A stretch of 64,000 nt of DNA, taken from Shinella pollutisoli. Lineage in GTDB: Bacteria; Pseudomonadota; Alphaproteobacteria; Rhizobiales; Rhizobiaceae. Positions 1 through 64,000 of this stretch are shown here, piece after piece. The notes beneath the pieces are model-generated. The model was not told the origin of the DNA. It did no database searches and worked only from the letters and a program-made list of their open reading frames with translations. The stretch lies in contig NZ_JANFDG010000003.1 of NCBI RefSeq assembly GCF_024609765.1, positions 124,001-188,000 on the forward strand. The letters are read 5' to 3'. The stretch's first letter is position 1. The number at the start of each line of letters is the position of its first letter. Position numbers and translations under genes: made by a program.

Positions 1-3
1 CCG

Positions 4-3000
4 ATGCTCAAAGCAGACGCCACCTCCGCCGGCCCCTCCCCCTTCTCCGCCTTCGCGCCGCCGATCCGGCCGCAGAGCGCGCTGCGCCGGGCGATCACCG
101 CCGCCTACCGCCGCCCCGAGCCGGAATGCGTCTCGGCGCTCCTGCCGGAGGCCCGCGTGTCCGACGCCGAGCGCGCCGCCATCGCCGGCACGGCCCGCAG
201 GCTGATCGAGGCGCTGCGTGCCAAGCACAAGGGCACCGGCGTCGAGGGCCTGGTCCAGGAATACTCGCTGTCGAGCCAGGAGGGCGTGGCGCTGATGTGC
301 CTCGCCGAGGCGCTGCTGCGCATTCCCGACACGGCGACGCGCGACGCGCTCATCCGCGACAAGATCGCCGAGGGGGACTGGAAGTCGCATATCGGCGGCG
401 GGCGCTCGCTCTTCGTCAATGCCGCGACCTGGGGCCTGGTCGTCACCGGCAAGCTCACCGGCACCGTCAACGACCGCAGCCTCGCGGCGGCGCTGACGCG
501 CCTCATCGCCCGCTGCGGCGAGCCGGTCATCCGCCGCGGCGTCGACATGGCGATGCGCATGATGGGCGAGCAGTTCGTCACCGGCGAGACGATCGACGAG
601 GCGCTGAAGCGCGCCCGGCCGCTGGAGGCGCGGGGCTTCCGCTATTCCTACGACATGCTGGGCGAGGCGGCGACGACGGCGGCCGACGCCGAGCGCTACT
701 ACCGCGACTACGAGAACGCCATCCACGCCATCGGCAAGGCCGCGGCCGGCCGCGGCATCTATGACGGCCCCGGCATCTCGATCAAGCTGTCGGCGCTGCA
801 TCCGCGCTATACCCGCGCGCAGGCCGAGCGCGTGATGAACGAGCTCCTGCCGAAGGTGAAGGCGCTCGCCGTGCTCGCCAAGGGCTACGACATCGGCCTC
901 AACATCGATGCCGAGGAGGCCGACCGGCTGGAACTGTCGCTCGACCTGCTGGAAGACCTCTGCTTCGACGCCGACCTCAAAGGCTGGAACGGCCTCGGCT
1001 TCGTCGTGCAGGCCTACGGCAAGCGCTGCCCCTTCGTGCTCGACTTCATCATCGACCTCGCCCGCCGGGCCGAGCGGCGCGTGATGGTTCGCCTCGTCAA
1101 GGGCGCCTACTGGGATGCGGAGATCAAGCGCGCCCAGCTCGACGGCCTGTCCGACTTCCCCGTCTATACCCGCAAGATCCACACCGACGTCGCCTATGTC
1201 GCCTGCGCGCGCAAGCTGCTTGCGGCGCCCGACGCCGTCTTCCCGCAGTTCGCCACCCACAACGCCCAGACGCTTGCCACGATCCACCACCTGGCGGGTC
1301 CGGACTTCTCCGTCGGCAAGTACGAGTTCCAGTGCCTGCACGGCATGGGCGAGCCGCTCTACGACGAGGTGGTCGGCAAGGACAAGCTCGACCGGCCGGC
1401 CCGCATCTACGCGCCCGTCGGCACGCATGAGACGCTGCTCGCCTATCTCGTGCGCCGCCTCCTGGAAAACGGCGCGAATTCCTCCTTCGTCAACCGCATC
1501 TCCGATCCGGCCGTCTCCGTCGGCGAGCTTACGGCCGACCCGGCCGAGATCGTCGCCGCCATGCCGGTCGTCGGGGCGCCGCACGACCTGATCGCGCTGC
1601 CGAAGGCCCTTTACGGTGCGGCGCGGGAGAATTCGGCCGGCCTCGACCTCTCCAACGAGGCGACGCTCGCCGCGCTTTCGGAGAACCTCGCCGCGACGGC
1701 GCGCACCGCCTGGCATGCGGGCCCGCTGCTTGCCGACGGATCGACGGACGGCGACACCCGCCCGGTCCTCAATCCCGCCGACCACCGCGATGTCGTCGGC
1801 TCCGTCACCGAGCTGAAGGTCGAGGATGCGGGGCGCATCGCGCGGATGGCGGCCGAGCACGCGCCGGCCTGGGCGGCGGTGCCGCCGGCCGAGCGTGCGG
1901 CCTGCCTCGACCGGGCGGCCGACATCATGCAGTCCCGCATCGAGACGCTGATGGGCATCGTCATGCGCGAGGCCGGCAAGTCCGCCGCCAACGCGATCGG
2001 CGAGGTGCGCGAGGCGGTCGACTTCCTGCGCTACTATGCCGACCAGGCGCGCCGCACGCTCGGGCCGGCGCATGCACCGCTCGGCCCCATCGTCTGCATC
2101 AGCCCGTGGAACTTCCCGCTCGCCATCTTCACCGGCCAGGTCGCCGCCGCGCTCGTCGCCGGCAACCCGGTGCTGGCCAAGCCCGCCGGGGTGACGCCGA
2201 TCATCGCGCACGAGAGCGTGAGCATCCTGCACGAGGCGGGCGTGCCGCGCGGCGCGCTGCAGTTCGTGCCCGGCAGCGGCCGGCTGGGCGCGGCGCTGGT
2301 CGCGGCGCCGGAGACGGCCGGCGTGATGTTCACCGGCTCGACGGAGGTCGCCCGCCTCATCCAGGCGCAGCTCGCCGAGCGGCTTTCGGCCGCCGGCAAG
2401 CCCATCCCGCTGATCGCCGAGACCGGCGGCCAGAACGGCATGATCGTCGATTCCTCGGCGCTCGCCGAGCAGGTCGTCGCCGACGTCATCACCTCGGCCT
2501 TCGACAGCGCCGGCCAGCGCTGCTCGGCGCTGCGCGTGCTCTGCCTGCAGGAGGAGATCGCCGACCGCACGCTCGCCATGCTGAAGGGCGCCTTCCGGGA
2601 GCTTTCGATCGGCCGCACCGACCGGCTGAGCGTCGACGTCGGTCCGGTCATCAGCCTCGACGCGAAGAAGGAGATCGACACCCATGTCGAGCGGATGCGC
2701 GGCCTCGGCTGCAAGGTCGACCAGCTCCCGCTGCCCGAGGGCGCCGGGGAAGGCACGTTCGTCCCGCCGACCATCATCGAGATCAAGGCGCTTTCCGACC
2801 TGAAGCGCGAGGTGTTCGGGCCGGTGCTGCACGTCATCCGCTACCGCCGCGTCGATCTCGACCGGCTGATCGACGAGATCAACGCCTCGGGCTACGGCCT
2901 CACCTTCGGCCTGCATACCCGCCTCGACGAGACGATCGCCCATGTGACGAGCCGCATCCAGGCCGGCAACCTCTATGTGAACCGCAACATCATCGGCGCC

Positions 3001-3693
3001 GTCGTCGGCGTCCAGCCTTTCGGCGGGCGCGGGCTCTCGGGCACGGGGCCGAAGGCGGGCGGGCCGCTCTATATCGGCCGCCTCGTGCAACGCGCGCCGG
3101 TGCCGCCGCAGCAGGATTCGGTCCATACCGATCCGGGACTGCGCGACTATATCGCCTGGCTCGACCGCAAGGGCCTTGCCGAGGCGGCGGAGGCGGCGCG
3201 CGGGCTTGCCGGCCGCTCGGCGCTCGGGCTGACGCGCGAGCTCGACGGCCCGGTCGGCGAACGCAACCTCTATGCGCTGCATCCGCGCGGCCGCATTCTG
3301 CTCGTGCCGGAGACGGAAGCCGGGTTGCACCGGCAGGTCGCCGCGGCGCTCGCGACGGGCAACAGCGTTGCGGTCGACGCGGCCTCCGGCCTGGAGGGTG
3401 CGCTGTCCGGCCTGCCGGTCTCGGTCGCCGCGCGCCTCTCCTGGACCGCGGACTGGGAGAAGGACGGGCCCTTCTCAGGTGCGTTGGTCGAGGGTGACGC
3501 CACCCGGGTCCAGGCCGTGAACCGGCGGATCGCCGCGCTTCCCGGGCCGCTGGTGCTGGTGCAGGCGGCGAGCGCCGCCGAGCTTGCCGGCGATCCCGAG
3601 GCCTATTGCCTGAACTGGCTCCTGGAGGAGGTCGCGACCTCCATCAACACGGCGGCCGCCGGCGGCAATGCGAGCCTGATGACGATCGGCTGA
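4..3693 (+). CDS. putA: Bifunctional proline dehydrogenase / L-glutamate gamma-semialdehyde dehydrogenase
   Basis: This 1229-residue protein oxidises proline to P5C with an FAD-dependent barrel and then P5C to glutamate with an NAD-dependent aldehyde dehydrogenase. The proline dehydrogenase part spans roughly residues 60-480 and contains GPGISIKLSALHPRY and RLVKGAYWDAEIKRAQ. The dehydrogenase part spans roughly 560-1010, with ETGGQNGMIVDSSA and the catalytic Cys near residue 840 in SAGQRCSAL. There is no N-terminal ribbon-helix-helix DNA-binding region, so it is a class 1B PutA that cannot repress itself. A further C-terminal domain of about 200 residues follows. The ATG is the fourth base of the window, so the ribosome site and promoter are not visible and an upstream start cannot be excluded. 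Confidence 0.97.
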   Translation: MLKADATSAGPSPFSAFAPPIRPQSALRRAITAAYRRPEPECVSALLPEARVSDAERAAIAGTARRLIEALRAKHKGTGVEGLVQEYSLSSQEGVALMCLAEALLRIPDTATRDALIRDKIAEGDWKSHIGGGRSLFVNAATWGLVVTGKLTGTVNDRSLAAALTRLIARCGEPVIRRGVDMAMRMMGEQFVTGETIDEALKRARPLEARGFRYSYDMLGEAATTAADAERYYRDYENAIHAIGKAAAGRGIYDGPGISIKLSALHPRYTRAQAERVMNELLPKVKALAVLAKGYDIGLNIDAEEADRLELSLDLLEDLCFDADLKGWNGLGFVVQAYGKRCPFVLDFIIDLARRAERRVMVRLVKGAYWDAEIKRAQLDGLSDFPVYTRKIHTDVAYVACARKLLAAPDAVFPQFATHNAQTLATIHHLAGPDFSVGKYEFQCLHGMGEPLYDEVVGKDKLDRPARIYAPVGTHETLLAYLVRRLLENGANSSFVNRISDPAVSVGELTADPAEIVAAMPVVGAPHDLIALPKALYGAARENSAGLDLSNEATLAALSENLAATARTAWHAGPLLADGSTDGDTRPVLNPADHRDVVGSVTELKVEDAGRIARMAAEHAPAWAAVPPAERAACLDRAADIMQSRIETLMGIVMREAGKSAANAIGEVREAVDFLRYYADQARRTLGPAHAPLGPIVCISPWNFPLAIFTGQVAAALVAGNPVLAKPAGVTPIIAHESVSILHEAGVPRGALQFVPGSGRLGAALVAAPETAGVMFTGSTEVARLIQAQLAERLSAAGKPIPLIAETGGQNGMIVDSSALAEQVVADVITSAFDSAGQRCSALRVLCLQEEIADRTLAMLKGAFRELSIGRTDRLSVDVGPVISLDAKKEIDTHVERMRGLGCKVDQLPLPEGAGEGTFVPPTIIEIKALSDLKREVFGPVLHVIRYRRVDLDRLIDEINASGYGLTFGLHTRLDETIAHVTSRIQAGNLYVNRNIIGAVVGVQPFGGRGLSGTGPKAGGPLYIGRLVQRAPVPPQQDSVHTDPGLRDYIAWLDRKGLAEAAEAARGLAGRSALGLTRELDGPVGERNLYALHPRGRILLVPETEAGLHRQVAAALATGNSVAVDAASGLEGALSGLPVSVAARLSWTADWEKDGPFSGALVEGDATRVQAVNRRIAALPGPLVLVQAASAAELAGDPEAYCLNWLLEEVATSINTAAAGGNASLMTIG

Positions 3694-3816
3694 GGCGCTG
3701 CCGCCTTGCCGGATCGGGACGGGGCGGCCGCGCGGTCGCCCCGTTTTCCTTTCGTGAGCGGCGCGGCAATGCTATCAACCGGAACCGGCAGCACGAACGG
3801 ACGCAAGGAGACGGCA

Positions 3817-4521
3817 ATGGCGGCGGAAAAGGTGGCGATCATCACGGCGGGCGGCAGCGGCATGGGGGCCGCGGCGGTGCGGCGGCTCGCGGCGGACGGA
3901 TACCGGGTGGCGGTGCTCTCCTCCTCCGGCAAGGGCGAGGCGCTGGCGGCCGAGCTCGGCGGCTTCGGCGTCACCGGCTCCAACCAGTCGAGCGACGACC
4001 TGAAGCGCCTGGTCGACGGCACGCTCTCCCGCTGGGGCCGCATCGACGCGCTCGTCAACAGCGCCGGCCACGGCCCGCGCGCGCAGATCGTCGAGATCAG
4101 CGACGAGGACTGGGCGAAGGGCATGGACACCTATCTGATGAACGTCATCCGCCCTGTGCGCCTCGTCGCCCCGGTGATGCAGGCGCAGAAGGCGGGCGCG
4201 ATCGTCAACATCTCCACCGCCTGGGCCTTCGAGCCGAGCTCGATGTTCCCGACCTCCGCCGTCTTCCGGGCAGGGCTTGCCGCCTATACGAAGATCTTCG
4301 CCGACACCTATGCGGCCGACAACGTGCGCATGAACAACGTGCTGCCCGGCTGGATCGACAGCCTGCCGGGCACCGAGGAGCGGCGCGACAGCGTGCCGAT
4401 GAAGCGCTACGGCACGAGCGAGGAGATTGCCGCGACCGTCGCCTTCCTGCTCTCCGAGGGTGCCGGCTACATCACCGGCCAGAACCTCCGCGTCGACGGC
4501 GGACTGATGCGCTCCGTGTAG
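3817..4521 (+). CDS. SDR-fold protein lacking the canonical YxxxK pair
   Basis: A 234-residue short-chain dehydrogenase/reductase-like protein. The N-terminal nucleotide loop is TAGGSGMG (residues 10-17), NSAG is at 81-84 and the usual active-site Ser is in NISTAW (about 133). At the place where SDRs carry YxxxK this protein reads FPTSA (144-148), so both Tyr and Lys are replaced. The C-terminus is typical (YITGQNLRVDGG). An AAGGAG ribosome site lies six bases before the chosen ATG; a longer in-frame start at 3706 would run over this site. It sits between putA and a sugar-import operon on the same strand. Substrate and even redox activity are unknown; it may bind NAD(P) without normal catalysis or use a different proton relay. 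Confidence 0.85.
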   Translation: MAAEKVAIITAGGSGMGAAAVRRLAADGYRVAVLSSSGKGEALAAELGGFGVTGSNQSSDDLKRLVDGTLSRWGRIDALVNSAGHGPRAQIVEISDEDWAKGMDTYLMNVIRPVRLVAPVMQAQKAGAIVNISTAWAFEPSSMFPTSAVFRAGLAAYTKIFADTYAADNVRMNNVLPGWIDSLPGTEERRDSVPMKRYGTSEEIAATVAFLLSEGAGYITGQNLRVDGGLMRSV

Positions 4522-4532
4522 GGCGCGTCTGC

Positions 4533-4600
4533 TGCAAGCGCAAAATCATGCTGCACATGCGCAGACTTTTGCCGAAAATAGGCCTAAGTTTGCGCTTGCA
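4533..4600. promoter_or_regulatory. Perfect 12-bp inverted repeat upstream of the ROK regulator
   Basis: TGCAAGCGCAAA at 4533-4544 is repeated exactly inverted as TTTGCGCTTGCA at 4589-4600, separated by 44 bp, ending 68 bp before the ROK start codon. Paired sites of this kind suit looping or cooperative binding by the adjacent ROK-family repressor. The role is inferred. Confidence 0.5.
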
Positions 4601-4668
4601 AGGGCCCGGACGATACGGAACATTAGCCCCAACGTCGTGATGCCGACAGGGGGAGGGTCGTCATTACT

Positions 4669-5865
4669 TTGCCCTGGAACAATCTCAGCCGCCGCAAGCG
4701 ACAGGTGCTGGAAGGCGCCTTCTGGTCGCACGGCAGCTCGCGCCAGGGGCTCGCCACCTCGCTCGGCTTCTCCCGCAGCAAGGCCAACGGTCTCGTCTCC
4801 GAGCTGGTCGAGCAGGGCCTGATCGAGGAGAGCGGCCACCGGCCCTCGACCGGCGGGCGCCGGCCCGAGGCGCTCAGGCTCCACCGCGACCTCGGCCTGG
4901 TGGCCGGCGTCGATCTCGGCGCGACCAGCCTGGACATCGCGCTCCTCAAGCCCGACATGAGCGTGGTCGGCCGCCATGCCGAGGCGGCGGACGTGCGCGA
5001 GGGACCGGCGGTCGTGCTGTCGCGCGTGCGCGCGTGCCTCAAGGAGCTGATGCGCCAGCACCGGGCGGAGGGCCGCCTGCTGGCGATCGGCATGGGCGTG
5101 CCGGGGCCGGTCAATTTCGGCATCGGCCAGCTCGTCGCCCCGCCGTTGATGCCCGGCTGGGACAGTTTCTCGATCCGCGACTACATGCGCGACATCGCCC
5201 CCGCCCCCTGCTACGTCGACAACGACGTGAACCTGATGGCGCTCGGCGTGCTCTGGCGCCAGCGCCGCCAGCACCGCAACTTCCTCGTCGTCAAGGTCGG
5301 CACCGGCATCGGCTGCGGCGTCATCTGCAACGGCGAGCTCTATCGCGGCCAGACCGGCTCGGCCGGCGATATCGGCCATATCTGCGTCGACGAGAACGGG
5401 CCGCAATGCACCTGCGGCAGCCGCGGCTGCGTCGAGGCGATGGCCGCCGCCCCGGCGATCGCCCGCATGGGCACGGAGGCGGCGACAAGCGGCGAGAGCC
5501 CCTTCCTCGCCGACTGGCTTTCCCGCAACGGCACGCTGACGGCCGAAGCCGTCGGCGCGGCGAGCCGGGCGGGGGATGCCGCGGCCGACCGCATCATCGC
5601 GCGGGCGGGCGGGCTGATCGGCCAGATGCTCGCCTCGGTCGTCAATTTCTTCAATCCCTCGCATGTCTTCATCGGCGGGGGCGTGGCCAGTCTCGGGCCG
5701 CTCTTCTTCGCCGCGATCCGCCAGCGCGTGCACCAGCGCTCGCCGGCTCTGTCCATCCGCCACCTCGAGATCGCCTCGCTGCCCTTCGTCGGCGATACCG
5801 GGCTGATCGGTGCCGGCGTGCTTGCGGTGCGCGAAGCCTTGCGTGACGGGGAGGTCTATCCATGA
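4669..5865 (+). CDS. ROK-family transcriptional regulator (NagC/XylR type)
   Basis: This 398-residue protein has an N-terminal helix-turn-helix (about residues 20-55, GLATSLGFSRSKANGLVSELVEQGLI) followed by a ROK sugar-kinase-like domain. The ATP-loop-like DLGATSLDIALL starts the domain, and the ROK zinc motif CTCGSRGCVEAM is intact. Such proteins repress sugar-uptake operons and are released by a sugar or sugar phosphate. The start is TTG at 4669, preceded by GGGGGAGGG. Its stop overlaps the start of the ABC ATPase gene by 4 bp (ATGA), so it is the first gene of the import operon and probably controls it through the inverted repeat upstream. The inducer is not deducible. Confidence 0.9.
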   Translation: MPWNNLSRRKRQVLEGAFWSHGSSRQGLATSLGFSRSKANGLVSELVEQGLIEESGHRPSTGGRRPEALRLHRDLGLVAGVDLGATSLDIALLKPDMSVVGRHAEAADVREGPAVVLSRVRACLKELMRQHRAEGRLLAIGMGVPGPVNFGIGQLVAPPLMPGWDSFSIRDYMRDIAPAPCYVDNDVNLMALGVLWRQRRQHRNFLVVKVGTGIGCGVICNGELYRGQTGSAGDIGHICVDENGPQCTCGSRGCVEAMAAAPAIARMGTEAATSGESPFLADWLSRNGTLTAEAVGAASRAGDAAADRIIARAGGLIGQMLASVVNFFNPSHVFIGGGVASLGPLFFAAIRQRVHQRSPALSIRHLEIASLPFVGDTGLIGAGVLAVREALRDGEVYP

Positions 5866-7376
5866 ACGATGCGGCAAAGCCGGGGCTCGCGGTCGAGTTC
5901 GACGACGTCGTCAAGGATTTCGGCACGGTGCGCGTGCTGCACGGCATCGGCTTCGCGCTCGAGCCGGGCCGGGTCTACGGCCTGCTCGGCGAGAACGGAG
6001 CCGGCAAGTCGACGCTGATGAAGATCCTCGGCGGCTACCAGCCGCAGACCTCCGGCACGATCCGCGTCAACGGCCGGCCGGTCGCGTTTTCGAGCTCCCG
6101 CGACGCGGAGGCCGAAGGCATCGTGCTGATCCACCAGGAATTCAACCTCGCCGACGACCTGTCGATCTCTGACAACATCTTCCTCGGCCACGAGAAGAAG
6201 CGCGGCCTGCTGCTCGACAACCGGGCGATGCACGCCGAATCGGCGAAGGTGCTGGCGAAGGTCGGCCTCGCCGTCGATCCGGCGACGAAGGTCAGCCGGC
6301 TCATCGTCGCCGAGAAGCAGCTCGTCGAGATCGCCAAGGCGCTCGCGCGCAACGCCCGCCTGCTGATCATGGACGAGCCGACGGCGACGCTGACGCCGTC
6401 GGAGACGAACCGGCTGTTCCGCCTCATCGAGGAGATGCGCGCCGACGGCGTCACCGTCATCTACATCTCCCACAAGCTGGACGAGGTGGAGCGCATCACC
6501 GACGAGGTCATCGTGCTGCGCGACGGCCGCTTCGTCGGCCGTTCGCCGACGAAGGACATTTCCCGCCGGCAGATGGCAAACATGATGATCGGCCGCGAGG
6601 TCAACGACCTCTTCCCGCCGCGCGCGCCGGTGCCGCGCGAGACGGCGCCGGCGCTGCGCGTCACCGATTTCTCGGTGCCCGGCTGGGCGGAGAAGATCTC
6701 CTTCGAGGTGCGCCCCGGCGAGATCCTCGGCTTCGCCGGCCTCGTCGGCGCGGGCCGCACGGAGCTGTTCGAGGGCATCCTCGGCCTGCGCAAGGGAAGC
6801 GGGCGGATCGAGCTTTCCGGCAGGACCGTCACCTTCCGCTCGCCGCGCGAGGCGGCCGACCACGGGCTCACCTATCTGTCGGAGGACCGCAAGGGCAAGG
6901 GCCTGCACGTCAATTTCGGCCTCGGCGAGAACCTCACGCTGATGGCGCTGGAGCGCTACGTGAAGCCGCTCCTCGACCCTTCCGCCGAGCACGCCGCGCT
7001 GGAGGCGGCCGTCAAGGAATACGGCATCCGCACCGGCACGCTGCGCAACAAGGCCTCCGCCCTTTCCGGCGGCAACCAGCAGAAGCTGGCGCTCGCCAAG
7101 GTGCTGCATCCCGAGCCGAAGGTCGTCGTGCTCGACGAGCCGACGCGCGGCGTCGACATCGGCGCCAAGCGGGACATCTATTTCCTGATCAGCCGGCTCG
7201 CGTCGCAGGGGCTCGCGGTGATCGTCATCTCCTCCGAACTGCTCGAGCTGATCGGCGTCGCCCACCGGGTCGTGGTGATGCGGGCCGGCCGCTTCTCCGC
7301 CGAGGTGGACGGCGCCCATCTCACCGAGCAGGAACTGATCGCGCACGCAACGGGGACCGCCAATGTCGACGCCTGA
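5862..7376 (+). CDS. Sugar ABC transporter ATP-binding protein (RbsA/XylG class)
   Basis: A 504-residue double ABC ATPase. The first nucleotide-binding domain has Walker [10 protein letters not shown] and Walker [13 protein letters not shown]. The second has a degenerate P-loop ([16 protein letters not shown]), signature [13 protein letters not shown] and Walker [15 protein letters not shown]. This two-domain layout is typical of CUT2 carbohydrate importers. It overlaps the regulator gene by 4 bp and the permease gene by 14 bp, so the three are translationally coupled. It would power uptake of a monosaccharide or polyol at the inner membrane; the substrate cannot be read from the sequence. 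Confidence 0.95.
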
Positions 7377-8391
7377 ACCGAGCCAAGCCAATGCCACCGA
7401 CGCCGTGCGCCCGCGCGAGTCGTCCGCCGCCACCTGGCGCGAGCGCATCCAGAGCTACGGGCCGGTCGCCGGCCTCATCCTGCTGTGCCTGATCGGCACC
7501 TGGCTCAACAGCGACTTTGCCACGCCCGAGAACATCCTCAACGTGCTGACCCGCACCGCCTTCATCGGCATCATCGCCGTCGGCATGTGCTTCGTCATCA
7601 TCTCGGGCGGCATCGACCTGTCGGTCGGCTCGATGGCGGCGCTGATCGCCGGCTGCGTCATCATGCTGATCAACTGGGCGGGACAGGCGGTCGGCTCGCC
7701 GCTCGCCGCGGTGCTGATCGGCGCGCTCGCGGCTATCGTGCTCGGCGCCTTCCTCGGCATGATCCACGGCCTGCTCATCACCCGCGGCCGCATCGAGCCC
7801 TTCATCGTCACGCTCGGCACGCTCGGCATCTACCGCGCCTACCTTACCTATTTCTCCGGCGGCGGCGCGATCACGCTCGACAACGCGCTCGCCGACCTCT
7901 ACGCGCCCGTCTACTACGGCTATTTCCTCGGCATCCCGATCCCCGTCTGGGTCTTCCTCGGCGTGGCGCTCGCCGGCGGCCTCGTCCTCAACCGCACGGC
8001 CTACGGCCGCTACGTGCAGGCGATCGGCTCGAACGAGCAGGTGGCGCGCTACGCCGCCGTCGACGTCGACTGGGTGAAGCTCAAGACCTACATGCTGCTC
8101 GGCGCCTGCGTCGGCGTCGCCACGCTGCTCTACGTGCCGCGCCTCGGCTCGGCCTCGCCCACCACGGGCCTGCTCTGGGAGCTGGAGGCGATCGCCGCGG
8201 TCATCGTCGGCGGCACGGCGCTCAAGGGCGGCGCGGGCTCCATCGCCGGCACGGTGGTCGGCGCGATCCTGCTTTCCGTCATCAGCAACATCCTCAACCT
8301 GACCAGCATCATCAGCGTCTATCTCAACGCGGCGGTGCAGGGCTTCGTCATCATCGCCGTCGCGCTGCTGCAGCGCAGCCGCCGGACATGA
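7363..8391 (+). CDS. Sugar ABC transporter permease (RbsC class)
   Basis: A 342-residue CUT2 permease with about eight to ten hydrophobic segments. The characteristic motifs are [39 protein letters not shown] and the C-terminal [23 protein letters not shown]. It forms the membrane channel for the operon's double ATPase. The ATG lies inside the 3' end of the ATPase gene. Function by family is certain; the substrate is not. Confidence 0.95.
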
Positions 8392-8430
8392 TCCAGGCAA
8401 CCACAACGATCCAACAAAGGGAGTGAGAAC

Positions 8431-9396
8431 ATGACAGCGATTACCAGACGTTTCGTCCTTCAGGCCACGGTCGCCGCCGCGGCGCTGATGGCCGCGACGG
8501 CGATGGCCCAGGAGAAGGTCCATCTCGGCGTCTCCATCCCGGCAGCCACCCACAGCTTCATGGGCGGCGTCAACTACTGGACGGAACAGGCCAAGAAGGA
8601 CCTGGAAGCCGCCCATCCGGACCTGAAGATCACGATCAAGACGGCGGCCAACGCCACCGAGCAGGCCGACCAGCTGCGCGACCTGTCGACGGTCTCGAAG
8701 ATCAACGCCCTCGTCGTCTTCCCGTTCGAATCGGCGGCGCTCACCAAGCCCGTCGCCGACGTGAAGGCCAAGGGCGCCTACATCACCGTCGTCGACCGCG
8801 GCCTCACCGACCCGTCGATCCAGGACGCCTATGTCTCGGGCGACAATACGGCCTTCGGCAAGATCCCGGCCGAGTACATCGCCAAGCAGCTTAACGGCAA
8901 GGGCAACGTCGTGGCGCTGCGCGGCATCGCCACGACGCTCGACAACGAGCGCATGGACGCCTTCAACAGCGTGCTGAAGGACTATCCGGACATCAAGCTG
9001 CTCGACGCGCAATATGCCAACTGGAACCGCGACGACGCCTACAAGGTCACGCAGGACTTCCTGACGCGCTTCAAGGAGATCGACGCCTTCTGGGCGGCCG
9101 ACGACGACATGGCCTTCGGCGCGATCCGCGCCATCGACCAGGCCGACCGCAAGGACATCAAGATCATCTTCGGCGGCGCCGGCGCCAAGGACATGGTCAA
9201 GGTCATCCTCGACGGCTCCGATCCGCGCATCCAGGCGAACGTCAGCTATTCGCCGAAGTTCATCTACGACGCGATCAAGATGACGGCCGAGGCGCGGCTG
9301 AAGGGCGAGGCCCTGCCGGCCAACAACATCATCCCCTCGGTGCTGATCGACAAGGACAACGCCAAGGACTTCTACTTCCCGGATTCGCCGTTCTGA
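8431..9396 (+). CDS. Periplasmic sugar-binding protein of the CUT2 importer
   Basis: A 321-residue periplasmic binding protein (Peripla_BP_4 type) with an N-terminal signal peptide that has twin arginine-like residues after a short n-region (TRRFVLQATVAAAALMAATAMAQ), cleaved after about residue 26. The mature part begins KVHLGVSIPAATHSFMGGV, as in ribose/xylose-type binding proteins. AAAGGGAGTGAG provides a good ribosome site. It follows the permease by 39 bp and completes the importer. In this operon order the binding protein comes last, unlike classical rbs operons. Confidence 0.93.
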   Translation: MTAITRRFVLQATVAAAALMAATAMAQEKVHLGVSIPAATHSFMGGVNYWTEQAKKDLEAAHPDLKITIKTAANATEQADQLRDLSTVSKINALVVFPFESAALTKPVADVKAKGAYITVVDRGLTDPSIQDAYVSGDNTAFGKIPAEYIAKQLNGKGNVVALRGIATTLDNERMDAFNSVLKDYPDIKLLDAQYANWNRDDAYKVTQDFLTRFKEIDAFWAADDDMAFGAIRAIDQADRKDIKIIFGGAGAKDMVKVILDGSDPRIQANVSYSPKFIYDAIKMTAEARLKGEALPANNIIPSVLIDKDNAKDFYFPDSPF

Positions 9397-9464
9397 GCCG
9401 GCGACCGGACGAAACGGGCGCCGCCGGCCTTCCGGCGGCGTCCTCTCCCCTTGCCCGCCGGCGC

Positions 9465-10109
9465 TTGGGGCTGCTTGCCGCCGTGACGGCGGCGGCGCTG
9501 ACGATGGGGGCCGCCATGGCGCAGACGAAGGAGCAGCGGCTGATCGAGGCCGCGCAGGACGGCGACACCGCCGCGATCGCGGCGCTCCTGCCGCAGGGCG
9601 TCGCCATCGACGCGCGCAACGACCGGGGCGAGACCGCGCTCATGATCGCGACGCGCGCCAACGACGTCGCGGCGGCGCGGCTGCTCGTCGAGGCGGGCGC
9701 CGACGTCAACGCGAAGGATGCCATCGCGGACAGTCCCTATCTCTACGCCGGCGCGCGGGGCCACCTGGAAATCCTGCGCATGACGCTCGCCCACGGGGCG
9801 GACCTGAAGAGCACCAACCGCTTCGGCGGAACGGCGCTGATCCCGGCCGCCGAGCGCGGCCATGTCGAGACCGTCAGGACGCTGATCGGGGCGGGCGTCG
9901 ACGTCGACCACGTCAACGACCTCGGCTGGACCGCGCTCCTGGAGGCGATCATCCTGTCGGACGGCGGCCCGCGCCACATCGCCATCGTCCGGCTCCTCGT
10001 CGCGGCCGGCGCCCGCACCGATCTCGCCGACCGGGACGGCGTGACCCCGCTCCAGCACGCCCGCGCCCGCGGCTACGGGGAAATCGCGGCGATCCTCGAA
10101 GGCGGGTGA
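9465..10109 (+). CDS. Exported ankyrin-repeat protein
   Basis: About 214 residues from the TTG at 9465. A signal peptide (GLLAAVTAAALTMGAAMAQ) is followed by roughly five ankyrin repeats, for example NDRGETALMIATRANDVAAARLLVEAGADVNAKD. The frame stays open upstream, where it encodes SSPLARRRLGLL, a positively charged n-region that suits the signal peptide. The real start is therefore probably further upstream, possibly the CTG at 9393 that overlaps the stop of the binding-protein gene (CTGA). The protein is likely periplasmic and involved in protein-protein contact. Its link to sugar uptake is only positional. Confidence 0.8.
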   Translation: MGLLAAVTAAALTMGAAMAQTKEQRLIEAAQDGDTAAIAALLPQGVAIDARNDRGETALMIATRANDVAAARLLVEAGADVNAKDAIADSPYLYAGARGHLEILRMTLAHGADLKSTNRFGGTALIPAAERGHVETVRTLIGAGVDVDHVNDLGWTALLEAIILSDGGPRHIAIVRLLVAAGARTDLADRDGVTPLQHARARGYGEIAAILEGG

Positions 10110-10416
10110 CCGTGATCCATGCCGCATGCTTGCGGACGAAACGCCGGAGGCCATGCCGTTACGGGTAATTGGAAGCGGGGAAGCCTGGATCCGCCGTGCG
10201 CGGGATATGGCGGAGAGGGTGGGAATCTCGCTCGACCACCCTCAAACGCCTGAGAAACCAAGGTTCTTGAGTCGCCAAATTGGTGCCGTGTGTACCAATA
10301 TTGTGACCTTCACTTAGCCGTCAAATGCGGTGGGCGTCAATGGATTAAGCGGCCTTAAGCAGATCGTGTTCGACACCTGAGCAGTTATTTGGAACCGTGA
10401 ACTGATTGGAACTGCT
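10110..10416. other. Gene-free junction between chromosome and mobile element
   Basis: No convincing gene. The left attachment repeat of the mobile element lies at 10207-10224. Sequence before it is chromosomal flank downstream of the ankyrin gene; sequence after it is the element's left tip, which drops in GC content and contains no recognisable promoter for the leftward genes. Confidence 0.7.
10207..10224. repeat. attL, 18-bp direct repeat of the tRNA-Ser 3' end
   Basis: ATGGCGGAGAGGGTGGGA here is identical to 23452-23469, which forms the CCA, discriminator, acceptor strand and part of the T-stem of tRNA-Ser. It marks the distal end of the integrated element. Confidence 0.88.
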
Positions 10417-13400
10417 CTAACTCAGTGCTGGAAGTTCGATTCCCAGCATGATGCGGTCTGTTTCCGCCAGAATCTTGATAATCTTCTGGTAGTGGCGAAT
10501 ATCGTCCCATCCCAGCGCACGCCCCTTGCGATCCTTGAGCCACTTTTGCACGGGCCGATAACCACCGATGGGGAAATCCCAGGCAACGGCGGGCACGTTA
10601 TCGAAATACTGGGTGTTGTTAATCCAGATGCGCCCTGCATCGAAACGCGGCTTGTCTACCACGCTGTCACCGTCTCCGTCGAAGGGATAGGGCGTTGCAC
10701 CGATGGCAACATCTTCCATCAGATGCAGGCGGCGTAGTTCCTCCCCCTTTGCGCTAACAGCCCCGAACACTTCTGGCGAGGCCGGGAACGGAATGCGGGG
10801 GAAGTTGGACTTCAGGAACTCGGCGTAGGTCTGACGATAGGCGGGGCAATGCAGCACGCCATAGATGTAGTCGAACACCTTGACCTCCTCGGGACGGGCT
10901 TCGCCAGCCGCCTTGCGGAAGCTGTCCGTGCCATCGGGTGTGGAGAGCATCCCAGCTAACCCCGCCGCCTTGCGGATTCGAGCATATAGCTTGGGGTCGA
11001 AGTTCAGACTGATGGATTGGTCGAGGGTGCCTTCTTCCGGATACAGGTAGAGAGGGCAGAAATATCCACGCTCTTTTGACCGGTTGGAGACGTAGCTGTC
11101 ATCTCCGATCAAACTAGCGATAAAGACATTCGCCCAATCCCCTCCGACCCCTTGACGGCAAATCGCCAAGGCCAAGTTTGCTTTTGTGATAAAATGGCGC
11201 ATCACCCTTTCGCGTCGATGAACGGCTACGTGAGGGTCATAAACGGTGTAGCGAGTGTCGAATGGCCTGTAAGCGATAGGCGTTATTACGTTCCGCCATG
11301 CACCATCGGCCAGCGCGGATTTGGCAGTGGCATAGTTCCACTGGCTTTGCGAACATAGGCGAAATTGCTGGCGGGCTTCGGCTTCGTTCGCAGTCGAAAG
11401 CAGGCGCTCCACCTTTTCCGCAGCTTCAGCGGCGGTCCACGAAATCGCGAACTCGTCATGGGTCGTGACAATGCCCGGGGCTGGGCGGCCATTGGGTGAA
11501 AATAGGTCCGCCACAGAAAATCCGGCCTGATACGCAGCTTCCAGCACCTTGTCGGTGGGCTTGAAACGCCAAGGCGCGGCATCTGGTGAAACATCCTGTG
11601 CGGCAAGTTCGCCGGTCGTGCCGTCCCACAACCGCTGATATTTTGCTTCCCGGTCGCCCCATAGGTCGCCGTGGAACACGCTGGCCAGCTTCTTCGCCCC
11701 GCCTGCCTCACCCCGGTTCACTGCAATAATGATCGCCACGCCCTGCATGATGTCGAACACGTTTTTGTCCGGCGAACCGTCTGGGCTGACTTCCTTTTTC
11801 TTGGAATTGCCGTGCAGGTCCAGCACATAGATTCGATCAAATGTCTGGCGCAGATGATTCCGCATATCGAGGAATGTCGGGTTATCAAGATAACCGTGGT
11901 TGGTTATGAAACCCAGCACCCCTTCGCCGTTCTTCTCGATCATATGTTCGGCAAAACGGACGAACTTCACATAGTCATCTGACAGCCATTTGGCCTGTGC
12001 CGGGCGTTTCAATTCTGAGCTGACCTTGTAATCAGCCATTAGCTTTTCGATCCATTCCCCCTTGTTGGATGAATGACCAGAATAAGGCGGATTGCCGATC
12101 ACTACCATGATGGGCATTTGCCGTTTGATGTCGCTGGCGGCCTTGGCTTCCTCGGCAATGGCGCGAGACAGACCAAATAGGGTCTGTTCCACCCGCTCGC
12201 CTTCTTCAAGGCTGTTGGTAAGGTAGACACCAAGGCGGGGCGGCTTCGCCGTGGGCTTGTAGCCCAATGCGGTCAAGGTCATATCCAGTTTCATGTGGCA
12301 CATGGCGTAACTGGCCATCAGCAGTTCGAAGCCGTGGATACGCGGTATCAGGTCTTTTTCGACATAGTTGGACCATTGCCCCGGCGCGATCCCCTTCACC
12401 CGTTCGGCAACCAGCTTCACCACTTCGGCGAGAAAGGTGCCAGTGCCAGTAGCCGGATCGAGAATCTGGACGCGATGAACCTGTTTCTTGATCGTGATCG
12501 GCTTGCTTTTCTTGTCGTTCTGCCCAGTGTCCCAGTTGATTGTGATGCGGCTGGTGTCGGCCAGTCCGTCCGCTAGGCCGAACTCCGATTTGAGCACTTC
12601 GTCCACCGCACGAACTATGAAATTCACAACTGGCTCTGGCGTATACCAGACGCCACGCGCCTTGCGTTTAGCTGGGTTATATTCGGCTAGAAATACTTCA
12701 TAGAAATGGAGGAAAGGGTCTTGTCGCGCGGTCACTTTGCCGAAATTGGCCAACACTTTGGCCATGTTGGTTGCACAGAAAACATTGCACAATTCGTCTA
12801 TCACTCGGCGCAGACGTTCGTCCAAATTTGGTCCGGCTATATAGATAAATAACTGACGCAGGAATGGATTGGACCTGGGCAGAAGGTCCAACGCTTCAGC
12901 ACGAGTGAAACTGCTTGGCGTTTCATCATGTAAGCGCGCGGCAAAAAGACCGTAGGCGATGGTTTCCGCATAAATGTCAGCGAAATCTTCAACCTTAATG
13001 TCGTGAATCAGATTCGACTTGAATGCCTCATATTGGCCTATCAAATCAGTTGGTGGGGCTCCGTTATCTCGTTCCTTAAGGTCGGCACCCAGCGCGCGCG
13101 CCATTATGTCTTTGATGATCGCCGCCTTGCCTGCCATCATCTCGGCTAGTCGTCTCGACGAGGTGATGCTGAGGGGAGTGACGGTGGCGAAATCATGTAG
13201 GCGGTTTTCCAACGCGGAGAAGTTTTCTACACGCGCGGGTAGCGTCGGAATAAGGTCCGCAATAGTGATAAAGTCCACCACCTCGCCTTCGCGGATGAAC
13301 TCGAAATCCAACCCATTGGTGTAGATCAGATTGGGAAGGCCCTTTTTGTATCGCTCTTTTTGAGCTTTGCTGTAGTCATTCGAGGCAAACTTGCGAACAT

Positions 13401-13653
13401 CCCTGCCAATGTCCTTTGCCTCGCACCAACCGATAGCGATGTCTCCACGATTGAATACGAAATCGGGCGCACCAACGTCAGTGATATGTTTCGGCTCGTT
13501 GATAACGGTGAGCGCCGGATCAATAGCATTAAAGAGCTTGGCCAACGCGGGACGGAAGCTATGTTCGGTTGTCTGTCCACTCGCGTAAAGCGCACGAATT
13601 TCGTTGATATAACCCTGAATATCCATCGCGCTATCTAGAACAAGATGTTTCAT
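10417..13653 (-). CDS. Single-chain restriction-modification enzyme (type ISP/IIG-like, no helicase)
   Basis: This 1078-residue protein has a PD-(D/E)xK-like nuclease region at its N-terminus (D64 in APDFVF, E78 and K80 in CEAKD). A helical linker and an N6-adenine methyltransferase follow, with motif I DPATGTGTF near residue 397 and motif IV NPPY near 520. A long C-terminal region (about 650-1078) probably recognises DNA. Nuclease, methylase and specificity in one chain are typical of type IIG and type ISP enzymes. Type ISP proteins of about 1,570 residues also carry a helicase, which is missing here. A later in-frame ATG (MDIQGYINEIR, 27 bases downstream) is an alternative start. It is the cargo nearest the left end of the element and stands alone. 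Confidence 0.88.
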   Translation of the reverse strand: MKHLVLDSAMDIQGYINEIRALYASGQTTEHSFRPALAKLFNAIDPALTVINEPKHITDVGAPDFVFNRGDIAIGWCEAKDIGRDVRKFASNDYSKAQKERYKKGLPNLIYTNGLDFEFIREGEVVDFITIADLIPTLPARVENFSALENRLHDFATVTPLSITSSRRLAEMMAGKAAIIKDIMARALGADLKERDNGAPPTDLIGQYEAFKSNLIHDIKVEDFADIYAETIAYGLFAARLHDETPSSFTRAEALDLLPRSNPFLRQLFIYIAGPNLDERLRRVIDELCNVFCATNMAKVLANFGKVTARQDPFLHFYEVFLAEYNPAKRKARGVWYTPEPVVNFIVRAVDEVLKSEFGLADGLADTSRITINWDTGQNDKKSKPITIKKQVHRVQILDPATGTGTFLAEVVKLVAERVKGIAPGQWSNYVEKDLIPRIHGFELLMASYAMCHMKLDMTLTALGYKPTAKPPRLGVYLTNSLEEGERVEQTLFGLSRAIAEEAKAASDIKRQMPIMVVIGNPPYSGHSSNKGEWIEKLMADYKVSSELKRPAQAKWLSDDYVKFVRFAEHMIEKNGEGVLGFITNHGYLDNPTFLDMRNHLRQTFDRIYVLDLHGNSKKKEVSPDGSPDKNVFDIMQGVAIIIAVNRGEAGGAKKLASVFHGDLWGDREAKYQRLWDGTTGELAAQDVSPDAAPWRFKPTDKVLEAAYQAGFSVADLFSPNGRPAPGIVTTHDEFAISWTAAEAAEKVERLLSTANEAEARQQFRLCSQSQWNYATAKSALADGAWRNVITPIAYRPFDTRYTVYDPHVAVHRRERVMRHFITKANLALAICRQGVGGDWANVFIASLIGDDSYVSNRSKERGYFCPLYLYPEEGTLDQSISLNFDPKLYARIRKAAGLAGMLSTPDGTDSFRKAAGEARPEEVKVFDYIYGVLHCPAYRQTYAEFLKSNFPRIPFPASPEVFGAVSAKGEELRRLHLMEDVAIGATPYPFDGDGDSVVDKPRFDAGRIWINNTQYFDNVPAVAWDFPIGGYRPVQKWLKDRKGRALGWDDIRHYQKIIKILAETDRIMLGIELPALS

Positions 13654-13781
13654 TTAGGCAATCGCCAACAACGCGGGGGATCAAGACGGCATTCATCCGA
13701 CAATGCGCTCCCTTGTGTTTTTTGTCCCCCGTTTTCGGTCTCTCGAGCCCAGTTTTCTCCAGATTGCTATACAGGATCAAT

Positions 13782-13827
13782 AACTGACGATGACCGAGTC
13801 GTCATGTCGATTCGGCCATCGTCAGTT
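13782..13827. repeat. Imperfect long hairpin with perfect 11-bp arms
   Basis: AACTGACGATG (13782-13792) and CATCGTCAGTT (13817-13827) are exact inverted copies; inside them CCGA and TCGG can pair after one mismatch. It begins 1 bp past the stop of the upstream mobilization-operon gene and lies about 130 bp before the restriction gene start. It has no clear T-run, so it may be a terminator, an operator or both. Confidence 0.5.
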
Positions 13828-13828
13828 G

Positions 13829-14464
13829 TCAAGGTTTGGGCGACTGCGGATCATCTTCAGGTTTATCGTCGTCACCTGGCTTCGGCGGTTTCAATTCATG
13901 TTCCGTGTCCGAGGGAACGGAAGGTCCGCCCCCCGATTTCTTCTGGGCCTCGACCCAGGCGAGCGTAGCCTTGAGCATCAGGACATGGGCATCCTCCTCG
14001 CTGGCATCCGGGCGGAAACAGCGTGACAGCTCTGACCAGAGGTGCCGTTCCTCAACGTGCGCAAGCCAGTCCAGCGCCTCGACAGGAGCGGATTTGCGCA
14101 GCTCGTCAAGCGCATCCCGCCGTGTGGCTCCGCCCTGGCGGATATGCTCGACGAGCACTGGGTATGGCACCTTGCCTTTACTCAGAACGATATCAAGATA
14201 CCGTGTCGGCACCCCGAGATGCCGCGCAGCTTCGATGCGTTGGACCTGCCGCGGGGACATGGCCGGCGCGACGTAGCGCTGAGGGGCCGATACAGGTGCG
14301 GCAACCGGCATCCTGCCGAGGAGAAAGCCGAAGATGCCGAGCAATTGCATGGCTGACGATGCCGCGGGATTGTTCATCTGGGCGCGGCGAGCTTCAAGCC
14401 AGCGCTTGCGTGCGCGATCATAACAGGTGCGGCGTCTTTTCTCCTTGTGAATATCTGGTTTCAT
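13829..14464 (-). CDS. Unknown protein of the mobilization operon
   Basis: A 211-residue protein I do not recognise. The N-terminus is strongly basic (KEKRRRTCYDRARKRWLEARR), followed by a hydrophobic stretch (AMQLLGIFGFLLG, about 38-50). The middle is helical and the C-terminus is proline- and acid-rich (KPPKPGDDDKPEDDPQSPKP). Its ATG overlaps the relaxase stop by 4 bp, so it is translated from the mob transcript. A basic start, a single possible membrane segment and an acidic tail would suit a helper of DNA processing or of docking at a transfer apparatus, but that is guesswork. Confidence 0.75.
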   Translation of the reverse strand: MKPDIHKEKRRRTCYDRARKRWLEARRAQMNNPAASSAMQLLGIFGFLLGRMPVAAPVSAPQRYVAPAMSPRQVQRIEAARHLGVPTRYLDIVLSKGKVPYPVLVEHIRQGGATRRDALDELRKSAPVEALDWLAHVEERHLWSELSRCFRPDASEEDAHVLMLKATLAWVEAQKKSGGGPSVPSDTEHELKPPKPGDDDKPEDDPQSPKP

Positions 14465-15648
14465 GATCTGATCCTCCTCGTCAGATCATAGCTCGGGCTT
14501 TTCTCCTCGATCGGTTCCGCCGGCGTGATTGTTTTCTGTACGCGCTTTGCTTCCGCAATCCGCCATGCAAGGCGATCCCTTTCCGGGGCGAGCATCGACA
14601 TGATGGAGACGGCCAGTTCCATCGCCCGCCTGAGGAGATCGTCCAGGTCCAGTTTCGTAAGACGGTGTAGAAACAACGCCTCACGCGCTCGCGCTATCGA
14701 CGCGGTAGCCGATCGACCTTTTCGGTGAGGCTTTTCAGCGCCGTGGCTTGCATGTGCTGCGCGTCGAGTATCGAACCCAGGATTTCCATGAGTTGCGCTA
14801 TTCGGTCTGGCCCCTCTGGTGGCTCCAGAAGCGCGAGAAGCGGCAAGAGCCGTTCGGTGTTGCGCTCTGTTGCCATGATCATGCTCCGATACTCGGGGCG
14901 GACTTCTGCTGTGTCGTTCATTGGGGACTTCCTCCTGTAGGTGTTTCTCGAATTCGGCGCGCTTCACGCCGGCCGCACGGCACGCGGCGGAAACGAATGC
15001 TCCGCTCTCGACGGAGACCAGGATCGCGCCCTTCTCGCCCTCGGCAATGCGGAGCCCCTGGCGGTGAAGTTCGGCACGAAACGCCGCGCCCCCTTCGGCA
15101 AAGGATTTTCTCAACGCGGTGCGGTCGAAACTCGGCGCAACCCGCTCCGCCCGTTTACGTGCGGTGTCGGAAAAGCCTTCTGCCCGGTCACGTCGTCTTT
15201 CGGCGCGCGCTGGCTGGACGGTCTCGCCGTGGTCCAATTCGTAGCGGCGGGCGAGGTCTTCAAAACGCCGATAGTCATTCTTGCAGTCGAGCACCCGCAA
15301 CGTCCCGGGATCGACCTCGGCAACGGCAAGGTGAAAATGGCTCCGGCCATTTTTGATGTGGCGGACGATGAGGCGCGGTCGATTGGGACCGATATGGAAT
15401 TCCGCATCCACCGATCTGAGGAATTCGGATAATTGCCCTGGGGTCATCTCCCGCTCGGGAGAGATCGAGAGATGGCGGATGCTGTATCGACAGCCTTTTG
15501 CGGAGGCGAGCGCGTGGGCATCATGAAGGGCGATCCTATCACCCGCCAGAATCTCGATCCGTTCATTTTCATCGGTTTTGTCGAGCAGATGGCGGACCAG
15601 ATACTGAACCCCGCCGGCACGATTGATCCGGGTCGTCTGCACGATCAT
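14461..15648 (-). CDS. Relaxase / mobilization nuclease
   Basis: This 395-residue protein nicks the element at oriT and leads the strand during transfer. The N-terminal domain carries a likely catalytic Tyr16 (GGVQYLVRHL) and the metal-binding histidine motif with H97, H104 and H106 (RHIKNGRSHFHLAVAEV), as in VirD2/MobA-type relaxases. From about residue 243 to 318 the frame encodes an Arg/Ser/His-rich stretch that overlaps a second gene in another frame. A plausible helical tail then follows. It overlaps mobC at its start and the next gene at its stop by 4 bp each. It is either one protein with a low-complexity linker or, less likely, a relaxase damaged by a frameshift. Confidence 0.88.
   Translation of the reverse strand: MIVQTTRINRAGGVQYLVRHLLDKTDENERIEILAGDRIALHDAHALASAKGCRYSIRHLSISPEREMTPGQLSEFLRSVDAEFHIGPNRPRLIVRHIKNGRSHFHLAVAEVDPGTLRVLDCKNDYRRFEDLARRYELDHGETVQPARAERRRDRAEGFSDTARKRAERVAPSFDRTALRKSFAEGGAAFRAELHRQGLRIAEGEKGAILVSVESGAFVSAACRAAGVKRAEFEKHLQEEVPNERHSRSPPRVSEHDHGNRAQHRTALAASRASGATRGARPNSATHGNPGFDTRRAAHASHGAEKPHRKGRSATASIARAREALFLHRLTKLDLDDLLRRAMELAVSIMSMLAPERDRLAWRIAEAKRVQKTITPAEPIEEKSPSYDLTRRIRS
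14694..14921 (-). CDS. Small gene nested inside the relaxase gene in another frame
   Basis: A 75-residue ORF (MNDTAEVRPEYRSMIM...LPRR) lies wholly within the relaxase gene on the same strand. A consensus AGGAGG sits nine bases before its ATG. Its sequence is a balanced, helix-forming protein (LLPLLALLEPPEGPDRIAQLMEILGSILDAQ), while the relaxase frame over the same bases has the basic, serine-rich look of a shadow frame. This suggests the small ORF is the frame under selection here. The arrangement parallels mobB inside mobA of RSF1010, although no similarity in sequence is claimed. Possible role: accessory relaxosome protein. Confidence 0.65.
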   Translation of the reverse strand: MNDTAEVRPEYRSMIMATERNTERLLPLLALLEPPEGPDRIAQLMEILGSILDAQHMQATALKSLTEKVDRLPRR

Positions 15649-15968
15649 GAGATGATCTCCCGAAGGCGACCGCGCAGCTTGTCGAGTTCTGCGAGGGCCG
15701 ACACGAGTTCGGCATCGTGGCCTGACAATTTGCCCGCGTTTGCGCGACGGGCCAATTGATTGATGTTGCCACCGATACGGCCCAGTTCGGCCAAGGTCCG
15801 AGCCAGCAAGCCGACATGAGTGGCATCAAAAGACCGGACAGGCATACGAACGCCGAGTGCGGCACGGCGGAGCAAGTCCGACAATGACAGACCTCGGGCA
15901 ATGGCGCGGTCCTTCATTGCCGTTGCCTCGTCACGGCTGGCGCGAATCCGGATGATCTGATCCCGCAT
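15645..15968 (-). CDS. mobC: MobC-like relaxosome accessory protein
   Basis: A 107-residue protein starting MRDQIIRIRASRDEATAMKDRA. It has a ribbon-helix-helix-like N-terminus (LSLSDLLRRAALG) and the MobC signature IGGNINQLARRANAG. MobC proteins bind oriT and help the relaxase melt DNA around nic. The ATG at 15968 was chosen because AGGAG precedes it by eight bases; a longer in-frame start at 16052 would add an atypical Pro/Arg-rich leader. It is the first gene of the mob operon and overlaps the relaxase start by 4 bp. Confidence 0.85.
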   Translation of the reverse strand: MRDQIIRIRASRDEATAMKDRAIARGLSLSDLLRRAALGVRMPVRSFDATHVGLLARTLAELGRIGGNINQLARRANAGKLSGHDAELVSALAELDKLRGRLREIIS

Positions 15969-16354
15969 CGATCGTCTCCTGTTCGGCCCGTCTCGGGCCG
16001 TGAGGGGGTTCACGGGGGAGCTTGCTTCCCCTGACCAGCGGCGTGGGCACACGCCATTGCTGGCTCCCCTTTCTGTCTTCTGAGAAAAAGGATGCGATCA
16101 GGACTCCGCCGGCGCAAATAGCGCCAGGTCTCGGAGGGAGACAGATGGTTCCGCCTCCGCATGATCATCGTGGGTTTCGGGATGGAAGTGCGGGTTGCCG
16201 GATGCCGCGACGACGGCGGCATCTATCCGGACCATGGCGATTTCTACTGGGTATCAAACATCATCCATGTCACGGAATCGCACTGTATGGGCCTCCCTGA
16301 CGGTCGTTTTTTGACCTGGAAGCCCAAAATAGGCAGATTCTCGGCATCTTGGCC
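15969..16354. other. Gene-free region upstream of mobC, likely holding oriT and the mob promoter
   Basis: No credible gene; the ORFs here are short and continue as shadows of the methyltransferase. The stretch separates mobC from the methyltransferase gene and contains several inverted repeats, including the strong hairpin at 16035-16063 and GGCGC-AAATA-GCGCC near 16108-16122. Confidence 0.6.
16035..16063. other. Candidate oriT hairpin
   Basis: CCAGC-GGCGTG (16035-16045), loop GGCA, CACGCC (16050-16055), then ATT and GCTGG (16059-16063) form an 11-bp stem with a three-base bulge, about 67 bp upstream of mobC. Relaxase origins usually have such an inverted repeat beside the nic site, close to mobC. 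I see no sequence that securely matches a known nic consensus. Confidence 0.35.
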
Positions 16355-17731
16355 TCAAGCGGCCTGTTTCAGCGTCGTGACAGATTCCAGCTCTGGAAGA
16401 ACCGATACGGCCGGCCGACGTGGTTTCCGTTTCTTCTGGAGCTTTGATGCCTCGAATTCTGCGAGCACGGAAAGCGCCCGTCGTAGATCGCTCTTCGTGT
16501 TTTTCGGTAGCGCATCGAAACCAGACGCGGCTTCAAGCGCAAGGAGTTCGTGGCCCATATCCGCGAAGGTTCTGCCGTGAAGCAGACGCCGCGCCCTGCC
16601 AACATTGGCTTTGATATTGTGCGCCGTTGTCCGGGTACGCCCGACGCGGACAAGCCAATCGACAAACCGCCCCTCGATCGCGGGAACCGATTGCCCCTGG
16701 TGGCGCTCAAGGATGATTTCTCCGAGCGCGCGCGCCACCGGCGCGGGCACCGCGTTGGCGATCATCTGCAAGACATCGCGCTTCGGTATATCGCCCCACG
16801 TCCACTCGGCGGGGAAACCTTGAATGCGAGCGATTTGATCGACGCTGAGCACCGCCGTGTCCGTTGCCGTAACTGGATCGAGGTGATGGGGCGCACTCAG
16901 ATAACGCGGCGTCGGCCGTTCCCAGGATGTGCGGGTGATCGTAGCAATAGGCTCATCGATCGAGCGGACCCCGCGTCCGCCGCGAACTGGCCGGGAATAT
17001 ACGTATCCGTTTTCCAGCAAGGCCACATCGGCGGGATGGTATCTGTGACCTTCTGGAAGCGATCGGATCGACCGTTCCCGGATTGTCGGTGCGGATTCAT
17101 CGGCCGAGTAAAAGGAGCGTCGGGCATCTGATGTTGCGGGGAAAAACACGGCATCTGGCACCGCCGAGCCGAAAAACTGGCGCAACGTCATCGGTGCTGC
17201 GGATGCCTTCGTGGCAATGGCCGATTGAAGGAAACCGTCCTTCTCTCCCAATCGCCCGACGACAAAAAGACGCCGCCGAGATTGCGGCACCCCGAAATAG
17301 GCGGCGTTGATTTTGGATTCCGAAAGTCCATAGCCGGCGCGTTTCAGCATGGCGCGCGACTCGGCCCAAGCTTCTGACTTCTGGGCTTGTGTCACATTTT
17401 CCATGATGAACCACTGAGGGCGAACCGTCGTCACGACGATTGCGAACGCGATGGTCATGGACGCATTCTTCCCTTCCTCGCGTCTGCCGGCGAGCGAATA
17501 GTCCTGACACGGCGGACCACCACAAATGATATCTGGCGCAAGCGCCGATATTTCCGGAACGACGGTGAGGAGATTATTCAGGTCGGCCTCGACCACATGA
17601 GGTCCGATATTTCGGCGGTAGGTTTCCACCGCGGCGGGCCAGGCATCGTATGCCCGAACAACGTCAAATCCCGCATCGACAAGGCCGCGGGACATCCCGC
17701 CAGCACCACAAAACAACTCAACCGCTCGCAC
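16355..17731 (-). CDS. C5 cytosine DNA methyltransferase
   Basis: A 458-residue methyltransferase that transfers a methyl group from SAM to cytosine C5. Motif I is ELFCGAGGMSRG (residues 5-16), motif IV GGPPCQDYS with catalytic Cys75, motif VI ENV (111-113), motif VIII QSRRR; the variable target-recognition region and motifs IX-X follow. The frame stays open 159 bases upstream, but that extension is serine-rich and overlaps the next gene. I therefore use the GTG at 17731, which follows AGGGG and leaves the usual few residues before motif I. No cognate endonuclease is adjacent, so it may be an orphan or protect the element. Confidence 0.9.
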   Translation of the reverse strand: MRAVELFCGAGGMSRGLVDAGFDVVRAYDAWPAAVETYRRNIGPHVVEADLNNLLTVVPEISALAPDIICGGPPCQDYSLAGRREEGKNASMTIAFAIVVTTVRPQWFIMENVTQAQKSEAWAESRAMLKRAGYGLSESKINAAYFGVPQSRRRLFVVGRLGEKDGFLQSAIATKASAAPMTLRQFFGSAVPDAVFFPATSDARRSFYSADESAPTIRERSIRSLPEGHRYHPADVALLENGYVYSRPVRGGRGVRSIDEPIATITRTSWERPTPRYLSAPHHLDPVTATDTAVLSVDQIARIQGFPAEWTWGDIPKRDVLQMIANAVPAPVARALGEIILERHQGQSVPAIEGRFVDWLVRVGRTRTTAHNIKANVGRARRLLHGRTFADMGHELLALEAASGFDALPKNTKSDLRRALSVLAEFEASKLQKKRKPRRPAVSVLPELESVTTLKQAA

Positions 17732-17750
17732 GAAACCCCTGCCATGCCTA

Positions 17751-17768
17751 TCATGTACTTGTACATGA
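17751..17768. promoter_or_regulatory. Palindrome just upstream of the methyltransferase start
   Basis: TCATGTAC-TT-GTACATGA is a perfect 8+8 bp palindrome that ends 20 bp upstream of the GTG start. The position suits an operator for autoregulation by the methyltransferase or for a small DNA-binding protein such as the RHH protein encoded upstream. Confidence 0.55.
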
Positions 17769-17819
17769 GGTTTCTTCACATGCCAGGGGTTACGAAAATG
17801 CGAATATCGAGCAGCGGTG

Positions 17820-18038
17820 TCAGCGTCCGTTTTCGTGTTGCTCGATTCTGAGGATGAGCTGCCAGGCTTCATCCAGCCGCACCCTGACATCGGTTAGTGC
17901 GCATGAAACGTTGTATCCGTCAGTCGTTCCGAGGTAATCAAAACGGTCTGCCGCGGTCTCAATCTCATCCCGAAGGCGACGATACTTCTCGACATTCAGA
18001 GGAAAATCTGGCGTTGGGATGTCGGTGAATTTCCTCAT
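17820..18038 (-). CDS. Small unknown protein
   Basis: A 72-residue protein (MRKFTDIPTPDFPLNVEKYRRLRDEIE...) not recognised. It is mostly helical and acidic toward the end. Its ATG overlaps the stop of the gene before it by 4 bp, which supports this start over a longer frame open from 18305 whose extension is a shadow of that gene. It is the last of a coupled pair lying just upstream of the methyltransferase gene. Confidence 0.6.
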   Translation of the reverse strand: MRKFTDIPTPDFPLNVEKYRRLRDEIETAADRFDYLGTTDGYNVSCALTDVRVRLDEAWQLILRIEQHENGR

Positions 18039-18289
18039 ATCGGCCTCGCCAGCTTGGCCCATTTCTGCGTGCGATAAGCAGGATTGAATGCCCGGACGAT
18101 ATCGCATTGCCAAGGGTCGAGACGCCACCAGGCACCTTCCTCGTCCTTGGCAAAACTGGGATTCGTGTGCTCCAGTGCGTTGAGTGCCAGCCCGATTGTC
18201 ATGCGTTCGGTCGTGGACCCTGGCAAGTCTCCCACGGCGATTTCGCCCCGTGCCACCTGGCCGATTTTCTCGATGATCTTTTCTCTCAT
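18035..18289 (-). CDS. Small unknown protein
   Basis: An 84-residue protein (MREKIIEKIGQVARGEIAVGDLPGSTTERM...) not recognised. The N-terminal half is amphipathic helix; the C-terminal half contains aromatic residues (GAWWRLDPWQCDIVRAFNPAY). It is followed with 4-bp overlap by the 72-residue gene and lies 12 bp after the 114-residue gene, so all belong to one leftward operon. Confidence 0.6.
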   Translation of the reverse strand: MREKIIEKIGQVARGEIAVGDLPGSTTERMTIGLALNALEHTNPSFAKDEEGAWWRLDPWQCDIVRAFNPAYRTQKWAKLARPI

Positions 18290-18301
18290 GCCGTTTTCCT
18301 C

Positions 18302-18646
18302 TCAAGCTTCTGTTCTGGGGGATTGCTGACGCGCGGACCTGAGCGCCTTCGCCAGCGTCTCGTGCGGCTCGTAAGTCATGGTGTCGTCAGTGATGTCTTG
18401 GACGTGCCACCAGCGACGATCGGGGTGCCGCCGGCCGCCACCGGTCACGTAATCTCCGCCGAATTCGAGCACGTCACCAGGCTGAACGGGTTCAAGGTCA
18501 ACAACCTCGCCCACGGCCTTTAGAAATGCCCGTTCGCAATTGGCGGCATTCCTTCCGCGCATGATCGCGGCCCAGTTCCTTCCGCGCCGGTGATTGCAAT
18601 AAGCAGGGTTTTCGACGGATCGGCCGTCGAGTTCGATAGTTGTCAT
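18302..18646 (-). CDS. Small unknown protein, possible nucleic-acid-binding fold
   Basis: A 114-residue protein (MTTIELDGRSVENPAYCNHRRGRNWAAIMRGR...) not recognised. The middle reads LEPVQPGDVLEFGGDYVTGGGRRHPDRRWWHVQDI, a beta-rich pattern with a PGDVLEF element. It overlaps the upstream RHH gene by 4 bp. The Cys/His/Arg-rich beginning could bind nucleic acid or metal, but there is no clear family match. Confidence 0.6.
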   Translation of the reverse strand: MTTIELDGRSVENPAYCNHRRGRNWAAIMRGRNAANCERAFLKAVGEVVDLEPVQPGDVLEFGGDYVTGGGRRHPDRRWWHVQDITDDTMTYEPHETLAKALRSARQQSPRTEA

Positions 18647-18834
18647 GCCCGTTTTCCTTTCTCTTTGAGGGCTGTTTGCACCAGGCTCGTGACGAATGCC
18701 CGGATGGTCGTTTCACGCTGCGCGGCATGGATTTTCAGCGCCATCAGCGTTCCTGTCGGAAGCTCGACCGTCAGCCTTTCGGCACGGCTCCGCCCCTCCC
18801 GCAGAAGCGGGTTATTTCTTGATTTCGTTCCCAT
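18643..18834 (-). CDS. Ribbon-helix-helix-like DNA-binding protein
   Basis: A 63-residue protein with a basic leader and then ERLTVELPTGTLMALKIHAA, a beta strand plus helix, and TTIRAFVTSLVQTALKEKG, a second helix. This is the pattern of a ribbon-helix-helix repressor of the Arc/MetJ or partition type. It heads the small-gene train (18834 leftward) and is a natural candidate for regulating it or the methyltransferase palindrome. Family assignment is by pattern only. Confidence 0.6.
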   Translation of the reverse strand: MGTKSRNNPLLREGRSRAERLTVELPTGTLMALKIHAAQRETTIRAFVTSLVQTALKEKGKRA

Positions 18835-19026
18835 TTTCAGAGTTCCTGTTTTTGTGAGAAGGCAACTTTGTGCGTCCTCACATCATCATGCTGACGCCGA
18901 TATCGGATGCCCACAAGGGGGCCGGCGCACGATTTCTGAAAAAAGATCGAGATGCCCTGTGGGGCAACAATGATGTCGGAATTGCCGCGGCCTACGATCG
19001 ATCTGCGCCACGCCGGCCTGAAGGTT

Positions 19027-19260
19027 TCAGTTCCGGGCAAAGCGTCGGAATGCCTGAATACCATCGCGCTCGATCTCTCGACGTAGGTGTTCAGCGGCAC
19101 CCAGAAGACGCGATCGGCGGATGAGATGCCGTGCGGACGCGGTTTCCACGTAGATTGATGCCACGTATCCGTTGACATGTCCGGCCGCATCCCGATCCTG
19201 GAATTCTTCAATCAGGATGTTGTACGTCAGCCCTCTGAAAACGGTTGTTCTGATCGCCAT
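19027..19260 (-). CDS. Small unknown protein
   Basis: A 77-residue protein (MAIRTTVFRGLTYNILIEEFQDRDAAGHVNGYVASIYVETAS...) not recognised. It is predicted beta-rich in the first half and helical, basic in the second (ARHLIRRSRLLGAAEHLRREIERDG). It lies upstream of the RHH gene with a 190-bp gap that holds no good gene. An overlapping frame at 18837-19211 is rejected as a shadow. Confidence 0.5.
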   Translation of the reverse strand: MAIRTTVFRGLTYNILIEEFQDRDAAGHVNGYVASIYVETASARHLIRRSRLLGAAEHLRREIERDGIQAFRRFARN

Positions 19261-20102
19261 GGAATGCCTCGATTTCCGGTGTTTCCAATGGCTTGATTAT
19301 AGCCGCCGCAATGCAGGAGCCCAGGAAGGAACGCGGCATGGTTGCATCATGCCGGAGGCGCGGTAAGCGGAATCAGTAGAATTCTAGGGTTTTCCAGTTT
19401 GCCCTGTTCCCTGTTCGATGCGCCGGCCGCGAGAACCCGCCCCGTAGGGGCGGCCGAGACGTTCCCCGTCCCGATGCCTCAAAGTCGCCATCGCGCACAG
19501 CGGCAGTCACCCGGAAGGGCCGAAACGACGTGGAGGATGTCCGTAGGACATTGACAGAGCGCGCACGGCGGCAGGCTTGCGCGTCAGAGTGGGGTTGGAT
19601 TTCAGGAGGTATCTGAGGTCATCCGAAGTGTATATTAGCGCTGTACGAGCCTCCAGGAGCCTCTTTTTTCGATACCGATGTCCGAAATCGCGGAATCCGC
19701 CCTTTCGCGCGGTTTTCCGCGCCCATGAGAGACGTGAGCATATCGGAGCCCCAAGCATAGCGACCCGATAGGGATGGGGCGGGAATTCGCGCATGCGGTA
19801 ATCGGAGAGAGGGTAGCCGCAGGAAGGGTAGCATCGCGCCGCCGGCGGGCGGACCCTGGGACCGACTACCCCGATATCGCATTCCGTTTCTAACCCATTC
19901 GGAGAGGTGCAAGGTCACGCCCTTCCCATGCCCGTTTTTCGGCTCCGCGACTGGGGTGAACGTCAGGGCAAGAGACGGAAGATGATTTTATAGGATCGGG
20001 TGGGGGTGCAAGCACCCCCTGGCCTTCGGCCTCCCCCAGCCTCAGTAAACACCATACACCGTGACGAATCGTGACGGACGCTGAATTTGCAGATGGTCAC
20101 AG
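19261..20102. other. 842-bp non-coding region with several GC hairpins, candidate replication/regulatory region
   Basis: No credible gene on either strand. It contains the perfect hairpins CCGCCCC-GTA-GGGGCGG (19437-19453) and ATGTCC-GTA-GGACAT (19537-19551), both with a GTA loop. A strong double hairpin lies at 20002-20031, and CGTGACG occurs twice at about 20059-20075. It sits directly downstream of the replication-protein gene and upstream of the small-gene operon, so it may hold an origin, the operon promoter, or both. Confidence 0.45.
20002..20031. terminator. Tandem GC hairpins downstream of the replication gene
   Basis: GGGGGTGC-AA-GCACCCCC (20002-20019) is followed at once by GGCC-TTC-GGCC (20021-20031). 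The position, 70-100 bp past the stop of the minus-strand replication gene, suits transcription termination, but no clear T-run follows and a role at an origin is possible. Confidence 0.45.
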
Positions 20103-21575
20103 CTAGCCGGCGGCGGCTCTGGCTTCTTTCATGGCTTTGGAAATCTGGCCTGTGGAAACGCCGAAACGAACGGCCAGGTCATCGCGGGTCATGCCGTCCT
20201 TAGCGGAGAGGTGAAGGCATTTCCTGCCGAGCTCCAAGCGAGCGGCCTGTTGCTCGTTCTGATCTTTTGCACCGCGTCGGCGGCGGCTCTCCGTCTGACG
20301 CTCGGCCTCGCGCTCGCGGCGTCTGTCCGTGTCGATGAGTACCCGGAGATCGGCGGCCCGCATTTCGGCGGGCTCGATCTGGAGCCAGTCGATAATGGTG
20401 CCCACCTTCATTCTGTACCGGGCATCGACTTCCTTGCCGTTATAGGTTGCCATCTTTCCAGAAACGGCCTGTCGCGCCCGTTTCACAACGGCGCTCATTC
20501 TGGCTTTGGACTCCGATTCCGACCATCCCGCCGATTGCATTGCAAGGATACGGATTTCCCGTTCCATGTCGTCCACCGCGCGGGTCCAGGAGAGGGCATT
20601 GGCCGCGACGAAAAGCCAGATGTCGCGTTGTCCCGGGGGAAGGGTCCCCGTGACGGGATTGCGGTATCTACGAAGGCTCTGAAGGTCGTCGTGTACCGTG
20701 GACCAGTATGTCGCGCCGGTCAGCTTCTGGCCCGACTGTCTGGGCCGTCCCTCACGCTCCTCGTGGCGGGCGGCGCGCTCTGCCTGTAGCGAAATGATCT
20801 GGGCCTGAGTGTACGGCAGCACCTCGTCCGCAAGCGTGCCGAATACGTGACGTGTCGGCGTATCTGGTGTTCCCTGACACCAGATCATGCCGACCTGACG
20901 CCGATCCCAATCGGCGCGGGAATTGGTGCTTCCGGAAAGTCGGAAAACACGAGCGGCATCCAGCGCCCTCTTGTCCGCGCCGAATTCCGTGAGCGCGCCG
21001 GCCAGAGCTTTTTGCACCTGGCTCCAGCGCGGCAACGCCATAGGTGGAAGGAGTTCGGTCAGCCAGACGCAGACCAGGCCGCGCCCTGTCGCAAGGATAT
21101 AGGATGGAAACGGTATGCCGCCTTCTTCGAGTTTATGAAGAACCGCCGCGGCAACAGCACTTGGCCGCTTTTCCTTCCATCGCACGCGCTGGTGATAATC
21201 GAGATCGACGTAATTTGAACCGAGAGCGGACAGGTCCGCAACGCCGCGCCAACGATTGAATGCCTGTTGGCTGATATACACATCGTCGCCACCGACGCGA
21301 AGGACTTGCTCGGCCTGAAGGATAGCATCGCCGCCAACGGGAACGGTCCACTCTCGCCAGTTCTTCTTGCCGTCCGATACGCGCTGGGCGAAGGATACGA
21401 CACCCTTGCGAATGCCGTTATGGGTTCTGGTGTTCTCTGGATGAAGAGCCTGCAGATGCTGGCGAGGGCCGAAGAGATCATATCGGAACGTCCCATCGGG
21501 CCAAAAATGTTGACAACTTTCGCCGGGTAAAGTGGGGCTCTGATCGGCTGGGATATGTCCCAGCCTCGCCGTCAC
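20103..21575 (-). CDS. AEP-primase-like replication protein
   Basis: A 490-residue protein with the core of an archaeo-eukaryotic-type primase: NYVDLDYH (metal-binding D124 and D126), SYILATGRGLVCVWL (158-172) and RVFRLSGSTNSR (209-220). A helical middle part and a long basic segment (RRREREAERQTESRRRR) follow. The C-terminus ends in a helix-turn-helix-like region (TRDDLAVRFGVSTGQISKAM). Such proteins start replication of plasmids and integrative elements after excision. The GTG at 21575 is the first start in the frame; no better one is evident. It lies between the integrase gene and the structured non-coding region. Confidence 0.8.
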   Translation of the reverse strand: MTARLGHIPADQSPTLPGESCQHFWPDGTFRYDLFGPRQHLQALHPENTRTHNGIRKGVVSFAQRVSDGKKNWREWTVPVGGDAILQAEQVLRVGGDDVYISQQAFNRWRGVADLSALGSNYVDLDYHQRVRWKEKRPSAVAAAVLHKLEEGGIPFPSYILATGRGLVCVWLTELLPPMALPRWSQVQKALAGALTEFGADKRALDAARVFRLSGSTNSRADWDRRQVGMIWCQGTPDTPTRHVFGTLADEVLPYTQAQIISLQAERAARHEEREGRPRQSGQKLTGATYWSTVHDDLQSLRRYRNPVTGTLPPGQRDIWLFVAANALSWTRAVDDMEREIRILAMQSAGWSESESKARMSAVVKRARQAVSGKMATYNGKEVDARYRMKVGTIIDWLQIEPAEMRAADLRVLIDTDRRREREAERQTESRRRRGAKDQNEQQAARLELGRKCLHLSAKDGMTRDDLAVRFGVSTGQISKAMKEARAAAG

Positions 21576-21639
21576 TCAGCCGTCAATGGCGGCTTTACAA
21601 TGCAGAAAAGATCGTTCATCATTTTCGAACATTCCCAAG

Positions 21640-21682
21640 AAAAACCGCCGGAGGGTTGCGAGCCCGTTGATGGCGGTTTTTT
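21640..21682. terminator. Bidirectional intrinsic terminator between integrase and replication gene
   Basis: AAAAACCGCC (21640-21649) and GGCGGTTTTT (21672-21681) form a 10-bp stem with A- and T-tracts on both sides, 117 bp past the integrase stop. Confidence 0.75.
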
Positions 21683-21798
21683 CATGGTCGGGTGATACCA
21701 CGTCGGCGTCAAGCGCCGAATATTCGCTACGATGTAGTACGGTGGAGGGCCTATGGTGGCGACACGATTTTGTCGCCACAGCGATCTATAGTAGTCGG

Positions 21799-23367
21799 TT
21801 ACTCCAGCGTAAACTTCGGAAGCTTCGATATCTCATGCGCAAGTACATGCGGCTCGAAACCGCCATAGGCTTCGCCTTCCGTTGCAGGAACATGGCCTTG
21901 CATGTAATCGCGCGCGCCTACATCCATGTAAACACCGCGTGCTTTCGTCTTGAAGAGATGCCGCCACGCATGGTTCGGGGAAATATTCTCATCATCAACG
22001 CCGAGCTCGCGAATCCATGCGGCAAGTCGCTCTCCGACCTTTTTGTATTGCGGGTTTCCGTCCTTGCCGCCACGGTATCGGGCCGGGTCGTAGAATAGAG
22101 GGCCGATCTTCTTCGACTGCACGAATGCCAGGAAGCCTTGCTCGATCAAATGCGGGTGGATCGCCACAAATCGGGCTTTCGAGTCTTTGGTCGACCCCGC
22201 CTCTGGCGTAATCCTAATAAGCCAATGGCCTTCTTCCTTGATGATATCCTGTTTGCGCAACTGTGTGATTTCGCCAACGCGCGCGCCGGTGTAGGCGCAC
22301 AACCAGGGAATCCATCGTCGCGCAGCCTTATTTTCCTCGGAGAGCCGCTTGGGTGGTTCAGCCGTGGTACCGATAAGGATCGTGCGGACTTCTCCGGCCG
22401 TGAACCATTTGTTCCGGACTTTGCTTTTCTTAGGGATGGCGACCACTACATCATCAACGGGATTGACAGCTATCCGCCCATTCCCCTTACCCCAATTGCA
22501 AGTGGCCTTGAGGCAGGCAAGGTAGCTATTTTTTATGTGCCCGTGATCCAGGCCCCTCGCCACAAGCCGATCCTTCCAGTCAATCACCCATTCGCGTGTC
22601 AGATCGCGAATGTCGGGCACCTCCTCCGCCACCTTGGCGATAATCGGCTTCCACTTCTTATATGTCGCATGTTTGACTGCTTTCTCGGCGGCGTATTTCT
22701 CGAAGACGGTCAAGAGCGCGAAATTCCCCAGGTTCTCCTTGCTGTCTTTTTTAGGAGCCAGGTCGAGTTCTGGGAAGCGGTTGGCATCCGGGTCTGGCCG
22801 ATAGTCGCCCTCGGAAAGCTTCAGAAGATGCTCCTTGGCCTGGAGAATGGCTTCGGCCACCGCTTTGCGTAACAACTCCATGCTGGCGGCATCGATGCGA
22901 TACCCATGGCGATCGAGGTAGGCATTGATGGCCTTGTCGTTGCGGAGCGTCTTCGTCGCATGCAAAATCCGCTCGACGAGCTCCGCATTCCTGGAGATAG
23001 GGATGACCTTGACCTTCTCTGGACGGAGGTGAAGGTAGTCGCTCATCAGAGACGCTTTTCGAGAAGAGGGGGCACCTGGGTTGTCTTCGTTCTCCTCGAC
23101 CATGCTCCGATAGATTTGCCCAGACATAGCAACAGCCTGTTTCTGCGACAGGGAGATCACCCCTGCCGATAACTGCCGCCATCGGGATTCGACTTCGACC
23201 AGTATTTGAGCATGCGCGATTACGGCCTCCTGCGGGTCGCGGGTGCCGAGGCTCTTCTTCACATACGGCATTCCGACAAGAGGAATCAGATGCTGCGGGA
23301 CGCGTTGGCGGAACTGGTAAATGCCAGTTTTGGGGTGCTTTGTAGGGCGTGTCATTCTCAGGACCAT
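21799..23367 (-). CDS. int: Tyrosine recombinase / integrase
   Basis: This 522-residue integrase cuts and rejoins the element at the tRNA-Ser site. The N-terminal arm-binding region starts TKHPKTGIYQFRQRVPQHL. The catalytic domain has Arg in YTGARVGEITQLRK (near residue 363), the HxxR box in NHAWRHLFKTKA (near 466) and the nucleophile Tyr in EGEAYGG (near 500). All catalytic elements are present, so it should be active. Its start is about 85 bp from the tRNA 3' end, the standard position for tRNA-targeting integrases. A terminator follows it. Confidence 0.93.
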   Translation of the reverse strand: MVLRMTRPTKHPKTGIYQFRQRVPQHLIPLVGMPYVKKSLGTRDPQEAVIAHAQILVEVESRWRQLSAGVISLSQKQAVAMSGQIYRSMVEENEDNPGAPSSRKASLMSDYLHLRPEKVKVIPISRNAELVERILHATKTLRNDKAINAYLDRHGYRIDAASMELLRKAVAEAILQAKEHLLKLSEGDYRPDPDANRFPELDLAPKKDSKENLGNFALLTVFEKYAAEKAVKHATYKKWKPIIAKVAEEVPDIRDLTREWVIDWKDRLVARGLDHGHIKNSYLACLKATCNWGKGNGRIAVNPVDDVVVAIPKKSKVRNKWFTAGEVRTILIGTTAEPPKRLSEENKAARRWIPWLCAYTGARVGEITQLRKQDIIKEEGHWLIRITPEAGSTKDSKARFVAIHPHLIEQGFLAFVQSKKIGPLFYDPARYRGGKDGNPQYKKVGERLAAWIRELGVDDENISPNHAWRHLFKTKARGVYMDVGARDYMQGHVPATEGEAYGGFEPHVLAHEISKLPKFTLE

Positions 23368-23451
23368 GTGTACCGCCTTTGTGTACCACTCTGGCGGTTA
23401 AAGGTCCCTGAAGCTCAGCTAGTTAAGCAATTTCAACGCTGTTTGGAGGGA

Positions 23452-23469
23452 ATGGCGGAGAGGGTGGGA
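23452..23469. repeat. attR, 18-bp direct repeat inside tRNA-Ser
   Basis: The same 18 bases as attL at 10207-10224; here they form the 3' end of the functional tRNA gene, including its encoded CCA. Confidence 0.88.
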
Positions 23470-23542
23470 TTCGAACCCACGATACCCTTGCAGGTATGCC
23501 GCATTTCGAGTGCGGTGCATTCGACCACTCTGCCACCTCTCC
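23453..23542 (-). tRNA. tRNA-Ser(CGA)
   Basis: A 90-base class II tRNA. Acceptor GGAGAGG pairs with CCTCTCC, discriminator G and encoded CCA follow. The anticodon loop contains CTCGAAA (anticodon CGA, codon UCG). There is a long variable arm typical of serine, and the T-arm GTGGGTTCGAATCCCAC is intact. Its 3' end is the integration site of the neighbouring element. Confidence 0.96.
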
Positions 23543-23657
23543 GCATCGTCGGTCGGCGCTCGTCGAGCGCGGGCGCTACATAGCGGCTGCCGGGCTGGCT
23601 TGCAAGGGGCGGCGGGCGGAATGTTCGTCTATTTCGTGACGGGCGGCGCGGGGCCGC

Positions 23658-23686
23658 TTGACAGTTTCTGCGGCTTCGCCTATTGG
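23658..23686 (+). promoter_or_regulatory. Sigma-70-type promoter for rplU-rpmA
   Basis: TTGACA (23658-23663) and TATTGG (23681-23686) are spaced by exactly 17 bases. The leader to rplU is about 160 bases and contains a perfect hairpin GCGGCGC-TCCAT-GCGCCGC at 23757-23775, which may serve ribosomal-protein feedback. Confidence 0.6.
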
Positions 23687-23851
23687 GCACGGTGCCGTGG
23701 CATGGGACTTTTCCGTGCCGGAACGGTTCCTTGCGCGATGCGCGGGGTTTCAAGCGGCGGCGCTCCATGCGCCGCTTCCTGCAGCGACTGACAAAAAGAC
23801 GGCCGTGCCCCTCCGGGGTCAAGAGCCGGACCGAACATGAAAGGACAAAAG

Positions 23852-24223
23852 ATGTTCGCAGTCATCAAGACCGGCGGTAAGCAGTACCGCGTGGCCGCCA
23901 ACGACGTTCTGACGGTCGAGCGGCTGACCGGCGACGCCGGCGAAAAGATCGAATTCACCGAAGTGCTGATGGTCGGCGTCGGCGCCGATGCCACGATCGG
24001 TGCGCCCTTCGTCGAAGGCGCCGTCGTGACCGCGGAAGTCGTCGAGCACGGCCGCGCCAAGAAGGTCATCGCCTTCAAGAAGCGCCGCCGCCAGAACTCC
24101 AAGCGTTCGCGCGGCCATCGCCAGCACAACACGACTGTCCGCATCGTCGACATCGCGGCAGCCGGCGGCAAGGCCAAGAAGGCTTCCAAGAAGTCCGAAG
24201 CCGCCGCGGAAGCCGCCGAATAA
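23852..24223 (+). CDS. rplU: 50S ribosomal protein L21
   Basis: A 123-residue ribosomal protein beginning [14 protein letters not shown], the standard L21 start. It binds 23S rRNA in the large subunit. The internal Met at 23852 was chosen over the ATG at 23837 because it matches the family start and has AAAGGA before it. The C-terminus carries an alanine/lysine-rich extension ([15 protein letters not shown]), common in Rhizobiales. It is followed 29 bp later by rpmA. Confidence 0.97.
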
Positions 24224-24252
24224 CGTTCAAGGACAGGTAAAGGAGAACTCCC

Positions 24253-24522
24253 ATGGCACACAAGAAAGCTGGCGGTTCCTCGCGCAACGGTCGCGATTCC
24301 CAGTCCAAGCGCCTTGGCGTGAAGAAATTCGGCGGCGAAGCCGTCATCGCCGGCAACATCATCGTGCGCCAGCGCGGCACGCAGTGGCATCCCGGCGCCA
24401 ATGTCGGCCTCGGCAAGGATCACACGATCTTTGCGCTCACGGCCGGCAACGTGAATTTCCGTACGAAGGCGAACGGCCGCACCTACGTGTCCGTCATGCC
24501 GAAAGCGGAAGCAGCGGAATAA
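24253..24522 (+). CDS. rpmA: 50S ribosomal protein L27
   Basis: An 89-residue ribosomal protein starting [29 protein letters not shown], the invariant L27 N-terminus that reaches the peptidyl-transferase centre. AAAGGAGAA gives a strong ribosome site. It is co-transcribed with rplU, as in nearly all bacteria. Confidence 0.98.
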
Positions 24523-24592
24523 GCCGGTAGCGCTCTAAAACAGCCGGCGTCTCATCGACCCGGCTGGCGCTTTAGGTTCAGACCTGACGAAG

Positions 24593-24625
24593 AAGGGGAG
24601 ATGAGGCAAGACCTTGTCTCCCCTT
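24593..24625 (+). terminator. Hairpin after rpmA
   Basis: AAGGGGAGA (24593-24601) pairs exactly with TCTCCCCTT (24617-24625), followed by TCTC rather than a long T-run. It lies between rpmA and the acetyltransferase gene and could end the ribosomal operon. Confidence 0.5.
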
Positions 24626-24646
24626 TCTCATTCGGAGGACTGAACC

Positions 24647-25276
24647 ATGCAGATGGAATTGATGCGGGAGGGCCAATCCCGGTCTCCCCAGGACAGGCCG
24701 AGGCCGGAGCGGTCGAGGACCGATTGCCCGATATTGTTGTCGCAAAGGCTCGTTCTCAGAGCCCCGCACGAAGACGACATCGACGCCCTTGCCCATCTCG
24801 CCAACAATGCCAACATCGCCAACATGGTCGCCCGCATGCCGCACCCCTACACGGTGGCGGACGCCGCCGATTTCGTGCGACGCACGCGCGACGGCGCGAT
24901 CGGCAAGTGCGTCTATGCCATCACGAAAGCCGACAACGGCGCCTTCCTCGGCTGCTGCGGGATCGAGCCGCAGGACGAGCGCACGGTCGAGCTCGGCTAC
25001 TGGCTCGGCGAGCCCTACTGGAACAGGGGCTATGCGACGGAGGCGGCCCAGGCCGTCACCGACATGGTCTTCCGCACCCGCGACGTCGAGCAGATCGACG
25101 CGCGCTGCCGCGTCATGAACATCGCTTCGCGCCGCGTCATCCAGAAGTGCGGCTTCCAGTTCCAGGCGACCGGCATGGTGCAGAGCCTCGCCGTCGGCGG
25201 CATGGTCCCCGTCGAATGGTACCGGCTCGACCGCAAGACCTGGGTGTCGCTGAAGAGCTGGGGCAACCTCGGCTGA
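24647..25276 (+). CDS. GNAT-family N-acetyltransferase (RimJ/RimL-like)
   Basis: A 209-residue protein with the pattern of GNAT acetyltransferases: LSQRLVLRAPHEDDIDALAHLANN at the start of the fold, then VELGYWLGEPYWNRGYATEAAQAVTDMVF, the acetyl-CoA-binding region, and NIASRRVIQKCGFQFQ at the end. It probably acetylates a protein N-terminus or a small amine. GGAGG lies ten bases before the ATG. Location after rplU-rpmA is common in rhizobia. The exact substrate is unknown. Confidence 0.9.
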   Translation: MQMELMREGQSRSPQDRPRPERSRTDCPILLSQRLVLRAPHEDDIDALAHLANNANIANMVARMPHPYTVADAADFVRRTRDGAIGKCVYAITKADNGAFLGCCGIEPQDERTVELGYWLGEPYWNRGYATEAAQAVTDMVFRTRDVEQIDARCRVMNIASRRVIQKCGFQFQATGMVQSLAVGGMVPVEWYRLDRKTWVSLKSWGNLG

Positions 25277-25305
25277 TCGCGCCGCGCCGGACGGAGAAAC
25301 GAGAG

Positions 25306-25331
25306 CGCCCGGATTCGTCCGGGCGTTTTTT
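25306..25331 (+). terminator. Intrinsic terminator after the acetyltransferase gene
   Basis: CGCCCGGA (25306-25313), loop TTCG, TCCGGGCG (25318-25325), then a run of T. A textbook rho-independent terminator. Confidence 0.9.
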
Positions 25332-25508
25332 ATAATTTCCTCGCGAAAAGTCTGTTTGCGACGGGAAATGCGGCGTTGGCGCGGAATAATTTTTCTCCGA
25401 ACCCCCGCGTCCCCGGTCGCGGAGTTTTGTCCTTCCCGCCTGCCACGACCGTGAAGTTTTGTCGGCGTGCCGTGTCGGGAACTTGTTTTGCAGTCTCGTT
25501 TTTGAGCG

Positions 25509-25536
25509 TTGACTAACTCTACTAATTCAATAGGGT
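25509..25536 (+). promoter_or_regulatory. Candidate promoter of the sulfate-uptake operon
   Basis: TTGACT (25509-25514), 16-base spacer, TAGGGT (25531-25536), 31 bases before the start codon. The region is AT-rich compared with its surroundings. An operator for a sulfur regulator may overlap, but none is recognised. Confidence 0.4.
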
Positions 25537-25567
25537 TTCTCTAACTTCAGAGATCGAGGAGGTCGAC

Positions 25568-26593
25568 ATGTCTATGGTGGCGAGACGATTGGGCGCGGCT
25601 TTGCTCGGCGTCGGACTGGTTTTCGGCGGGGTTTCGGGCGCGCTTGCGCAGACGACGCTTCTGAACGTGTCCTACGACCCGACGCGGGAGCTCTACAAGG
25701 ACTTCAACGAGGCCTTCGCGGCGCACTGGAAGGCCGAGACGGGCGAGGACGTGACGATCCAGCAGTCGCATGGCGGCTCCGGCAAGCAGGCGCGCGCGGT
25801 GATCGACGGGCTGGAGGCCGACGTGGTGACGCTGGCGCTCGAAAGCGACATCGACGCGATCGTCGAGAACACCGGCAAGATCGCCAAGGACTGGCGCGGC
25901 CGGCTGCCGAACAATTCGGCGCCCTACACGTCGACGATCGTCTTCCTGGTGCGCAAGGGCAACCCGAAGGGCATCCAGAACTGGGGCGACCTGGTGAAGG
26001 GCGACGTGCAGATCGTGACGCCGAACCCGAAGACGTCCGGCGGCGCGCGCTGGAACTATCTCGCCGCCTGGGCTTGGGCGAACGAGGAATTCTCCGGCGA
26101 CCAGGAGAAGATCAAGGCCTATATCGCCGAGCTGTTCAAGCGGGCGCCGGTGCTCGACACGGGTGCGCGCGGGTCGCTCACGACCTTCGCGCAGCGCCAG
26201 ATCGGCGACGTGCTGCTCGCCTGGGAGAACGAGGCCTATCTCGCCGGTGCCGAATTCGGCGAAGACGCCTTCGACATCGTCGCCCCGCCGATCTCCATCC
26301 TCGCCGAGCCGCCGGTCACGGTGGTCGACGGCAACGTCGACGCCAAGGGCACGCGCAAGCAGGCGGAGGCCTACCTCAACTATCTTTATTCGGACGAGGG
26401 CCAGAACATCGCCGCCAAGCACTTCTACCGCCCGTCGAAGCGCGATGTGGTCAAGCCCGAGTTGTTGCAGCAGCTTCCCGATATTAAGCTGGTGACGATC
26501 GACGATCCGCTGTTCGGCGGCTGGGCGAAGGCGCAGCCCGAGCACTTCGGCGACGGCGGCGTCTTCGATCAGCTCTACAAGCCGGGGAACTGA
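25568..26593 (+). CDS. Sulfate ABC transporter substrate-binding protein
   Basis: A 341-residue periplasmic protein with a signal peptide ([23 protein letters not shown]). The family signature [18 protein letters not shown] follows, then [26 protein letters not shown] and [19 protein letters not shown], motifs that bind sulfate or thiosulfate. GAGGAGG precedes the ATG. It is the first gene of a four-gene importer. Sbp and CysP are close relatives and I do not separate them. Confidence 0.94.
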
Positions 26594-26598
26594 CGCCC

Positions 26599-27462
26599 TT
26601 GACGACACCTGCCGCTGCCTCCGTGCGGTGGCGACTGAGACAGCCGAGCGTCATTCCGGGTTTCGGACTGACGCTCGGCTTCTCGCTCGCCTATCTCACG
26701 CTCATCATCCTCATCCCGCTGTCCGGCCTGCTGTGGCGCACCGCCTCGCTGTCGGGCAGCGAATTCCTGTCCATCCTGACCGACGAGCGCACGCTCAATG
26801 CGCTGAAGGTGAGCTTCGGCACCGCGCTGGCGGCGGCCTTCATCAACGTCGTGTTCGGGGTGATCGTCGCCTGGGTCATCGTGCGCTATGAGTTTCCCGG
26901 CCGGCGCATCATCGACGCGGTGGTCGACCTGCCCTTCGCGCTGCCGACGGCGGTGGCCGGCATCGCGCTTGCGGCGCTCTACGCGCCGAACGGCTGGATC
27001 GGCCGGCTGCTCGGATATATCGGCGTCAAGGCGGCCTTCAACCCCACGGGCATCGTCATCGCGCTGGTCTTCATCGGCCTGCCCTTCGTGGTGCGCACGG
27101 TGCAGCCGGTGATGGAGGAGATCGACCGCGAGGTGGAGGAGGCGGCCGCCACGCTCGGCGCGAACCGCTTCCAGACCGTGTTCCGCGTGCTGCTGCCGGG
27201 CCTGGCGCCGGCGATCCTCACCGGCTTCTCGCTCGCCTTCGCCCGCGGCGTCGGCGAATACGGCTCGGTCATCTTCATCGCCGGCAATATCCCCTACGTC
27301 TCGGAGATCGCGCCGCTGCTGATCGTCATCCGCCTGGAGGAGTTCAACTATGCGGCCGCGACCGCGATCGCCACGATCATGCTGTCGATCGCCTTCCTGA
27401 TGCTGCTGGTCATCAACCTCATCCAGGCCTGGAGCCGCAGGAGGTACGGTCATGGCGCATGA
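26599..27462 (+). CDS. cysT: Sulfate ABC transporter permease CysT
   Basis: A 287-residue membrane protein with about six transmembrane helices and the permease EAA-type loop [26 protein letters not shown], where the ATPase docks. It starts at a TTG five bases after the binding-protein stop and overlaps cysW by 11 bp. With CysW it forms the heterodimeric channel for sulfate/thiosulfate. Confidence 0.95.
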
Positions 27463-28318
27463 CGTTCCCTCCCGCCGGCTGCGCTCGCCGACCACCGAGG
27501 CGCCGGCCGCCCGCTATGCGCTGATGGCGCTCGCCCTCCTGTTCCTGGCGCTGTTCCTGCTGCTGCCGCTTGCGGCGGTGTTCATCGAGGCCTTCCGCAA
27601 GGGCACCGGCGAGTTCATCGCCGCGCTCGGCGAGCCCGACACGCTGGCGGCGATCCGGCTGACGCTGATCGTCGCGGGCATCTCGGTGCCGCTCAACCTC
27701 GTCTTCGGCGTTGCCGCCGCCTGGGCGATCGCCAAGTTCGAGTTCAAGGGCAAGGCGTTCCTGACCACGCTGATCGACCTGCCCTTCTCGGTCTCGCCGG
27801 TGATCTCCGGCCTCGTCTACGTGCTCCTGTTCGGCGCGGGCAGCGCGCTCGGGCCATGGCTGAAGAGCCACGGCATCGAGGTGCTCTTCGCCGTGCCCGG
27901 CATCGTGCTCGCCACGATCTTCGTCACCTTCCCCTTCGTCGCGCGCGAGCTGATCCCGCTGATGCAGGAACAGGGCAACGGCGACGAGGAGGCGGCCCTT
28001 TCCCTCGGCGCGACGGGCTGGCAGACGTTCCGCTACGTGACGCTGCCCAACATCAAGTGGGGCCTGCTCTACGGCGTGCTTCTCTGCAACGCCCGCGCGA
28101 TGGGGGAGTTCGGGGCGGTCTCGGTGGTCTCCGGCCATATCCGCGGCCTCACCAACACCATGCCGCTGCATGTGGAAATCCTCTACAACGAGTACAATTT
28201 CGTTGCCGCCTTCGCCGTCGCGTCGCTGCTGGCCGGGCTCGCGCTCGTCACGCTGGTCGTCAAGACGCTTCTCGAACTCCGCTACGGCGCGGACATCGCC
28301 GCCGGCCGCAAGCACTGA
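27452..28318 (+). CDS. cysW: Sulfate ABC transporter permease CysW
   Basis: A 288-residue membrane protein with about six transmembrane helices. The ATPase-docking loop is [26 protein letters not shown], and [20 protein letters not shown] is the CysW signature. AGGAGG lies in the end of cysT. It partners CysT in the inner membrane. Confidence 0.96.
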
Positions 28319-28331
28319 AAGGCATGCCTGA

Positions 28332-29387
28332 ATGGAAGTCAGGGTTTCCAAGATCCGCAAGGAATTCGACCGCTATCCGGCGCTGCACGACGTCTCGCTC
28401 GACATCCGCTCGGGCGAGCTGATCGCGCTGCTGGGCCCGTCCGGCTCCGGCAAGACGACGCTGCTTCGGCTGATCGCCGGCCTGGAGCAGCCGACGCTGG
28501 GGCGCATCTTCTTCGGCACGGAGGACGCCTCGCTGAAGACGGTGCAGGAGCGCCATGTCGGCTTCGTCTTCCAGCACTACGCGCTTTTCCGCCACATGAC
28601 GGTCGCCGAGAACATCGCCTTCGGCCTCAAGGTGCGGCCGCGCGGCGAGCGTCCGCCCAAGGCGGAGATCCGCCGCCGCGTCGAGGAGCTCCTGGAGATG
28701 GTGCAGCTCTCGGGGCTGGAGAAGCGCTACCCGAACCAGCTCTCCGGGGGCCAGCGCCAGCGCGTGGCGCTCGCCCGCGCCATGGCGATCGAGCCGAAGG
28801 TGCTGCTGCTCGACGAGCCTTTTGGCGCGCTCGACGCGAAAGTCAGGAAGGAGCTGCGCCGCTGGCTGCGCGCCTTCCACGACCGCACCGGCCACACGAC
28901 GATCTTCGTCACCCACGACCAGGAGGAGGCGCTGGAGCTCGCCGACCGGGTGGTGGTGATGAGCCAGGGGCGGATCGAGCAGGTCGGCTCCTCCGATGAC
29001 GTCTACGACCGGCCGAACTCGCCTTTCGTCTTCTCCTTCATCGGCGACAGCGCCAGCCTGCCGGTCACGGTCGGGGAGGGCGCCGTACGCCTGCGCGACG
29101 TCCCGCTCGGCATCGCGCCGCGCGGCGGCGACGTCCGCTCGGGCGAGGGCACGCTGTTCTTCCGCCCGCAGGACGTGACGCTGGTGACGGACGGCGGCCC
29201 GGCGCTGGAAGGCCGGGTGGCCACCAGCCGGCGCCTCGCCGGCACCCGCATTGCCGACCTCGATATTGGCACGCCGGCCGATCCGCACCATGTCGAGATC
29301 GAGGTGCCGCTCGACGCCGACGCGACGGCGGGCACGCTGATCCGCTTCCGCCCGACCCGCTGGAAGATCTTTCCCGCCGAGGGCTGA
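28332..29387 (+). CDS. cysA: Sulfate/thiosulfate import ATP-binding protein CysA
   Basis: A 351-residue ABC ATPase: Walker [11 protein letters not shown]-loop [14 protein letters not shown], signature [14 protein letters not shown], Walker [13 protein letters not shown] and the switch His in [12 protein letters not shown]-terminal regulatory part of about 110 residues contains the TOBE-like region. It drives uptake by CysT/CysW and completes the operon, 13 bp after cysW. Confidence 0.96.
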
Positions 29388-29455
29388 GACCGCCCGCGCC
29401 TTGACAGCCGCTGCGGAACCGGACAGGGCAGGACGGTTCGAAGCGCGGAGGCGGC

Positions 29456-30667
29456 ATGGCGGCGGGGCGAAGGATCGGGATCGTCGGCGGCGGGCCGGCC
29501 GGGCTGATGGCGGCGGAGGCGCTGTCGGCGCTCGGCCATGCGGTCACGGTGCTGGAGGCCATGCCGACCGTGGGGCGGAAATTCCTGCTCGCCGGCAAGT
29601 CGGGCCTCAACCTCACCCATTCCGAGCCCTATGATCGCTTCGTCACCCGCTTCGGTGCGGCCGGCGAGCGGCTGCGCGCCGCGCTTGACGCCTTCACGCC
29701 GGAGGACCTTCGCGCCTGGGCGCAGGGTCTCGGCACGGAAACCTTTGTCGGCAGCTCCGGCCGGGTCTTTCCGACCGTCATGAAGGCCTCGCCGCTGCTC
29801 CGGGCCTGGCGGGCAACGCTGGAGGCCCAGGGGGTCACGATCCTTACACGCCATCGCTGGACGGGCTTTTCCGCGGCGGGGCTTACGATCGAGACGCCGG
29901 AGGGGCCGCGCACCTTCGCCTTCGACGCCGTGCTGCTGGCGCTCGGCGGCGCGAGCTGGCCGCGCCTCGGCTCCGACGCCGCCTGGGTCGGCCGGCTTGA
30001 GGAGAAGGGCGTCGCCGTCGCACCCTTCCGTCCCGCCAATTGCGGCTTCGACGTCGGCTGGAGCGCGCATTTCGCCGAACGCTTCGCCGGCGTGCCGGTC
30101 AAGGCCGTCACGGCCCGCTCGGCGGCGGGCATGGTCCCGGGCGAATTCGTCGTCACGCGCACCGGCGTCGAGGGCAGCCTCGTCTATGCCCATGCGGCGG
30201 CGCTGCGCGACGCGCTGGAGCGGGACGGAACCGCAACGCTCCTCCTCGACCTCGCGCCGGGGCGCAGCGAGGCGCGCCTTGCCCGCGACCTCGCGCGGCC
30301 GGCCGGCAAGGCGAGCTTCTCCAACCGGCTGCGCAAGGCGGCGGGCCTCGATGCGGTGAAGACGGCGCTGCTGCGCGAATGCCTGCCGCAGGCGGCCGCG
30401 CTTGCCGCGCCGGGCCTCGCGGCGGCGGTCAAGGCGCTGCCGCTCGCCGTGCTCCGGCCCCGCCCGATCGCCGAGGCGATCTCGTCCGCGGGCGGCATCC
30501 GCTTCTGCGAGCTGGACGGGAACTTCATGCTGAAAGCCCTGCCGGGCGTCTTCGCCGCCGGCGAGATGCTCGACTGGGAGGCGCCGACGGGCGGCTATCT
30601 GCTGACCGCCTGCTTCGCCACGGGCCGGGCGGCGGCCCGGGGCGTCGACCGCTGGCTCGGGTCCTGA
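29456..30667 (+). CDS. BaiN/HI0933-family flavoprotein (TIGR03862 type)
   Basis: A 403-residue FAD protein with the dinucleotide motif GIVGGGPAGLMAAEAL near the N-terminus and the family signature GRKFLLAGKSGLNLTHSEP. The C-terminal FAD-contact region is GVFAAGEMLDWEAPTGGYLLTACFATG. Members are probable NAD(P)H-dependent reductases of unknown substrate. It stands alone, after cysA on the same strand; the link to sulfate uptake is only positional. Confidence 0.9.
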   Translation: MAAGRRIGIVGGGPAGLMAAEALSALGHAVTVLEAMPTVGRKFLLAGKSGLNLTHSEPYDRFVTRFGAAGERLRAALDAFTPEDLRAWAQGLGTETFVGSSGRVFPTVMKASPLLRAWRATLEAQGVTILTRHRWTGFSAAGLTIETPEGPRTFAFDAVLLALGGASWPRLGSDAAWVGRLEEKGVAVAPFRPANCGFDVGWSAHFAERFAGVPVKAVTARSAAGMVPGEFVVTRTGVEGSLVYAHAAALRDALERDGTATLLLDLAPGRSEARLARDLARPAGKASFSNRLRKAAGLDAVKTALLRECLPQAAALAAPGLAAAVKALPLAVLRPRPIAEAISSAGGIRFCELDGNFMLKALPGVFAAGEMLDWEAPTGGYLLTACFATGRAAARGVDRWLGS

Positions 30668-30839
30668 TGCCGCATCCTGGCATTTTCGACGCATTGGATG
30701 TCGCGAACCGGAGGGATTCCGGATGGCGCCCGTCGTAGCTTCTGCGCCTTGCAGGGGCTTGCGCCGACGCAGGCGGCCTGAAAAAAGGGGACCCGACGAT
30801 GCCGCGCCCCGGGCATCGACCGAACGCGAGACAGAACCG

Positions 30840-31724
30840 ATGAAAAGCCACGTCCTGACCGTATCCTGCCAATCGACCCGCGGCATCGTCGCCGCGATCA
30901 CCGGCTACCTCGCCGACAAGGGGTGCTACATCTCCGACTCGTCGCAGTTCGACGACCTGGAGACGGGCCTGTTCTTCATGCGGCTGACCTTCCTCAGCCA
31001 GGAGGGCGTGTCGGAGGAGGAGATCAAGTCCGGCTTCGCCCCGGTCGCCAAGCCCTTCGGCATGACCTACCGTTTCAACGACAGCGACGAGCGCATGAAG
31101 GTGCTGCTGATGGTCTCGCGCTTCGGCCACTGCCTCAACGACCTGCTCTACCGCTGGAAGATCGGCGCCCTGCCGATCGACATCGTCGGCGTCGTCTCCA
31201 ACCACTTCGATTATCAAAAGGTCGTGGTCAACCACGACATCCCCTTCCACCACATCAAGGTGACGAAGGAGAACAAGCCGCAGGCCGAGGCCCGGCTGAT
31301 GGAAGTGGTCGAGCAGTCCGGCGCCGAGCTGATCGTGCTCGCCCGCTACATGCAGGTGCTGTCGGATGCCGTCTGCAAGAAGATGTCGGGCCGGATCATC
31401 AACATCCACCACTCGTTCCTGCCGTCCTTCAAGGGCGCCAACCCCTACAAGCAGGCGTTCGAGCGCGGCGTGAAGCTGATCGGCGCGACGGCGCACTACG
31501 TCACGGAAGACCTCGACGAGGGCCCGATCATCGAGCAGGACGTCGCCCGCATCACCCATGCGCAGTCGGCGGACGACTACGTGTCGATCGGCCGCGACGT
31601 GGAGAGCCAGGTTCTCGCCCGCGCGGTGCACGCCCACATCCACCATCGCGTCTTCATGAACGGCAACAAGACCATCGTCTTCCCGCCGAGCCCGGGCTCC
31701 TACGCCTCCGAGCGGATGGGCTGA
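30840..31724 (+). CDS. purU: Formyltetrahydrofolate deformylase
   Basis: A 294-residue enzyme that hydrolyses 10-formyl-THF to THF and formate. The N-terminal ACT-like domain (residues 1-85, VLTVSCQSTRGIVAAITGYLADKG) is followed by a formyltransferase-type domain with RIINIHHSFLPSFKGANPY and the catalytic stretch ATAHYVTEDLDEGPIIEQ. The ATG at 30840 matches the family start; the frame upstream to 30723 is Arg/Pro-rich and is taken as untranslated leader. The leader contains the hairpin CCGGA-GGGAT-TCCGG at 30708-30722. Confidence 0.95.
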   Translation: MKSHVLTVSCQSTRGIVAAITGYLADKGCYISDSSQFDDLETGLFFMRLTFLSQEGVSEEEIKSGFAPVAKPFGMTYRFNDSDERMKVLLMVSRFGHCLNDLLYRWKIGALPIDIVGVVSNHFDYQKVVVNHDIPFHHIKVTKENKPQAEARLMEVVEQSGAELIVLARYMQVLSDAVCKKMSGRIINIHHSFLPSFKGANPYKQAFERGVKLIGATAHYVTEDLDEGPIIEQDVARITHAQSADDYVSIGRDVESQVLARAVHAHIHHRVFMNGNKTIVFPPSPGSYASERMG

Positions 31725-31735
31725 AACGAAAACCT

Positions 31736-31847
31736 CCTCATCCGGCCCTTCGGGCCGCCTTCTCCCCGCCGGGGAGAAGGGGAAAACCATCGGCGCCGCA
31801 ATCCTCCTTCTCCCCGCCGGGGAGAAGGTGCCGGAAGGCGGATGAGG
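31736..31847. repeat. RIME-like palindromic intergenic element
   Basis: A 112-bp element bounded by CCTCATCCG and CGGATGAGG, holding two identical 23-bp palindromes (31758-31780 and 31806-31828) of the form CCTTCTCCCCG/CGGGGAGAAGG. It lies between two convergent genes. This is the layout of the rhizobial intergenic mosaic elements; a related copy is at 47448-47556. Confidence 0.8.
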
Positions 31848-31852
31848 GGCTA

Positions 31853-33160
31853 TCACAGCCCGAAGGCGTCCTTGAACTGGTACCACCACGAGCCGATGGT
31901 GGAATATTGCGCGCGGAACATGCGGCCCCCCGGGAAGGGGATCCAGGGCAGCTTCTCGAACTGGCTGAAGCGGGAGAGGTCGCCGTCGATCGCCTCGCTC
32001 AGGATCTTGCCGTAGAGATGCGAGCCGGTGACGCCGTGGCCGCTGTAGCCGTGGGCGAAATAGGTATTTTTGCCGATCTTGCCCATCTGCGGCACGCGCG
32101 AGAAGGACAGCGCGAAATTGCCGCTCCAGGCGTAATCGATCTTCACGCCCTTGAGCGAGGGGAAGACCTTCTCCATGTTCGGCCGGATTTTTGCGCGTAC
32201 GTCCGCCGGATCGGTGCCGCCGTAGACGGTGCCGCCGCCGAAGATCATGCGCTTGTCGGCCGAAAGCCGGAAATAGTCGAGGATGTAGCGCACGTCCTCC
32301 ACGCACATGTCGCTCGGGATCAGCGCGTCGGCGCGCTCCGCCCCGAGCGGCTCGGTGGCGATCATCTGCGTGGAGACCGGCATGACGCGCGAGACGAGCT
32401 TCGGCACCACGTCGCCGAGATAGGCGTTGCCGCAGAGAACGACCACATTGGCCGTCACGCTGCCCTTGGCGGTATGGATCACCGGCTTTGCCGCCTCGTG
32501 CTCGACGCGGACGGCGGGCGACTGCTCGTAGACCGTGCCGCCCAGCTTTTCGAGCGCCGCCGCCTCGCCGAGGGTAAGGTTCAGCGGGTGCATATGGCCG
32601 CCCGTCGTGTCGAGCATGCCGCCGGCATAGACGTCGGTATTGACGAGCTTGCGGATGGCTTCCTTGTCGAGGAGCTGGTGGTCGTCCATGCCGTAGCGCT
32701 TCCACAGCGCCTTCTTGTGCTCCAGCTCGCGCATGTGGGCGGGCGTATAGGCGGCGTAGATGTTGCCGTCCTTCAGGTCGCAGTTAATGCCGTAGGTCGA
32801 GACGATGCGGCGGATGATCTTCCCGCCCTCCTGCACCAGGGAGCCGACGAAGGCGCCGGCCTCCTCGCCGTAGCGGCGGCGGATGGTGTCGAGGCTGGCG
32901 TTGAGGCCGTTGACGATCTGCCCGCCGTTGCGCCCCGAGGCGCCCCAGCCGACGCCGGCGCCCTCGACGACGGCGACCTTGTAGCCCTTCTCGGCGAGAT
33001 GGATGGCGGTCGACAGGCCCGAATAGCCGGCGCCGAGCACGGCGACGTCGGCCGTCACCGCACCCTCCAGCACCTTCGGGGTGCGGACGATGTTGCGCGA
33101 GGCGGCATAGTAGCTGTCGGGATAGGCGCCGTTGCCGGCGTAGGATGCAGTCCTGCTCAT
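31853..33160 (-). CDS. puuB: FAD-dependent oxidoreductase, gamma-glutamylputrescine oxidase-like
   Basis: A 435-residue DAO-family flavoprotein with DVAVLGAGYSGLSTAIHLAEKGYKVAVVEG and the FAD-linked pattern GWGASGRNGGQIVNG. PuuB oxidises gamma-glutamylputrescine. The ATG overlaps the stop of the upstream GS-like gene by one base (TGATG), so they are coupled, and this pairing supports the puu assignment. The frame continues upstream to 33946 as a shadow inside the GS-like gene; the start at 33160 fits the family. Other amine substrates are possible. Confidence 0.85.
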   Translation of the reverse strand: MSRTASYAGNGAYPDSYYAASRNIVRTPKVLEGAVTADVAVLGAGYSGLSTAIHLAEKGYKVAVVEGAGVGWGASGRNGGQIVNGLNASLDTIRRRYGEEAGAFVGSLVQEGGKIIRRIVSTYGINCDLKDGNIYAAYTPAHMRELEHKKALWKRYGMDDHQLLDKEAIRKLVNTDVYAGGMLDTTGGHMHPLNLTLGEAAALEKLGGTVYEQSPAVRVEHEAAKPVIHTAKGSVTANVVVLCGNAYLGDVVPKLVSRVMPVSTQMIATEPLGAERADALIPSDMCVEDVRYILDYFRLSADKRMIFGGGTVYGGTDPADVRAKIRPNMEKVFPSLKGVKIDYAWSGNFALSFSRVPQMGKIGKNTYFAHGYSGHGVTGSHLYGKILSEAIDGDLSRFSQFEKLPWIPFPGGRMFRAQYSTIGSWWYQFKDAFGL

Positions 33161-34509
33161 CAGACGATTTCCAGATAGGCGCTGAATTCGTAGTCCGTCA
33201 CCTGCTCGGCGAAGCTGGCGATCTCCTGCCGCTTGCAGGCGATCAGCATGGAGCGGAGGTCCTGGTCGAAGATCTCCGACATGATCGCGCCGTGCTCGAA
33301 CTGGGTGACGGCGGAGCCCCATTCGCTCGGGATGCGCGGAAGCTGCGAGAGATAGGCGCGGCCGGAGACGGGGGCAGGCGGCTGCCACTTGTTGCGGATG
33401 CCGACGAGGGCCGCGCCGAGGATGGCGGCCATGACGAGATAGGGATTGGCGTCGGCGCCGGCGACGCGGTGCTCGATGCGCCGCGCCTTGGGATTGCCGC
33501 CGGGAATGCGGATCGCCGCCGTGCGGTTCTCGTAGCCCCAGGAGATCGAGGTCGGCGCGTGCGTGTCGGGGCGCAGCCGCCGGTAGGAATTGTAGTGGGG
33601 GGCGAAGAGCAGCGTCGATTCGGCCATGGCGCGGGTGAGGCCGGCGACCGCGTTCAGCATCACCTCCGAGCCCTCCGCCGTGCCATTGTCGAAGACGTTG
33701 TTGCCGTCCTCGTCGATCACGGAGAAATGCATGTGCATGCCGCTGCCGGAGCGCATGCCGTAGGGTTTCGCCATGAAGGTGGCGGCGAAGCCGTGCTTGC
33801 GCGCCACGCCCTTGATGATGCGCTTGAAGAACAGCGCGTCGTCGGCGGCCTTCAGGGGATCGTCGGAGTGGATCAGGTTGATCTCGAACTGGCCGATGCC
33901 GTTCTCGGCGACGGCCGAATCGGCCGGCACGTTCTGCCGCTCGCATTCGGCATAGACGTCGGAGAAGAACTCGCCGAAGTCGTCCAGCTCGTCGATGGAG
34001 AGGATGGCGTCGGAATCGAGCCGCTTGCCGGTATAGGGCGAGATCGGCGGCTCGGCATGGTCCGGCTCGGCGTCGATCAGGTAGAATTCCATTTCCGAGG
34101 CGACGACGGGCCTGAGGCCGAGCTCGTGATACTGGCGCACGATATTCGCGAGCGCCTGGCGCGGGTCGGCGAGGAAGGGCTCGCCCGATTCCTTGAACAG
34201 CCAGAGCGGCACGACCGCCGAGGGCTTCAGCGTCCAGTTGATCGGCAGCGCGCCGCGGCCGGTCGGGCTGCAGATGCCGTCCATGTCGCCGCTTGCGAAG
34301 ACGTGGCTCGAGCCGACGATGTCCTCGCCCCAGACGTCGACGCCGACGATCGACAGCGGCATGCGGATGCCGCCCTTCAGCACCTTCTCGGCCTGGGTCA
34401 CCGGCACGCGCTTGCCGCGCAGGATGCCGTTCAGGTCGCAGACGACGGCCTGGATGCTCTCCACGCCGTCGGCATTGACCAGCCAGTTCGGATCGTCGCT
34501 CAATGCCAT
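33160..34509 (-). CDS. puuA: Glutamine synthetase family protein, gamma-glutamylputrescine synthetase-like
   Basis: A 449-residue GS-fold ligase that joins glutamate to an amine using ATP. Motifs: SEMEFYLID, the glutamate/ATP-site region NGIGQFEINLIHSDDP, GSGMHMHFSV and the C-terminal RRIEHRVAGADANPYLVMAA. Adjacent oxidase and regulator genes point to putrescine or a related amine. The ATG at 34509 (MALSDDPNWLVNADGVES) matches the family N-terminus; the frame open to 34716 crosses the promoter region and is ignored. Confidence 0.88.
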   Translation of the reverse strand: MALSDDPNWLVNADGVESIQAVVCDLNGILRGKRVPVTQAEKVLKGGIRMPLSIVGVDVWGEDIVGSSHVFASGDMDGICSPTGRGALPINWTLKPSAVVPLWLFKESGEPFLADPRQALANIVRQYHELGLRPVVASEMEFYLIDAEPDHAEPPISPYTGKRLDSDAILSIDELDDFGEFFSDVYAECERQNVPADSAVAENGIGQFEINLIHSDDPLKAADDALFFKRIIKGVARKHGFAATFMAKPYGMRSGSGMHMHFSVIDEDGNNVFDNGTAEGSEVMLNAVAGLTRAMAESTLLFAPHYNSYRRLRPDTHAPTSISWGYENRTAAIRIPGGNPKARRIEHRVAGADANPYLVMAAILGAALVGIRNKWQPPAPVSGRAYLSQLPRIPSEWGSAVTQFEHGAIMSEIFDQDLRSMLIACKRQEIASFAEQVTDYEFSAYLEIV

Positions 34510-34544
34510 GCGTCCCCGCCGCCTGAATATCACATGTTTATTTT

Positions 34545-34554
34545 TGTGATCACA
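34545..34554. promoter_or_regulatory. Palindrome in the puuA/GntR divergent promoter region
   Basis: TGTGATCACA is a perfect 10-bp palindrome in an AT-rich stretch between the divergent genes; a partial copy (ATCACATG) lies at about 34529-34536. A likely operator for the adjacent GntR protein. Confidence 0.45.
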
Positions 34555-34650
34555 TTTTGAAAATATGCACACTTTCTTGTCGTCGGTCAAGCTGCTAAAA
34601 CCGGGACGACGGTATAGGAAGCCGGGCGGTCGCTTTCGGGAGGGAACGGA

Positions 34651-35346
34651 TTGGGCAACTTGGCGCTGGAGCCGCTGGACCGGCCGGAAGGCATGACCAC
34701 CCACGAATATGCGCACCGCCGGCTCCGCCAGGCGATCATGGTGGGGTCGATCCGGCCGGGGGAATCGCTGACGATCCGCGGCATCGCCGAGGCGATGGAG
34801 TCGAGTCCCACGCCCGTGCGCGAGGCGCTGCGGCGGCTCTCCTCGGAAGGGGCGCTACGTGTGCTCGACAACCGGCGCATCATGGTGCCGCGCATGACGG
34901 CCGACCGCTTCCTGGAGCTGATCTCGCTGCGCTCGGTGCTGGAGCAGCACGCCGCGCGCCGCGCCGTGCCGCACATCACCGAGCGGCGAATCGACCGGCT
35001 GGCGGAGATCGACCGGGCGCAGGACGATGCGATCGCCCGCAAGGACAAGGCGACCGCCCTGCTCCTCAACCAGGAATTCCACCGCACGCTCTACACGGCC
35101 AATCCCGAGCAGGTGATCATGCCGATGGTGGAGAGCGTCTGGCTGCAGCTCGGGCCGCTCCTCGGCATCGCCATGGAGCATGTCGAGCAGCTCTATCTCG
35201 TCGACCGCCACCAGGAGGCGATCGCGGCGCTGCGCAAGCGCGACGAGGACGCGGTCGCCGCGGCCATCGACGCCGACATCCGCGAGGGCATCGGCGGTTT
35301 CGAGCGGCCGGCCATCGAAAACCTCCTGCGGCTCGCCGGGCAGTGA
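34651..35346 (+). CDS. GntR/FCD-family transcriptional regulator
   Basis: A 231-residue regulator. The winged helix (EYAHRRLRQAIMVGSIRPGESLTIRGIAEAMESSPTPVREALRRLSSEGAL) occupies about residues 18-72. A helical FCD ligand domain follows, with metal-binding type His residues (HRTLY, EAIAAL). The TTG start has GGGAGGGA in front. It is divergent from puuA and probably represses the amine-catabolic genes on both sides in response to a metabolite. Confidence 0.92.
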   Translation: MGNLALEPLDRPEGMTTHEYAHRRLRQAIMVGSIRPGESLTIRGIAEAMESSPTPVREALRRLSSEGALRVLDNRRIMVPRMTADRFLELISLRSVLEQHAARRAVPHITERRIDRLAEIDRAQDDAIARKDKATALLLNQEFHRTLYTANPEQVIMPMVESVWLQLGPLLGIAMEHVEQLYLVDRHQEAIAALRKRDEDAVAAAIDADIREGIGGFERPAIENLLRLAGQ

Positions 35347-35436
35347 GCGGCCGGCGGAAAGCCGTGCCGGGCATATTGCCTTGCCCGGACGGCCATGCAT
35401 TGATCGGCTCGCAATAATCGCAATCGGGGCAGGCAC

Positions 35437-36690
35437 ATGAAGACGGATGTCATCGTTCTCGGCGCGGGCGTGGTCGGCATTTCGGCCGCGATCCATCTGG
35501 CGCGGCGCGGCAAGTCGATCGTGCTCGTCGACCGGCGCGGGCCGGCCGAGGAGACGTCCTACGGCAATGCCGGGCTGATCCAGCGCGAGGGCGTCTTTCC
35601 CTACGGCTTCCCGCACGATTTCGGCGCGCTGTTCCGCTATGCGCTGAACAACACGATCGACGCGCATTACCATCTTTCGGCGATCCCGGGCATCATCCCG
35701 TTCCTCGCCCGCTACTGGTGGCATTCCGGCTTCCGCCAGCACCAGAGCATCGCCCATCTCTACGCGCCGCTGATCGAGAACTCGATTACCGAGCACGCCG
35801 ACCTGATCGCCGCCTCCGGCGCCGAGGACCTCATCCGCAAGGACGGCTGGATGAAGGTTTTTCGCACGGAGAAGGAGCGGGACAGCGCCTATGCGGATGC
35901 GGAGAGGCTCTCGGCCAATTTCGGCGTGCGCCACCAGAAGCTGACGACCGAGGACATCAGGCGCGCCGAGCCGCATATCCGCGCGGAGCTCACGGGCGGC
36001 CTGCGCTGGACCGATCCGTGGTCGATCCGCGACCCGCAGAGCCTGCTCAAGCGCTACCTCGCCTATTTCCAGTCGCTCGGCGGCGAGCTGAAGTCCGGCG
36101 ACGCGGCGACCATCGAGCACGTGCTGGAGGGCGAGGGCTGGCGCGTGGCGACGCCGGAGGGTCCGCTGGAAGGCAAGGACGTCGTCGTGGCGCTCGGTCC
36201 CTGGGCCGACACGGTGACGCGCAAGCTCGGCTACCGTTTCCCGCTCGCCGTCAAGCGCGGCTACCACATGCATTACGGAACGGAAGAAGGCGCCCAGCTC
36301 AACAACTGGGTGCTCGACGCCGAGCGCGGCTATTTCCTCGCGCCGATGCTGCGCGGCATCCGGCTCACCACCGGGGCGGAATTCGCCAGGCGCGACACGC
36401 GCAAGACGCCGGTGCAGCTTCGCCGCGCGGAGAAGGTGGCGCGCGAGTTCTTCCCGCTCGCCGAGCGGCGCGACGAGGAGCCGTGGATGGGCGCGCGTCC
36501 CTGCACGCCGGACATGATGCCGATCATCGGCAAGGCGCCGCGCCATGCCGGCCTCTGGTTCGCCTTCGGCCATGCCCATCACGGCATGACGCTCGGCCCC
36601 GTCACCGGCCGCGTGCTGGCGGAGAAGATGCTCGGCGAGCGCACGCTGATCAACATCGGCCCCTACCGGCCGGAGCGCTTCATCGCCTGA
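35437..36690 (+). CDS. DadA-like FAD-dependent amino-acid dehydrogenase
   Basis: A 417-residue DAO-family flavoprotein: VIVLGAGVVGISAAIHLARRGKSIVLVDRRGP at the N-terminus, ETSYGNAGLIQREGVFPYGFP as in D-amino-acid dehydrogenases, and WMGARPCTPDMMPIIGKAPRHAGLWFAFGHAHHGMTLGP at the end. It deaminates an amino acid and passes electrons to the respiratory chain. It follows the GntR gene and may be in the same regulon. Substrate unknown. Confidence 0.88.
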   Translation: MKTDVIVLGAGVVGISAAIHLARRGKSIVLVDRRGPAEETSYGNAGLIQREGVFPYGFPHDFGALFRYALNNTIDAHYHLSAIPGIIPFLARYWWHSGFRQHQSIAHLYAPLIENSITEHADLIAASGAEDLIRKDGWMKVFRTEKERDSAYADAERLSANFGVRHQKLTTEDIRRAEPHIRAELTGGLRWTDPWSIRDPQSLLKRYLAYFQSLGGELKSGDAATIEHVLEGEGWRVATPEGPLEGKDVVVALGPWADTVTRKLGYRFPLAVKRGYHMHYGTEEGAQLNNWVLDAERGYFLAPMLRGIRLTTGAEFARRDTRKTPVQLRRAEKVAREFFPLAERRDEEPWMGARPCTPDMMPIIGKAPRHAGLWFAFGHAHHGMTLGPVTGRVLAEKMLGERTLINIGPYRPERFIA

Positions 36691-36718
36691 ACGTCCCGGT
36701 GCGCCAGCCGCCTTGCGA

Positions 36719-37159
36719 TCAGCCCTGGATATCGATGCCGGCCTGTTGCTGCGCCAGATAGCTGCGCAGTTTATCCCCGGGCCTTGCGAGCTGCACCATC
36801 TCGCTGTCGGGGATCCTGGCGGCATCCAGGGAGCCGGGGCCGAACACCTTGCCCGCGAGGTTGAAGACCCGGCCTTCGAAGCGCACGCCGATCACGTCGA
36901 GGTCTTCGCCCGCATTGAGCCTTTCGGTGGAAATCTGCTCCTTCAGCGAAAGACTGGCGAAGAGATAGTCCTTGTTTGACATCTTCATCTGTTGCCCCTG
37001 AAGCTCCTTCAGCTCGGCCAGCAGGCTTGCCAGCTTGTCCGGCCGGGGCTTTGTCAGCGAGGCGGTTTCCTGTCCGGCGAGATCGGAGCCGGATTTTGAC
37101 CGCTCCGCGGCATGGCGGCCGGTGAAGGCGGAATAGGACGTCGATCCGATTGTCGTCAT
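36719..37159 (-). CDS. Unknown protein
   Basis: A 146-residue protein I do not recognise. It has a Ser/Thr-rich start (MTTIGSTSYSAFTGRHAAERSKSG), a helix with Leu/Lys heptads (KLASLLAELKELQGQQMKMSNKDYLFASLSLKEQ) and a beta-rich middle (LDVIGVRFEGRVFNLAGKVFG). No signal peptide is visible. GGAGAG precedes the ATG at 37159; a GTG five codons upstream is less likely. It stands alone between the DadA-like gene and the Lrp regulator. Confidence 0.7.
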   Translation of the reverse strand: MTTIGSTSYSAFTGRHAAERSKSGSDLAGQETASLTKPRPDKLASLLAELKELQGQQMKMSNKDYLFASLSLKEQISTERLNAGEDLDVIGVRFEGRVFNLAGKVFGPGSLDAARIPDSEMVQLARPGDKLRSYLAQQQAGIDIQG

Positions 37160-37240
37160 GGCATATCTCTCCACGGTTGTTTCCGATACCTGCCATGCAA
37201 TCCTTGCGCCGGCCTAGCCATTCGCCTCCGGCGTCCTGCC

Positions 37241-37681
37241 CTATCGCCTGATCCGCGTCGACAGGATGATCGACGACAGCGTGCGCTCCACGCCGTCGAT
37301 GGCGCCGATGCGGTCGATCAGGTGGTCGAGCTCGGCGATGGAGGCGGCCTCCACCACGGCGATCAGGTCGAAGCTGCCGCTGACGGAATGGAGCGTGCGC
37401 ACCGCGGAGATCGCGTGCAGCTCCGTCGTGATGCGGGCGAGCGTCTTCGGGGCGATGGTGATCAGCACATGCGCGCGCACCATGCCGCTCTCGTAGGCGT
37501 CCGAAAGCCGGACGCCGTAGCCGGCGATCACCCCGTCGCGCTCCAGCCTCTCGATCTTCGCCTGCACCGTCGTGCGCGACAGGCCGAGCCTGCGGGCGAT
37601 CTCCGCCACCGGCGCGCGCGCGTTCTCGCTGAGGATGGACAGAAGCGCCCGGTCCTTCGGGCCTAGCGTCGATATGTTCAT
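37241..37681 (-). CDS. Lrp/AsnC-family regulator
   Basis: A 146-residue regulator: helix-turn-helix at about residues 10-55 (LLSILSENARAPVAEIARRLGLSRTTVQAKIERLERDGVI), then an RAM ligand domain with VSGSFDLIAVVEAASIAELDHLIDRIGAIDGV. Divergent from the lysine-dehydrogenase-like gene with 113 bp between them, it is the obvious candidate for controlling that gene in response to an amino acid. Confidence 0.93.
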   Translation of the reverse strand: MNISTLGPKDRALLSILSENARAPVAEIARRLGLSRTTVQAKIERLERDGVIAGYGVRLSDAYESGMVRAHVLITIAPKTLARITTELHAISAVRTLHSVSGSFDLIAVVEAASIAELDHLIDRIGAIDGVERTLSSIILSTRIRR

Positions 37682-37794
37682 TTCCGTCGTCGTTTCGCCG
37701 ATCGAGATCGCTCATTATGCCAGATACGGCGCTTTAAATCGACAGGCTTCGCGAGGAGAATCCGGCCCACATCCCGATTCCGGAGGAAGCATAC

Positions 37795-38895
37795 ATGAAG
37801 GACATCGTCGTCATCGGCGCAGGCAAGATCGGCTCGACCATCGCCCGCCTGCTCGCCCATAGCGGGGACTACCGCGTCACGGTCGCCGACCGTGCCGAAG
37901 AGCAGCTTGCGGCGATCGAGAGCCATCCGGCCGTCTCCACCGCCATGGTCGACATCGCCGACGGCGCCGCGCTGCGCACGCTGCTTGCCGGCAAGTTCGC
38001 CGTGCTCTCGGCCGCCCCCTATCATCTGACGGTCGCCATCGCCGAGGCGGCGGCGGATGCCGGCGTGCACTATCTCGACCTCACCGAGGACGTCGAATCC
38101 ACCCGCCAGGTCAAGCGGATCGCCGCGAACGCCAAGACCGCCTTCATCCCGCAGTGCGGGCTTGCGCCGGGCTTCATCTCCATCGTCGCCAACGACCTCG
38201 CCAGCCGCTTCGACACGCTCGACAGCGTGCGCATGCGCGTCGGCGCGCTGCCGCAGTACCCGTCGAATGCGCTCAACTACAATCTCACCTGGAGCACGGA
38301 CGGCGTCATCAACGAATATATCGAGCCCTGCGAGGCGATCGTCGAGGGCGCGCTGATCGAGGTGCCGGCGCTGGAGGAACGCGAGGAGTTCTCGCTCGAC
38401 GGCGTCACCTACGAGGCCTTCAACACCTCGGGCGGCCTCGGCACGCTCTGCGAATCGCTGAAGGGCAAGGTCCGCACGCTGAACTACAAGACGATCCGCT
38501 ATCCGGGCCACGCCGCCATCATGAAGGCGCTGCTCAACGATCTGGGGCTCCGTCACCGCCGCGAGGTGCTGAAGGACATCTTCGAGAACGCGCTGCCGAC
38601 CACCACGCAGGACGTCGTCATCATCTTCGTCACCGTCTCGGGCCGCAAGGACGGCCGCCTGATCCAGGAGACCTACGCCAACAAGGTCTACAGCGCGCCG
38701 ATCGCCGGCCGCCTGCATTCGGCGATCCAGATCACCACCGCCGGCTCGATCTGCGCCGTGCTCGACATGCTGGCCGACGGGACGCTCAGGGCCAAGGGTT
38801 TCGTGCGCCAGGAGGAGATCGCGCTGACCGCCTTCCTCGCCAACCGCTTCGGCCACTACTACGCCCAGGAGCAGCGCGGCGCCCACGCCGCCTGA
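37795..38895 (+). CDS. Saccharopine dehydrogenase-family protein, probable lysine 6-dehydrogenase
   Basis: A 366-residue NAD(P)-dependent enzyme: Rossmann motif VIGAGKIGSTIARLL at the N-terminus and YLDLTEDVESTRQVKRIA further on, ending with a substrate domain (APGFISIVANDLA). In this fold lysine 6-dehydrogenase oxidises lysine to aminoadipate semialdehyde/piperideine-6-carboxylate, and saccharopine dehydrogenase acts on saccharopine. The nearby aldehyde dehydrogenase and pipecolate-oxidase-like genes favour the lysine role. GGAGGA precedes the ATG. Confidence 0.8.
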   Translation: MKDIVVIGAGKIGSTIARLLAHSGDYRVTVADRAEEQLAAIESHPAVSTAMVDIADGAALRTLLAGKFAVLSAAPYHLTVAIAEAAADAGVHYLDLTEDVESTRQVKRIAANAKTAFIPQCGLAPGFISIVANDLASRFDTLDSVRMRVGALPQYPSNALNYNLTWSTDGVINEYIEPCEAIVEGALIEVPALEEREEFSLDGVTYEAFNTSGGLGTLCESLKGKVRTLNYKTIRYPGHAAIMKALLNDLGLRHRREVLKDIFENALPTTTQDVVIIFVTVSGRKDGRLIQETYANKVYSAPIAGRLHSAIQITTAGSICAVLDMLADGTLRAKGFVRQEEIALTAFLANRFGHYYAQEQRGAHAA

Positions 38896-38910
38896 TTCCC
38901 GAAACCCGTT

Positions 38911-38938
38911 CGACGCCCCGGTTGCCGCCGGGGCGTCG
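38911..38938 (+). repeat. GC-rich hairpin after the lysine-dehydrogenase-like gene
   Basis: CGACGCCCCGG and CCGGGGCGTCG are exact inverted 11-mers with a six-base loop, 15 bp past the stop. There is no T-run, so it may aid termination or RNA stability. Confidence 0.55.
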
Positions 38939-39002
38939 CCATGACTGCGGCTCACTCCGCGGGGAAGAGAGAACGCCCACCAAGGGCGCGGTCAATAAAA
39001 AT

Positions 39003-39021
39003 GGGGGGCTCGAAGCCCCCC
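39003..39021. terminator. Bidirectional terminator between convergent genes
   Basis: GGGGGGCT-CGA-AGCCCCCC with AATAAAAAT on one side and TCTTT on the other. It lies between the convergent dehydrogenase and aminotransferase genes and can serve both. Confidence 0.8.
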
Positions 39022-39043
39022 TCTTTCCGTTCCGGCCCGGTGG

Positions 39044-40282
<1,239 letters not shown>

Positions 40283-40297
40283 CTACTCGATGTCGCC

Positions 40298-41824
40298 CTA
40301 TTCAATATCGAAGGAGACGCCCTGGGCGAGCGGCAGCGCCTTCGAATAGTTCACCGTGTTGGTGGCGCGGCGCATATAGGCCTTCCAGGCGTCTGAGCCG
40401 GATTCGCGGCCGCCGCCGGTCTCCTTCTCGCCGCCGAAGGCGCCGCCGATCTCCGCGCCCGAGGTGCCGATGTTGACATTGGCGATGCCGCAGTCGGAGC
40501 CGTCGGCCGAGAGGAACCGCTCGGCCTCCTGCATGTTCAGCGTGAAGATCGACGAGGAGAGGCCGGCGGCCACCGCGTTGTGATCGTCCAGCACCGCGTC
40601 GAAGTCCGAATACTTCATGACGTAGAGGATCGGCGCGAAGGTCTCTTCCAGAACCGGGCCGGCCTGCTTCGGCATCTCGACGATGGCGGGCTTGACGTAA
40701 TAGGCCGTGTCCTTGCCGGCGTCGGTGACGCGCTCGCCGCCGGTGACGGTGCCGCCCTCGGCCTTGGCCGCTTCCAGCGCCTTCTGCATGGCGTCATAGG
40801 CCTGCCTGTCGACGAGCGGGCCGACCAGCGCCGAGGTTTCCAGCGGATTGCCGACGGAGACGCTCGTGTAGGCCTTCTTCAGGCGCGGCACGAGCTCACC
40901 GTAGACGCTCTCGTGCACGAAGAGGCGGCGCAGCGTCGTGCAGCGCTGGCCGGCGGTGCCCATGGCGCCGAAGGCAATCGCGCGCAGCGCCATGTCGAGG
41001 TCGGCCGAGGGGCAGACGATGCCGGCATTGTTGCCGCCGAGCTCGAGGATCGAGCGGGCGAAGCGCTTTGCCAGCCGCGGGCCGACCTCGCGGCCCATGC
41101 GGGTCGAACCGGTGGCCGAGACGAGCGCGACCTTCGGATGGTCGACCAGCGCCTCGCCGATCGCGCGGTCGCCGACCAGCACCTGGGAGAGGTTTGCCGG
41201 CGCGTCGCCGAAGCGGGCGATGGCGCGTTCGAGGATCGCCTGGGAGGCGAGGGCGGTGAGCGGCGTCTTCTCCGACGGCTTCCAGACGATGGCGTTGCCG
41301 GCGACGAGCGCGAGCGCGGCGTTCCACGACCAGACGGCGACCGGGAAGTTGAAGGCCGAGATGATGCCGACGACGCCGAGCGGATGCCAGGTCTCCATCA
41401 TGCGGTGGCCGGGGCGCTCGGTGGCGATGGTGAGGCCGTAGAGCTGGCGGGAGAGGCCGACGGCGAAATCGCAGATGTCGATCATCTCCTGCACCTCGCC
41501 GAGGCCCTCGGAGGCGATCTTGCCGGCCTCGATGGAGACGAGGCGGCCGAGATCAGCCTTGGCGGCGCGCAGCTCCTCGCCGAGCAGGCGCACCAGCTCG
41601 CCGCGCTTCGGCGCCGGCACCAGGCGCCAGGCCTTGAAGGCTTCATGGGCGGCATCGATCGCCTTGCCGGCCTCGGCGGCGGAGACGGTCTTGAGCCTGG
41701 CGATCTCCTCGCCGCTCACCGGGCTGTAGGAGGCCATGTCGCCGCCCTGCCAGGCGGCGCGCGCGACGCCGAGCTTGTCGAGAAGGGTTGCGGTTTCGGC
41801 TTTCACGTCGACGGTCTTAGTCAT
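40298..41824 (-). CDS. amaB: Aldehyde dehydrogenase, AmaB-like (aminoadipate semialdehyde dehydrogenase)
   Basis: A 508-residue NAD(P)-dependent dehydrogenase. LELGGNNAGIVCPSADLD carries the catalytic Glu region, GTAGQRCTTLRRLFVHE holds the catalytic Cys, and IISAFNFPVAVWSWNAALALVAGN is the nucleotide fold. The sequence type (AASADH/Pcd, antiquitin-like) oxidises piperideine-6-carboxylate/aminoadipate semialdehyde to 2-aminoadipate. GGGAGA precedes the ATG at 41824; a longer frame to 41890 is ignored. It is transcribed with the aminotransferase and divergently from the LysR gene. Confidence 0.87.
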   Translation of the reverse strand: MTKTVDVKAETATLLDKLGVARAAWQGGDMASYSPVSGEEIARLKTVSAAEAGKAIDAAHEAFKAWRLVPAPKRGELVRLLGEELRAAKADLGRLVSIEAGKIASEGLGEVQEMIDICDFAVGLSRQLYGLTIATERPGHRMMETWHPLGVVGIISAFNFPVAVWSWNAALALVAGNAIVWKPSEKTPLTALASQAILERAIARFGDAPANLSQVLVGDRAIGEALVDHPKVALVSATGSTRMGREVGPRLAKRFARSILELGGNNAGIVCPSADLDMALRAIAFGAMGTAGQRCTTLRRLFVHESVYGELVPRLKKAYTSVSVGNPLETSALVGPLVDRQAYDAMQKALEAAKAEGGTVTGGERVTDAGKDTAYYVKPAIVEMPKQAGPVLEETFAPILYVMKYSDFDAVLDDHNAVAAGLSSSIFTLNMQEAERFLSADGSDCGIANVNIGTSGAEIGGAFGGEKETGGGRESGSDAWKAYMRRATNTVNYSKALPLAQGVSFDIE

Positions 41825-42042
41825 GGGGTCTCCCTGTTCGTCCTGTCTTGCGCTGGCGCGCCATGTTGACGATGCGCGGGCGGATTTCAAGCGCCCGCCC
41901 GGTCACGCGGAAAGCCCGCGCCGCCGGAATCCTCTTTCGCGGCGCGCGGTCTCGTCCTAAAAGGTCATTCTCGAAATGGATCATAACGGATCGCCGCGAC
42001 CGGCGATTGCGACCGTTTTGACTATGTTGATGCGAGGAACGA

Positions 42043-42936
42043 ATGAAGCTGAGCCGCCGGCTGATCCCGGACGTCACCACGCTGCAGGCTTTCGAGTGCG
42101 CGGCCCGCCACGGCAGCTTCACGCAGGCCGCCCATGAGCTGAACCTGACGCAGAGCGCCGTCAGCCGGCAGATCAAGGACCTGGAGGAGCAGATCGGCGT
42201 GCTCTTGTTCGAGCGCGTGCGCCAGCGCGTCGTGCTGTCGGAGGACGGCCGGCGCTTCCTGCCGGAGGTGCGCAAGCTCCTGCACCAGACCGAGGAGACG
42301 ATGCTGCGCGCCATGGCGACGGCCTCGTCCGAGCACAGCCTCAGCCTCGCGACGCTGCCGACCTTCGGCAGCCGCTGGCTGACGCCGCGCCTGCCGGGCT
42401 TCCTCGCGCAATATCCGGGCACCGTGCTCAACATCGCCTCGCGCTCGGAACCCTTCGATTTCGACGAGGAGAATTTCGACCTCGCCATCCATTACGGCCA
42501 GCCGGTCTGGGCGCGGGCGGCCTGCTCCTATCTCTGCGGCGAGGTGATCCTGCCGGTGGCGAGCCCCGCGCTTCTGGAAAGCTGGCGGCTTGCCGATCCG
42601 AAGGATCTGGAGCGGGCGCCGCTCCTCCATCTCGCCACCCGGCCGAAGCTCTGGGCGCAATGGTTCGAGCTCACGGGGGCGTCGGCGGAGACCGCCTATC
42701 GCGGCAACCGCTTCGACCAGTTCTCGATGGTCATCGAGGCCGCGCTCGCCGGGCTCGGCTTCGCTCTGGTGCCGCTCTACCTGATCGAGCAGGAGATCGC
42801 CGGCGGCCGTCTCGCCGTCGTCTTCGACCGGCCGATGCAGACGGAGAACAGCTACTATCTCGTCGTGCCGGAGGGAAAGCTCGAAAACCCGCTGAGCCAG
42901 GCTTTTCGCGCCTGGATCGTCGGGCAGGTCCGGTAA
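42043..42936 (+). CDS. LysR-family regulator (GcvA-like)
   Basis: A 297-residue regulator with the N-terminal helix-turn-helix TLQAFECAARHGSFTQAAHELNLTQSAVSRQIKDLEEQIGVLLFER and a C-terminal effector domain. Divergent from amaB with a 218-bp intergenic region and upstream of the AmaA-like gene, it probably activates lysine/pipecolate genes. The inducer is inferred only. Confidence 0.93.
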   Translation: MKLSRRLIPDVTTLQAFECAARHGSFTQAAHELNLTQSAVSRQIKDLEEQIGVLLFERVRQRVVLSEDGRRFLPEVRKLLHQTEETMLRAMATASSEHSLSLATLPTFGSRWLTPRLPGFLAQYPGTVLNIASRSEPFDFDEENFDLAIHYGQPVWARAACSYLCGEVILPVASPALLESWRLADPKDLERAPLLHLATRPKLWAQWFELTGASAETAYRGNRFDQFSMVIEAALAGLGFALVPLYLIEQEIAGGRLAVVFDRPMQTENSYYLVVPEGKLENPLSQAFRAWIVGQVR

Positions 42937-42938
42937 AG

Positions 42939-42982
42939 GCAATTCCGGCAAAAGTGTACAGCGGTCTCGCGTCCGGAATCGC
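42939..42982. repeat. Short dispersed palindromic repeat, copy 1
   Basis: A 44-bp sequence beginning GCAATTCCGGCAAAAG and ending GTCCGGAATCGC; its ends are inverted. It starts 3 bp past the LysR stop. A similar sequence lies at 53785-53831, also directly after a gene. Confidence 0.6.
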
Positions 42983-43106
42983 ATGAAAACGAGGGGCCTC
43001 ATGCCGGACAGGCATGATCCCGTTCCGATTTTTCGCTTCCTTACCCGCGCGCGATCGCCGATTGTGGCCCCGTCGCATTCCTCCCTCGCCGAAAAGACAG
43101 ACGCCC

Positions 43107-44390
43107 ATGCTCAACGATCCGCGCTCCCATGGCCTTTGGGAGATGACCGCCCCGCCCGCGCCCGAAACCGTCGCCTTCTCCGGCCGGCTGGAGACGGACG
43201 TGGTGGTGGTCGGGGGCGGCTATACGGGCTTCTCCGCCGCGCTCCATCTCGCCGAGCGCGGCGTGCGCGTCGTGCTTCTGGAGGGGGCGGAGATCGGCTT
43301 CGGCGGCTCGGGGCGCAATGTCGGCCTCGTCAATGCCGGCATGTGGGTGATGCCCGACGAGCTGCCGGGCGTGCTCGGCAAGGATTACGGCGGGCGGCTG
43401 CTCGACCTGCTCGGCAATGCGCCGCGCGCCGTCTTCGACCTCGTCGCAAAGCACGGGATCGACTGCGAGGCGATGCCGGTCGGCACGCTGCACTGCGCGG
43501 TCGGCCGTTCCGGGCTCGACGAGCTTGCGGCACGCGCCGAACAGTGGGCCCGTCACGGCGCGCCGGTGCGCCTGCTCGACGCGGCCGAGACGGCGGCGAA
43601 GGTCGGCACGACGGCCTATGCCGGATCGCTCCTCGACCTGCGCGCCGGCACGATCCAGCCGCTCGCCTATGTGCGCGGCCTTGCCCGCGCGGCGATCGCC
43701 GCCGGCGCCGATGTCTTCACGGGCAGCCCGGTCACGGACGCGGAGCGGAGCGGCGGGCGCTGGACGGTGAAGACGGCGCGCGGCAGCGTCACGGCCGGCT
43801 GGGTCGTCGTCGCCACCAACGCCTATACCGTCGCGCCCTGGGCCGAGGTCCGGGCGGAGCTCGTCCACCTGCCCTATTTCAACTTCGCCACCGTGCCGCT
43901 TTCGCCCGAGATGCAGGCGAAGATCCTGCCGGAGCGGCAGGGCGCGTGGGATACGCGCGAAGTGCTCTCCTCCTTCCGCTTCGACAGGCGCGGCCGGCTG
44001 GTGTTCGGCAGCGTCGGGGCGCTCCGCGGCACCGGCACCGCGATCCACAGGGCCTGGGCGCGGCGCGCGCTGAAGAAGCTCTTCCCCGAGATCGGCGACG
44101 TCGCCTTCGAGGCGGAATGGTACGGCAAGATCGGCATGACGACGGACGCGCTGCCGCGCTTCCACAGGCTTGCGGAGAATGTCGTCGGCTTCAGCGGCTA
44201 CAACGGCCGGGGGATCGCCCCCGGCACCGTCTTCGGCCGCACGCTCGCGCGGCTGATCGCCGGCGAGATCGCCGAGACGGACCTGCCGCTGCCCGTCACC
44301 GATCCCGCCGCCCGGTCCTTCCGTTCGCTGCGCGAGGGCTATTACGAACTGGGCGCGCAGATCGCCCATTTCTCGGGCGCGCGGTTCTAG
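43107..44390 (+). CDS. amaA: FAD-dependent oxidase, AmaA-like (probable L-pipecolate oxidase)
   Basis: A 427-residue DAO-family flavoprotein: DVVVVGGGYTGFSAALHLAERGVRVVLLEG, then GFGGSGRNVGLVNAGMWV as in L-pipecolate oxidases, and GFSGYNGRGIAPGTVFGRTLA at the end. It would oxidise L-pipecolate to piperideine-6-carboxylate, feeding AmaB. The ATG at 43107 fits the family; its ribosome site is weak and the frame is open to 43014. Function rests on context with the AmaB-like and LysR genes. Confidence 0.75.
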   Translation: MLNDPRSHGLWEMTAPPAPETVAFSGRLETDVVVVGGGYTGFSAALHLAERGVRVVLLEGAEIGFGGSGRNVGLVNAGMWVMPDELPGVLGKDYGGRLLDLLGNAPRAVFDLVAKHGIDCEAMPVGTLHCAVGRSGLDELAARAEQWARHGAPVRLLDAAETAAKVGTTAYAGSLLDLRAGTIQPLAYVRGLARAAIAAGADVFTGSPVTDAERSGGRWTVKTARGSVTAGWVVVATNAYTVAPWAEVRAELVHLPYFNFATVPLSPEMQAKILPERQGAWDTREVLSSFRFDRRGRLVFGSVGALRGTGTAIHRAWARRALKKLFPEIGDVAFEAEWYGKIGMTTDALPRFHRLAENVVGFSGYNGRGIAPGTVFGRTLARLIAGEIAETDLPLPVTDPAARSFRSLREGYYELGAQIAHFSGARF

Positions 44391-44394
44391 GTTT

Positions 44395-45594
44395 CTAGTG
44401 CCGGCTTCCGGGCAGGCGCGGCAAGAGCACCGTCAGGATGCCGAGAAGCGGCAGGTAGGAGCAGACGCGGTAGACGAAGTCGATGCCGTGGCTGTCGGCA
44501 TAGACGCCGAGGATCGCCGCCCCCAGCCCGCCCGCACCGAAGGCGAAGCCGAAGAAGATGCCGGCGATCAGGCCGACGCGGCCCGGCACCAGCTCCTGCG
44601 CGAAGACGACGATCGCCGAGAAGGCCGAGGAGAAGACGAGGCCGATCACGACGGTCAGCACGCCCGTCCAGAACAGGTCGGCATAGGGCAGCATCAGCGC
44701 GAAGGGGATGACGCCGAGGATCGACAGCCAGATGACGAAGCGCGCGCCGTAGCGGTCGCCGATCGGCCCGCCGAGGAAGACGCCGGCCGCCGATGCGCCG
44801 AGGAAGAGGAACAGCATCAGCTGCGCCTCGCGCACGCCGAGCCCGAAGCGCTCGATCGTGTAGAAGGTGAAATAGCTGGAGATGCTGGAGATGTAGACGT
44901 TCTTCGTCGTCGTCAGGAGGACGAGGACGAGGAGCGCCCAGACCACCCGGTTCTTCGGTAGCGGCAGCGCGCGGCTCGCCTGCGGCCGGCCGGCGGCGAG
45001 CCTCCGCTCGCCGGCATACCAGTTGCCGACCCAGGTGAGGATGCCCATGCCGACGAGGGCGATCGCCGAGAACCAGGCGAGGCTCGTCTGGCCGAAGGGC
45101 ATCACGATGAAGGCGGCGAGCAGCGGCCCGATGGCGGTGCCGGCATTGCCGCCGACCTGGAACATCGACTGCGCGAAGCCGTGCCGGCCGCCCGAGGCGA
45201 GCCGCGCCACGCGCGAGGATTCCGGATGGAAGACCGACGAGCCGAGGCCGATCAGGCAGGCGCCGGCCACCAGCACCGGGAAGCTGTGCGCATAGGCGAG
45301 CAGGATCAGCCCGCAGAACGTGCTGCCCATGCCGACCGGCAGCGAGAAGGGCATCGGCCAGCGGTCCGTCACCATGCCGACGGCCGGCTGCAGCAGCGAG
45401 GCGGTGACCTGGAAGGCGAGCGTCAGGAGGCCGATCTGCACGAAGTCGAGCGCATAGTTCTCCTTCAGCAGCGGATAGATCGAGGCGAGCAGCGACTGCA
45501 TGATGTCGTTCAGCATGTGGCACAGGCTGACGGCGAGAATGATGGAGAAGGTGGTGCGCGCAGGGGAAGGCGCGGCAGGCGTGACCGCCGACAT
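44395..45594 (-). CDS. fsr: MFS transporter, Fsr (fosmidomycin resistance) type
   Basis: A 399-residue protein with about twelve hydrophobic segments. LAVSLCHMLNDIMQSLLASIYPLLKE is the Fsr start, followed by GLGSSVFHPESSRVARLASGGRHGFAQSMFQVGGNAGTAIGPL. Fsr proteins export fosmidomycin and perhaps other compounds in the inner membrane. Only four bases separate its stop from the convergent oxidase. It is divergent from an AraC regulator. Confidence 0.92.
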   Translation of the reverse strand: MSAVTPAAPSPARTTFSIILAVSLCHMLNDIMQSLLASIYPLLKENYALDFVQIGLLTLAFQVTASLLQPAVGMVTDRWPMPFSLPVGMGSTFCGLILLAYAHSFPVLVAGACLIGLGSSVFHPESSRVARLASGGRHGFAQSMFQVGGNAGTAIGPLLAAFIVMPFGQTSLAWFSAIALVGMGILTWVGNWYAGERRLAAGRPQASRALPLPKNRVVWALLVLVLLTTTKNVYISSISSYFTFYTIERFGLGVREAQLMLFLFLGASAAGVFLGGPIGDRYGARFVIWLSILGVIPFALMLPYADLFWTGVLTVVIGLVFSSAFSAIVVFAQELVPGRVGLIAGIFFGFAFGAGGLGAAILGVYADSHGIDFVYRVCSYLPLLGILTVLLPRLPGSRH

Positions 45595-45670
45595 CTGGAC
45601 CTCGATCGTTTCGAGAAGGATTCAAAGCCCCTCCATACAGGGATTGCCCGCGGCCTGCTTTCGTGCTCTG

Positions 45671-45704
45671 GTCCATTTCTTACGCGTTCGGGCCAAAAAT
45701 GGAC
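45671..45704. promoter_or_regulatory. Inverted repeat over the AraC-gene start
   Basis: GTCCATTT (45671-45678) and AAATGGAC (45697-45704) are exact inverted 8-mers 18 bp apart, with the second overlapping the ATG at 45699. This would fit autoregulation or control of the divergent exporter gene. Confidence 0.45.
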
Positions 45705-46520
45705 AAACTGTCGCACGATCTCACCGCCTCCCTCGACGACGACCACCTGCGCAACCTGGCGTGGATGGAGCAGTCGAACGCCGACGTGCTGGTGCACAGC
45801 GCCGAGATCCCCGGCGGCTATGTCGTGCCGGCGCACAGCCACCGCCGCGCGCAGTTCCTCTGCGTCGTCGCCGGCGTCGTCCTCGTCGCGACGGTGCGCG
45901 GGCGCTGGATGATCCCGCCCGGCCACGCGCTGCTCATCCCGCGCGGGCTCCAACATTCGGTGGAGATGTACAGCGACGTGACGATGCGTTCGGTCTACGT
46001 CTTCTCCGACGAGGGGCTCGCGGGCTCGCCGGAACCGGCGGTGCTGGAGGTGACGGCGCTCGCCCATCACCTCCTCGACGAGGCGGTGCGCCACCGGCGG
46101 GTGAGCGACGACGCGCACCGGGCCGAACTCGTCACGGCGCTGCTGATGGACGAGATCGGGCGGCTGCGGGCGCGGCCGCTCGGCCTGCCCTTCCCCGCCC
46201 ATCCGCGGCTCGCCGCCCTCTGCCGCCGCTTCGTCGACGGGCCGTCGGCGGATGCGAAGATCGACGACTGGGCGGCGCGGCTCGCCATGAGCCGGCGCAG
46301 CTTCACGCGGCTCTTCCGCGAGGAGACGGGCGTTTCCTTCTCCACCTGGCGCCAGCAGGCGGCGATCTTCGCCTGCCTGCCGAAGCTCGCCGCCGGACTG
46401 CCGGTGACGCAGGTGGCGCTGGAGGCGGGTTACGACAGCGTGCCGGCCTTCACCACCATGTTCCGCCGCATGCTCGGCAGCTCGCCGAAATTGTACTTGC
46501 GCAGCCGCGAGGCAGCGTGA
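45699..46520 (+). CDS. AraC-family regulator with N-terminal cupin
   Basis: About 273 residues. The N-terminal cupin-like domain (VVPAHSHRRAQFLCVVAGVVLVATVRGRWMIPPGHALLIPRGLQHSV) carries His residues typical of the fold. The C-terminal pair of helix-turn-helices includes IDDWAARLAMSRRSFTRLFREETGVSFSTWRQQ and VTQVALEAGYDSVPAFTTMFRRMLGSSPKLYLR. A GTG 12 codons upstream is possible. It is divergent from fsr, so it most likely controls that exporter. Confidence 0.92.
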   Translation: MDKLSHDLTASLDDDHLRNLAWMEQSNADVLVHSAEIPGGYVVPAHSHRRAQFLCVVAGVVLVATVRGRWMIPPGHALLIPRGLQHSVEMYSDVTMRSVYVFSDEGLAGSPEPAVLEVTALAHHLLDEAVRHRRVSDDAHRAELVTALLMDEIGRLRARPLGLPFPAHPRLAALCRRFVDGPSADAKIDDWAARLAMSRRSFTRLFREETGVSFSTWRQQAAIFACLPKLAAGLPVTQVALEAGYDSVPAFTTMFRRMLGSSPKLYLRSREAA

Positions 46521-46652
46521 GTCTCAAAAAGACCGGCCGAGGACGCGATCGGGGCACTGTTTTCTGGTAGGGTTTGCGAGTAGGAAGGACGAAGCGGGAC
46601 CCAAACCGGGCCGCGGGACAGCCGGCAGCGCACAGGGCGCACGGAGACGACA

Positions 46653-47609
46653 GTGGCACGACGCATTCGCATCATCGGCATCGGCGCGGGCAATCCCGAC
46701 CACATGACCGTTCAGGCCATCGATGCGCTGAACAGCTGCGACGTGCTCTTCCTTCCCGTGAAGGGCGAGGAGAAGGCCTTCCTCGCCGACATGCGCCGCG
46801 AGATCTGCCGGCGCTTCATCAGGGGCGCCGAACCGCGCGTCCTCGAATTCTCCGTGCCGAAGCGGCGCGCCGACGGCGACTACGGCGCGGGCGTCACCGA
46901 CTGGCACGCGGCGATCGCGGCGATCTACGAGAGGATGCTCCTCGATTCGGTCGGCGAGGCGGAGACGGTCGGCTTGCTCGTCTGGGGCGATCCGATGCTC
47001 TACGACAGCACGATCCGCATCGTCGAGCACGTGCGTGCCGGCGGACGCGTCGCCGTCGACTACGACGTCATTCCCGGCATCACCAGCCTGCAGGCGCTCT
47101 GCGCCGGCCACCGCATTCCGCTGAACCGCATCGGCCTGCCGGTCGAGATCACCACCGGCCGCAGGCTGGCCGAGGGCTGGCCGGAGGGCGCGCGCGACGT
47201 GGCGGTGATGCTCGACGGTGTCCAGGCCTTCGCGACGGTCGACGACCCCGGGGCGGAGATCCACTGGGGCGCCTATCTCGGCACGCCGATGGAGATCCTC
47301 GTTTTCGGCAATCTTTCCGAAATGGCGCAGACCATCGCCGAGACCCGCAGGGCCGCGCGGGAAAGACACGGCTGGATCATGGATACCTATCTCATCCGCC
47401 GCCCGGTTCCCGACGGTGAGGGGAACGGGGATACGGTCCGGCATCTCCCTTCTCCCGATCGGGGAGAAGGTGCCGGCAGGCGGATGAGAGGGCAATCGAA
47501 GCAGGAGGTCCCCTCATCCGGCCCTTCGGGCCACCTTTTCCCCGGCGGCGAGAAGGGGACGGCCTCCTTGCCGCCTGATGAAGCGGATGGGAAGGAGGGG
47601 CCGGCATGA
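46653..47609 (+). CDS. cobF: Precorrin-6A synthase (deacetylating), with repeat-derived tail
   Basis: A 318-residue methyltransferase of the tetrapyrrole-methylase fold; CobF methylates C1 of the corrin ring and removes acetate. Conserved parts: RIIGIGAGNPDHMTVQAI (SAM loop), VWGDPMLYDST and VIPGITSLQALCAGHRIPLN. The family usually ends near residue 255; here about 65 more residues are encoded by a palindromic repeat up to the stop that overlaps cobG. The start is a GTG after CGGAGA. First gene of the cob cluster. Confidence 0.93.
   Translation: MARRIRIIGIGAGNPDHMTVQAIDALNSCDVLFLPVKGEEKAFLADMRREICRRFIRGAEPRVLEFSVPKRRADGDYGAGVTDWHAAIAAIYERMLLDSVGEAETVGLLVWGDPMLYDSTIRIVEHVRAGGRVAVDYDVIPGITSLQALCAGHRIPLNRIGLPVEITTGRRLAEGWPEGARDVAVMLDGVQAFATVDDPGAEIHWGAYLGTPMEILVFGNLSEMAQTIAETRRAARERHGWIMDTYLIRRPVPDGEGNGDTVRHLPSPDRGEGAGRRMRGQSKQEVPSSGPSGHLFPGGEKGTASLPPDEADGKEGPA
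47448..47556. repeat. RIME-like palindromic element inside the cobF 3' end
   Basis: Two halves: CCTTCTCCCG/CGGGGAGAAGG (47448-47470) with CGGATGAG after it, and CTCATCCGGCCCTTCGGGCC at about 47513 with a second imperfect palindrome (47534-47556). The same building blocks occur at 31736-31847 in a different order. It lies in the reading frame of cobF. Confidence 0.75.
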
Positions 47610-48928
47610 GCGCTGCTCTTCGCCTGCCGCCGCCGCCCGTGCGCCGCGGCGCCTGCCCGTCCGTCGCCGCGCCGATGCCGACCGGCGACGGCCTGCTCGT
47701 GCGCCTGCGCCCGCGCGCGGCCGGGCTTTCGCCGGAAAAGTGGCGCGCCATCGCGGCGCTCGCCCGCCGCCACGGCAACGGCCTCGTCGAGGTGACGGCG
47801 CGCGGCAATCTGCAGATCCGCGGATTGACCGCCGACAGCGCGCGGATGCTGGCGTCCGGGCTCGACGCCGCCGACATCGCCTTGCGCTCCGGCACCGCCA
47901 TCGAGGTGCCGCCGCTTTCCGGGCTCGACCCCTCCGAGGCGGCCGATGCGACGCCGGTGGCCGCGGCCATCGAGGCGGCCATCGCCGCCCGTGGTTTCGC
48001 GCTGGCGCCGAAGCTCGCCGTCGTCGTCGACGGCGGCGGCGTGCTCTCGCTCGCCGACATGGTCGCCGACCTGCGGCTCGATGCCGAGCGGACGGCCGAA
48101 GGGGTGATGTGGCGAATCTCCACCGCAGGCGATGCATTTTCCGCCCGCCCCGTCGCCCGCGCGGATGCGGCGGACGCGGTGGAAACGGTCGTCGGGCTGC
48201 TCGGCCTTCTCGCCGCGCTCGGCCCGGCCGCGCGCGGGCGCGATCTCGGCGAGGCGCTCGTTCCCGCGCTGGCGGGGCCGACGGTTCGTCCATCGCTGCC
48301 GCCGGTGCCGGTCGGGCCGATCGCCGTCGGCGCGGGGCAGGTGCTCGGCCTGCGGCTACCCTACGGGCGGATCCATGCCGACAGGCTGGAAGGGCTCGCG
48401 AACGACCTGGAACGGCTCGGCGCGACGGAAATACGGCTTGCGCCGCATCGCGCGCTGCTGGTGCCGGGTCTTGCCGGAGAAGCCCTCGCGGCGACGATCC
48501 GCGCGGCCGCGGCGCACGGCTTCCGGACCGATCCGGACGCGCCCGGCAATGCGATTTCCGTCTGCGCGGGCAGCGCCGGCTGCGCCTCCGGCCTTATCGA
48601 CACCCATGCCGTCGCCGACTTGCTGGTCGCGGAGGCGCCCTCGCTCTTCGGCGGGGCGCCCGGCATCCACATTTCCGGCTGCGCCAAGGGCTGCGCCCAT
48701 CCGGCCGCCGCCGCCGTCACGCTTGCCGGCAGCGCGGGCGGCCTCGGCCTCGTGCCCGGCGGCCGGGCCGGCGACGAGCCGCTCGCCGTGACGGACGATG
48801 CCGCTGCCGCCTTCGCCCGTCTCGAGGCGCTTCTCTCGCGCGAACGGGCACCCGGCGAACCTCTCGACTCCCTTCTCGACCGGCTCGGCAGAAGCCGGTT
48901 GAAGGCCGCATTCCAGGGCAGGACATGA
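47606..48928 (+). CDS. cobG: Precorrin-3B synthase (monooxygenase)
   Basis: A 440-residue iron-sulfur enzyme of the nitrite/sulfite-reductase-like fold. It hydroxylates C20 and forms the gamma-lactone of precorrin-3B using O2, a mark of the aerobic route. VTARGNLQIRGLT and the Cys-rich ISVCAGSAGCASG / ISGCAKGCAHP, which bind the [4Fe-4S] cluster, are visible. It overlaps cobF and cobH by 4 bp (ATGA at both junctions). Confidence 0.94.
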   Translation: MSAALRLPPPPVRRGACPSVAAPMPTGDGLLVRLRPRAAGLSPEKWRAIAALARRHGNGLVEVTARGNLQIRGLTADSARMLASGLDAADIALRSGTAIEVPPLSGLDPSEAADATPVAAAIEAAIAARGFALAPKLAVVVDGGGVLSLADMVADLRLDAERTAEGVMWRISTAGDAFSARPVARADAADAVETVVGLLGLLAALGPAARGRDLGEALVPALAGPTVRPSLPPVPVGPIAVGAGQVLGLRLPYGRIHADRLEGLANDLERLGATEIRLAPHRALLVPGLAGEALAATIRAAAAHGFRTDPDAPGNAISVCAGSAGCASGLIDTHAVADLLVAEAPSLFGGAPGIHISGCAKGCAHPAAAAVTLAGSAGGLGLVPGGRAGDEPLAVTDDAAAAFARLEALLSRERAPGEPLDSLLDRLGRSRLKAAFQGRT

Positions 48929-49557
48929 CAGACTACGACTATATCAAGGACGGCACCGCCATCTACGAGCGCTCCTTCGCCATCATCCGCGCCGAGGCCG
49001 ATCTCTCGCGCTTCTCCGAGGCCGAGGCCGACGTCGCCGTGCGGATGATCCATGCGGCGGGGCTGGTGGAGGCGGCGGAGCATTTCGCCTTCTCGCCCGG
49101 CTTCGTCGCGTCCGCCCGGGCGGCACTCGTCGCCGGCGCGCCGATCTTCTGCGATGCGGAAATGGTGGCGCGCGGCGTCACGGCGGCCCGGCTGCCGGCG
49201 GAGAACGACGTCATCTGCACGCTGCGCGACCCGCGCACGCCGGAACTCGCATCCGAGATCGGCAATACCCGCTCCGCCGCCGCCATCCGCCTCTGGCTCG
49301 ACCGGCTGGCGGGCTCGGTCGTCGCGATCGGCAACGCGCCGACGGCGCTCTTCTACCTGCTCGAACTGCTGCGCGACGGTGCGCCGAAGCCGGCGGCGAT
49401 CCTCGGCATGCCGGTCGGCTTCGTCGGCGCCGCCGAATCGAAGGAGGCGCTCATGGAGAACTCCTACGGCGTGCCATGCGCCATCGTCCGCGGCCGGCTC
49501 GGCGGCAGCGCCATGACGGCGGCGGCGCTGAACGCGCTCGCGAGGTCCGGCCTGTGA
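48925..49557 (+). CDS. cobH: Precorrin-8X methylmutase
   Basis: A 210-residue enzyme that moves a methyl group from C11 to C12 to give hydrogenobyrinate. YIKDGTAIYERSFAIIRAEADL starts the protein, VRMIHAAG carries the catalytic His, and MPVGFVGAAESKEALM is the C-terminal signature. The ATG overlaps the cobG stop; a longer frame open from 47578 is a shadow of cobG. Confidence 0.96.
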   Translation: MTDYDYIKDGTAIYERSFAIIRAEADLSRFSEAEADVAVRMIHAAGLVEAAEHFAFSPGFVASARAALVAGAPIFCDAEMVARGVTAARLPAENDVICTLRDPRTPELASEIGNTRSAAAIRLWLDRLAGSVVAIGNAPTALFYLLELLRDGAPKPAAILGMPVGFVGAAESKEALMENSYGVPCAIVRGRLGGSAMTAAALNALARSGL

Positions 49558-50285
49558 GCGGCGCGGGCAAACTCTACGGCGTCGGCACCGGCCCCGGCGA
49601 CCCGGAGCTGCTGACGCTGAAGGCCGTGCGCGCGCTCGGTGAGGCGGACGTGCTCGCCTGGTTCGCCAAGGCGGGCGGCACCGGCAACGGCCGCGCCATC
49701 GTCGAGGGCCTGCTGCGGCCCGGCATGGCCGAGCTGCCGCTCCACTATCCGGTGACCGTCGAGATCGACAAGGAACACGACGACTACAAGAGCCGCATCA
49801 CCGCCTTCTACGACGCCTCGGCCGAAGCCGTCGCGGAGCACCTTGCCGCCGGCCGCACGGTCGCGATCCTGTCGGAGGGCGACCCGCTGTTCTACGGTTC
49901 CTACATGCACCTGCACGTGCGGCTTGCCCATCGCTTCCCGACGGAGGTCGTCCCCGGCATTACCGCCATGTCCGGCTGCTGGTCGCTGTCGGGCCTGCCC
50001 ATCGTCCAGGGCGACGACGTGCTCTCGGTGCTGCCCGGCACGATGGCCGAGGCGGAGCTCTCGCGCCGGCTCGGCGACACGCAGGCCGCCGTCATCATGA
50101 AGGTCGGCCGCAACCTGCCGAAGATCCGCCGGGCGCTCGCCGCCGCCGGCCGGCTCGGTGAGGCGATCTATGTCGAGCGCGGCACCACGCCCGCCGGCCG
50201 TTCCGTGCGGCTTGCGGAGAAGCCGGACGATGCCGCGCCCTATTTCTCGCTCGTGCTCGTGCCGGGCTGGAGCGGCCGGCCATGA
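49554..50285 (+). CDS. cobI: Precorrin-2 C20-methyltransferase
   Basis: A 243-residue SAM-dependent methyltransferase: LYGVGTGPGDPELLTLKAVRAL (SAM loop) and VAILSEGDPLFYGSYMHLH are typical. It makes precorrin-3A, the first methylation unique to the corrin branch in this cluster. The start is GTG overlapping the cobH stop (GTGA). Confidence 0.96.
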   Translation: MSGAGKLYGVGTGPGDPELLTLKAVRALGEADVLAWFAKAGGTGNGRAIVEGLLRPGMAELPLHYPVTVEIDKEHDDYKSRITAFYDASAEAVAEHLAAGRTVAILSEGDPLFYGSYMHLHVRLAHRFPTEVVPGITAMSGCWSLSGLPIVQGDDVLSVLPGTMAEAELSRRLGDTQAAVIMKVGRNLPKIRRALAAAGRLGEAIYVERGTTPAGRSVRLAEKPDDAAPYFSLVLVPGWSGRP

Positions 50286-51046
50286 CGGGCAGACTCTTCG
50301 TGATCGGCACGGGACCGGGCAATCCCGACCAGATGACGCCGGAGGCGCGGCGCGCGGTCGAGGCCTCGACCGCCTTCTTCGGCTATTTCCCCTATCTCGA
50401 CCGGCTGGACCTGCGCCCCGACCAGGTCAAGGTCGCCTCCGACAACCGCGAGGAGCTCTCCCGCGCAGAGGCCGCGCTTGCCCGCGCGGCGGCGGGCGAG
50501 GCGGTATGCGTCGTCTCGGGCGGCGATCCGGGCGTCTTCGCCATGGCGGCCGCCGTCTGCGAGGCGATCGATGCCGGGCCGGCGGAATGGAAGACCGTCG
50601 ATCTCACCGTCGTGCCGGGCGTCACCGCCATGCTCGCCGTCGCCGCCCGCATCGGCGCGCCGCTCGGCCACGATTTCTGCGCCATCTCGCTCTCCGACAA
50701 CCTGAAGCCCTGGGACGTGATCGAGAAGCGGCTGCGGCTCGTCGCGGAAGCCGGCCTGGTGATCGCGCTCTACAATCCGATCAGCAAGGCGCGCCCCTGG
50801 CAGCTCGGCCGCGCCTTCGCGCTTCTGCGCGAGATATTGCCGGCGGCCACGCCGGTCGTCTTCGGCCGCGCCGCCGGCCGGCCGGACGAGCGCATGCTGG
50901 TCATGCCGCTCGGAGAGGCCGAGGCGGAGCGGGCGGACATGGCGACCTGCGTCGTCATCGGCTCGCCGGAGACGCGGACGATCGCCCGGCCGGGCCTCCC
51001 CGACCTCGTCTACACGCCGCGCTTCTACCGGGAGCCGAGCAGATGA
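50282..51046 (+). CDS. cobJ: Precorrin-3B C17-methyltransferase
   Basis: A 254-residue methylase that methylates C17 during ring contraction. GTGPGNPDQMTPEARRAVEAS and VCVVSGGDPGVFAMAAAVCEAI are the family motifs, and LYNPISKARPWQLGRAFALLRE is the C-terminal pattern. It overlaps cobI by 4 bp. Its 3' end overlaps the 3' end of the opposite-strand cobK by 22 bp. Confidence 0.96.
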   Translation: MTGRLFVIGTGPGNPDQMTPEARRAVEASTAFFGYFPYLDRLDLRPDQVKVASDNREELSRAEAALARAAAGEAVCVVSGGDPGVFAMAAAVCEAIDAGPAEWKTVDLTVVPGVTAMLAVAARIGAPLGHDFCAISLSDNLKPWDVIEKRLRLVAEAGLVIALYNPISKARPWQLGRAFALLREILPAATPVVFGRAAGRPDERMLVMPLGEAEAERADMATCVVIGSPETRTIARPGLPDLVYTPRFYREPSR

Positions 51047-51780
51047 TCGGCGAGCCGTTCCGCCTCCTCGACCGTCTCCGCCCGGTTGCCATCGGCCGCC
51101 GGCGCGCGGTCGACCAGCACGACGGGAAGGCCGAGGATGCGCGCGGCGACGATCTTGCCGAAGCTCGCCTCGCCGCCGGAGTTCTTGCTGACGACGACGT
51201 CGATGCGATGCCGTCGCAGGAGTTCCACCTCCGCCTCGACCGCGAAGGGGCCGCGCGACAGGAGGTATTCGACGTCGGGCGCCTCGAGCGGCGGATCGAC
51301 GGGGTCGACGCTGCGCACGAGATAGTGGTGCTGCGGCGCGGCGTCGAAGGCCTTCGTCTCCTGCCGGCCGATGGTGAGGAAGACGCGGCGCGGCGCCGCG
51401 CCGAGCGCCGTGACGGCCCCGGCCATCGAACCGACGCGCGTCCAGCGGTCGGCCGGCGTCTCGCTCCAGCCGGAGCGTTCGAGGCGGACGAGGGGGACGT
51501 GCGCGCCTTCCGCCGCGGCCTCGGCATTGGCGGAGATCCGCTGCGCGAAGGGATGCGTCGCGTCGATCAGCAGGTCGACGGCCTCGCGGCGGAGATACGC
51601 TTTGAGTCCCGCCACGCCGCCGAAGCCGCCGCTGCGGACGGGAACGGGCTGCGGCGCCGGATCGAGCGTGCGGCCGGCGAGCGACAGCGTCACGGCGAGA
51701 TCGGTGCGGCCGGCAAGGCGCGCGGCGAGTTCGCGCGCCTCCGTCGTGCCGCCCAGAATGAGGATGCGTCTCTTGTCCAC
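51025..51780 (-). CDS. cobK: Precorrin-6A reductase
   Basis: A 251-residue NADPH-dependent reductase: [20 protein letters not shown] at the start, DLLIDATHPFAQRISANAEAA in the middle and VVVSKNSGGEASFGKIVAAR at the end. It reduces precorrin-6A to 6B. The GTG at 51780 matches the family N-terminus. It lies on the minus strand inside an otherwise plus-strand cluster, overlapping cobJ (22 bp) and the start of cobL (17 bp). Confidence 0.94.
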   Translation of the reverse strand: MDKRRILILGGTTEARELAARLAGRTDLAVTLSLAGRTLDPAPQPVPVRSGGFGGVAGLKAYLRREAVDLLIDATHPFAQRISANAEAAAEGAHVPLVRLERSGWSETPADRWTRVGSMAGAVTALGAAPRRVFLTIGRQETKAFDAAPQHHYLVRSVDPVDPPLEAPDVEYLLSRGPFAVEAEVELLRRHRIDVVVSKNSGGEASFGKIVAARILGLPVVLVDRAPAADGNRAETVEEAERLADHLLGSR

Positions 51781-53026
51781 GCCTGATCCGTCCCTTCCGC
51801 CCTGGCTTTCCGTCGTCGGTCTCGGTGAGGACGGTCTAGCCGGTCTCGGCGACGCGGCCAAGGCCGCAATCGCGGAGGCCGAGGTCGTCTTCGGCGGCGA
51901 GCGGCATCTGGCGCTGGCCGATGCGGCGATCCGCGGCGAACGCCATGCCTGGCTCAGCCCGTTCGAACGCTCGGTCGAGGCGGTGCTGGCGGCGCGGGGG
52001 CGGCCGGTCGCCGTGCTCGCCTCGGGCGATCCCTTCTTCTACGGCGTCGGCGTCACGCTGTCGCGGCGCATCGCGCGCGAAGAAATGCGCGTCTTCCCGG
52101 CGCCGTCTTCCTTCAGCCTCGCCGCCTCGCGCATGGGCTGGGCGCTGCAGGAGACCGCCTGCGTCTCGCTGCACGGGCGGCCGCTCGATCTCATCCGCCC
52201 GCATCTCCATCCGGACGCCCGCATCCTCGCGCTCACCTCCGACGGCGACGGACCCGCGGCACTTGCCGCACTGCTGACGGAAAGCGGCTTCGGCGGCTCG
52301 CGGCTCACCGTGCTGGAGGCGCTGGGGGGCCCGCGCGAGCGGGTGAGCCACCACCGCGCCGATGCCTTCGCGCTCGCCGACGCCGACATGCTCAACGTCT
52401 GCGCCGTTGAGGTCGCGGCGGGGGAGGGCGCGCGCGTGCTGGCGCTTGCGCCGGGCCGCGACGACGGGCTCTACGAGCACGACGGCCAGATCACCAAGCG
52501 CGAGGTGCGCGCGCTCACGCTGTCGGCGCTTTCGCCGCGGCGGGGGGAGCTTTTGTGGGATATCGGTGCGGGCTCCGGCTCCGTCGGCATCGAATGGATG
52601 CTCGCCGATCCGTCGCTGCGCGCCATCGCCGTCGAGGCGCATGCCGAGCGCGCCGCCCGCATCCGCCGCAACGCGGCCCGCTTCGGCGTGCCGGGTCTTG
52701 CCGTCGTGGAAGGCGCGGCGCCGCAGGCGCTTGCCGGGCTCGCCGCGCCGGATGCCGTCTTCATCGGCGGCGGCGGCAGCGAGGACGGCGTGATGGAAGC
52801 GGCGATCGCCGGTCTCAAGCCCGGCGGTCGGCTCGTCGCCAACGCGGTGACGACGGAGATGGAGGCGGTGCTGCTTTCGCGGCATGCGGGCCTGGGCGGT
52901 TCGCTGATCCGCATCGATCTCGCCCGCGCGGCCCCCGTCGGCACCATGACGGGCTGGCGGCCGGCCATGCCGGTGACGCAATGGAGCTGGACTAAGCCGG
53001 CTAAGGAAATCGGGGGAAGCAGATGA
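51764..53026 (+). CDS. cobL: Precorrin-6B C5,15-methyltransferase (decarboxylating)
   Basis: A 420-residue two-domain enzyme: an N-terminal tetrapyrrole-methylase domain ([35 protein letters not shown]) and a C-terminal class I methyltransferase ([21 protein letters not shown]). It methylates C5 and C15 and decarboxylates the acetate at C12. The ATG at 51764 leaves 12 residues before the conserved start; ATG 51758 and TTG 51773 are alternatives. Its start lies over the cobK start on the opposite strand. Confidence 0.93.
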
Positions 53027-53784
53027 CCGTTCATTTCATCGGTGCCGGGCCGGGGGCGGCCGATCTCATCACCGTGCGCGGGCGCGACCTCATCGAAAGA
53101 TGCCCCGTCTGCCTCTATGCCGGCTCCATCGTCTCGCCGGAACTGCTGCAATACTGCCCGCCGGGCGCGCGCATCGTCGACACCGCGCCGATGTCGCTCG
53201 ACGAGATCGAGGCCGAATTCCTGCGAGCGGCGGAGGCGGGGGAGGAGGTGGCGCGGCTCCATTCCGGCGACCTCTCCGTCTGGAGCGCCGTCGCCGAGCA
53301 GATCCGCCGGCTGGAGCGGCACGGGCTCGCCTATACGCTGACGCCCGGCGTGCCCTCCTTCGCGGCGGCGGCGGCGGCGCTGGGGCGGGAACTGACGATC
53401 CCGGCTGTCGCCCAGAGCCTCGTGCTCACCCGCGTCTCCGGCCGCGCCTCGCCGATGCCGAACCGCGAGACGCTCGAAAATTTCGGCAAGACGGGGGCGA
53501 CGCTCGCCATCCATCTCGCCATCCATGCGCTGGATCAGGTGGTCGCGGAGCTGACGCCGCTCTACGGCGCCGATTGCCCGGTCGCCATCGTCGTCAAGGC
53601 CTCCTGGCCGGACGAGCGCATCGTCCGCGGCACGCTCGGCGACATCGCGGCGAAGGTGGCGGAGGCGCCCATCGAGCGCACGGCGCTGATCTTCGTCGGC
53701 CGCACGCTTGCGGCCGAGGATTTCCGCGAGAGCTCGCTCTACAACCCGGCCTACCAGCGGCGGTTCCGCGGTCGGGGCGATTGA
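53023..53784 (+). CDS. cobM: Precorrin-4 C11-methyltransferase
   Basis: A 253-residue methylase: [22 protein letters not shown] (SAM loop), [20 protein letters not shown] and [20 protein letters not shown] are typical. It overlaps cobL by 4 bp and is the last gene of the cluster. Confidence 0.96.
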
Positions 53785-53831
53785 GCAATTCCAGCGAAAG
53801 CGCCGAACGCGGTTTTGCGTCCGGAACTGCG
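53785..53831. repeat. Short dispersed palindromic repeat, copy 2
   Basis: A 47-bp sequence beginning GCAATTCCAGCGAAAGCG and ending GCGTCCGGAACTGCG, similar to the copy at 42939-42982. It follows the cobM stop directly and lies between the convergent cobM and metH genes, where it could act as a transcript end. Confidence 0.6.
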
Positions 53832-53847
53832 CGGTGAATGAACCCGA

Positions 53848-57633
<3,786 letters not shown>

Positions 57634-57643
57634 GGCGGAACCC

Positions 57644-57667
57644 TCCGGGTATGGATGCATACCCGGA
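57644..57667 (-). promoter_or_regulatory. Hairpin touching the metH ribosome-binding site
   Basis: TCCGGGTATG and CATACCCGGA are exact inverted 10-mers around a four-base loop, 11 bp upstream of the ATG. On the mRNA the 3' arm ends in the GGA that begins the GGAGGG ribosome site, so folding would hide part of it. Translational control is inferred. Confidence 0.55.
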
Positions 57668-57671
57668 AATC

Positions 57672-57691
57672 ACATAAAGACATCTTTATGT
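57672..57691. promoter_or_regulatory. Palindromic operator upstream of metH
   Basis: ACATAAAGACATCTTTATGT is a perfect 9+9 bp palindrome. On the minus strand TTGACA (57694-57689) overlaps it, so a bound protein would cover the promoter. The shape fits ArsR-type regulators of the SAM cycle (SahR class); this is inference from family knowledge. Confidence 0.6.
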
Positions 57692-57716
57692 CAACATGCC
57701 TTTATATCTGGCCTGC

Positions 57717-57932
57717 CTAGTGCGCCGTGCCGTCCAGTCCCGCGAGCGAGGCGAAGAGGGCGCGCAGCCGGCTGATGTCGGGGTCGGCCGCGCCGTAGCG
57801 GGCGAGCTTCTGCACCTCCTTCAGCGCTTCCGACGCAAGGTCGGCCCCGCGCGGCTGCCAGAGCAGCCAGGAGATGAAGACGGATTCCGCCTTTCCGTCG
57901 CCGGAGGAGAGCTGGTCGGCAAATGCAAACAT
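57717..57932 (-). CDS. Small unknown protein under a cobalamin riboswitch
   Basis: A 71-residue protein (MFAFADQLSSGDGKAESVFISWLLWQPRGADLASEAL...) I do not recognise. It has a short amphipathic helix and ends LFASLAGLDGTAH. The ATG at 57932 has GGGGA seven bases before it, held in a perfect hairpin; a GTG start at 57974 would translate that hairpin. It lies between a B12 riboswitch and metH. It may be a real B12-responsive gene or a short leader peptide-like gene. Confidence 0.55.
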   Translation of the reverse strand: MFAFADQLSSGDGKAESVFISWLLWQPRGADLASEALKEVQKLARYGAADPDISRLRALFASLAGLDGTAH

Positions 57933-57938
57933 GTGGAT

Positions 57939-57958
57939 CCCCAATTTGCGAATTGGGG
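57939..57958 (-). promoter_or_regulatory. Ribosome-site hairpin, likely riboswitch expression platform
   Basis: CCCCAATT-TGCG-AATTGGGG, exact 8-bp arms. On the transcript the 3' arm supplies the GGGGA ribosome site, six bases before the ATG at 57932. It follows the riboswitch aptamer and could be the switching element. Confidence 0.55.
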
Positions 57959-58044
57959 GATGAACCGGACGCACGCATGCTGGGTTGTCGCCCGAAAGGC
58001 GAGAAGCAAGCGCACCATTGGGACACCCCGCCCATGGACGTAAC

Positions 58045-58235
58045 AGGCGTCAGGGCAGGTCTCCTGGCTTGCGGGTCTTCGCTTCTGTCTCGCCTTCCCG
58101 GTGCTTTCGCGCCAGTGGCATCGAGCGACAGCAGCTCGCCGTTCACAGTTGCGGGGGCAGCGCCGGCCTTGCGTTCCCTGGCAAGGAACAATCGCACCGG
58201 CTTCCCTCTTAGCCTCCGGACCGCACGCGACCCGG
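58045..58235 (-). ncRNA. Cobalamin riboswitch
   Basis: On the minus strand the B12 box AAGCCAGGAGACCTGCC (58070-58054) lies at the 3' end. The conserved GGTGCGATTG, the CCCCCGCAACTGTGA region, GCCACTGG and the AAGCACCGGGAAGGCG helix occur in the usual order upstream. It is read leftward into the 71-residue gene and possibly metH. Binding of B12 is expected to reduce expression. Confidence 0.92.
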
Positions 58236-58615
58236 AAGACCCTGACGGCGGCAGACTGGCCCGCCGCGCCGGCCTTGTCAATGGCGGCGATCGGTCGCGC
58301 ACAGGCTCTTTCCGCCGGCGGGAACTTTCCCCTGCCGGCGGCATTCGGTCCGCACGATGCCGGCGCCTGCCGCGATTTACCAAACCGCACGGAGGGCGCG
58401 TGCCGCCATGTTGCAAGTCTTTGTCCCAGCGGCTAAAAAATGCCGTTTTCATGCACCACGCGGCCATGATGCCGATACGCGTGCCGCCTGAGCCGGCCTT
58501 TCTCTCCGACGGACCGGTCAGGCGCGACACGCGCACGAAGCCTGCTCGCGAACAACCGTCCGGCGTCAAGGCCGTCGCCGGACGTCTCAACCCTGCCGCA
58601 GCCAGAAACGAGAAG
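58236..58615. other. Divergent promoter region between the riboswitch gene and ndvB
   Basis: No separate gene. It must hold the leftward promoter of the riboswitch transcript and the rightward promoter of the glucan synthase. The frame of the latter is open back to about 58451, so part of this stretch may be its N-terminus. Confidence 0.5.
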
Positions 58616-61600
58616 ATGCCCCTTCACAATACGCCGCCAGCCCTCAAGCGCGACGCCGAGACCCGGCAGATCGACTACAACGATTCGATCCGTGCCACCT
58701 ATCTCACCCTGGAGGACCTGGCCGATTGCGGGGAAATGCTGGCGCGCGAGCAGGGCGCGCCGCTGCCGGGCTTCCAGCCCTTCGAATTCCGCGCCCGCCA
58801 CAAGGAGAACGAGAAGGAGATCTTCCGCGTCTACCAGGCGACCGCGCGCGACGTGGAGGCCGGCGCCCAGATCACCCCGGCCGCCGAGTGGCTGCTCGAC
58901 AACTACTATGTCGTCGAGGAGGCGATCCAGGAGGTCCGGCGCGACTTCCCGCGGCGTTTCTTCCGCCAGCTTCCGGTGATCGAGATCGAGGGGCAGCAGC
59001 TGCCGCGCGTGCTGGCGCTCGCCTGGCTCTACGTCGCCCATACCCACAGCAGCGTCTCGCACGAGAGCCTGACGGCGATGGTCCAGGGCTTCCAGCGGGT
59101 CGACGCGCTGAAGATCGGCGAGCTCTGGGCGCTGCCCTCCTTCATCCGCTTCGTGCTGCTCGAGAACCTGCGCCGCATCTCGAGCCGGGTCGAGCGGTCG
59201 CGCAAGATGCGCTTCAAGGCCAACGACGTGGCCGACGAGCTCATCCGGCTGGAGGACCCGGACAAGTGCGTGGCCTATCTGCGCGACCTCGGCGATCTCG
59301 TCGACGACAACACCTTCGTAGCCCAGTTGCTGCACCGGCTGCGCGACGGTCTCCAGACCTCCGGCAGCGTTATCCAGTGGCTGGAGCGGCGCATCGAGAG
59401 CCGCGGCAGCGACCTCGAAGAGCTGATCGTCTCGGAGAACAACCGCCTGTCGTCCGGCAACGCGACGATGAGCAACCTGATCAAGAGCCTGCGCGCCGTG
59501 GACGACACGGAATGGCCGGTCTGGTTCGAGAGCGTCAGCCGCCTCGACGAGGCGCTGCGGCAGGGATCGGACTACAGCGATCTCGATTTCGGCTCGCGCA
59601 ACAAGTACCGCAGCACGATCGAGCGGCTGGCGCGCCGCTCCGGCAAGACGGAAATCGAGGTGACGGAGACCGCGCTCGCCATGACCGCGGAGGACGCGGC
59701 GGCGCATGCGGACGATCCCGGCTACGAGGCCAATGTCGGCGCCTTCCTCGTCGGCAAGAAACGCAAGCTGCTCGAGAAGCGCATCGGCTACCGCCCGCCG
59801 CTCGTCCAGCGCATCGTCCGCTTCGGCCGCAAGCTCGACTGGGTGTCGATCGCCGGGCCGAACATCATCCTGACGCTGCTGGCGATGATCGCCGTCTACT
59901 ATTTCCTCGACCAGCTCGACATCCCCGACGGCGCCTGGCTGATCATGCTCGTCCTCTTCGCGCTGCCGGCCTCGGAGGGCGCGACCGGTCTCTTCAACAC
60001 GCTCGTCACCTTCTTCGTCACGCCGTCGCGGCTGGTCGGCTACGAGTTCAAGGACGGCATTCCCGAGGATGCGCGCACGCTCGTCGTCGTGCCCTGTCTC
60101 ATCGCCAAGCGCGACCATGTCGACGAGCTGATCCGCAACCTGGAGGTGCACTATCTCGCCAATCCGCGCGGGGAGATCTATTTCTCGCTGCTCAGCGACT
60201 GGACCGACAGCAAGGTGGAGGAGACGCCCGCCGATCTGGAGGTGCTGGAATATGCCAAGCGCGAGATCGCGGCGCTCTCGGCGCGCTATGCCTATGACGG
60301 GCGCACCCGCTTCTACCTCCTGCATCGCCGCCGCCTCTACAATCCGTCGGAAGGCGTGTGGATGGGCTGGGAGCGCAAGCGCGGCAAGCTGCACGAGCTG
60401 AACCTGCTCCTGCGCGGCGACGGCGACACCAGCTTCCTGCCCGGTGCAAACACGGTGCCGGAGGGCGTGAAATACGTCATGACGCTCGACGCCGACACGC
60501 GGCTGATGCGCGATGCGGTGACGAAGCTCGTCGGCAAGCTGCACCACCCGATCAACCGTCCGGTCGTGGATGCCGAGACGGGCGAGGTGACGGCCGGCTA
60601 CGGCATCCTGCAGCCGCGCGTGACGCCGTCGCTCACCACCGGCAAGGAAGCCTCCACCTTCCAGCGCATCTTCTCCGCCGACCGCGGCATCGACCCCTAT
60701 GTCTTCACCGTTTCCGACGTCTACCAGGACCTCGCCGGCGAGGGCACCTTCACCGGCAAGGGCCTCTACCACGTCGACGCCTTCGAGGCGGCGCTGAAGG
60801 GTCGCATCGACGAGAACTCCATCCTGTCGCACGACCTGCTCGAAGGCTCCTTCGCCCGCTGCGCGCTGGTGACGGACGTGGAGCTCGTCGAGGACTTCCC
60901 GACGCGCTACGGCGTCGAGACCTCGCGCCAGCACCGCTGGGCGCGGGGCGACTGGCAGCTCATCCCCTATATCTTCCGTCCGTCGAGCGGCATCTCCATG
61001 CTCGGCCGCTGGAAGATGTACGACAACCTGCGCCGCAGCCTCATCCCCATCGGCTGGCTCGTCGCCTCGGTGATGGGCTGGTACTACATGGAGCCGCGCC
61101 AGGCGCTGGTCTGGCAGGTGGTGCTCATCTTCCTGCTCTTCGTCGCACCCACCCTGTCGCTGATCTCCGGCCTGATGCCGCGCCGCAACGACATCGTCGC
61201 GCGCGCCCATGTCCATCGCGTGCTGTCCGACATCCGCGCGGCCAATGCGCAGGTCGCGCTGCGCATCGTCTTCATCGCCCATTCGGCGGCGCTGATGGCT
61301 GACGCGATCGTCCGCTCGCTCTACCGCACCATGATCAGCCGCCGGCTGATGCTGGAATGGCGCACCGCCGCGCAGGCCGACAGCGCCGCGCGCGGCGACA
61401 TCCTCGCCCATTACAAGTCGATGTGGCAGGCGCCGGCGCTCGCCGCGCTCTCCGTGGCGCTCGCCGCCGTCTCCGACACGGGCCTTCCCTTCATCGGAAT
61501 CCCCTTCGCGATCGTCTGGGCGCTCTCGCCCGCCATCGCCTGGTACGTGAGCCAGACGGCGGAGACCGAAGACCAGCTCGTCGTGCCCGACGAGGTGGTG

Positions 61601-64000
61601 ACGGAGCTGCGCAAGATCGCCCGGCGCACCTGGCGCTATTTCGAGACCTTCGTCACCGCCGAGCAGCATTTCCTGCCGCCGGACAATTTCCAGGAGACGC
61701 CCCACCCCGTTCTGGCCGAGCGCACCTCGCCCACCAATATCGGCGTCTACCTGCTCTCGGTGATCTCGGCGCGCGATTTCGGCTGGATCTCCTTCGAGGA
61801 GACCGTGCGCCGGCTGGAGCAGACGATCGGCACGATCGACCGCATGCCGAAATACCGCGGCCACCTCTACAACTGGTACCGCACCAACACGCTGGAGACG
61901 CTCGGCCCCCGCTACGTCTCGGCGGTCGACAGCGGCAACCTCGCCGGCCACCTCATCGCCGTCTCCTCGCTCTGCCGCGAATGGGCGGAGGCCCCCTCGG
62001 CCTACCTCCAGGGCAGCCTCGACGGCATCGGCGACGTCGCCGCGATCCTGTCGGAGGCGCTCGAGGACCTGCCGGACGACCGCAAGACGGTACGGCCGCT
62101 GCGCCGCCTCATCGAGGAGCGCATCACCGGCTTCCGCAACGCGCTCGCCGCCGTCAAGCGCGAGCACGAGTTCGCCTCGATCCGCGTCATCAACCTCTCG
62201 GTGCTGGCGCGCGACGTCAACAAGCTGATCGTCAACCTCGACCACGAGATCAAGTCGCCGCAGAGCAGCGAGGTCGTGCACTGGGCGGGCGCGCTGGTCG
62301 CCGCCTGCGAGGCGCACATCGCCGACAGCGTCTTCGACCTCGGCAGCATCGAGGCGCTGCGCGACCGCCTGATCGTGCTGCGCGACCGGGCGCGCGACAT
62401 CGCCTTCTCGATGGATTTCGGCTTCCTGTTCCGCCCGGAGCGGCGCCTCCTCTCCATCGGCTACCGCGTCGAGACCAACGAGCTCGACGAGGCCTGCTAC
62501 GACCTGCTCGCCTCCGAGGCGCGGCTCACCAGCCTCTTCGCCATCGCCAAGGGCGACCTGCCGACCGAGCACTGGTACAAGCTCGGCCGCCCGGTCGTGC
62601 CGGTCGGCTCGCGCGGCGCGCTCGTCTCCTGGTCGGGCTCGATGTTCGAATACCTGATGCCGCCGCTCGTCATGCAGGAGCGCCAGGGCGGCATCCTCAA
62701 CCAGACGAACAACCTGATCGTCAGGGAGCAGATGAACCACGGCCGCCGGCTCGGCACGCCCTGGGGCATCTCGGAGGCCGCCTTCAACGCGCGCGACCAC
62801 GAGCTCACCTACCAGTACACCAATTTCGGCGTGCCGACGCTCGGCCTCAAGCGCGGCCTCGGCCAGAACGCGGTGATCGCGCCCTACGCCTCGCTGCTCG
62901 CCACGCAATACGCGCCGAAGGCGGCGCTCGAAAACCTAAAGCGGCTGCGCAAGCTCGGCGCGCTCGGCGTCTACGGCTTTCACGACGCCGTCGATTTCAC
63001 GCCGACGCGCGTGCCGGAGGGCAAGATCTGCGCGGTCGTCAGGAACTACATGGCCCACCACCACGGCATGTCGATCGCCGCCGTCGCCAACGTCGTCTTC
63101 AACGGCGCGCTGCGCGAGCGCTTCCATGCCGACCCGGTGATCGAGGCGGCCGAGTTGCTCCTGCAGGAGAAGGCCCCGCGCGACATCCCGGTCATCAACG
63201 CCAAGCGCGAGCCGGAGACGGTGGGCTCCACCCAGGCCGACCTGCTGCGTCCGGAAGTCCGCGTCATCAAGGACCCGTTCTCGAAGGACCGCGAGACCGT
63301 CTTCCTGTCGAACGGCCATTATGCCGTGATGCTGACGGCGAACGGCTCCGGCTATTCGCGCTGGAACGGCCAGTCCGTCACCCGCTGGAAGCCCGATCCG
63401 ACCGAGGACCGCTGGGGCACCTTCCTGTTCCTGCGCGACACGGCGAGCGGCGACTGGTGGTCGGCGACCGCCGAGCCGAAGCGCGCCGAGGGCGAGGAGG
63501 TCAAGGCGCAGTTCGGCGACGACAAGGCCGAGTTCATCAAGACGGTCGGCACGCTGACGAGCGAGGTCGAATGCATCGTCGCGACCGAGCACGACGCCGA
63601 GGGCCGCCGCCTGACGCTGCTCAATACCGGGCCCGAGGACCGCTTCATCGAGGTGACCTCCTACCTGGAGCCGGTGATCTCGACCGACGAGGCCGACAGC
63701 GCCCATCCGCTGTTCTCGAAGATGTTCGTCCGCACCGAGATCGGCAGGAAGGGCGACGTCGTCCGCGCCTGGCGCAACAAGCGCCATCCGAACGAGCCGG
63801 ACATGGTGGTCGCCCATCTGATCGTCGACAACGCCGGCCCTTCGCGGCGCACCGAGGTCGAGACCGACCGCCGCCGCTTCATCGGCCGCGGCCGCACGCT
63901 TTCGACCGCGGCCGCCTTCGACGCCGGCGCGCATCTTTCCGGCACCGACGGCTTCACGCTCGATCCGGTGATGGCGCTGCGCCGCGTCGTGCGCGTGCCG
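58616..64000 (+). CDS. ndvB: Cyclic beta-1,2-glucan synthase, 3' part cut off by window end
   Basis: At least 1795 codons, running off the window; family members have about 2,830 residues. The N-terminal region (RDAETRQIDYNDSIRATYLTL) precedes membrane segments near residues 420-470. The glycosyltransferase (GT84) follows with TLDADTRL near residue 625 and QHRWARGDWQ near 773, then more membrane helices (IGWLVASVMGWYY and others). The start of the C-terminal phosphorylase-like glucan domain is also visible. It makes the periplasmic cyclic glucans needed for osmotic adaptation and nodule or host attachment. AGAAACGAGAAG precedes the ATG at 58616; ATGs at 58451, 58466 and 58469 would add about 50-55 residues. 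Confidence 0.93.
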   Translation, partial: MPLHNTPPALKRDAETRQIDYNDSIRATYLTLEDLADCGEMLAREQGAPLPGFQPFEFRARHKENEKEIFRVYQATARDVEAGAQITPAAEWLLDNYYVVEEAIQEVRRDFPRRFFRQLPVIEIEGQQLPRVLALAWLYVAHTHSSVSHESLTAMVQGFQRVDALKIGELWALPSFIRFVLLENLRRISSRVERSRKMRFKANDVADELIRLEDPDKCVAYLRDLGDLVDDNTFVAQLLHRLRDGLQTSGSVIQWLERRIESRGSDLEELIVSENNRLSSGNATMSNLIKSLRAVDDTEWPVWFESVSRLDEALRQGSDYSDLDFGSRNKYRSTIERLARRSGKTEIEVTETALAMTAEDAAAHADDPGYEANVGAFLVGKKRKLLEKRIGYRPPLVQRIVRFGRKLDWVSIAGPNIILTLLAMIAVYYFLDQLDIPDGAWLIMLVLFALPASEGATGLFNTLVTFFVTPSRLVGYEFKDGIPEDARTLVVVPCLIAKRDHVDELIRNLEVHYLANPRGEIYFSLLSDWTDSKVEETPADLEVLEYAKREIAALSARYAYDGRTRFYLLHRRRLYNPSEGVWMGWERKRGKLHELNLLLRGDGDTSFLPGANTVPEGVKYVMTLDADTRLMRDAVTKLVGKLHHPINRPVVDAETGEVTAGYGILQPRVTPSLTTGKEASTFQRIFSADRGIDPYVFTVSDVYQDLAGEGTFTGKGLYHVDAFEAALKGRIDENSILSHDLLEGSFARCALVTDVELVEDFPTRYGVETSRQHRWARGDWQLIPYIFRPSSGISMLGRWKMYDNLRRSLIPIGWLVASVMGWYYMEPRQALVWQVVLIFLLFVAPTLSLISGLMPRRNDIVARAHVHRVLSDIRAANAQVALRIVFIAHSAALMADAIVRSLYRTMISRRLMLEWRTAAQADSAARGDILAHYKSMWQAPALAALSVALAAVSDTGLPFIGIPFAIVWALSPAIAWYVSQTAETEDQLVVPDEVVTELRKIARRTWRYFETFVTAEQHFLPPDNFQETPHPVLAERTSPTNIGVYLLSVISARDFGWISFEETVRRLEQTIGTIDRMPKYRGHLYNWYRTNTLETLGPRYVSAVDSGNLAGHLIAVSSLCREWAEAPSAYLQGSLDGIGDVAAILSEALEDLPDDRKTVRPLRRLIEERITGFRNALAAVKREHEFASIRVINLSVLARDVNKLIVNLDHEIKSPQSSEVVHWAGALVAACEAHIADSVFDLGSIEALRDRLIVLRDRARDIAFSMDFGFLFRPERRLLSIGYRVETNELDEACYDLLASEARLTSLFAIAKGDLPTEHWYKLGRPVVPVGSRGALVSWSGSMFEYLMPPLVMQERQGGILNQTNNLIVREQMNHGRRLGTPWGISEAAFNARDHELTYQYTNFGVPTLGLKRGLGQNAVIAPYASLLATQYAPKAALENLKRLRKLGALGVYGFHDAVDFTPTRVPEGKICAVVRNYMAHHHGMSIAAVANVVFNGALRERFHADPVIEAAELLLQEKAPRDIPVINAKREPETVGSTQADLLRPEVRVIKDPFSKDRETVFLSNGHYAVMLTANGSGYSRWNGQSVTRWKPDPTEDRWGTFLFLRDTASGDWWSATAEPKRAEGEEVKAQFGDDKAEFIKTVGTLTSEVECIVATEHDAEGRRLTLLNTGPEDRFIEVTSYLEPVISTDEADSAHPLFSKMFVRTEIGRKGDVVRAWRNKRHPNEPDMVVAHLIVDNAGPSRRTEVETDRRRFIGRGRTLSTAAAFDAGAHLSGTDGFTLDPVMALRRVVRVP

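Follow-up and report, generated by a model that had tools for sequence, protein, structure and literature searches.

The tRNA-Ser(CGA) gene of the window, by which we mean the whole 64-kb stretch of Shinella pollutisoli DNA that was analysed, adjoins a segment of 13,245 bp (about 13.2 kb, positions 10207-23451) which we are fairly confident is an integrative and mobilizable element endowed with a plasmid-type replicon, its excision, replication and transfer being predicted. The interpretation given in an earlier note is partly supported. A single element bounded by exact 18-bp repeats in this tRNA gene is what the pair of cores, the position of the tRNA and a step in GC content all indicate; the span proposed then, 10207..23469, was right at its left end and took in, at its right end, the second core copy, the element proper stopping at 23451. 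The features that define its ends are the following:

10207..10224, no strand: attachment core, distal 18-nt copy (exact repeat)
10289..10296, plus strand: candidate integrase arm-type site TGTGTACC at the distal end, one of three copies in the window
21799..23367, minus strand: tyrosine integrase with a DUF6538 N-terminus (PF20172, 1.2e-12; phrog_1, 1.4e-20)
23367..23387, plus strand: two candidate arm-type sites TGTGTACC (at 23367 and 23380), the other copies in the window
23452..23469, no strand: attachment core, proximal copy, the 3' end of tRNA-Ser (exact repeat)
23453..23542, minus strand: tRNA-Ser(CGA), the integration target (tRNA call)

Searched on both strands, the window contains the 18-nt repeat ATGGCGGAGAGGGTGGGA at these two places only, and after it the longest stretch that the tRNA region has in common with the remainder of the window measures 12 nt. 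GC content is 0.575 inside the element, against 0.699 in the left flank and 0.685 in the right one, and the three copies of the 8-mer TGTGTACC in the 64 kb all lie immediately internal to the element ends. The integrase that the earlier note had placed beside the tRNA is confirmed by its DUF6538 and phrog_1 matches, its match to Phage_integrase (2e-4 only) staying under the family cut-off. From this observed anatomy, the enzyme would be expected to recombine the core at the 3' end of the tRNA gene, so that the element could be chromosomal or, after excision, circular.

An empty site was sought in 21 genomes of the genus (the host's own included), queried both by the tRNA side and by the left flank. 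The right side is present in 20/20 congeners and the left flank of the window lies within 1.5 kb of tRNA-Ser in 0/20; an unoccupied site with these flanks was not found among them, which counts against our preferred reading. Comparison of the left regions of the 20 congeners (no more than 20 kb per genome, and 4-16 kb in two of them) with the 50 kb to the left of the element gave scattered matches only, and the ankyrin-like gene that stands left of the element is 0.53 and 0.77 Mb away from the tRNA in the two congeners checked (G412 and G415). Judged from their sequences, two other loci are cases of independent use of the same tRNA-Ser site: the congener G399 carries an exact copy of the 18-nt core at 174230, at a distance of 7.9 kb from the tRNA end and next to a different relaxase-like gene, and G631 has, between tRNA-Ser and a core copy with one mismatch, a decayed element in which a relative of Rep (59-60%) is broken by one internal stop.

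The replication region comprises:

21640..21682, minus strand: A/T-flanked leader hairpin, candidate attenuator (covariation across seven loci; folding)
21572..21622, minus strand: leader peptide ORF MMNDLFCIVKPPLTAE, 16-17 codons, its stop overlapping the Rep start codon (counterparts in 7/7 loci)
20103..21575, minus strand: plasmid-type replication initiator (Rep) with an AEP-like core (phrog_9432, plasmid Rep homologues, alignment, PrimPol profile match)
20044..20075, minus strand: cis motif GTCACGATTCGTCACGGTGTATGGTGTTTACT, candidate oriV core, 27 nt past the rep stop (conserved position)
20002..20019, no strand: perfect hairpin GGGGGTGC-TT-GCACCCCC in the candidate origin region, also in L001, L002 and L003
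19317..20102, minus strand: conserved noncoding region 3' of rep, candidate origin region (aligned blocks)

The gene formerly called an AEP-like primase is, as far as sequence allows, more aptly seen as an initiator of plasmid-type replication with an AEP-like core: that the element has a replication gene of its own stands, and it is the enzymatic label that gives way. Alignments of Rep with plasmid Reps cover 84-96% of it at 27-37% identity (best 40 of 475 matches), homologues among the matches listed are annotated as plasmid 'replication protein', and phrog_9432, likewise a 'replication protein', is matched at 2.7e-6. Taken alone, Rep has no AEP or primase family match in Pfam; a profile of 11 sequences of its family matches the PrimPol AEP domain 6zp9 at 5.5e-4 in a PDB search, where a four-sequence profile retrieved nothing relevant. 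AEP enzymes have a motif I (DxD), a motif II (sxH, with its histidine) and a motif III region. D124/D126 and D206-A-x-R209-V-x-R212 are invariant in 11/11 aligned sequences, and the place of the motif-II histidine is taken by V in the window's clade and by Q in IncP-6, Burkholderia and Ammonifex, H being present only in Massilia and Acinetobacter, so that primase activity is doubtful. An AlphaFold model built from four sequences was poor (mean pLDDT 49). Phage records hold one Rep relative (33% identity over 65% of Rep), and the viral contigs yielded no relative of Rep or of the relaxase and no exact cis motif.

Upstream of rep, 48/49 pairs of the leader hairpin are retained, with compensatory changes, across seven loci, a score matched by 0.1% of 2000 re-pairings. 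Because the MAFFT alignment misregisters the 3' arm, pairs were counted by a script that chooses the best 7-pair arms in each sequence and so favours pairing, and the control re-pairs arms between sequences. The short ORF overlaps the Rep start codon in 7/7 loci, and Rep translation is thus probably coupled to that of the leader, a predicted form of control. The leader also has a TTGAC promoter-like box; a consensus scan of 21540-21860 found neither a sigma-70-type promoter nor a simple terminator on the minus strand, the plus strand having a single promoter and a single terminator of these kinds. Box, hairpin (perhaps a terminator) and 16-codon ORF would together keep Rep synthesis low. This leader, with its covarying hairpin and short ORF overlapping the Rep start, is new here.

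Downstream of rep, blocks of the noncoding region are about 67-80% identical among the window, L001, L002 and L003, and the hairpin at 20002..20019 is absent from G727, G619 and G631 at up to four mismatches. The cis motif stands directly 3' of rep, in either orientation, in 7/7 close relatives (in L002, where it has a 2-nt insertion, it was recognised by alignment), and its core occurs nowhere else across the 1.29 Mb of loci examined. It was not seen in the examined flanks of a weaker Rep relative (G562, 152 bits) nor, at up to three mismatches, at eight more distant Rep loci, where local alignments exceed shuffles in 3/8. The motif differs from the IncP-6 repeat, and the DNA of its region has no match among plasmids. 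In plasmid RA3, as described in PMC9455977, a conserved cis sequence at or just past the rep 3' end belongs to the mapped oriV, and by analogy the motif is a candidate oriV of the element, also new here; in the excised circle, Rep would bind it and start replication.

The motif might instead be another kind of cis site, serving as an oriT, in recombination or in the regulation of Rep, an alternative that we find unlikely but deserving of attention. In its favour, the motif has the reverse orientation in G619 and G631, placed there with rep on one side and a relaxase-like gene on the other, and it is doubled in G727, around a cargo gene. It nevertheless goes along with this same Rep whichever recombinase and mobilisation module accompany it, it is missing in G323, whose Rep body is unrelated (one case), and its position agrees with that of the mapped oriV of RA3. 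A somewhat less probable thought is that we are looking at a defective genomic island that kept its att repeats and lost excision and replication. Rep is single-copy in the host genome, and there are decayed relatives (G631, whose Rep is interrupted, beside this tRNA, and a remnant of the mobilisation module in Ensifer pT173c); yet the main ORFs of the element are open, its mobilisation genes overlap in operon-like fashion, both cores and the three arm-like sites are intact, and so is the pairing in the leader.

Least probable by far, in our estimate, is a conventional genomic island in which the AEP-like gene would be a repair or defence PrimPol and not an initiator. The DxD core and the match to the PrimPol AEP profile are what this proposal would expect, but plasmid Reps are the closest annotated relatives among the matches listed, and the gene is preceded by a plasmid-like leader and followed by a conserved site. 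We keep to an integrative and mobilizable element with its own replicon, which would move by means of the following module:

15645..16052, minus strand: MobC/NikA-like relaxosome protein (PF21983, 2.9e-17; PF05713, 1.6e-8)
14461..15648, minus strand: relaxase, MobA/VirD2-like (PF03432, 5.8e-10; TraI_MobP under cut-off)
13829..14464, minus strand: 211-aa protein, overlapping the relaxase gene (no family match at E<=0.01)
16201..16223, minus strand: inverted repeat upstream of mobC, weak candidate oriT (8-bp perfect arms)

Relaxase and MobC are thus as formerly proposed, and the absence of a transfer apparatus holds for the 12 ORFs searched, none of which encodes a type IV secretion system component or a coupling protein (two small ORFs were compared with Pfam only). 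A search for oriT homology found none. The 211-aa protein, whose counterpart comes after the homologous relaxase in Ensifer pT173c, is probably part of the mobilisation operon; it has no significant similarity to the 224-aa protein adjoining the relaxase of G323. At an oriT, the relaxase and MobC would introduce a nick, transfer then relying on the conjugation apparatus of a helper. A second relaxase family, found in relatives, is weakly identified, the G727 copy alone matching Pfam Mob_Pre (8e-4) and the G323 copy matching nothing.

Two DNA-modification genes, a palindrome and five small ORFs make up the rest:

10417..13653, minus strand: one-chain restriction-modification enzyme, Type IIG-like, with a Type_ISP_C specificity domain (PF18135, 4e-79; PF02384; PADLOC REase_MTase_IIG, 4.6e-271)
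16355..17731, minus strand: solitary C5-cytosine methyltransferase with a C-terminal extension (PF00145, 2e-47)
17751..17768, no strand: palindrome TCATGTACTTGTACATGA, specific to the element and a candidate operator, placed 49 nt ahead of the ELFCGAGG codon
17820..18032, minus strand: small ORF, 70 aa (44% in L002)
18035..18289, minus strand: small ORF, 84 aa (66% in L002)
18302..18646, minus strand: small ORF, 114 aa (no homologue found)
18643..18834, minus strand: ribbon-helix-helix-like protein, 63 aa, candidate regulator (PF07878, 0.0013, under cut-off; 51-55% in L001 and L002, 53% in G323)
19027..19260, minus strand: small protein, 77 aa, common to relatives (43-68% in L001, L002, L003, G619 and G323; not found in G727)

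The one-chain restriction-modification enzyme, correctly recognised from the start, has 1078 aa with methyltransferase and specificity domain on the same chain, and plasmid homologues of up to 55% identity; no helicase domain was found in Pfam, and its N-terminus falls within the full-length PADLOC model and has no separate nuclease domain match. It resembles LlaBIII and LlaGI ('Type ISP'/Type IIG) in fusing a methyltransferase with a Type_ISP_C specificity domain, whereas LlaBIII has 1578 aa and the alignment is confined to residues 310-650. The enzyme would favour retention of the element and restrict invaders. The five small proteins are ORFs as announced, and relatives have homologues of four of them.

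The C5 methyltransferase, whose start was set at GTG 17731 by comparing relatives, is solitary, as the earlier note had it, but no longer looks like plain cargo: the same palindrome precedes it in four elements (the window, L003, G727 and G323), so that it seems partly to belong to the backbone. TCAYGTANNNNTACRTGA has a single copy in the 5.2-Mb genome, at this very place, and a two-mismatch variant of the inner 16-mer lies at 21834. Three of the seven methyltransferase copies located (L129, L130 and G727a) have no palindrome, three further homologues (L128, L131 and L132) being outside the seven as they were not located by the motif used. In G619 and G631, whose Rep is of this clade, the palindrome is missing altogether, and in G727 the region upstream of Rep lacks it. 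Ahead of the methyltransferase, the palindrome, new here, is probably an operator; three others lie at or between converging ORFs (L002 13123, L003 5360, G727 35676), which argues against all copies being promoter operators. Among conceivable regulators, the ribbon-helix-helix protein is present in the window, L001, L002 and G323 and could be found neither in G727 nor in L003, a contig of 6.7 kb, the methyltransferase itself was not found in the L001/L164 stretch, and the Rep carrying the helix-turn-helix (HTH) is exchanged in G323; no candidate is present in every palindrome carrier.

The relatives share a replication backbone and have other recombinases and another mobilisation module. In L001 (G784), G727 and G323, the backbone, or its leader and small genes, lies with a serine recombinase inside a gene that we take to be comM-like, and G323 has kept the leader with initiator and cis motif exchanged. 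Occurrence of the same gene block elsewhere without the 18-bp repeats, which the earlier note had set against its own reading, is seen in these three for the replication backbone only, and it points to an exchange of modules and leaves the element reading standing. Rep, control leader, candidate origin, recombinase and mobilisation module seem each to have been swapped independently of the others, the element being a mosaic.

An integrative and mobilizable element with its own replicon has a precedent in SGI1. A review of 2017 stated that replication of excised elements of this kind had never been studied up to then (PMC5704250), and replication of excised SGI1 was later demonstrated (PMC7433901). 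The SGI1 family, as the latter source describes it, consists of integrated mobilizable islands with their own Rep and a putative origin beside rep, variants swapping rep and oriV; our element is alike in these respects, whereas SGI1 sits in trmE, has a Rep of another family and is under its helper's AcaCD. Replicons of the IncU/IncP-6 type (RA3, Rms149, p10265-KPC) have a homologous Rep with a C-terminal HTH (28.8% identity to that of p10265-KPC) but differ in that the element integrates. RA3, set beside it by description, is alike in the conserved cis sequence at the rep 3' end; it has a repressor gene, repA, and antisense repX upstream, where the element has instead an integrase, a hairpin leader and a probably coupled leader peptide. 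The Mesorhizobium elements of PMC8627217 also belong to Rhizobiales and adjoin tRNA genes, tRNA-Ser included, those delineated being mostly MOBF; the word primase is absent from that text, and a comparable Rep module is not described in the passages available. Plasmid pHS87b (11.2 kb), described in PMC4739549, is alike in having an integrase and in occurring also in a form inserted at a tRNA gene's 3' end, its target being the tRNA-Thr of Pseudomonas aeruginosa.

Since the parts are apparently exchanged separately in a compact set of relatives, what sets copy number and what defines the origin become testable. More speculatively, and with rather more doubt than belief, we may imagine a family of Rhizobiales islands whose copy number is controlled by a portable cassette (a box resembling a promoter, a covarying hairpin resembling a terminator, and a leader peptide over the Rep start), retained while initiator and origin were swapped beneath it, islands in which the element-only palindrome would join replicon and solitary C5 methyltransferase in one regulon, methylation then being life-cycle control and not cargo. 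A solitary methyltransferase placed behind a palindrome found only in the element offers, in any event, a clean case for asking whether 'orphan' enzymes regulate mobile elements.

The window holds a single element, at 10207-23451 (13,245 bp), with an exact 18-nt repeat at both ends (10207-10224 and 23452-23469), the right copy being the 3' end of a tRNA-Ser(CGA) gene at 23453-23542 on the minus strand; when the tRNA region is compared with the rest of the window, the second-longest match is 12 nt. GC content is 0.575 inside, against 0.699 to the left and 0.685 to the right. Over both strands of the 64 kb, the 8-mer TGTGTACC has exactly three copies (10289, 23367 and 23380), always within 85 nt of the two 18-nt cores, a placement that would be expected for integrase arm sites. 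Every gene that could be assigned is on the minus strand; family searches took in 12 ORFs, two small ones being compared with Pfam only.

Features of the element (window coordinates)
Adjoining the tRNA, minus strand: integrase (PF20172, phrog_1; PF00589 under its cut-off)
20103-21575, minus strand, downstream of the integrase: Rep, then five small ORFs
20044-20075: cis motif GTCACGATTCGTCACGGTGTATGGTGTTTACC, 27 nt past the rep stop
16355-17731, minus strand, downstream of Rep and the small ORFs: C5 methyltransferase (PF00145)
Minus strand, overlapping frames: genes for a MobC/NikA-like protein, a relaxase (PF03432) and a 211-aa protein (p211, 13829-14464)
Minus strand: Type IIG-like enzyme, 1078 aa, with a Type_ISP_C domain

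The repeats bounding a tRNA-Ser element, the integrase beside the tRNA, the relaxase with its MobC and the one-chain restriction-modification enzyme had been proposed in an earlier note, and all are found here. A homologous MobC-relaxase-p211 set recurs, partly broken, on Ensifer canadensis pT173c (relaxase at 51%), so that p211 is probably part of the mobilisation module. The restriction-modification enzyme is common, with 338 matching plasmid records, the top one at 55%.

The stretch from the tRNA to two genes for ribosomal proteins on its right is present in all 20 other genomes of the genus, and the DNA beyond the tRNA is variable among them, one left flank being common to five and another to two. 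In congener G399 an exact copy of the 18-nt core stands at 174230, with a relaxase-like gene adjoining, and genome G631 carries, between tRNA-Ser and a one-mismatch copy of the core, a degraded element, about 7.5 kb long, whose Rep relative has one internal stop. The tRNA-Ser site is an integration hotspot, with independent support for the core. For the ankyrin-like gene directly left of the element (9465-10109), the distance to the tRNA is 0.53 Mb in congener G412 and 0.77 Mb in G415, and genes to its left correspond to a segment of G398 that is partly inverted; rearrangement has altered the window's left flank. Extra copies of the tRNA-Ser(CGA) region, 82-99% identical, lie elsewhere in congeners (L034 in G398, L035 in G406, L036 in G399, L037 in G409), possibly carried by other elements.

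Rep, present once in the genome, has relatives at 58-70% identity in Ciceribacter lividus (locus L001, genome G784), Hoeflea sp. BAL378 (L002, G785), a Rhizobiaceae MAG (L003) and genomes G727, G619 and G631. It is rare, in 4 other genomes out of 393 of the family at E<=1e-20, the weaker G562 counted, and in 5 other genomes out of 396 of the order at E<=1e-10, every one weaker. Judged by these relatives, the host would belong to Hyphomicrobiales, likely to Rhizobiaceae as GTDB defines that family. The window element, G619 and G631 have tyrosine integrases, as does L002, judged by eye; L001, G727, G323 and G438 have a serine recombinase inside a comM-like gene, G323 and G438 not being among the Rep matches of the family and order searches. 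A second relaxase-like protein is common to G784, G785, G727, G619, G631, G323 and congener G399 (52-68% against the G323 copy, itself weakly identified). With recombinases and mobilisation modules differing between it and its relatives, the window element is a mosaic. Four related islands encode a protein of about 650 aa (L139:17444-19417 in G323; L002:13679-15643; L141 end/L112 start in G727; L164:4911-6893 in G784), at 58-66% against the G323 copy and at 24-28% to plasmid 'DotA/TraY family' proteins among the matches listed; adjoining a relaxase-like gene and a protein of about 225 aa, it might remodel the conjugation machinery of a helper, in the manner of SGI1. Two comM-site islands also contain a flagellin-like gene and a neighbouring LuxR-like gene, named by eye, between rep and small genes or methyltransferase (L001:12043-14524; L112:12868-14742 in G727), the L001 insert being flanked by a repeat of about 160 bp of conserved noncoding region.

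The earlier note took Rep for an AEP-like primase, a description of which the AEP-like core stands. Pfam gives weak HTH matches only, and RepB_primase matches weakly in 3 of 11 aligned family members (best 0.00096); the family profile matches the PrimPol AEP domain (6zp9, 5.5e-4) and also HTH proteins. DxD (D124, D126) and D206/R209/R212 are retained in all 11, while the position of the histidine of motif II holds V in the window clade and Q or H in the other members. A tblastn search finds 475 plasmid records, IncP-6 p10265-KPC among them, the best 40 at 27-37% identity and annotated mostly as replication proteins. Our reading of Rep is that of a plasmid initiator whose core is AEP-like, catalytic priming not being assured.

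The DNA upstream of Rep was compared at seven loci (window, L001, L002, G727, G619, G631 and G323), L003 beginning inside the gene. All seven show a TTGAC box, a hairpin flanked by an A-run and a T-run, and a leader ORF, 16-17 codons long, that carries VKPP or a similar sequence towards its end. The stop of this ORF overlaps the start codon of Rep, which is GTG at six loci and, as read from the sequence, TTG in G631. The 7-pair stem retains 48 of 49 pairs over the seven loci, five positions showing two or three pair types; this was reached by 0.1% of 2000 re-pairings of the arms across sequences, the arms having been picked for best pairing, which biases the result towards it. What counts against the leader reading is a consensus scan of the region: the minus strand yields neither a sigma-70-type promoter nor a simple terminator, and the plus strand yields a single hit for each, about as many as chance would give; the plus-strand pair would fit an antisense RNA without being evidence for one.

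Directly 3' of rep, the cis motif or a close variant is found in seven of seven close relatives, the window element counted: besides the window, in L001 and L003, twice in G727, 1.1 kb apart, inverted in both G619 and G631, and with a 2-nt insertion in L002. Its 17-nt core, at two mismatches or fewer, has no further site in the 1.29 Mb of loci searched, and the flanks examined in G562 lack the motif. Among eight loci with distant Reps, local alignment is better than 30 shuffles near those of Methylobacterium, G389 and, marginally, Ammonifex, and no better for IncP-6, Burkholderia, Massilia, G315 and G342; IncP-6 has the motif's position in common with the window element, but not its sequence. 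In G323 the body of Rep is swapped for an unrelated 585-aa protein (L140:9915-11672); the first Rep residues, both hairpin and peptide of the leader, and the palindrome upstream are retained, and the cis motif is lost. In this single case the motif disappeared along with Rep and the leader remained. The noncoding DNA past the motif (19317-20043, about 700 nt) is conserved in four elements; it contains a hairpin as well as recurring boxes that resemble CGCTATGCT.

The palindrome TCAYGTANNNNTACRTGA has ten exact copies in six whole genomes (G000 1, G727 2, G323 3, G784 1, G785 2, G786 1), all ten in the element stretches examined, and none in the whole genomes G398, G407, G619 and G631. It lies, exact or with one mismatch, 43-51 nt before the ELFCGAGG codon in four of seven located methyltransferase copies (window, L003, G323 and G727b). 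L001 and G323, as well as L002 with one mismatch, also have it some 180-200 nt ahead of Rep. As three copies sit at or between converging ORFs (L002:13123, L003:5360, L112:1676), it may be more than a promoter operator. Methyltransferase homologues at 47-54% exist in other genomes of the family (L143 in G438, L128-L132), that of G438 near the serine recombinase in the comM-like gene; the homologue in G464 has an internal stop.

The passages of a 2017 review that bear on the matter list Rep types and restriction-modification systems among IMEs, and state that no study had ever addressed, up to then, how IMEs replicate once excised (PMC5704250). SGI1 replicates and its variants swap rep, with oriV absent and likely replaced, one rep type having a replicase domain and a PriCT-1 domain (PMC7433901). 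Plasmid-like replication genes are already known from IMEs, SGI1 giving precedent for both replication and rep swapping; as we found no description of the Rhizobiales family of this element in the open-access papers searched, it would be a further variant among them. Two things are unusual: a leader that outlasted the swap of both initiator and motif, the latter a candidate origin, and an element-only palindrome before a solitary methyltransferase.
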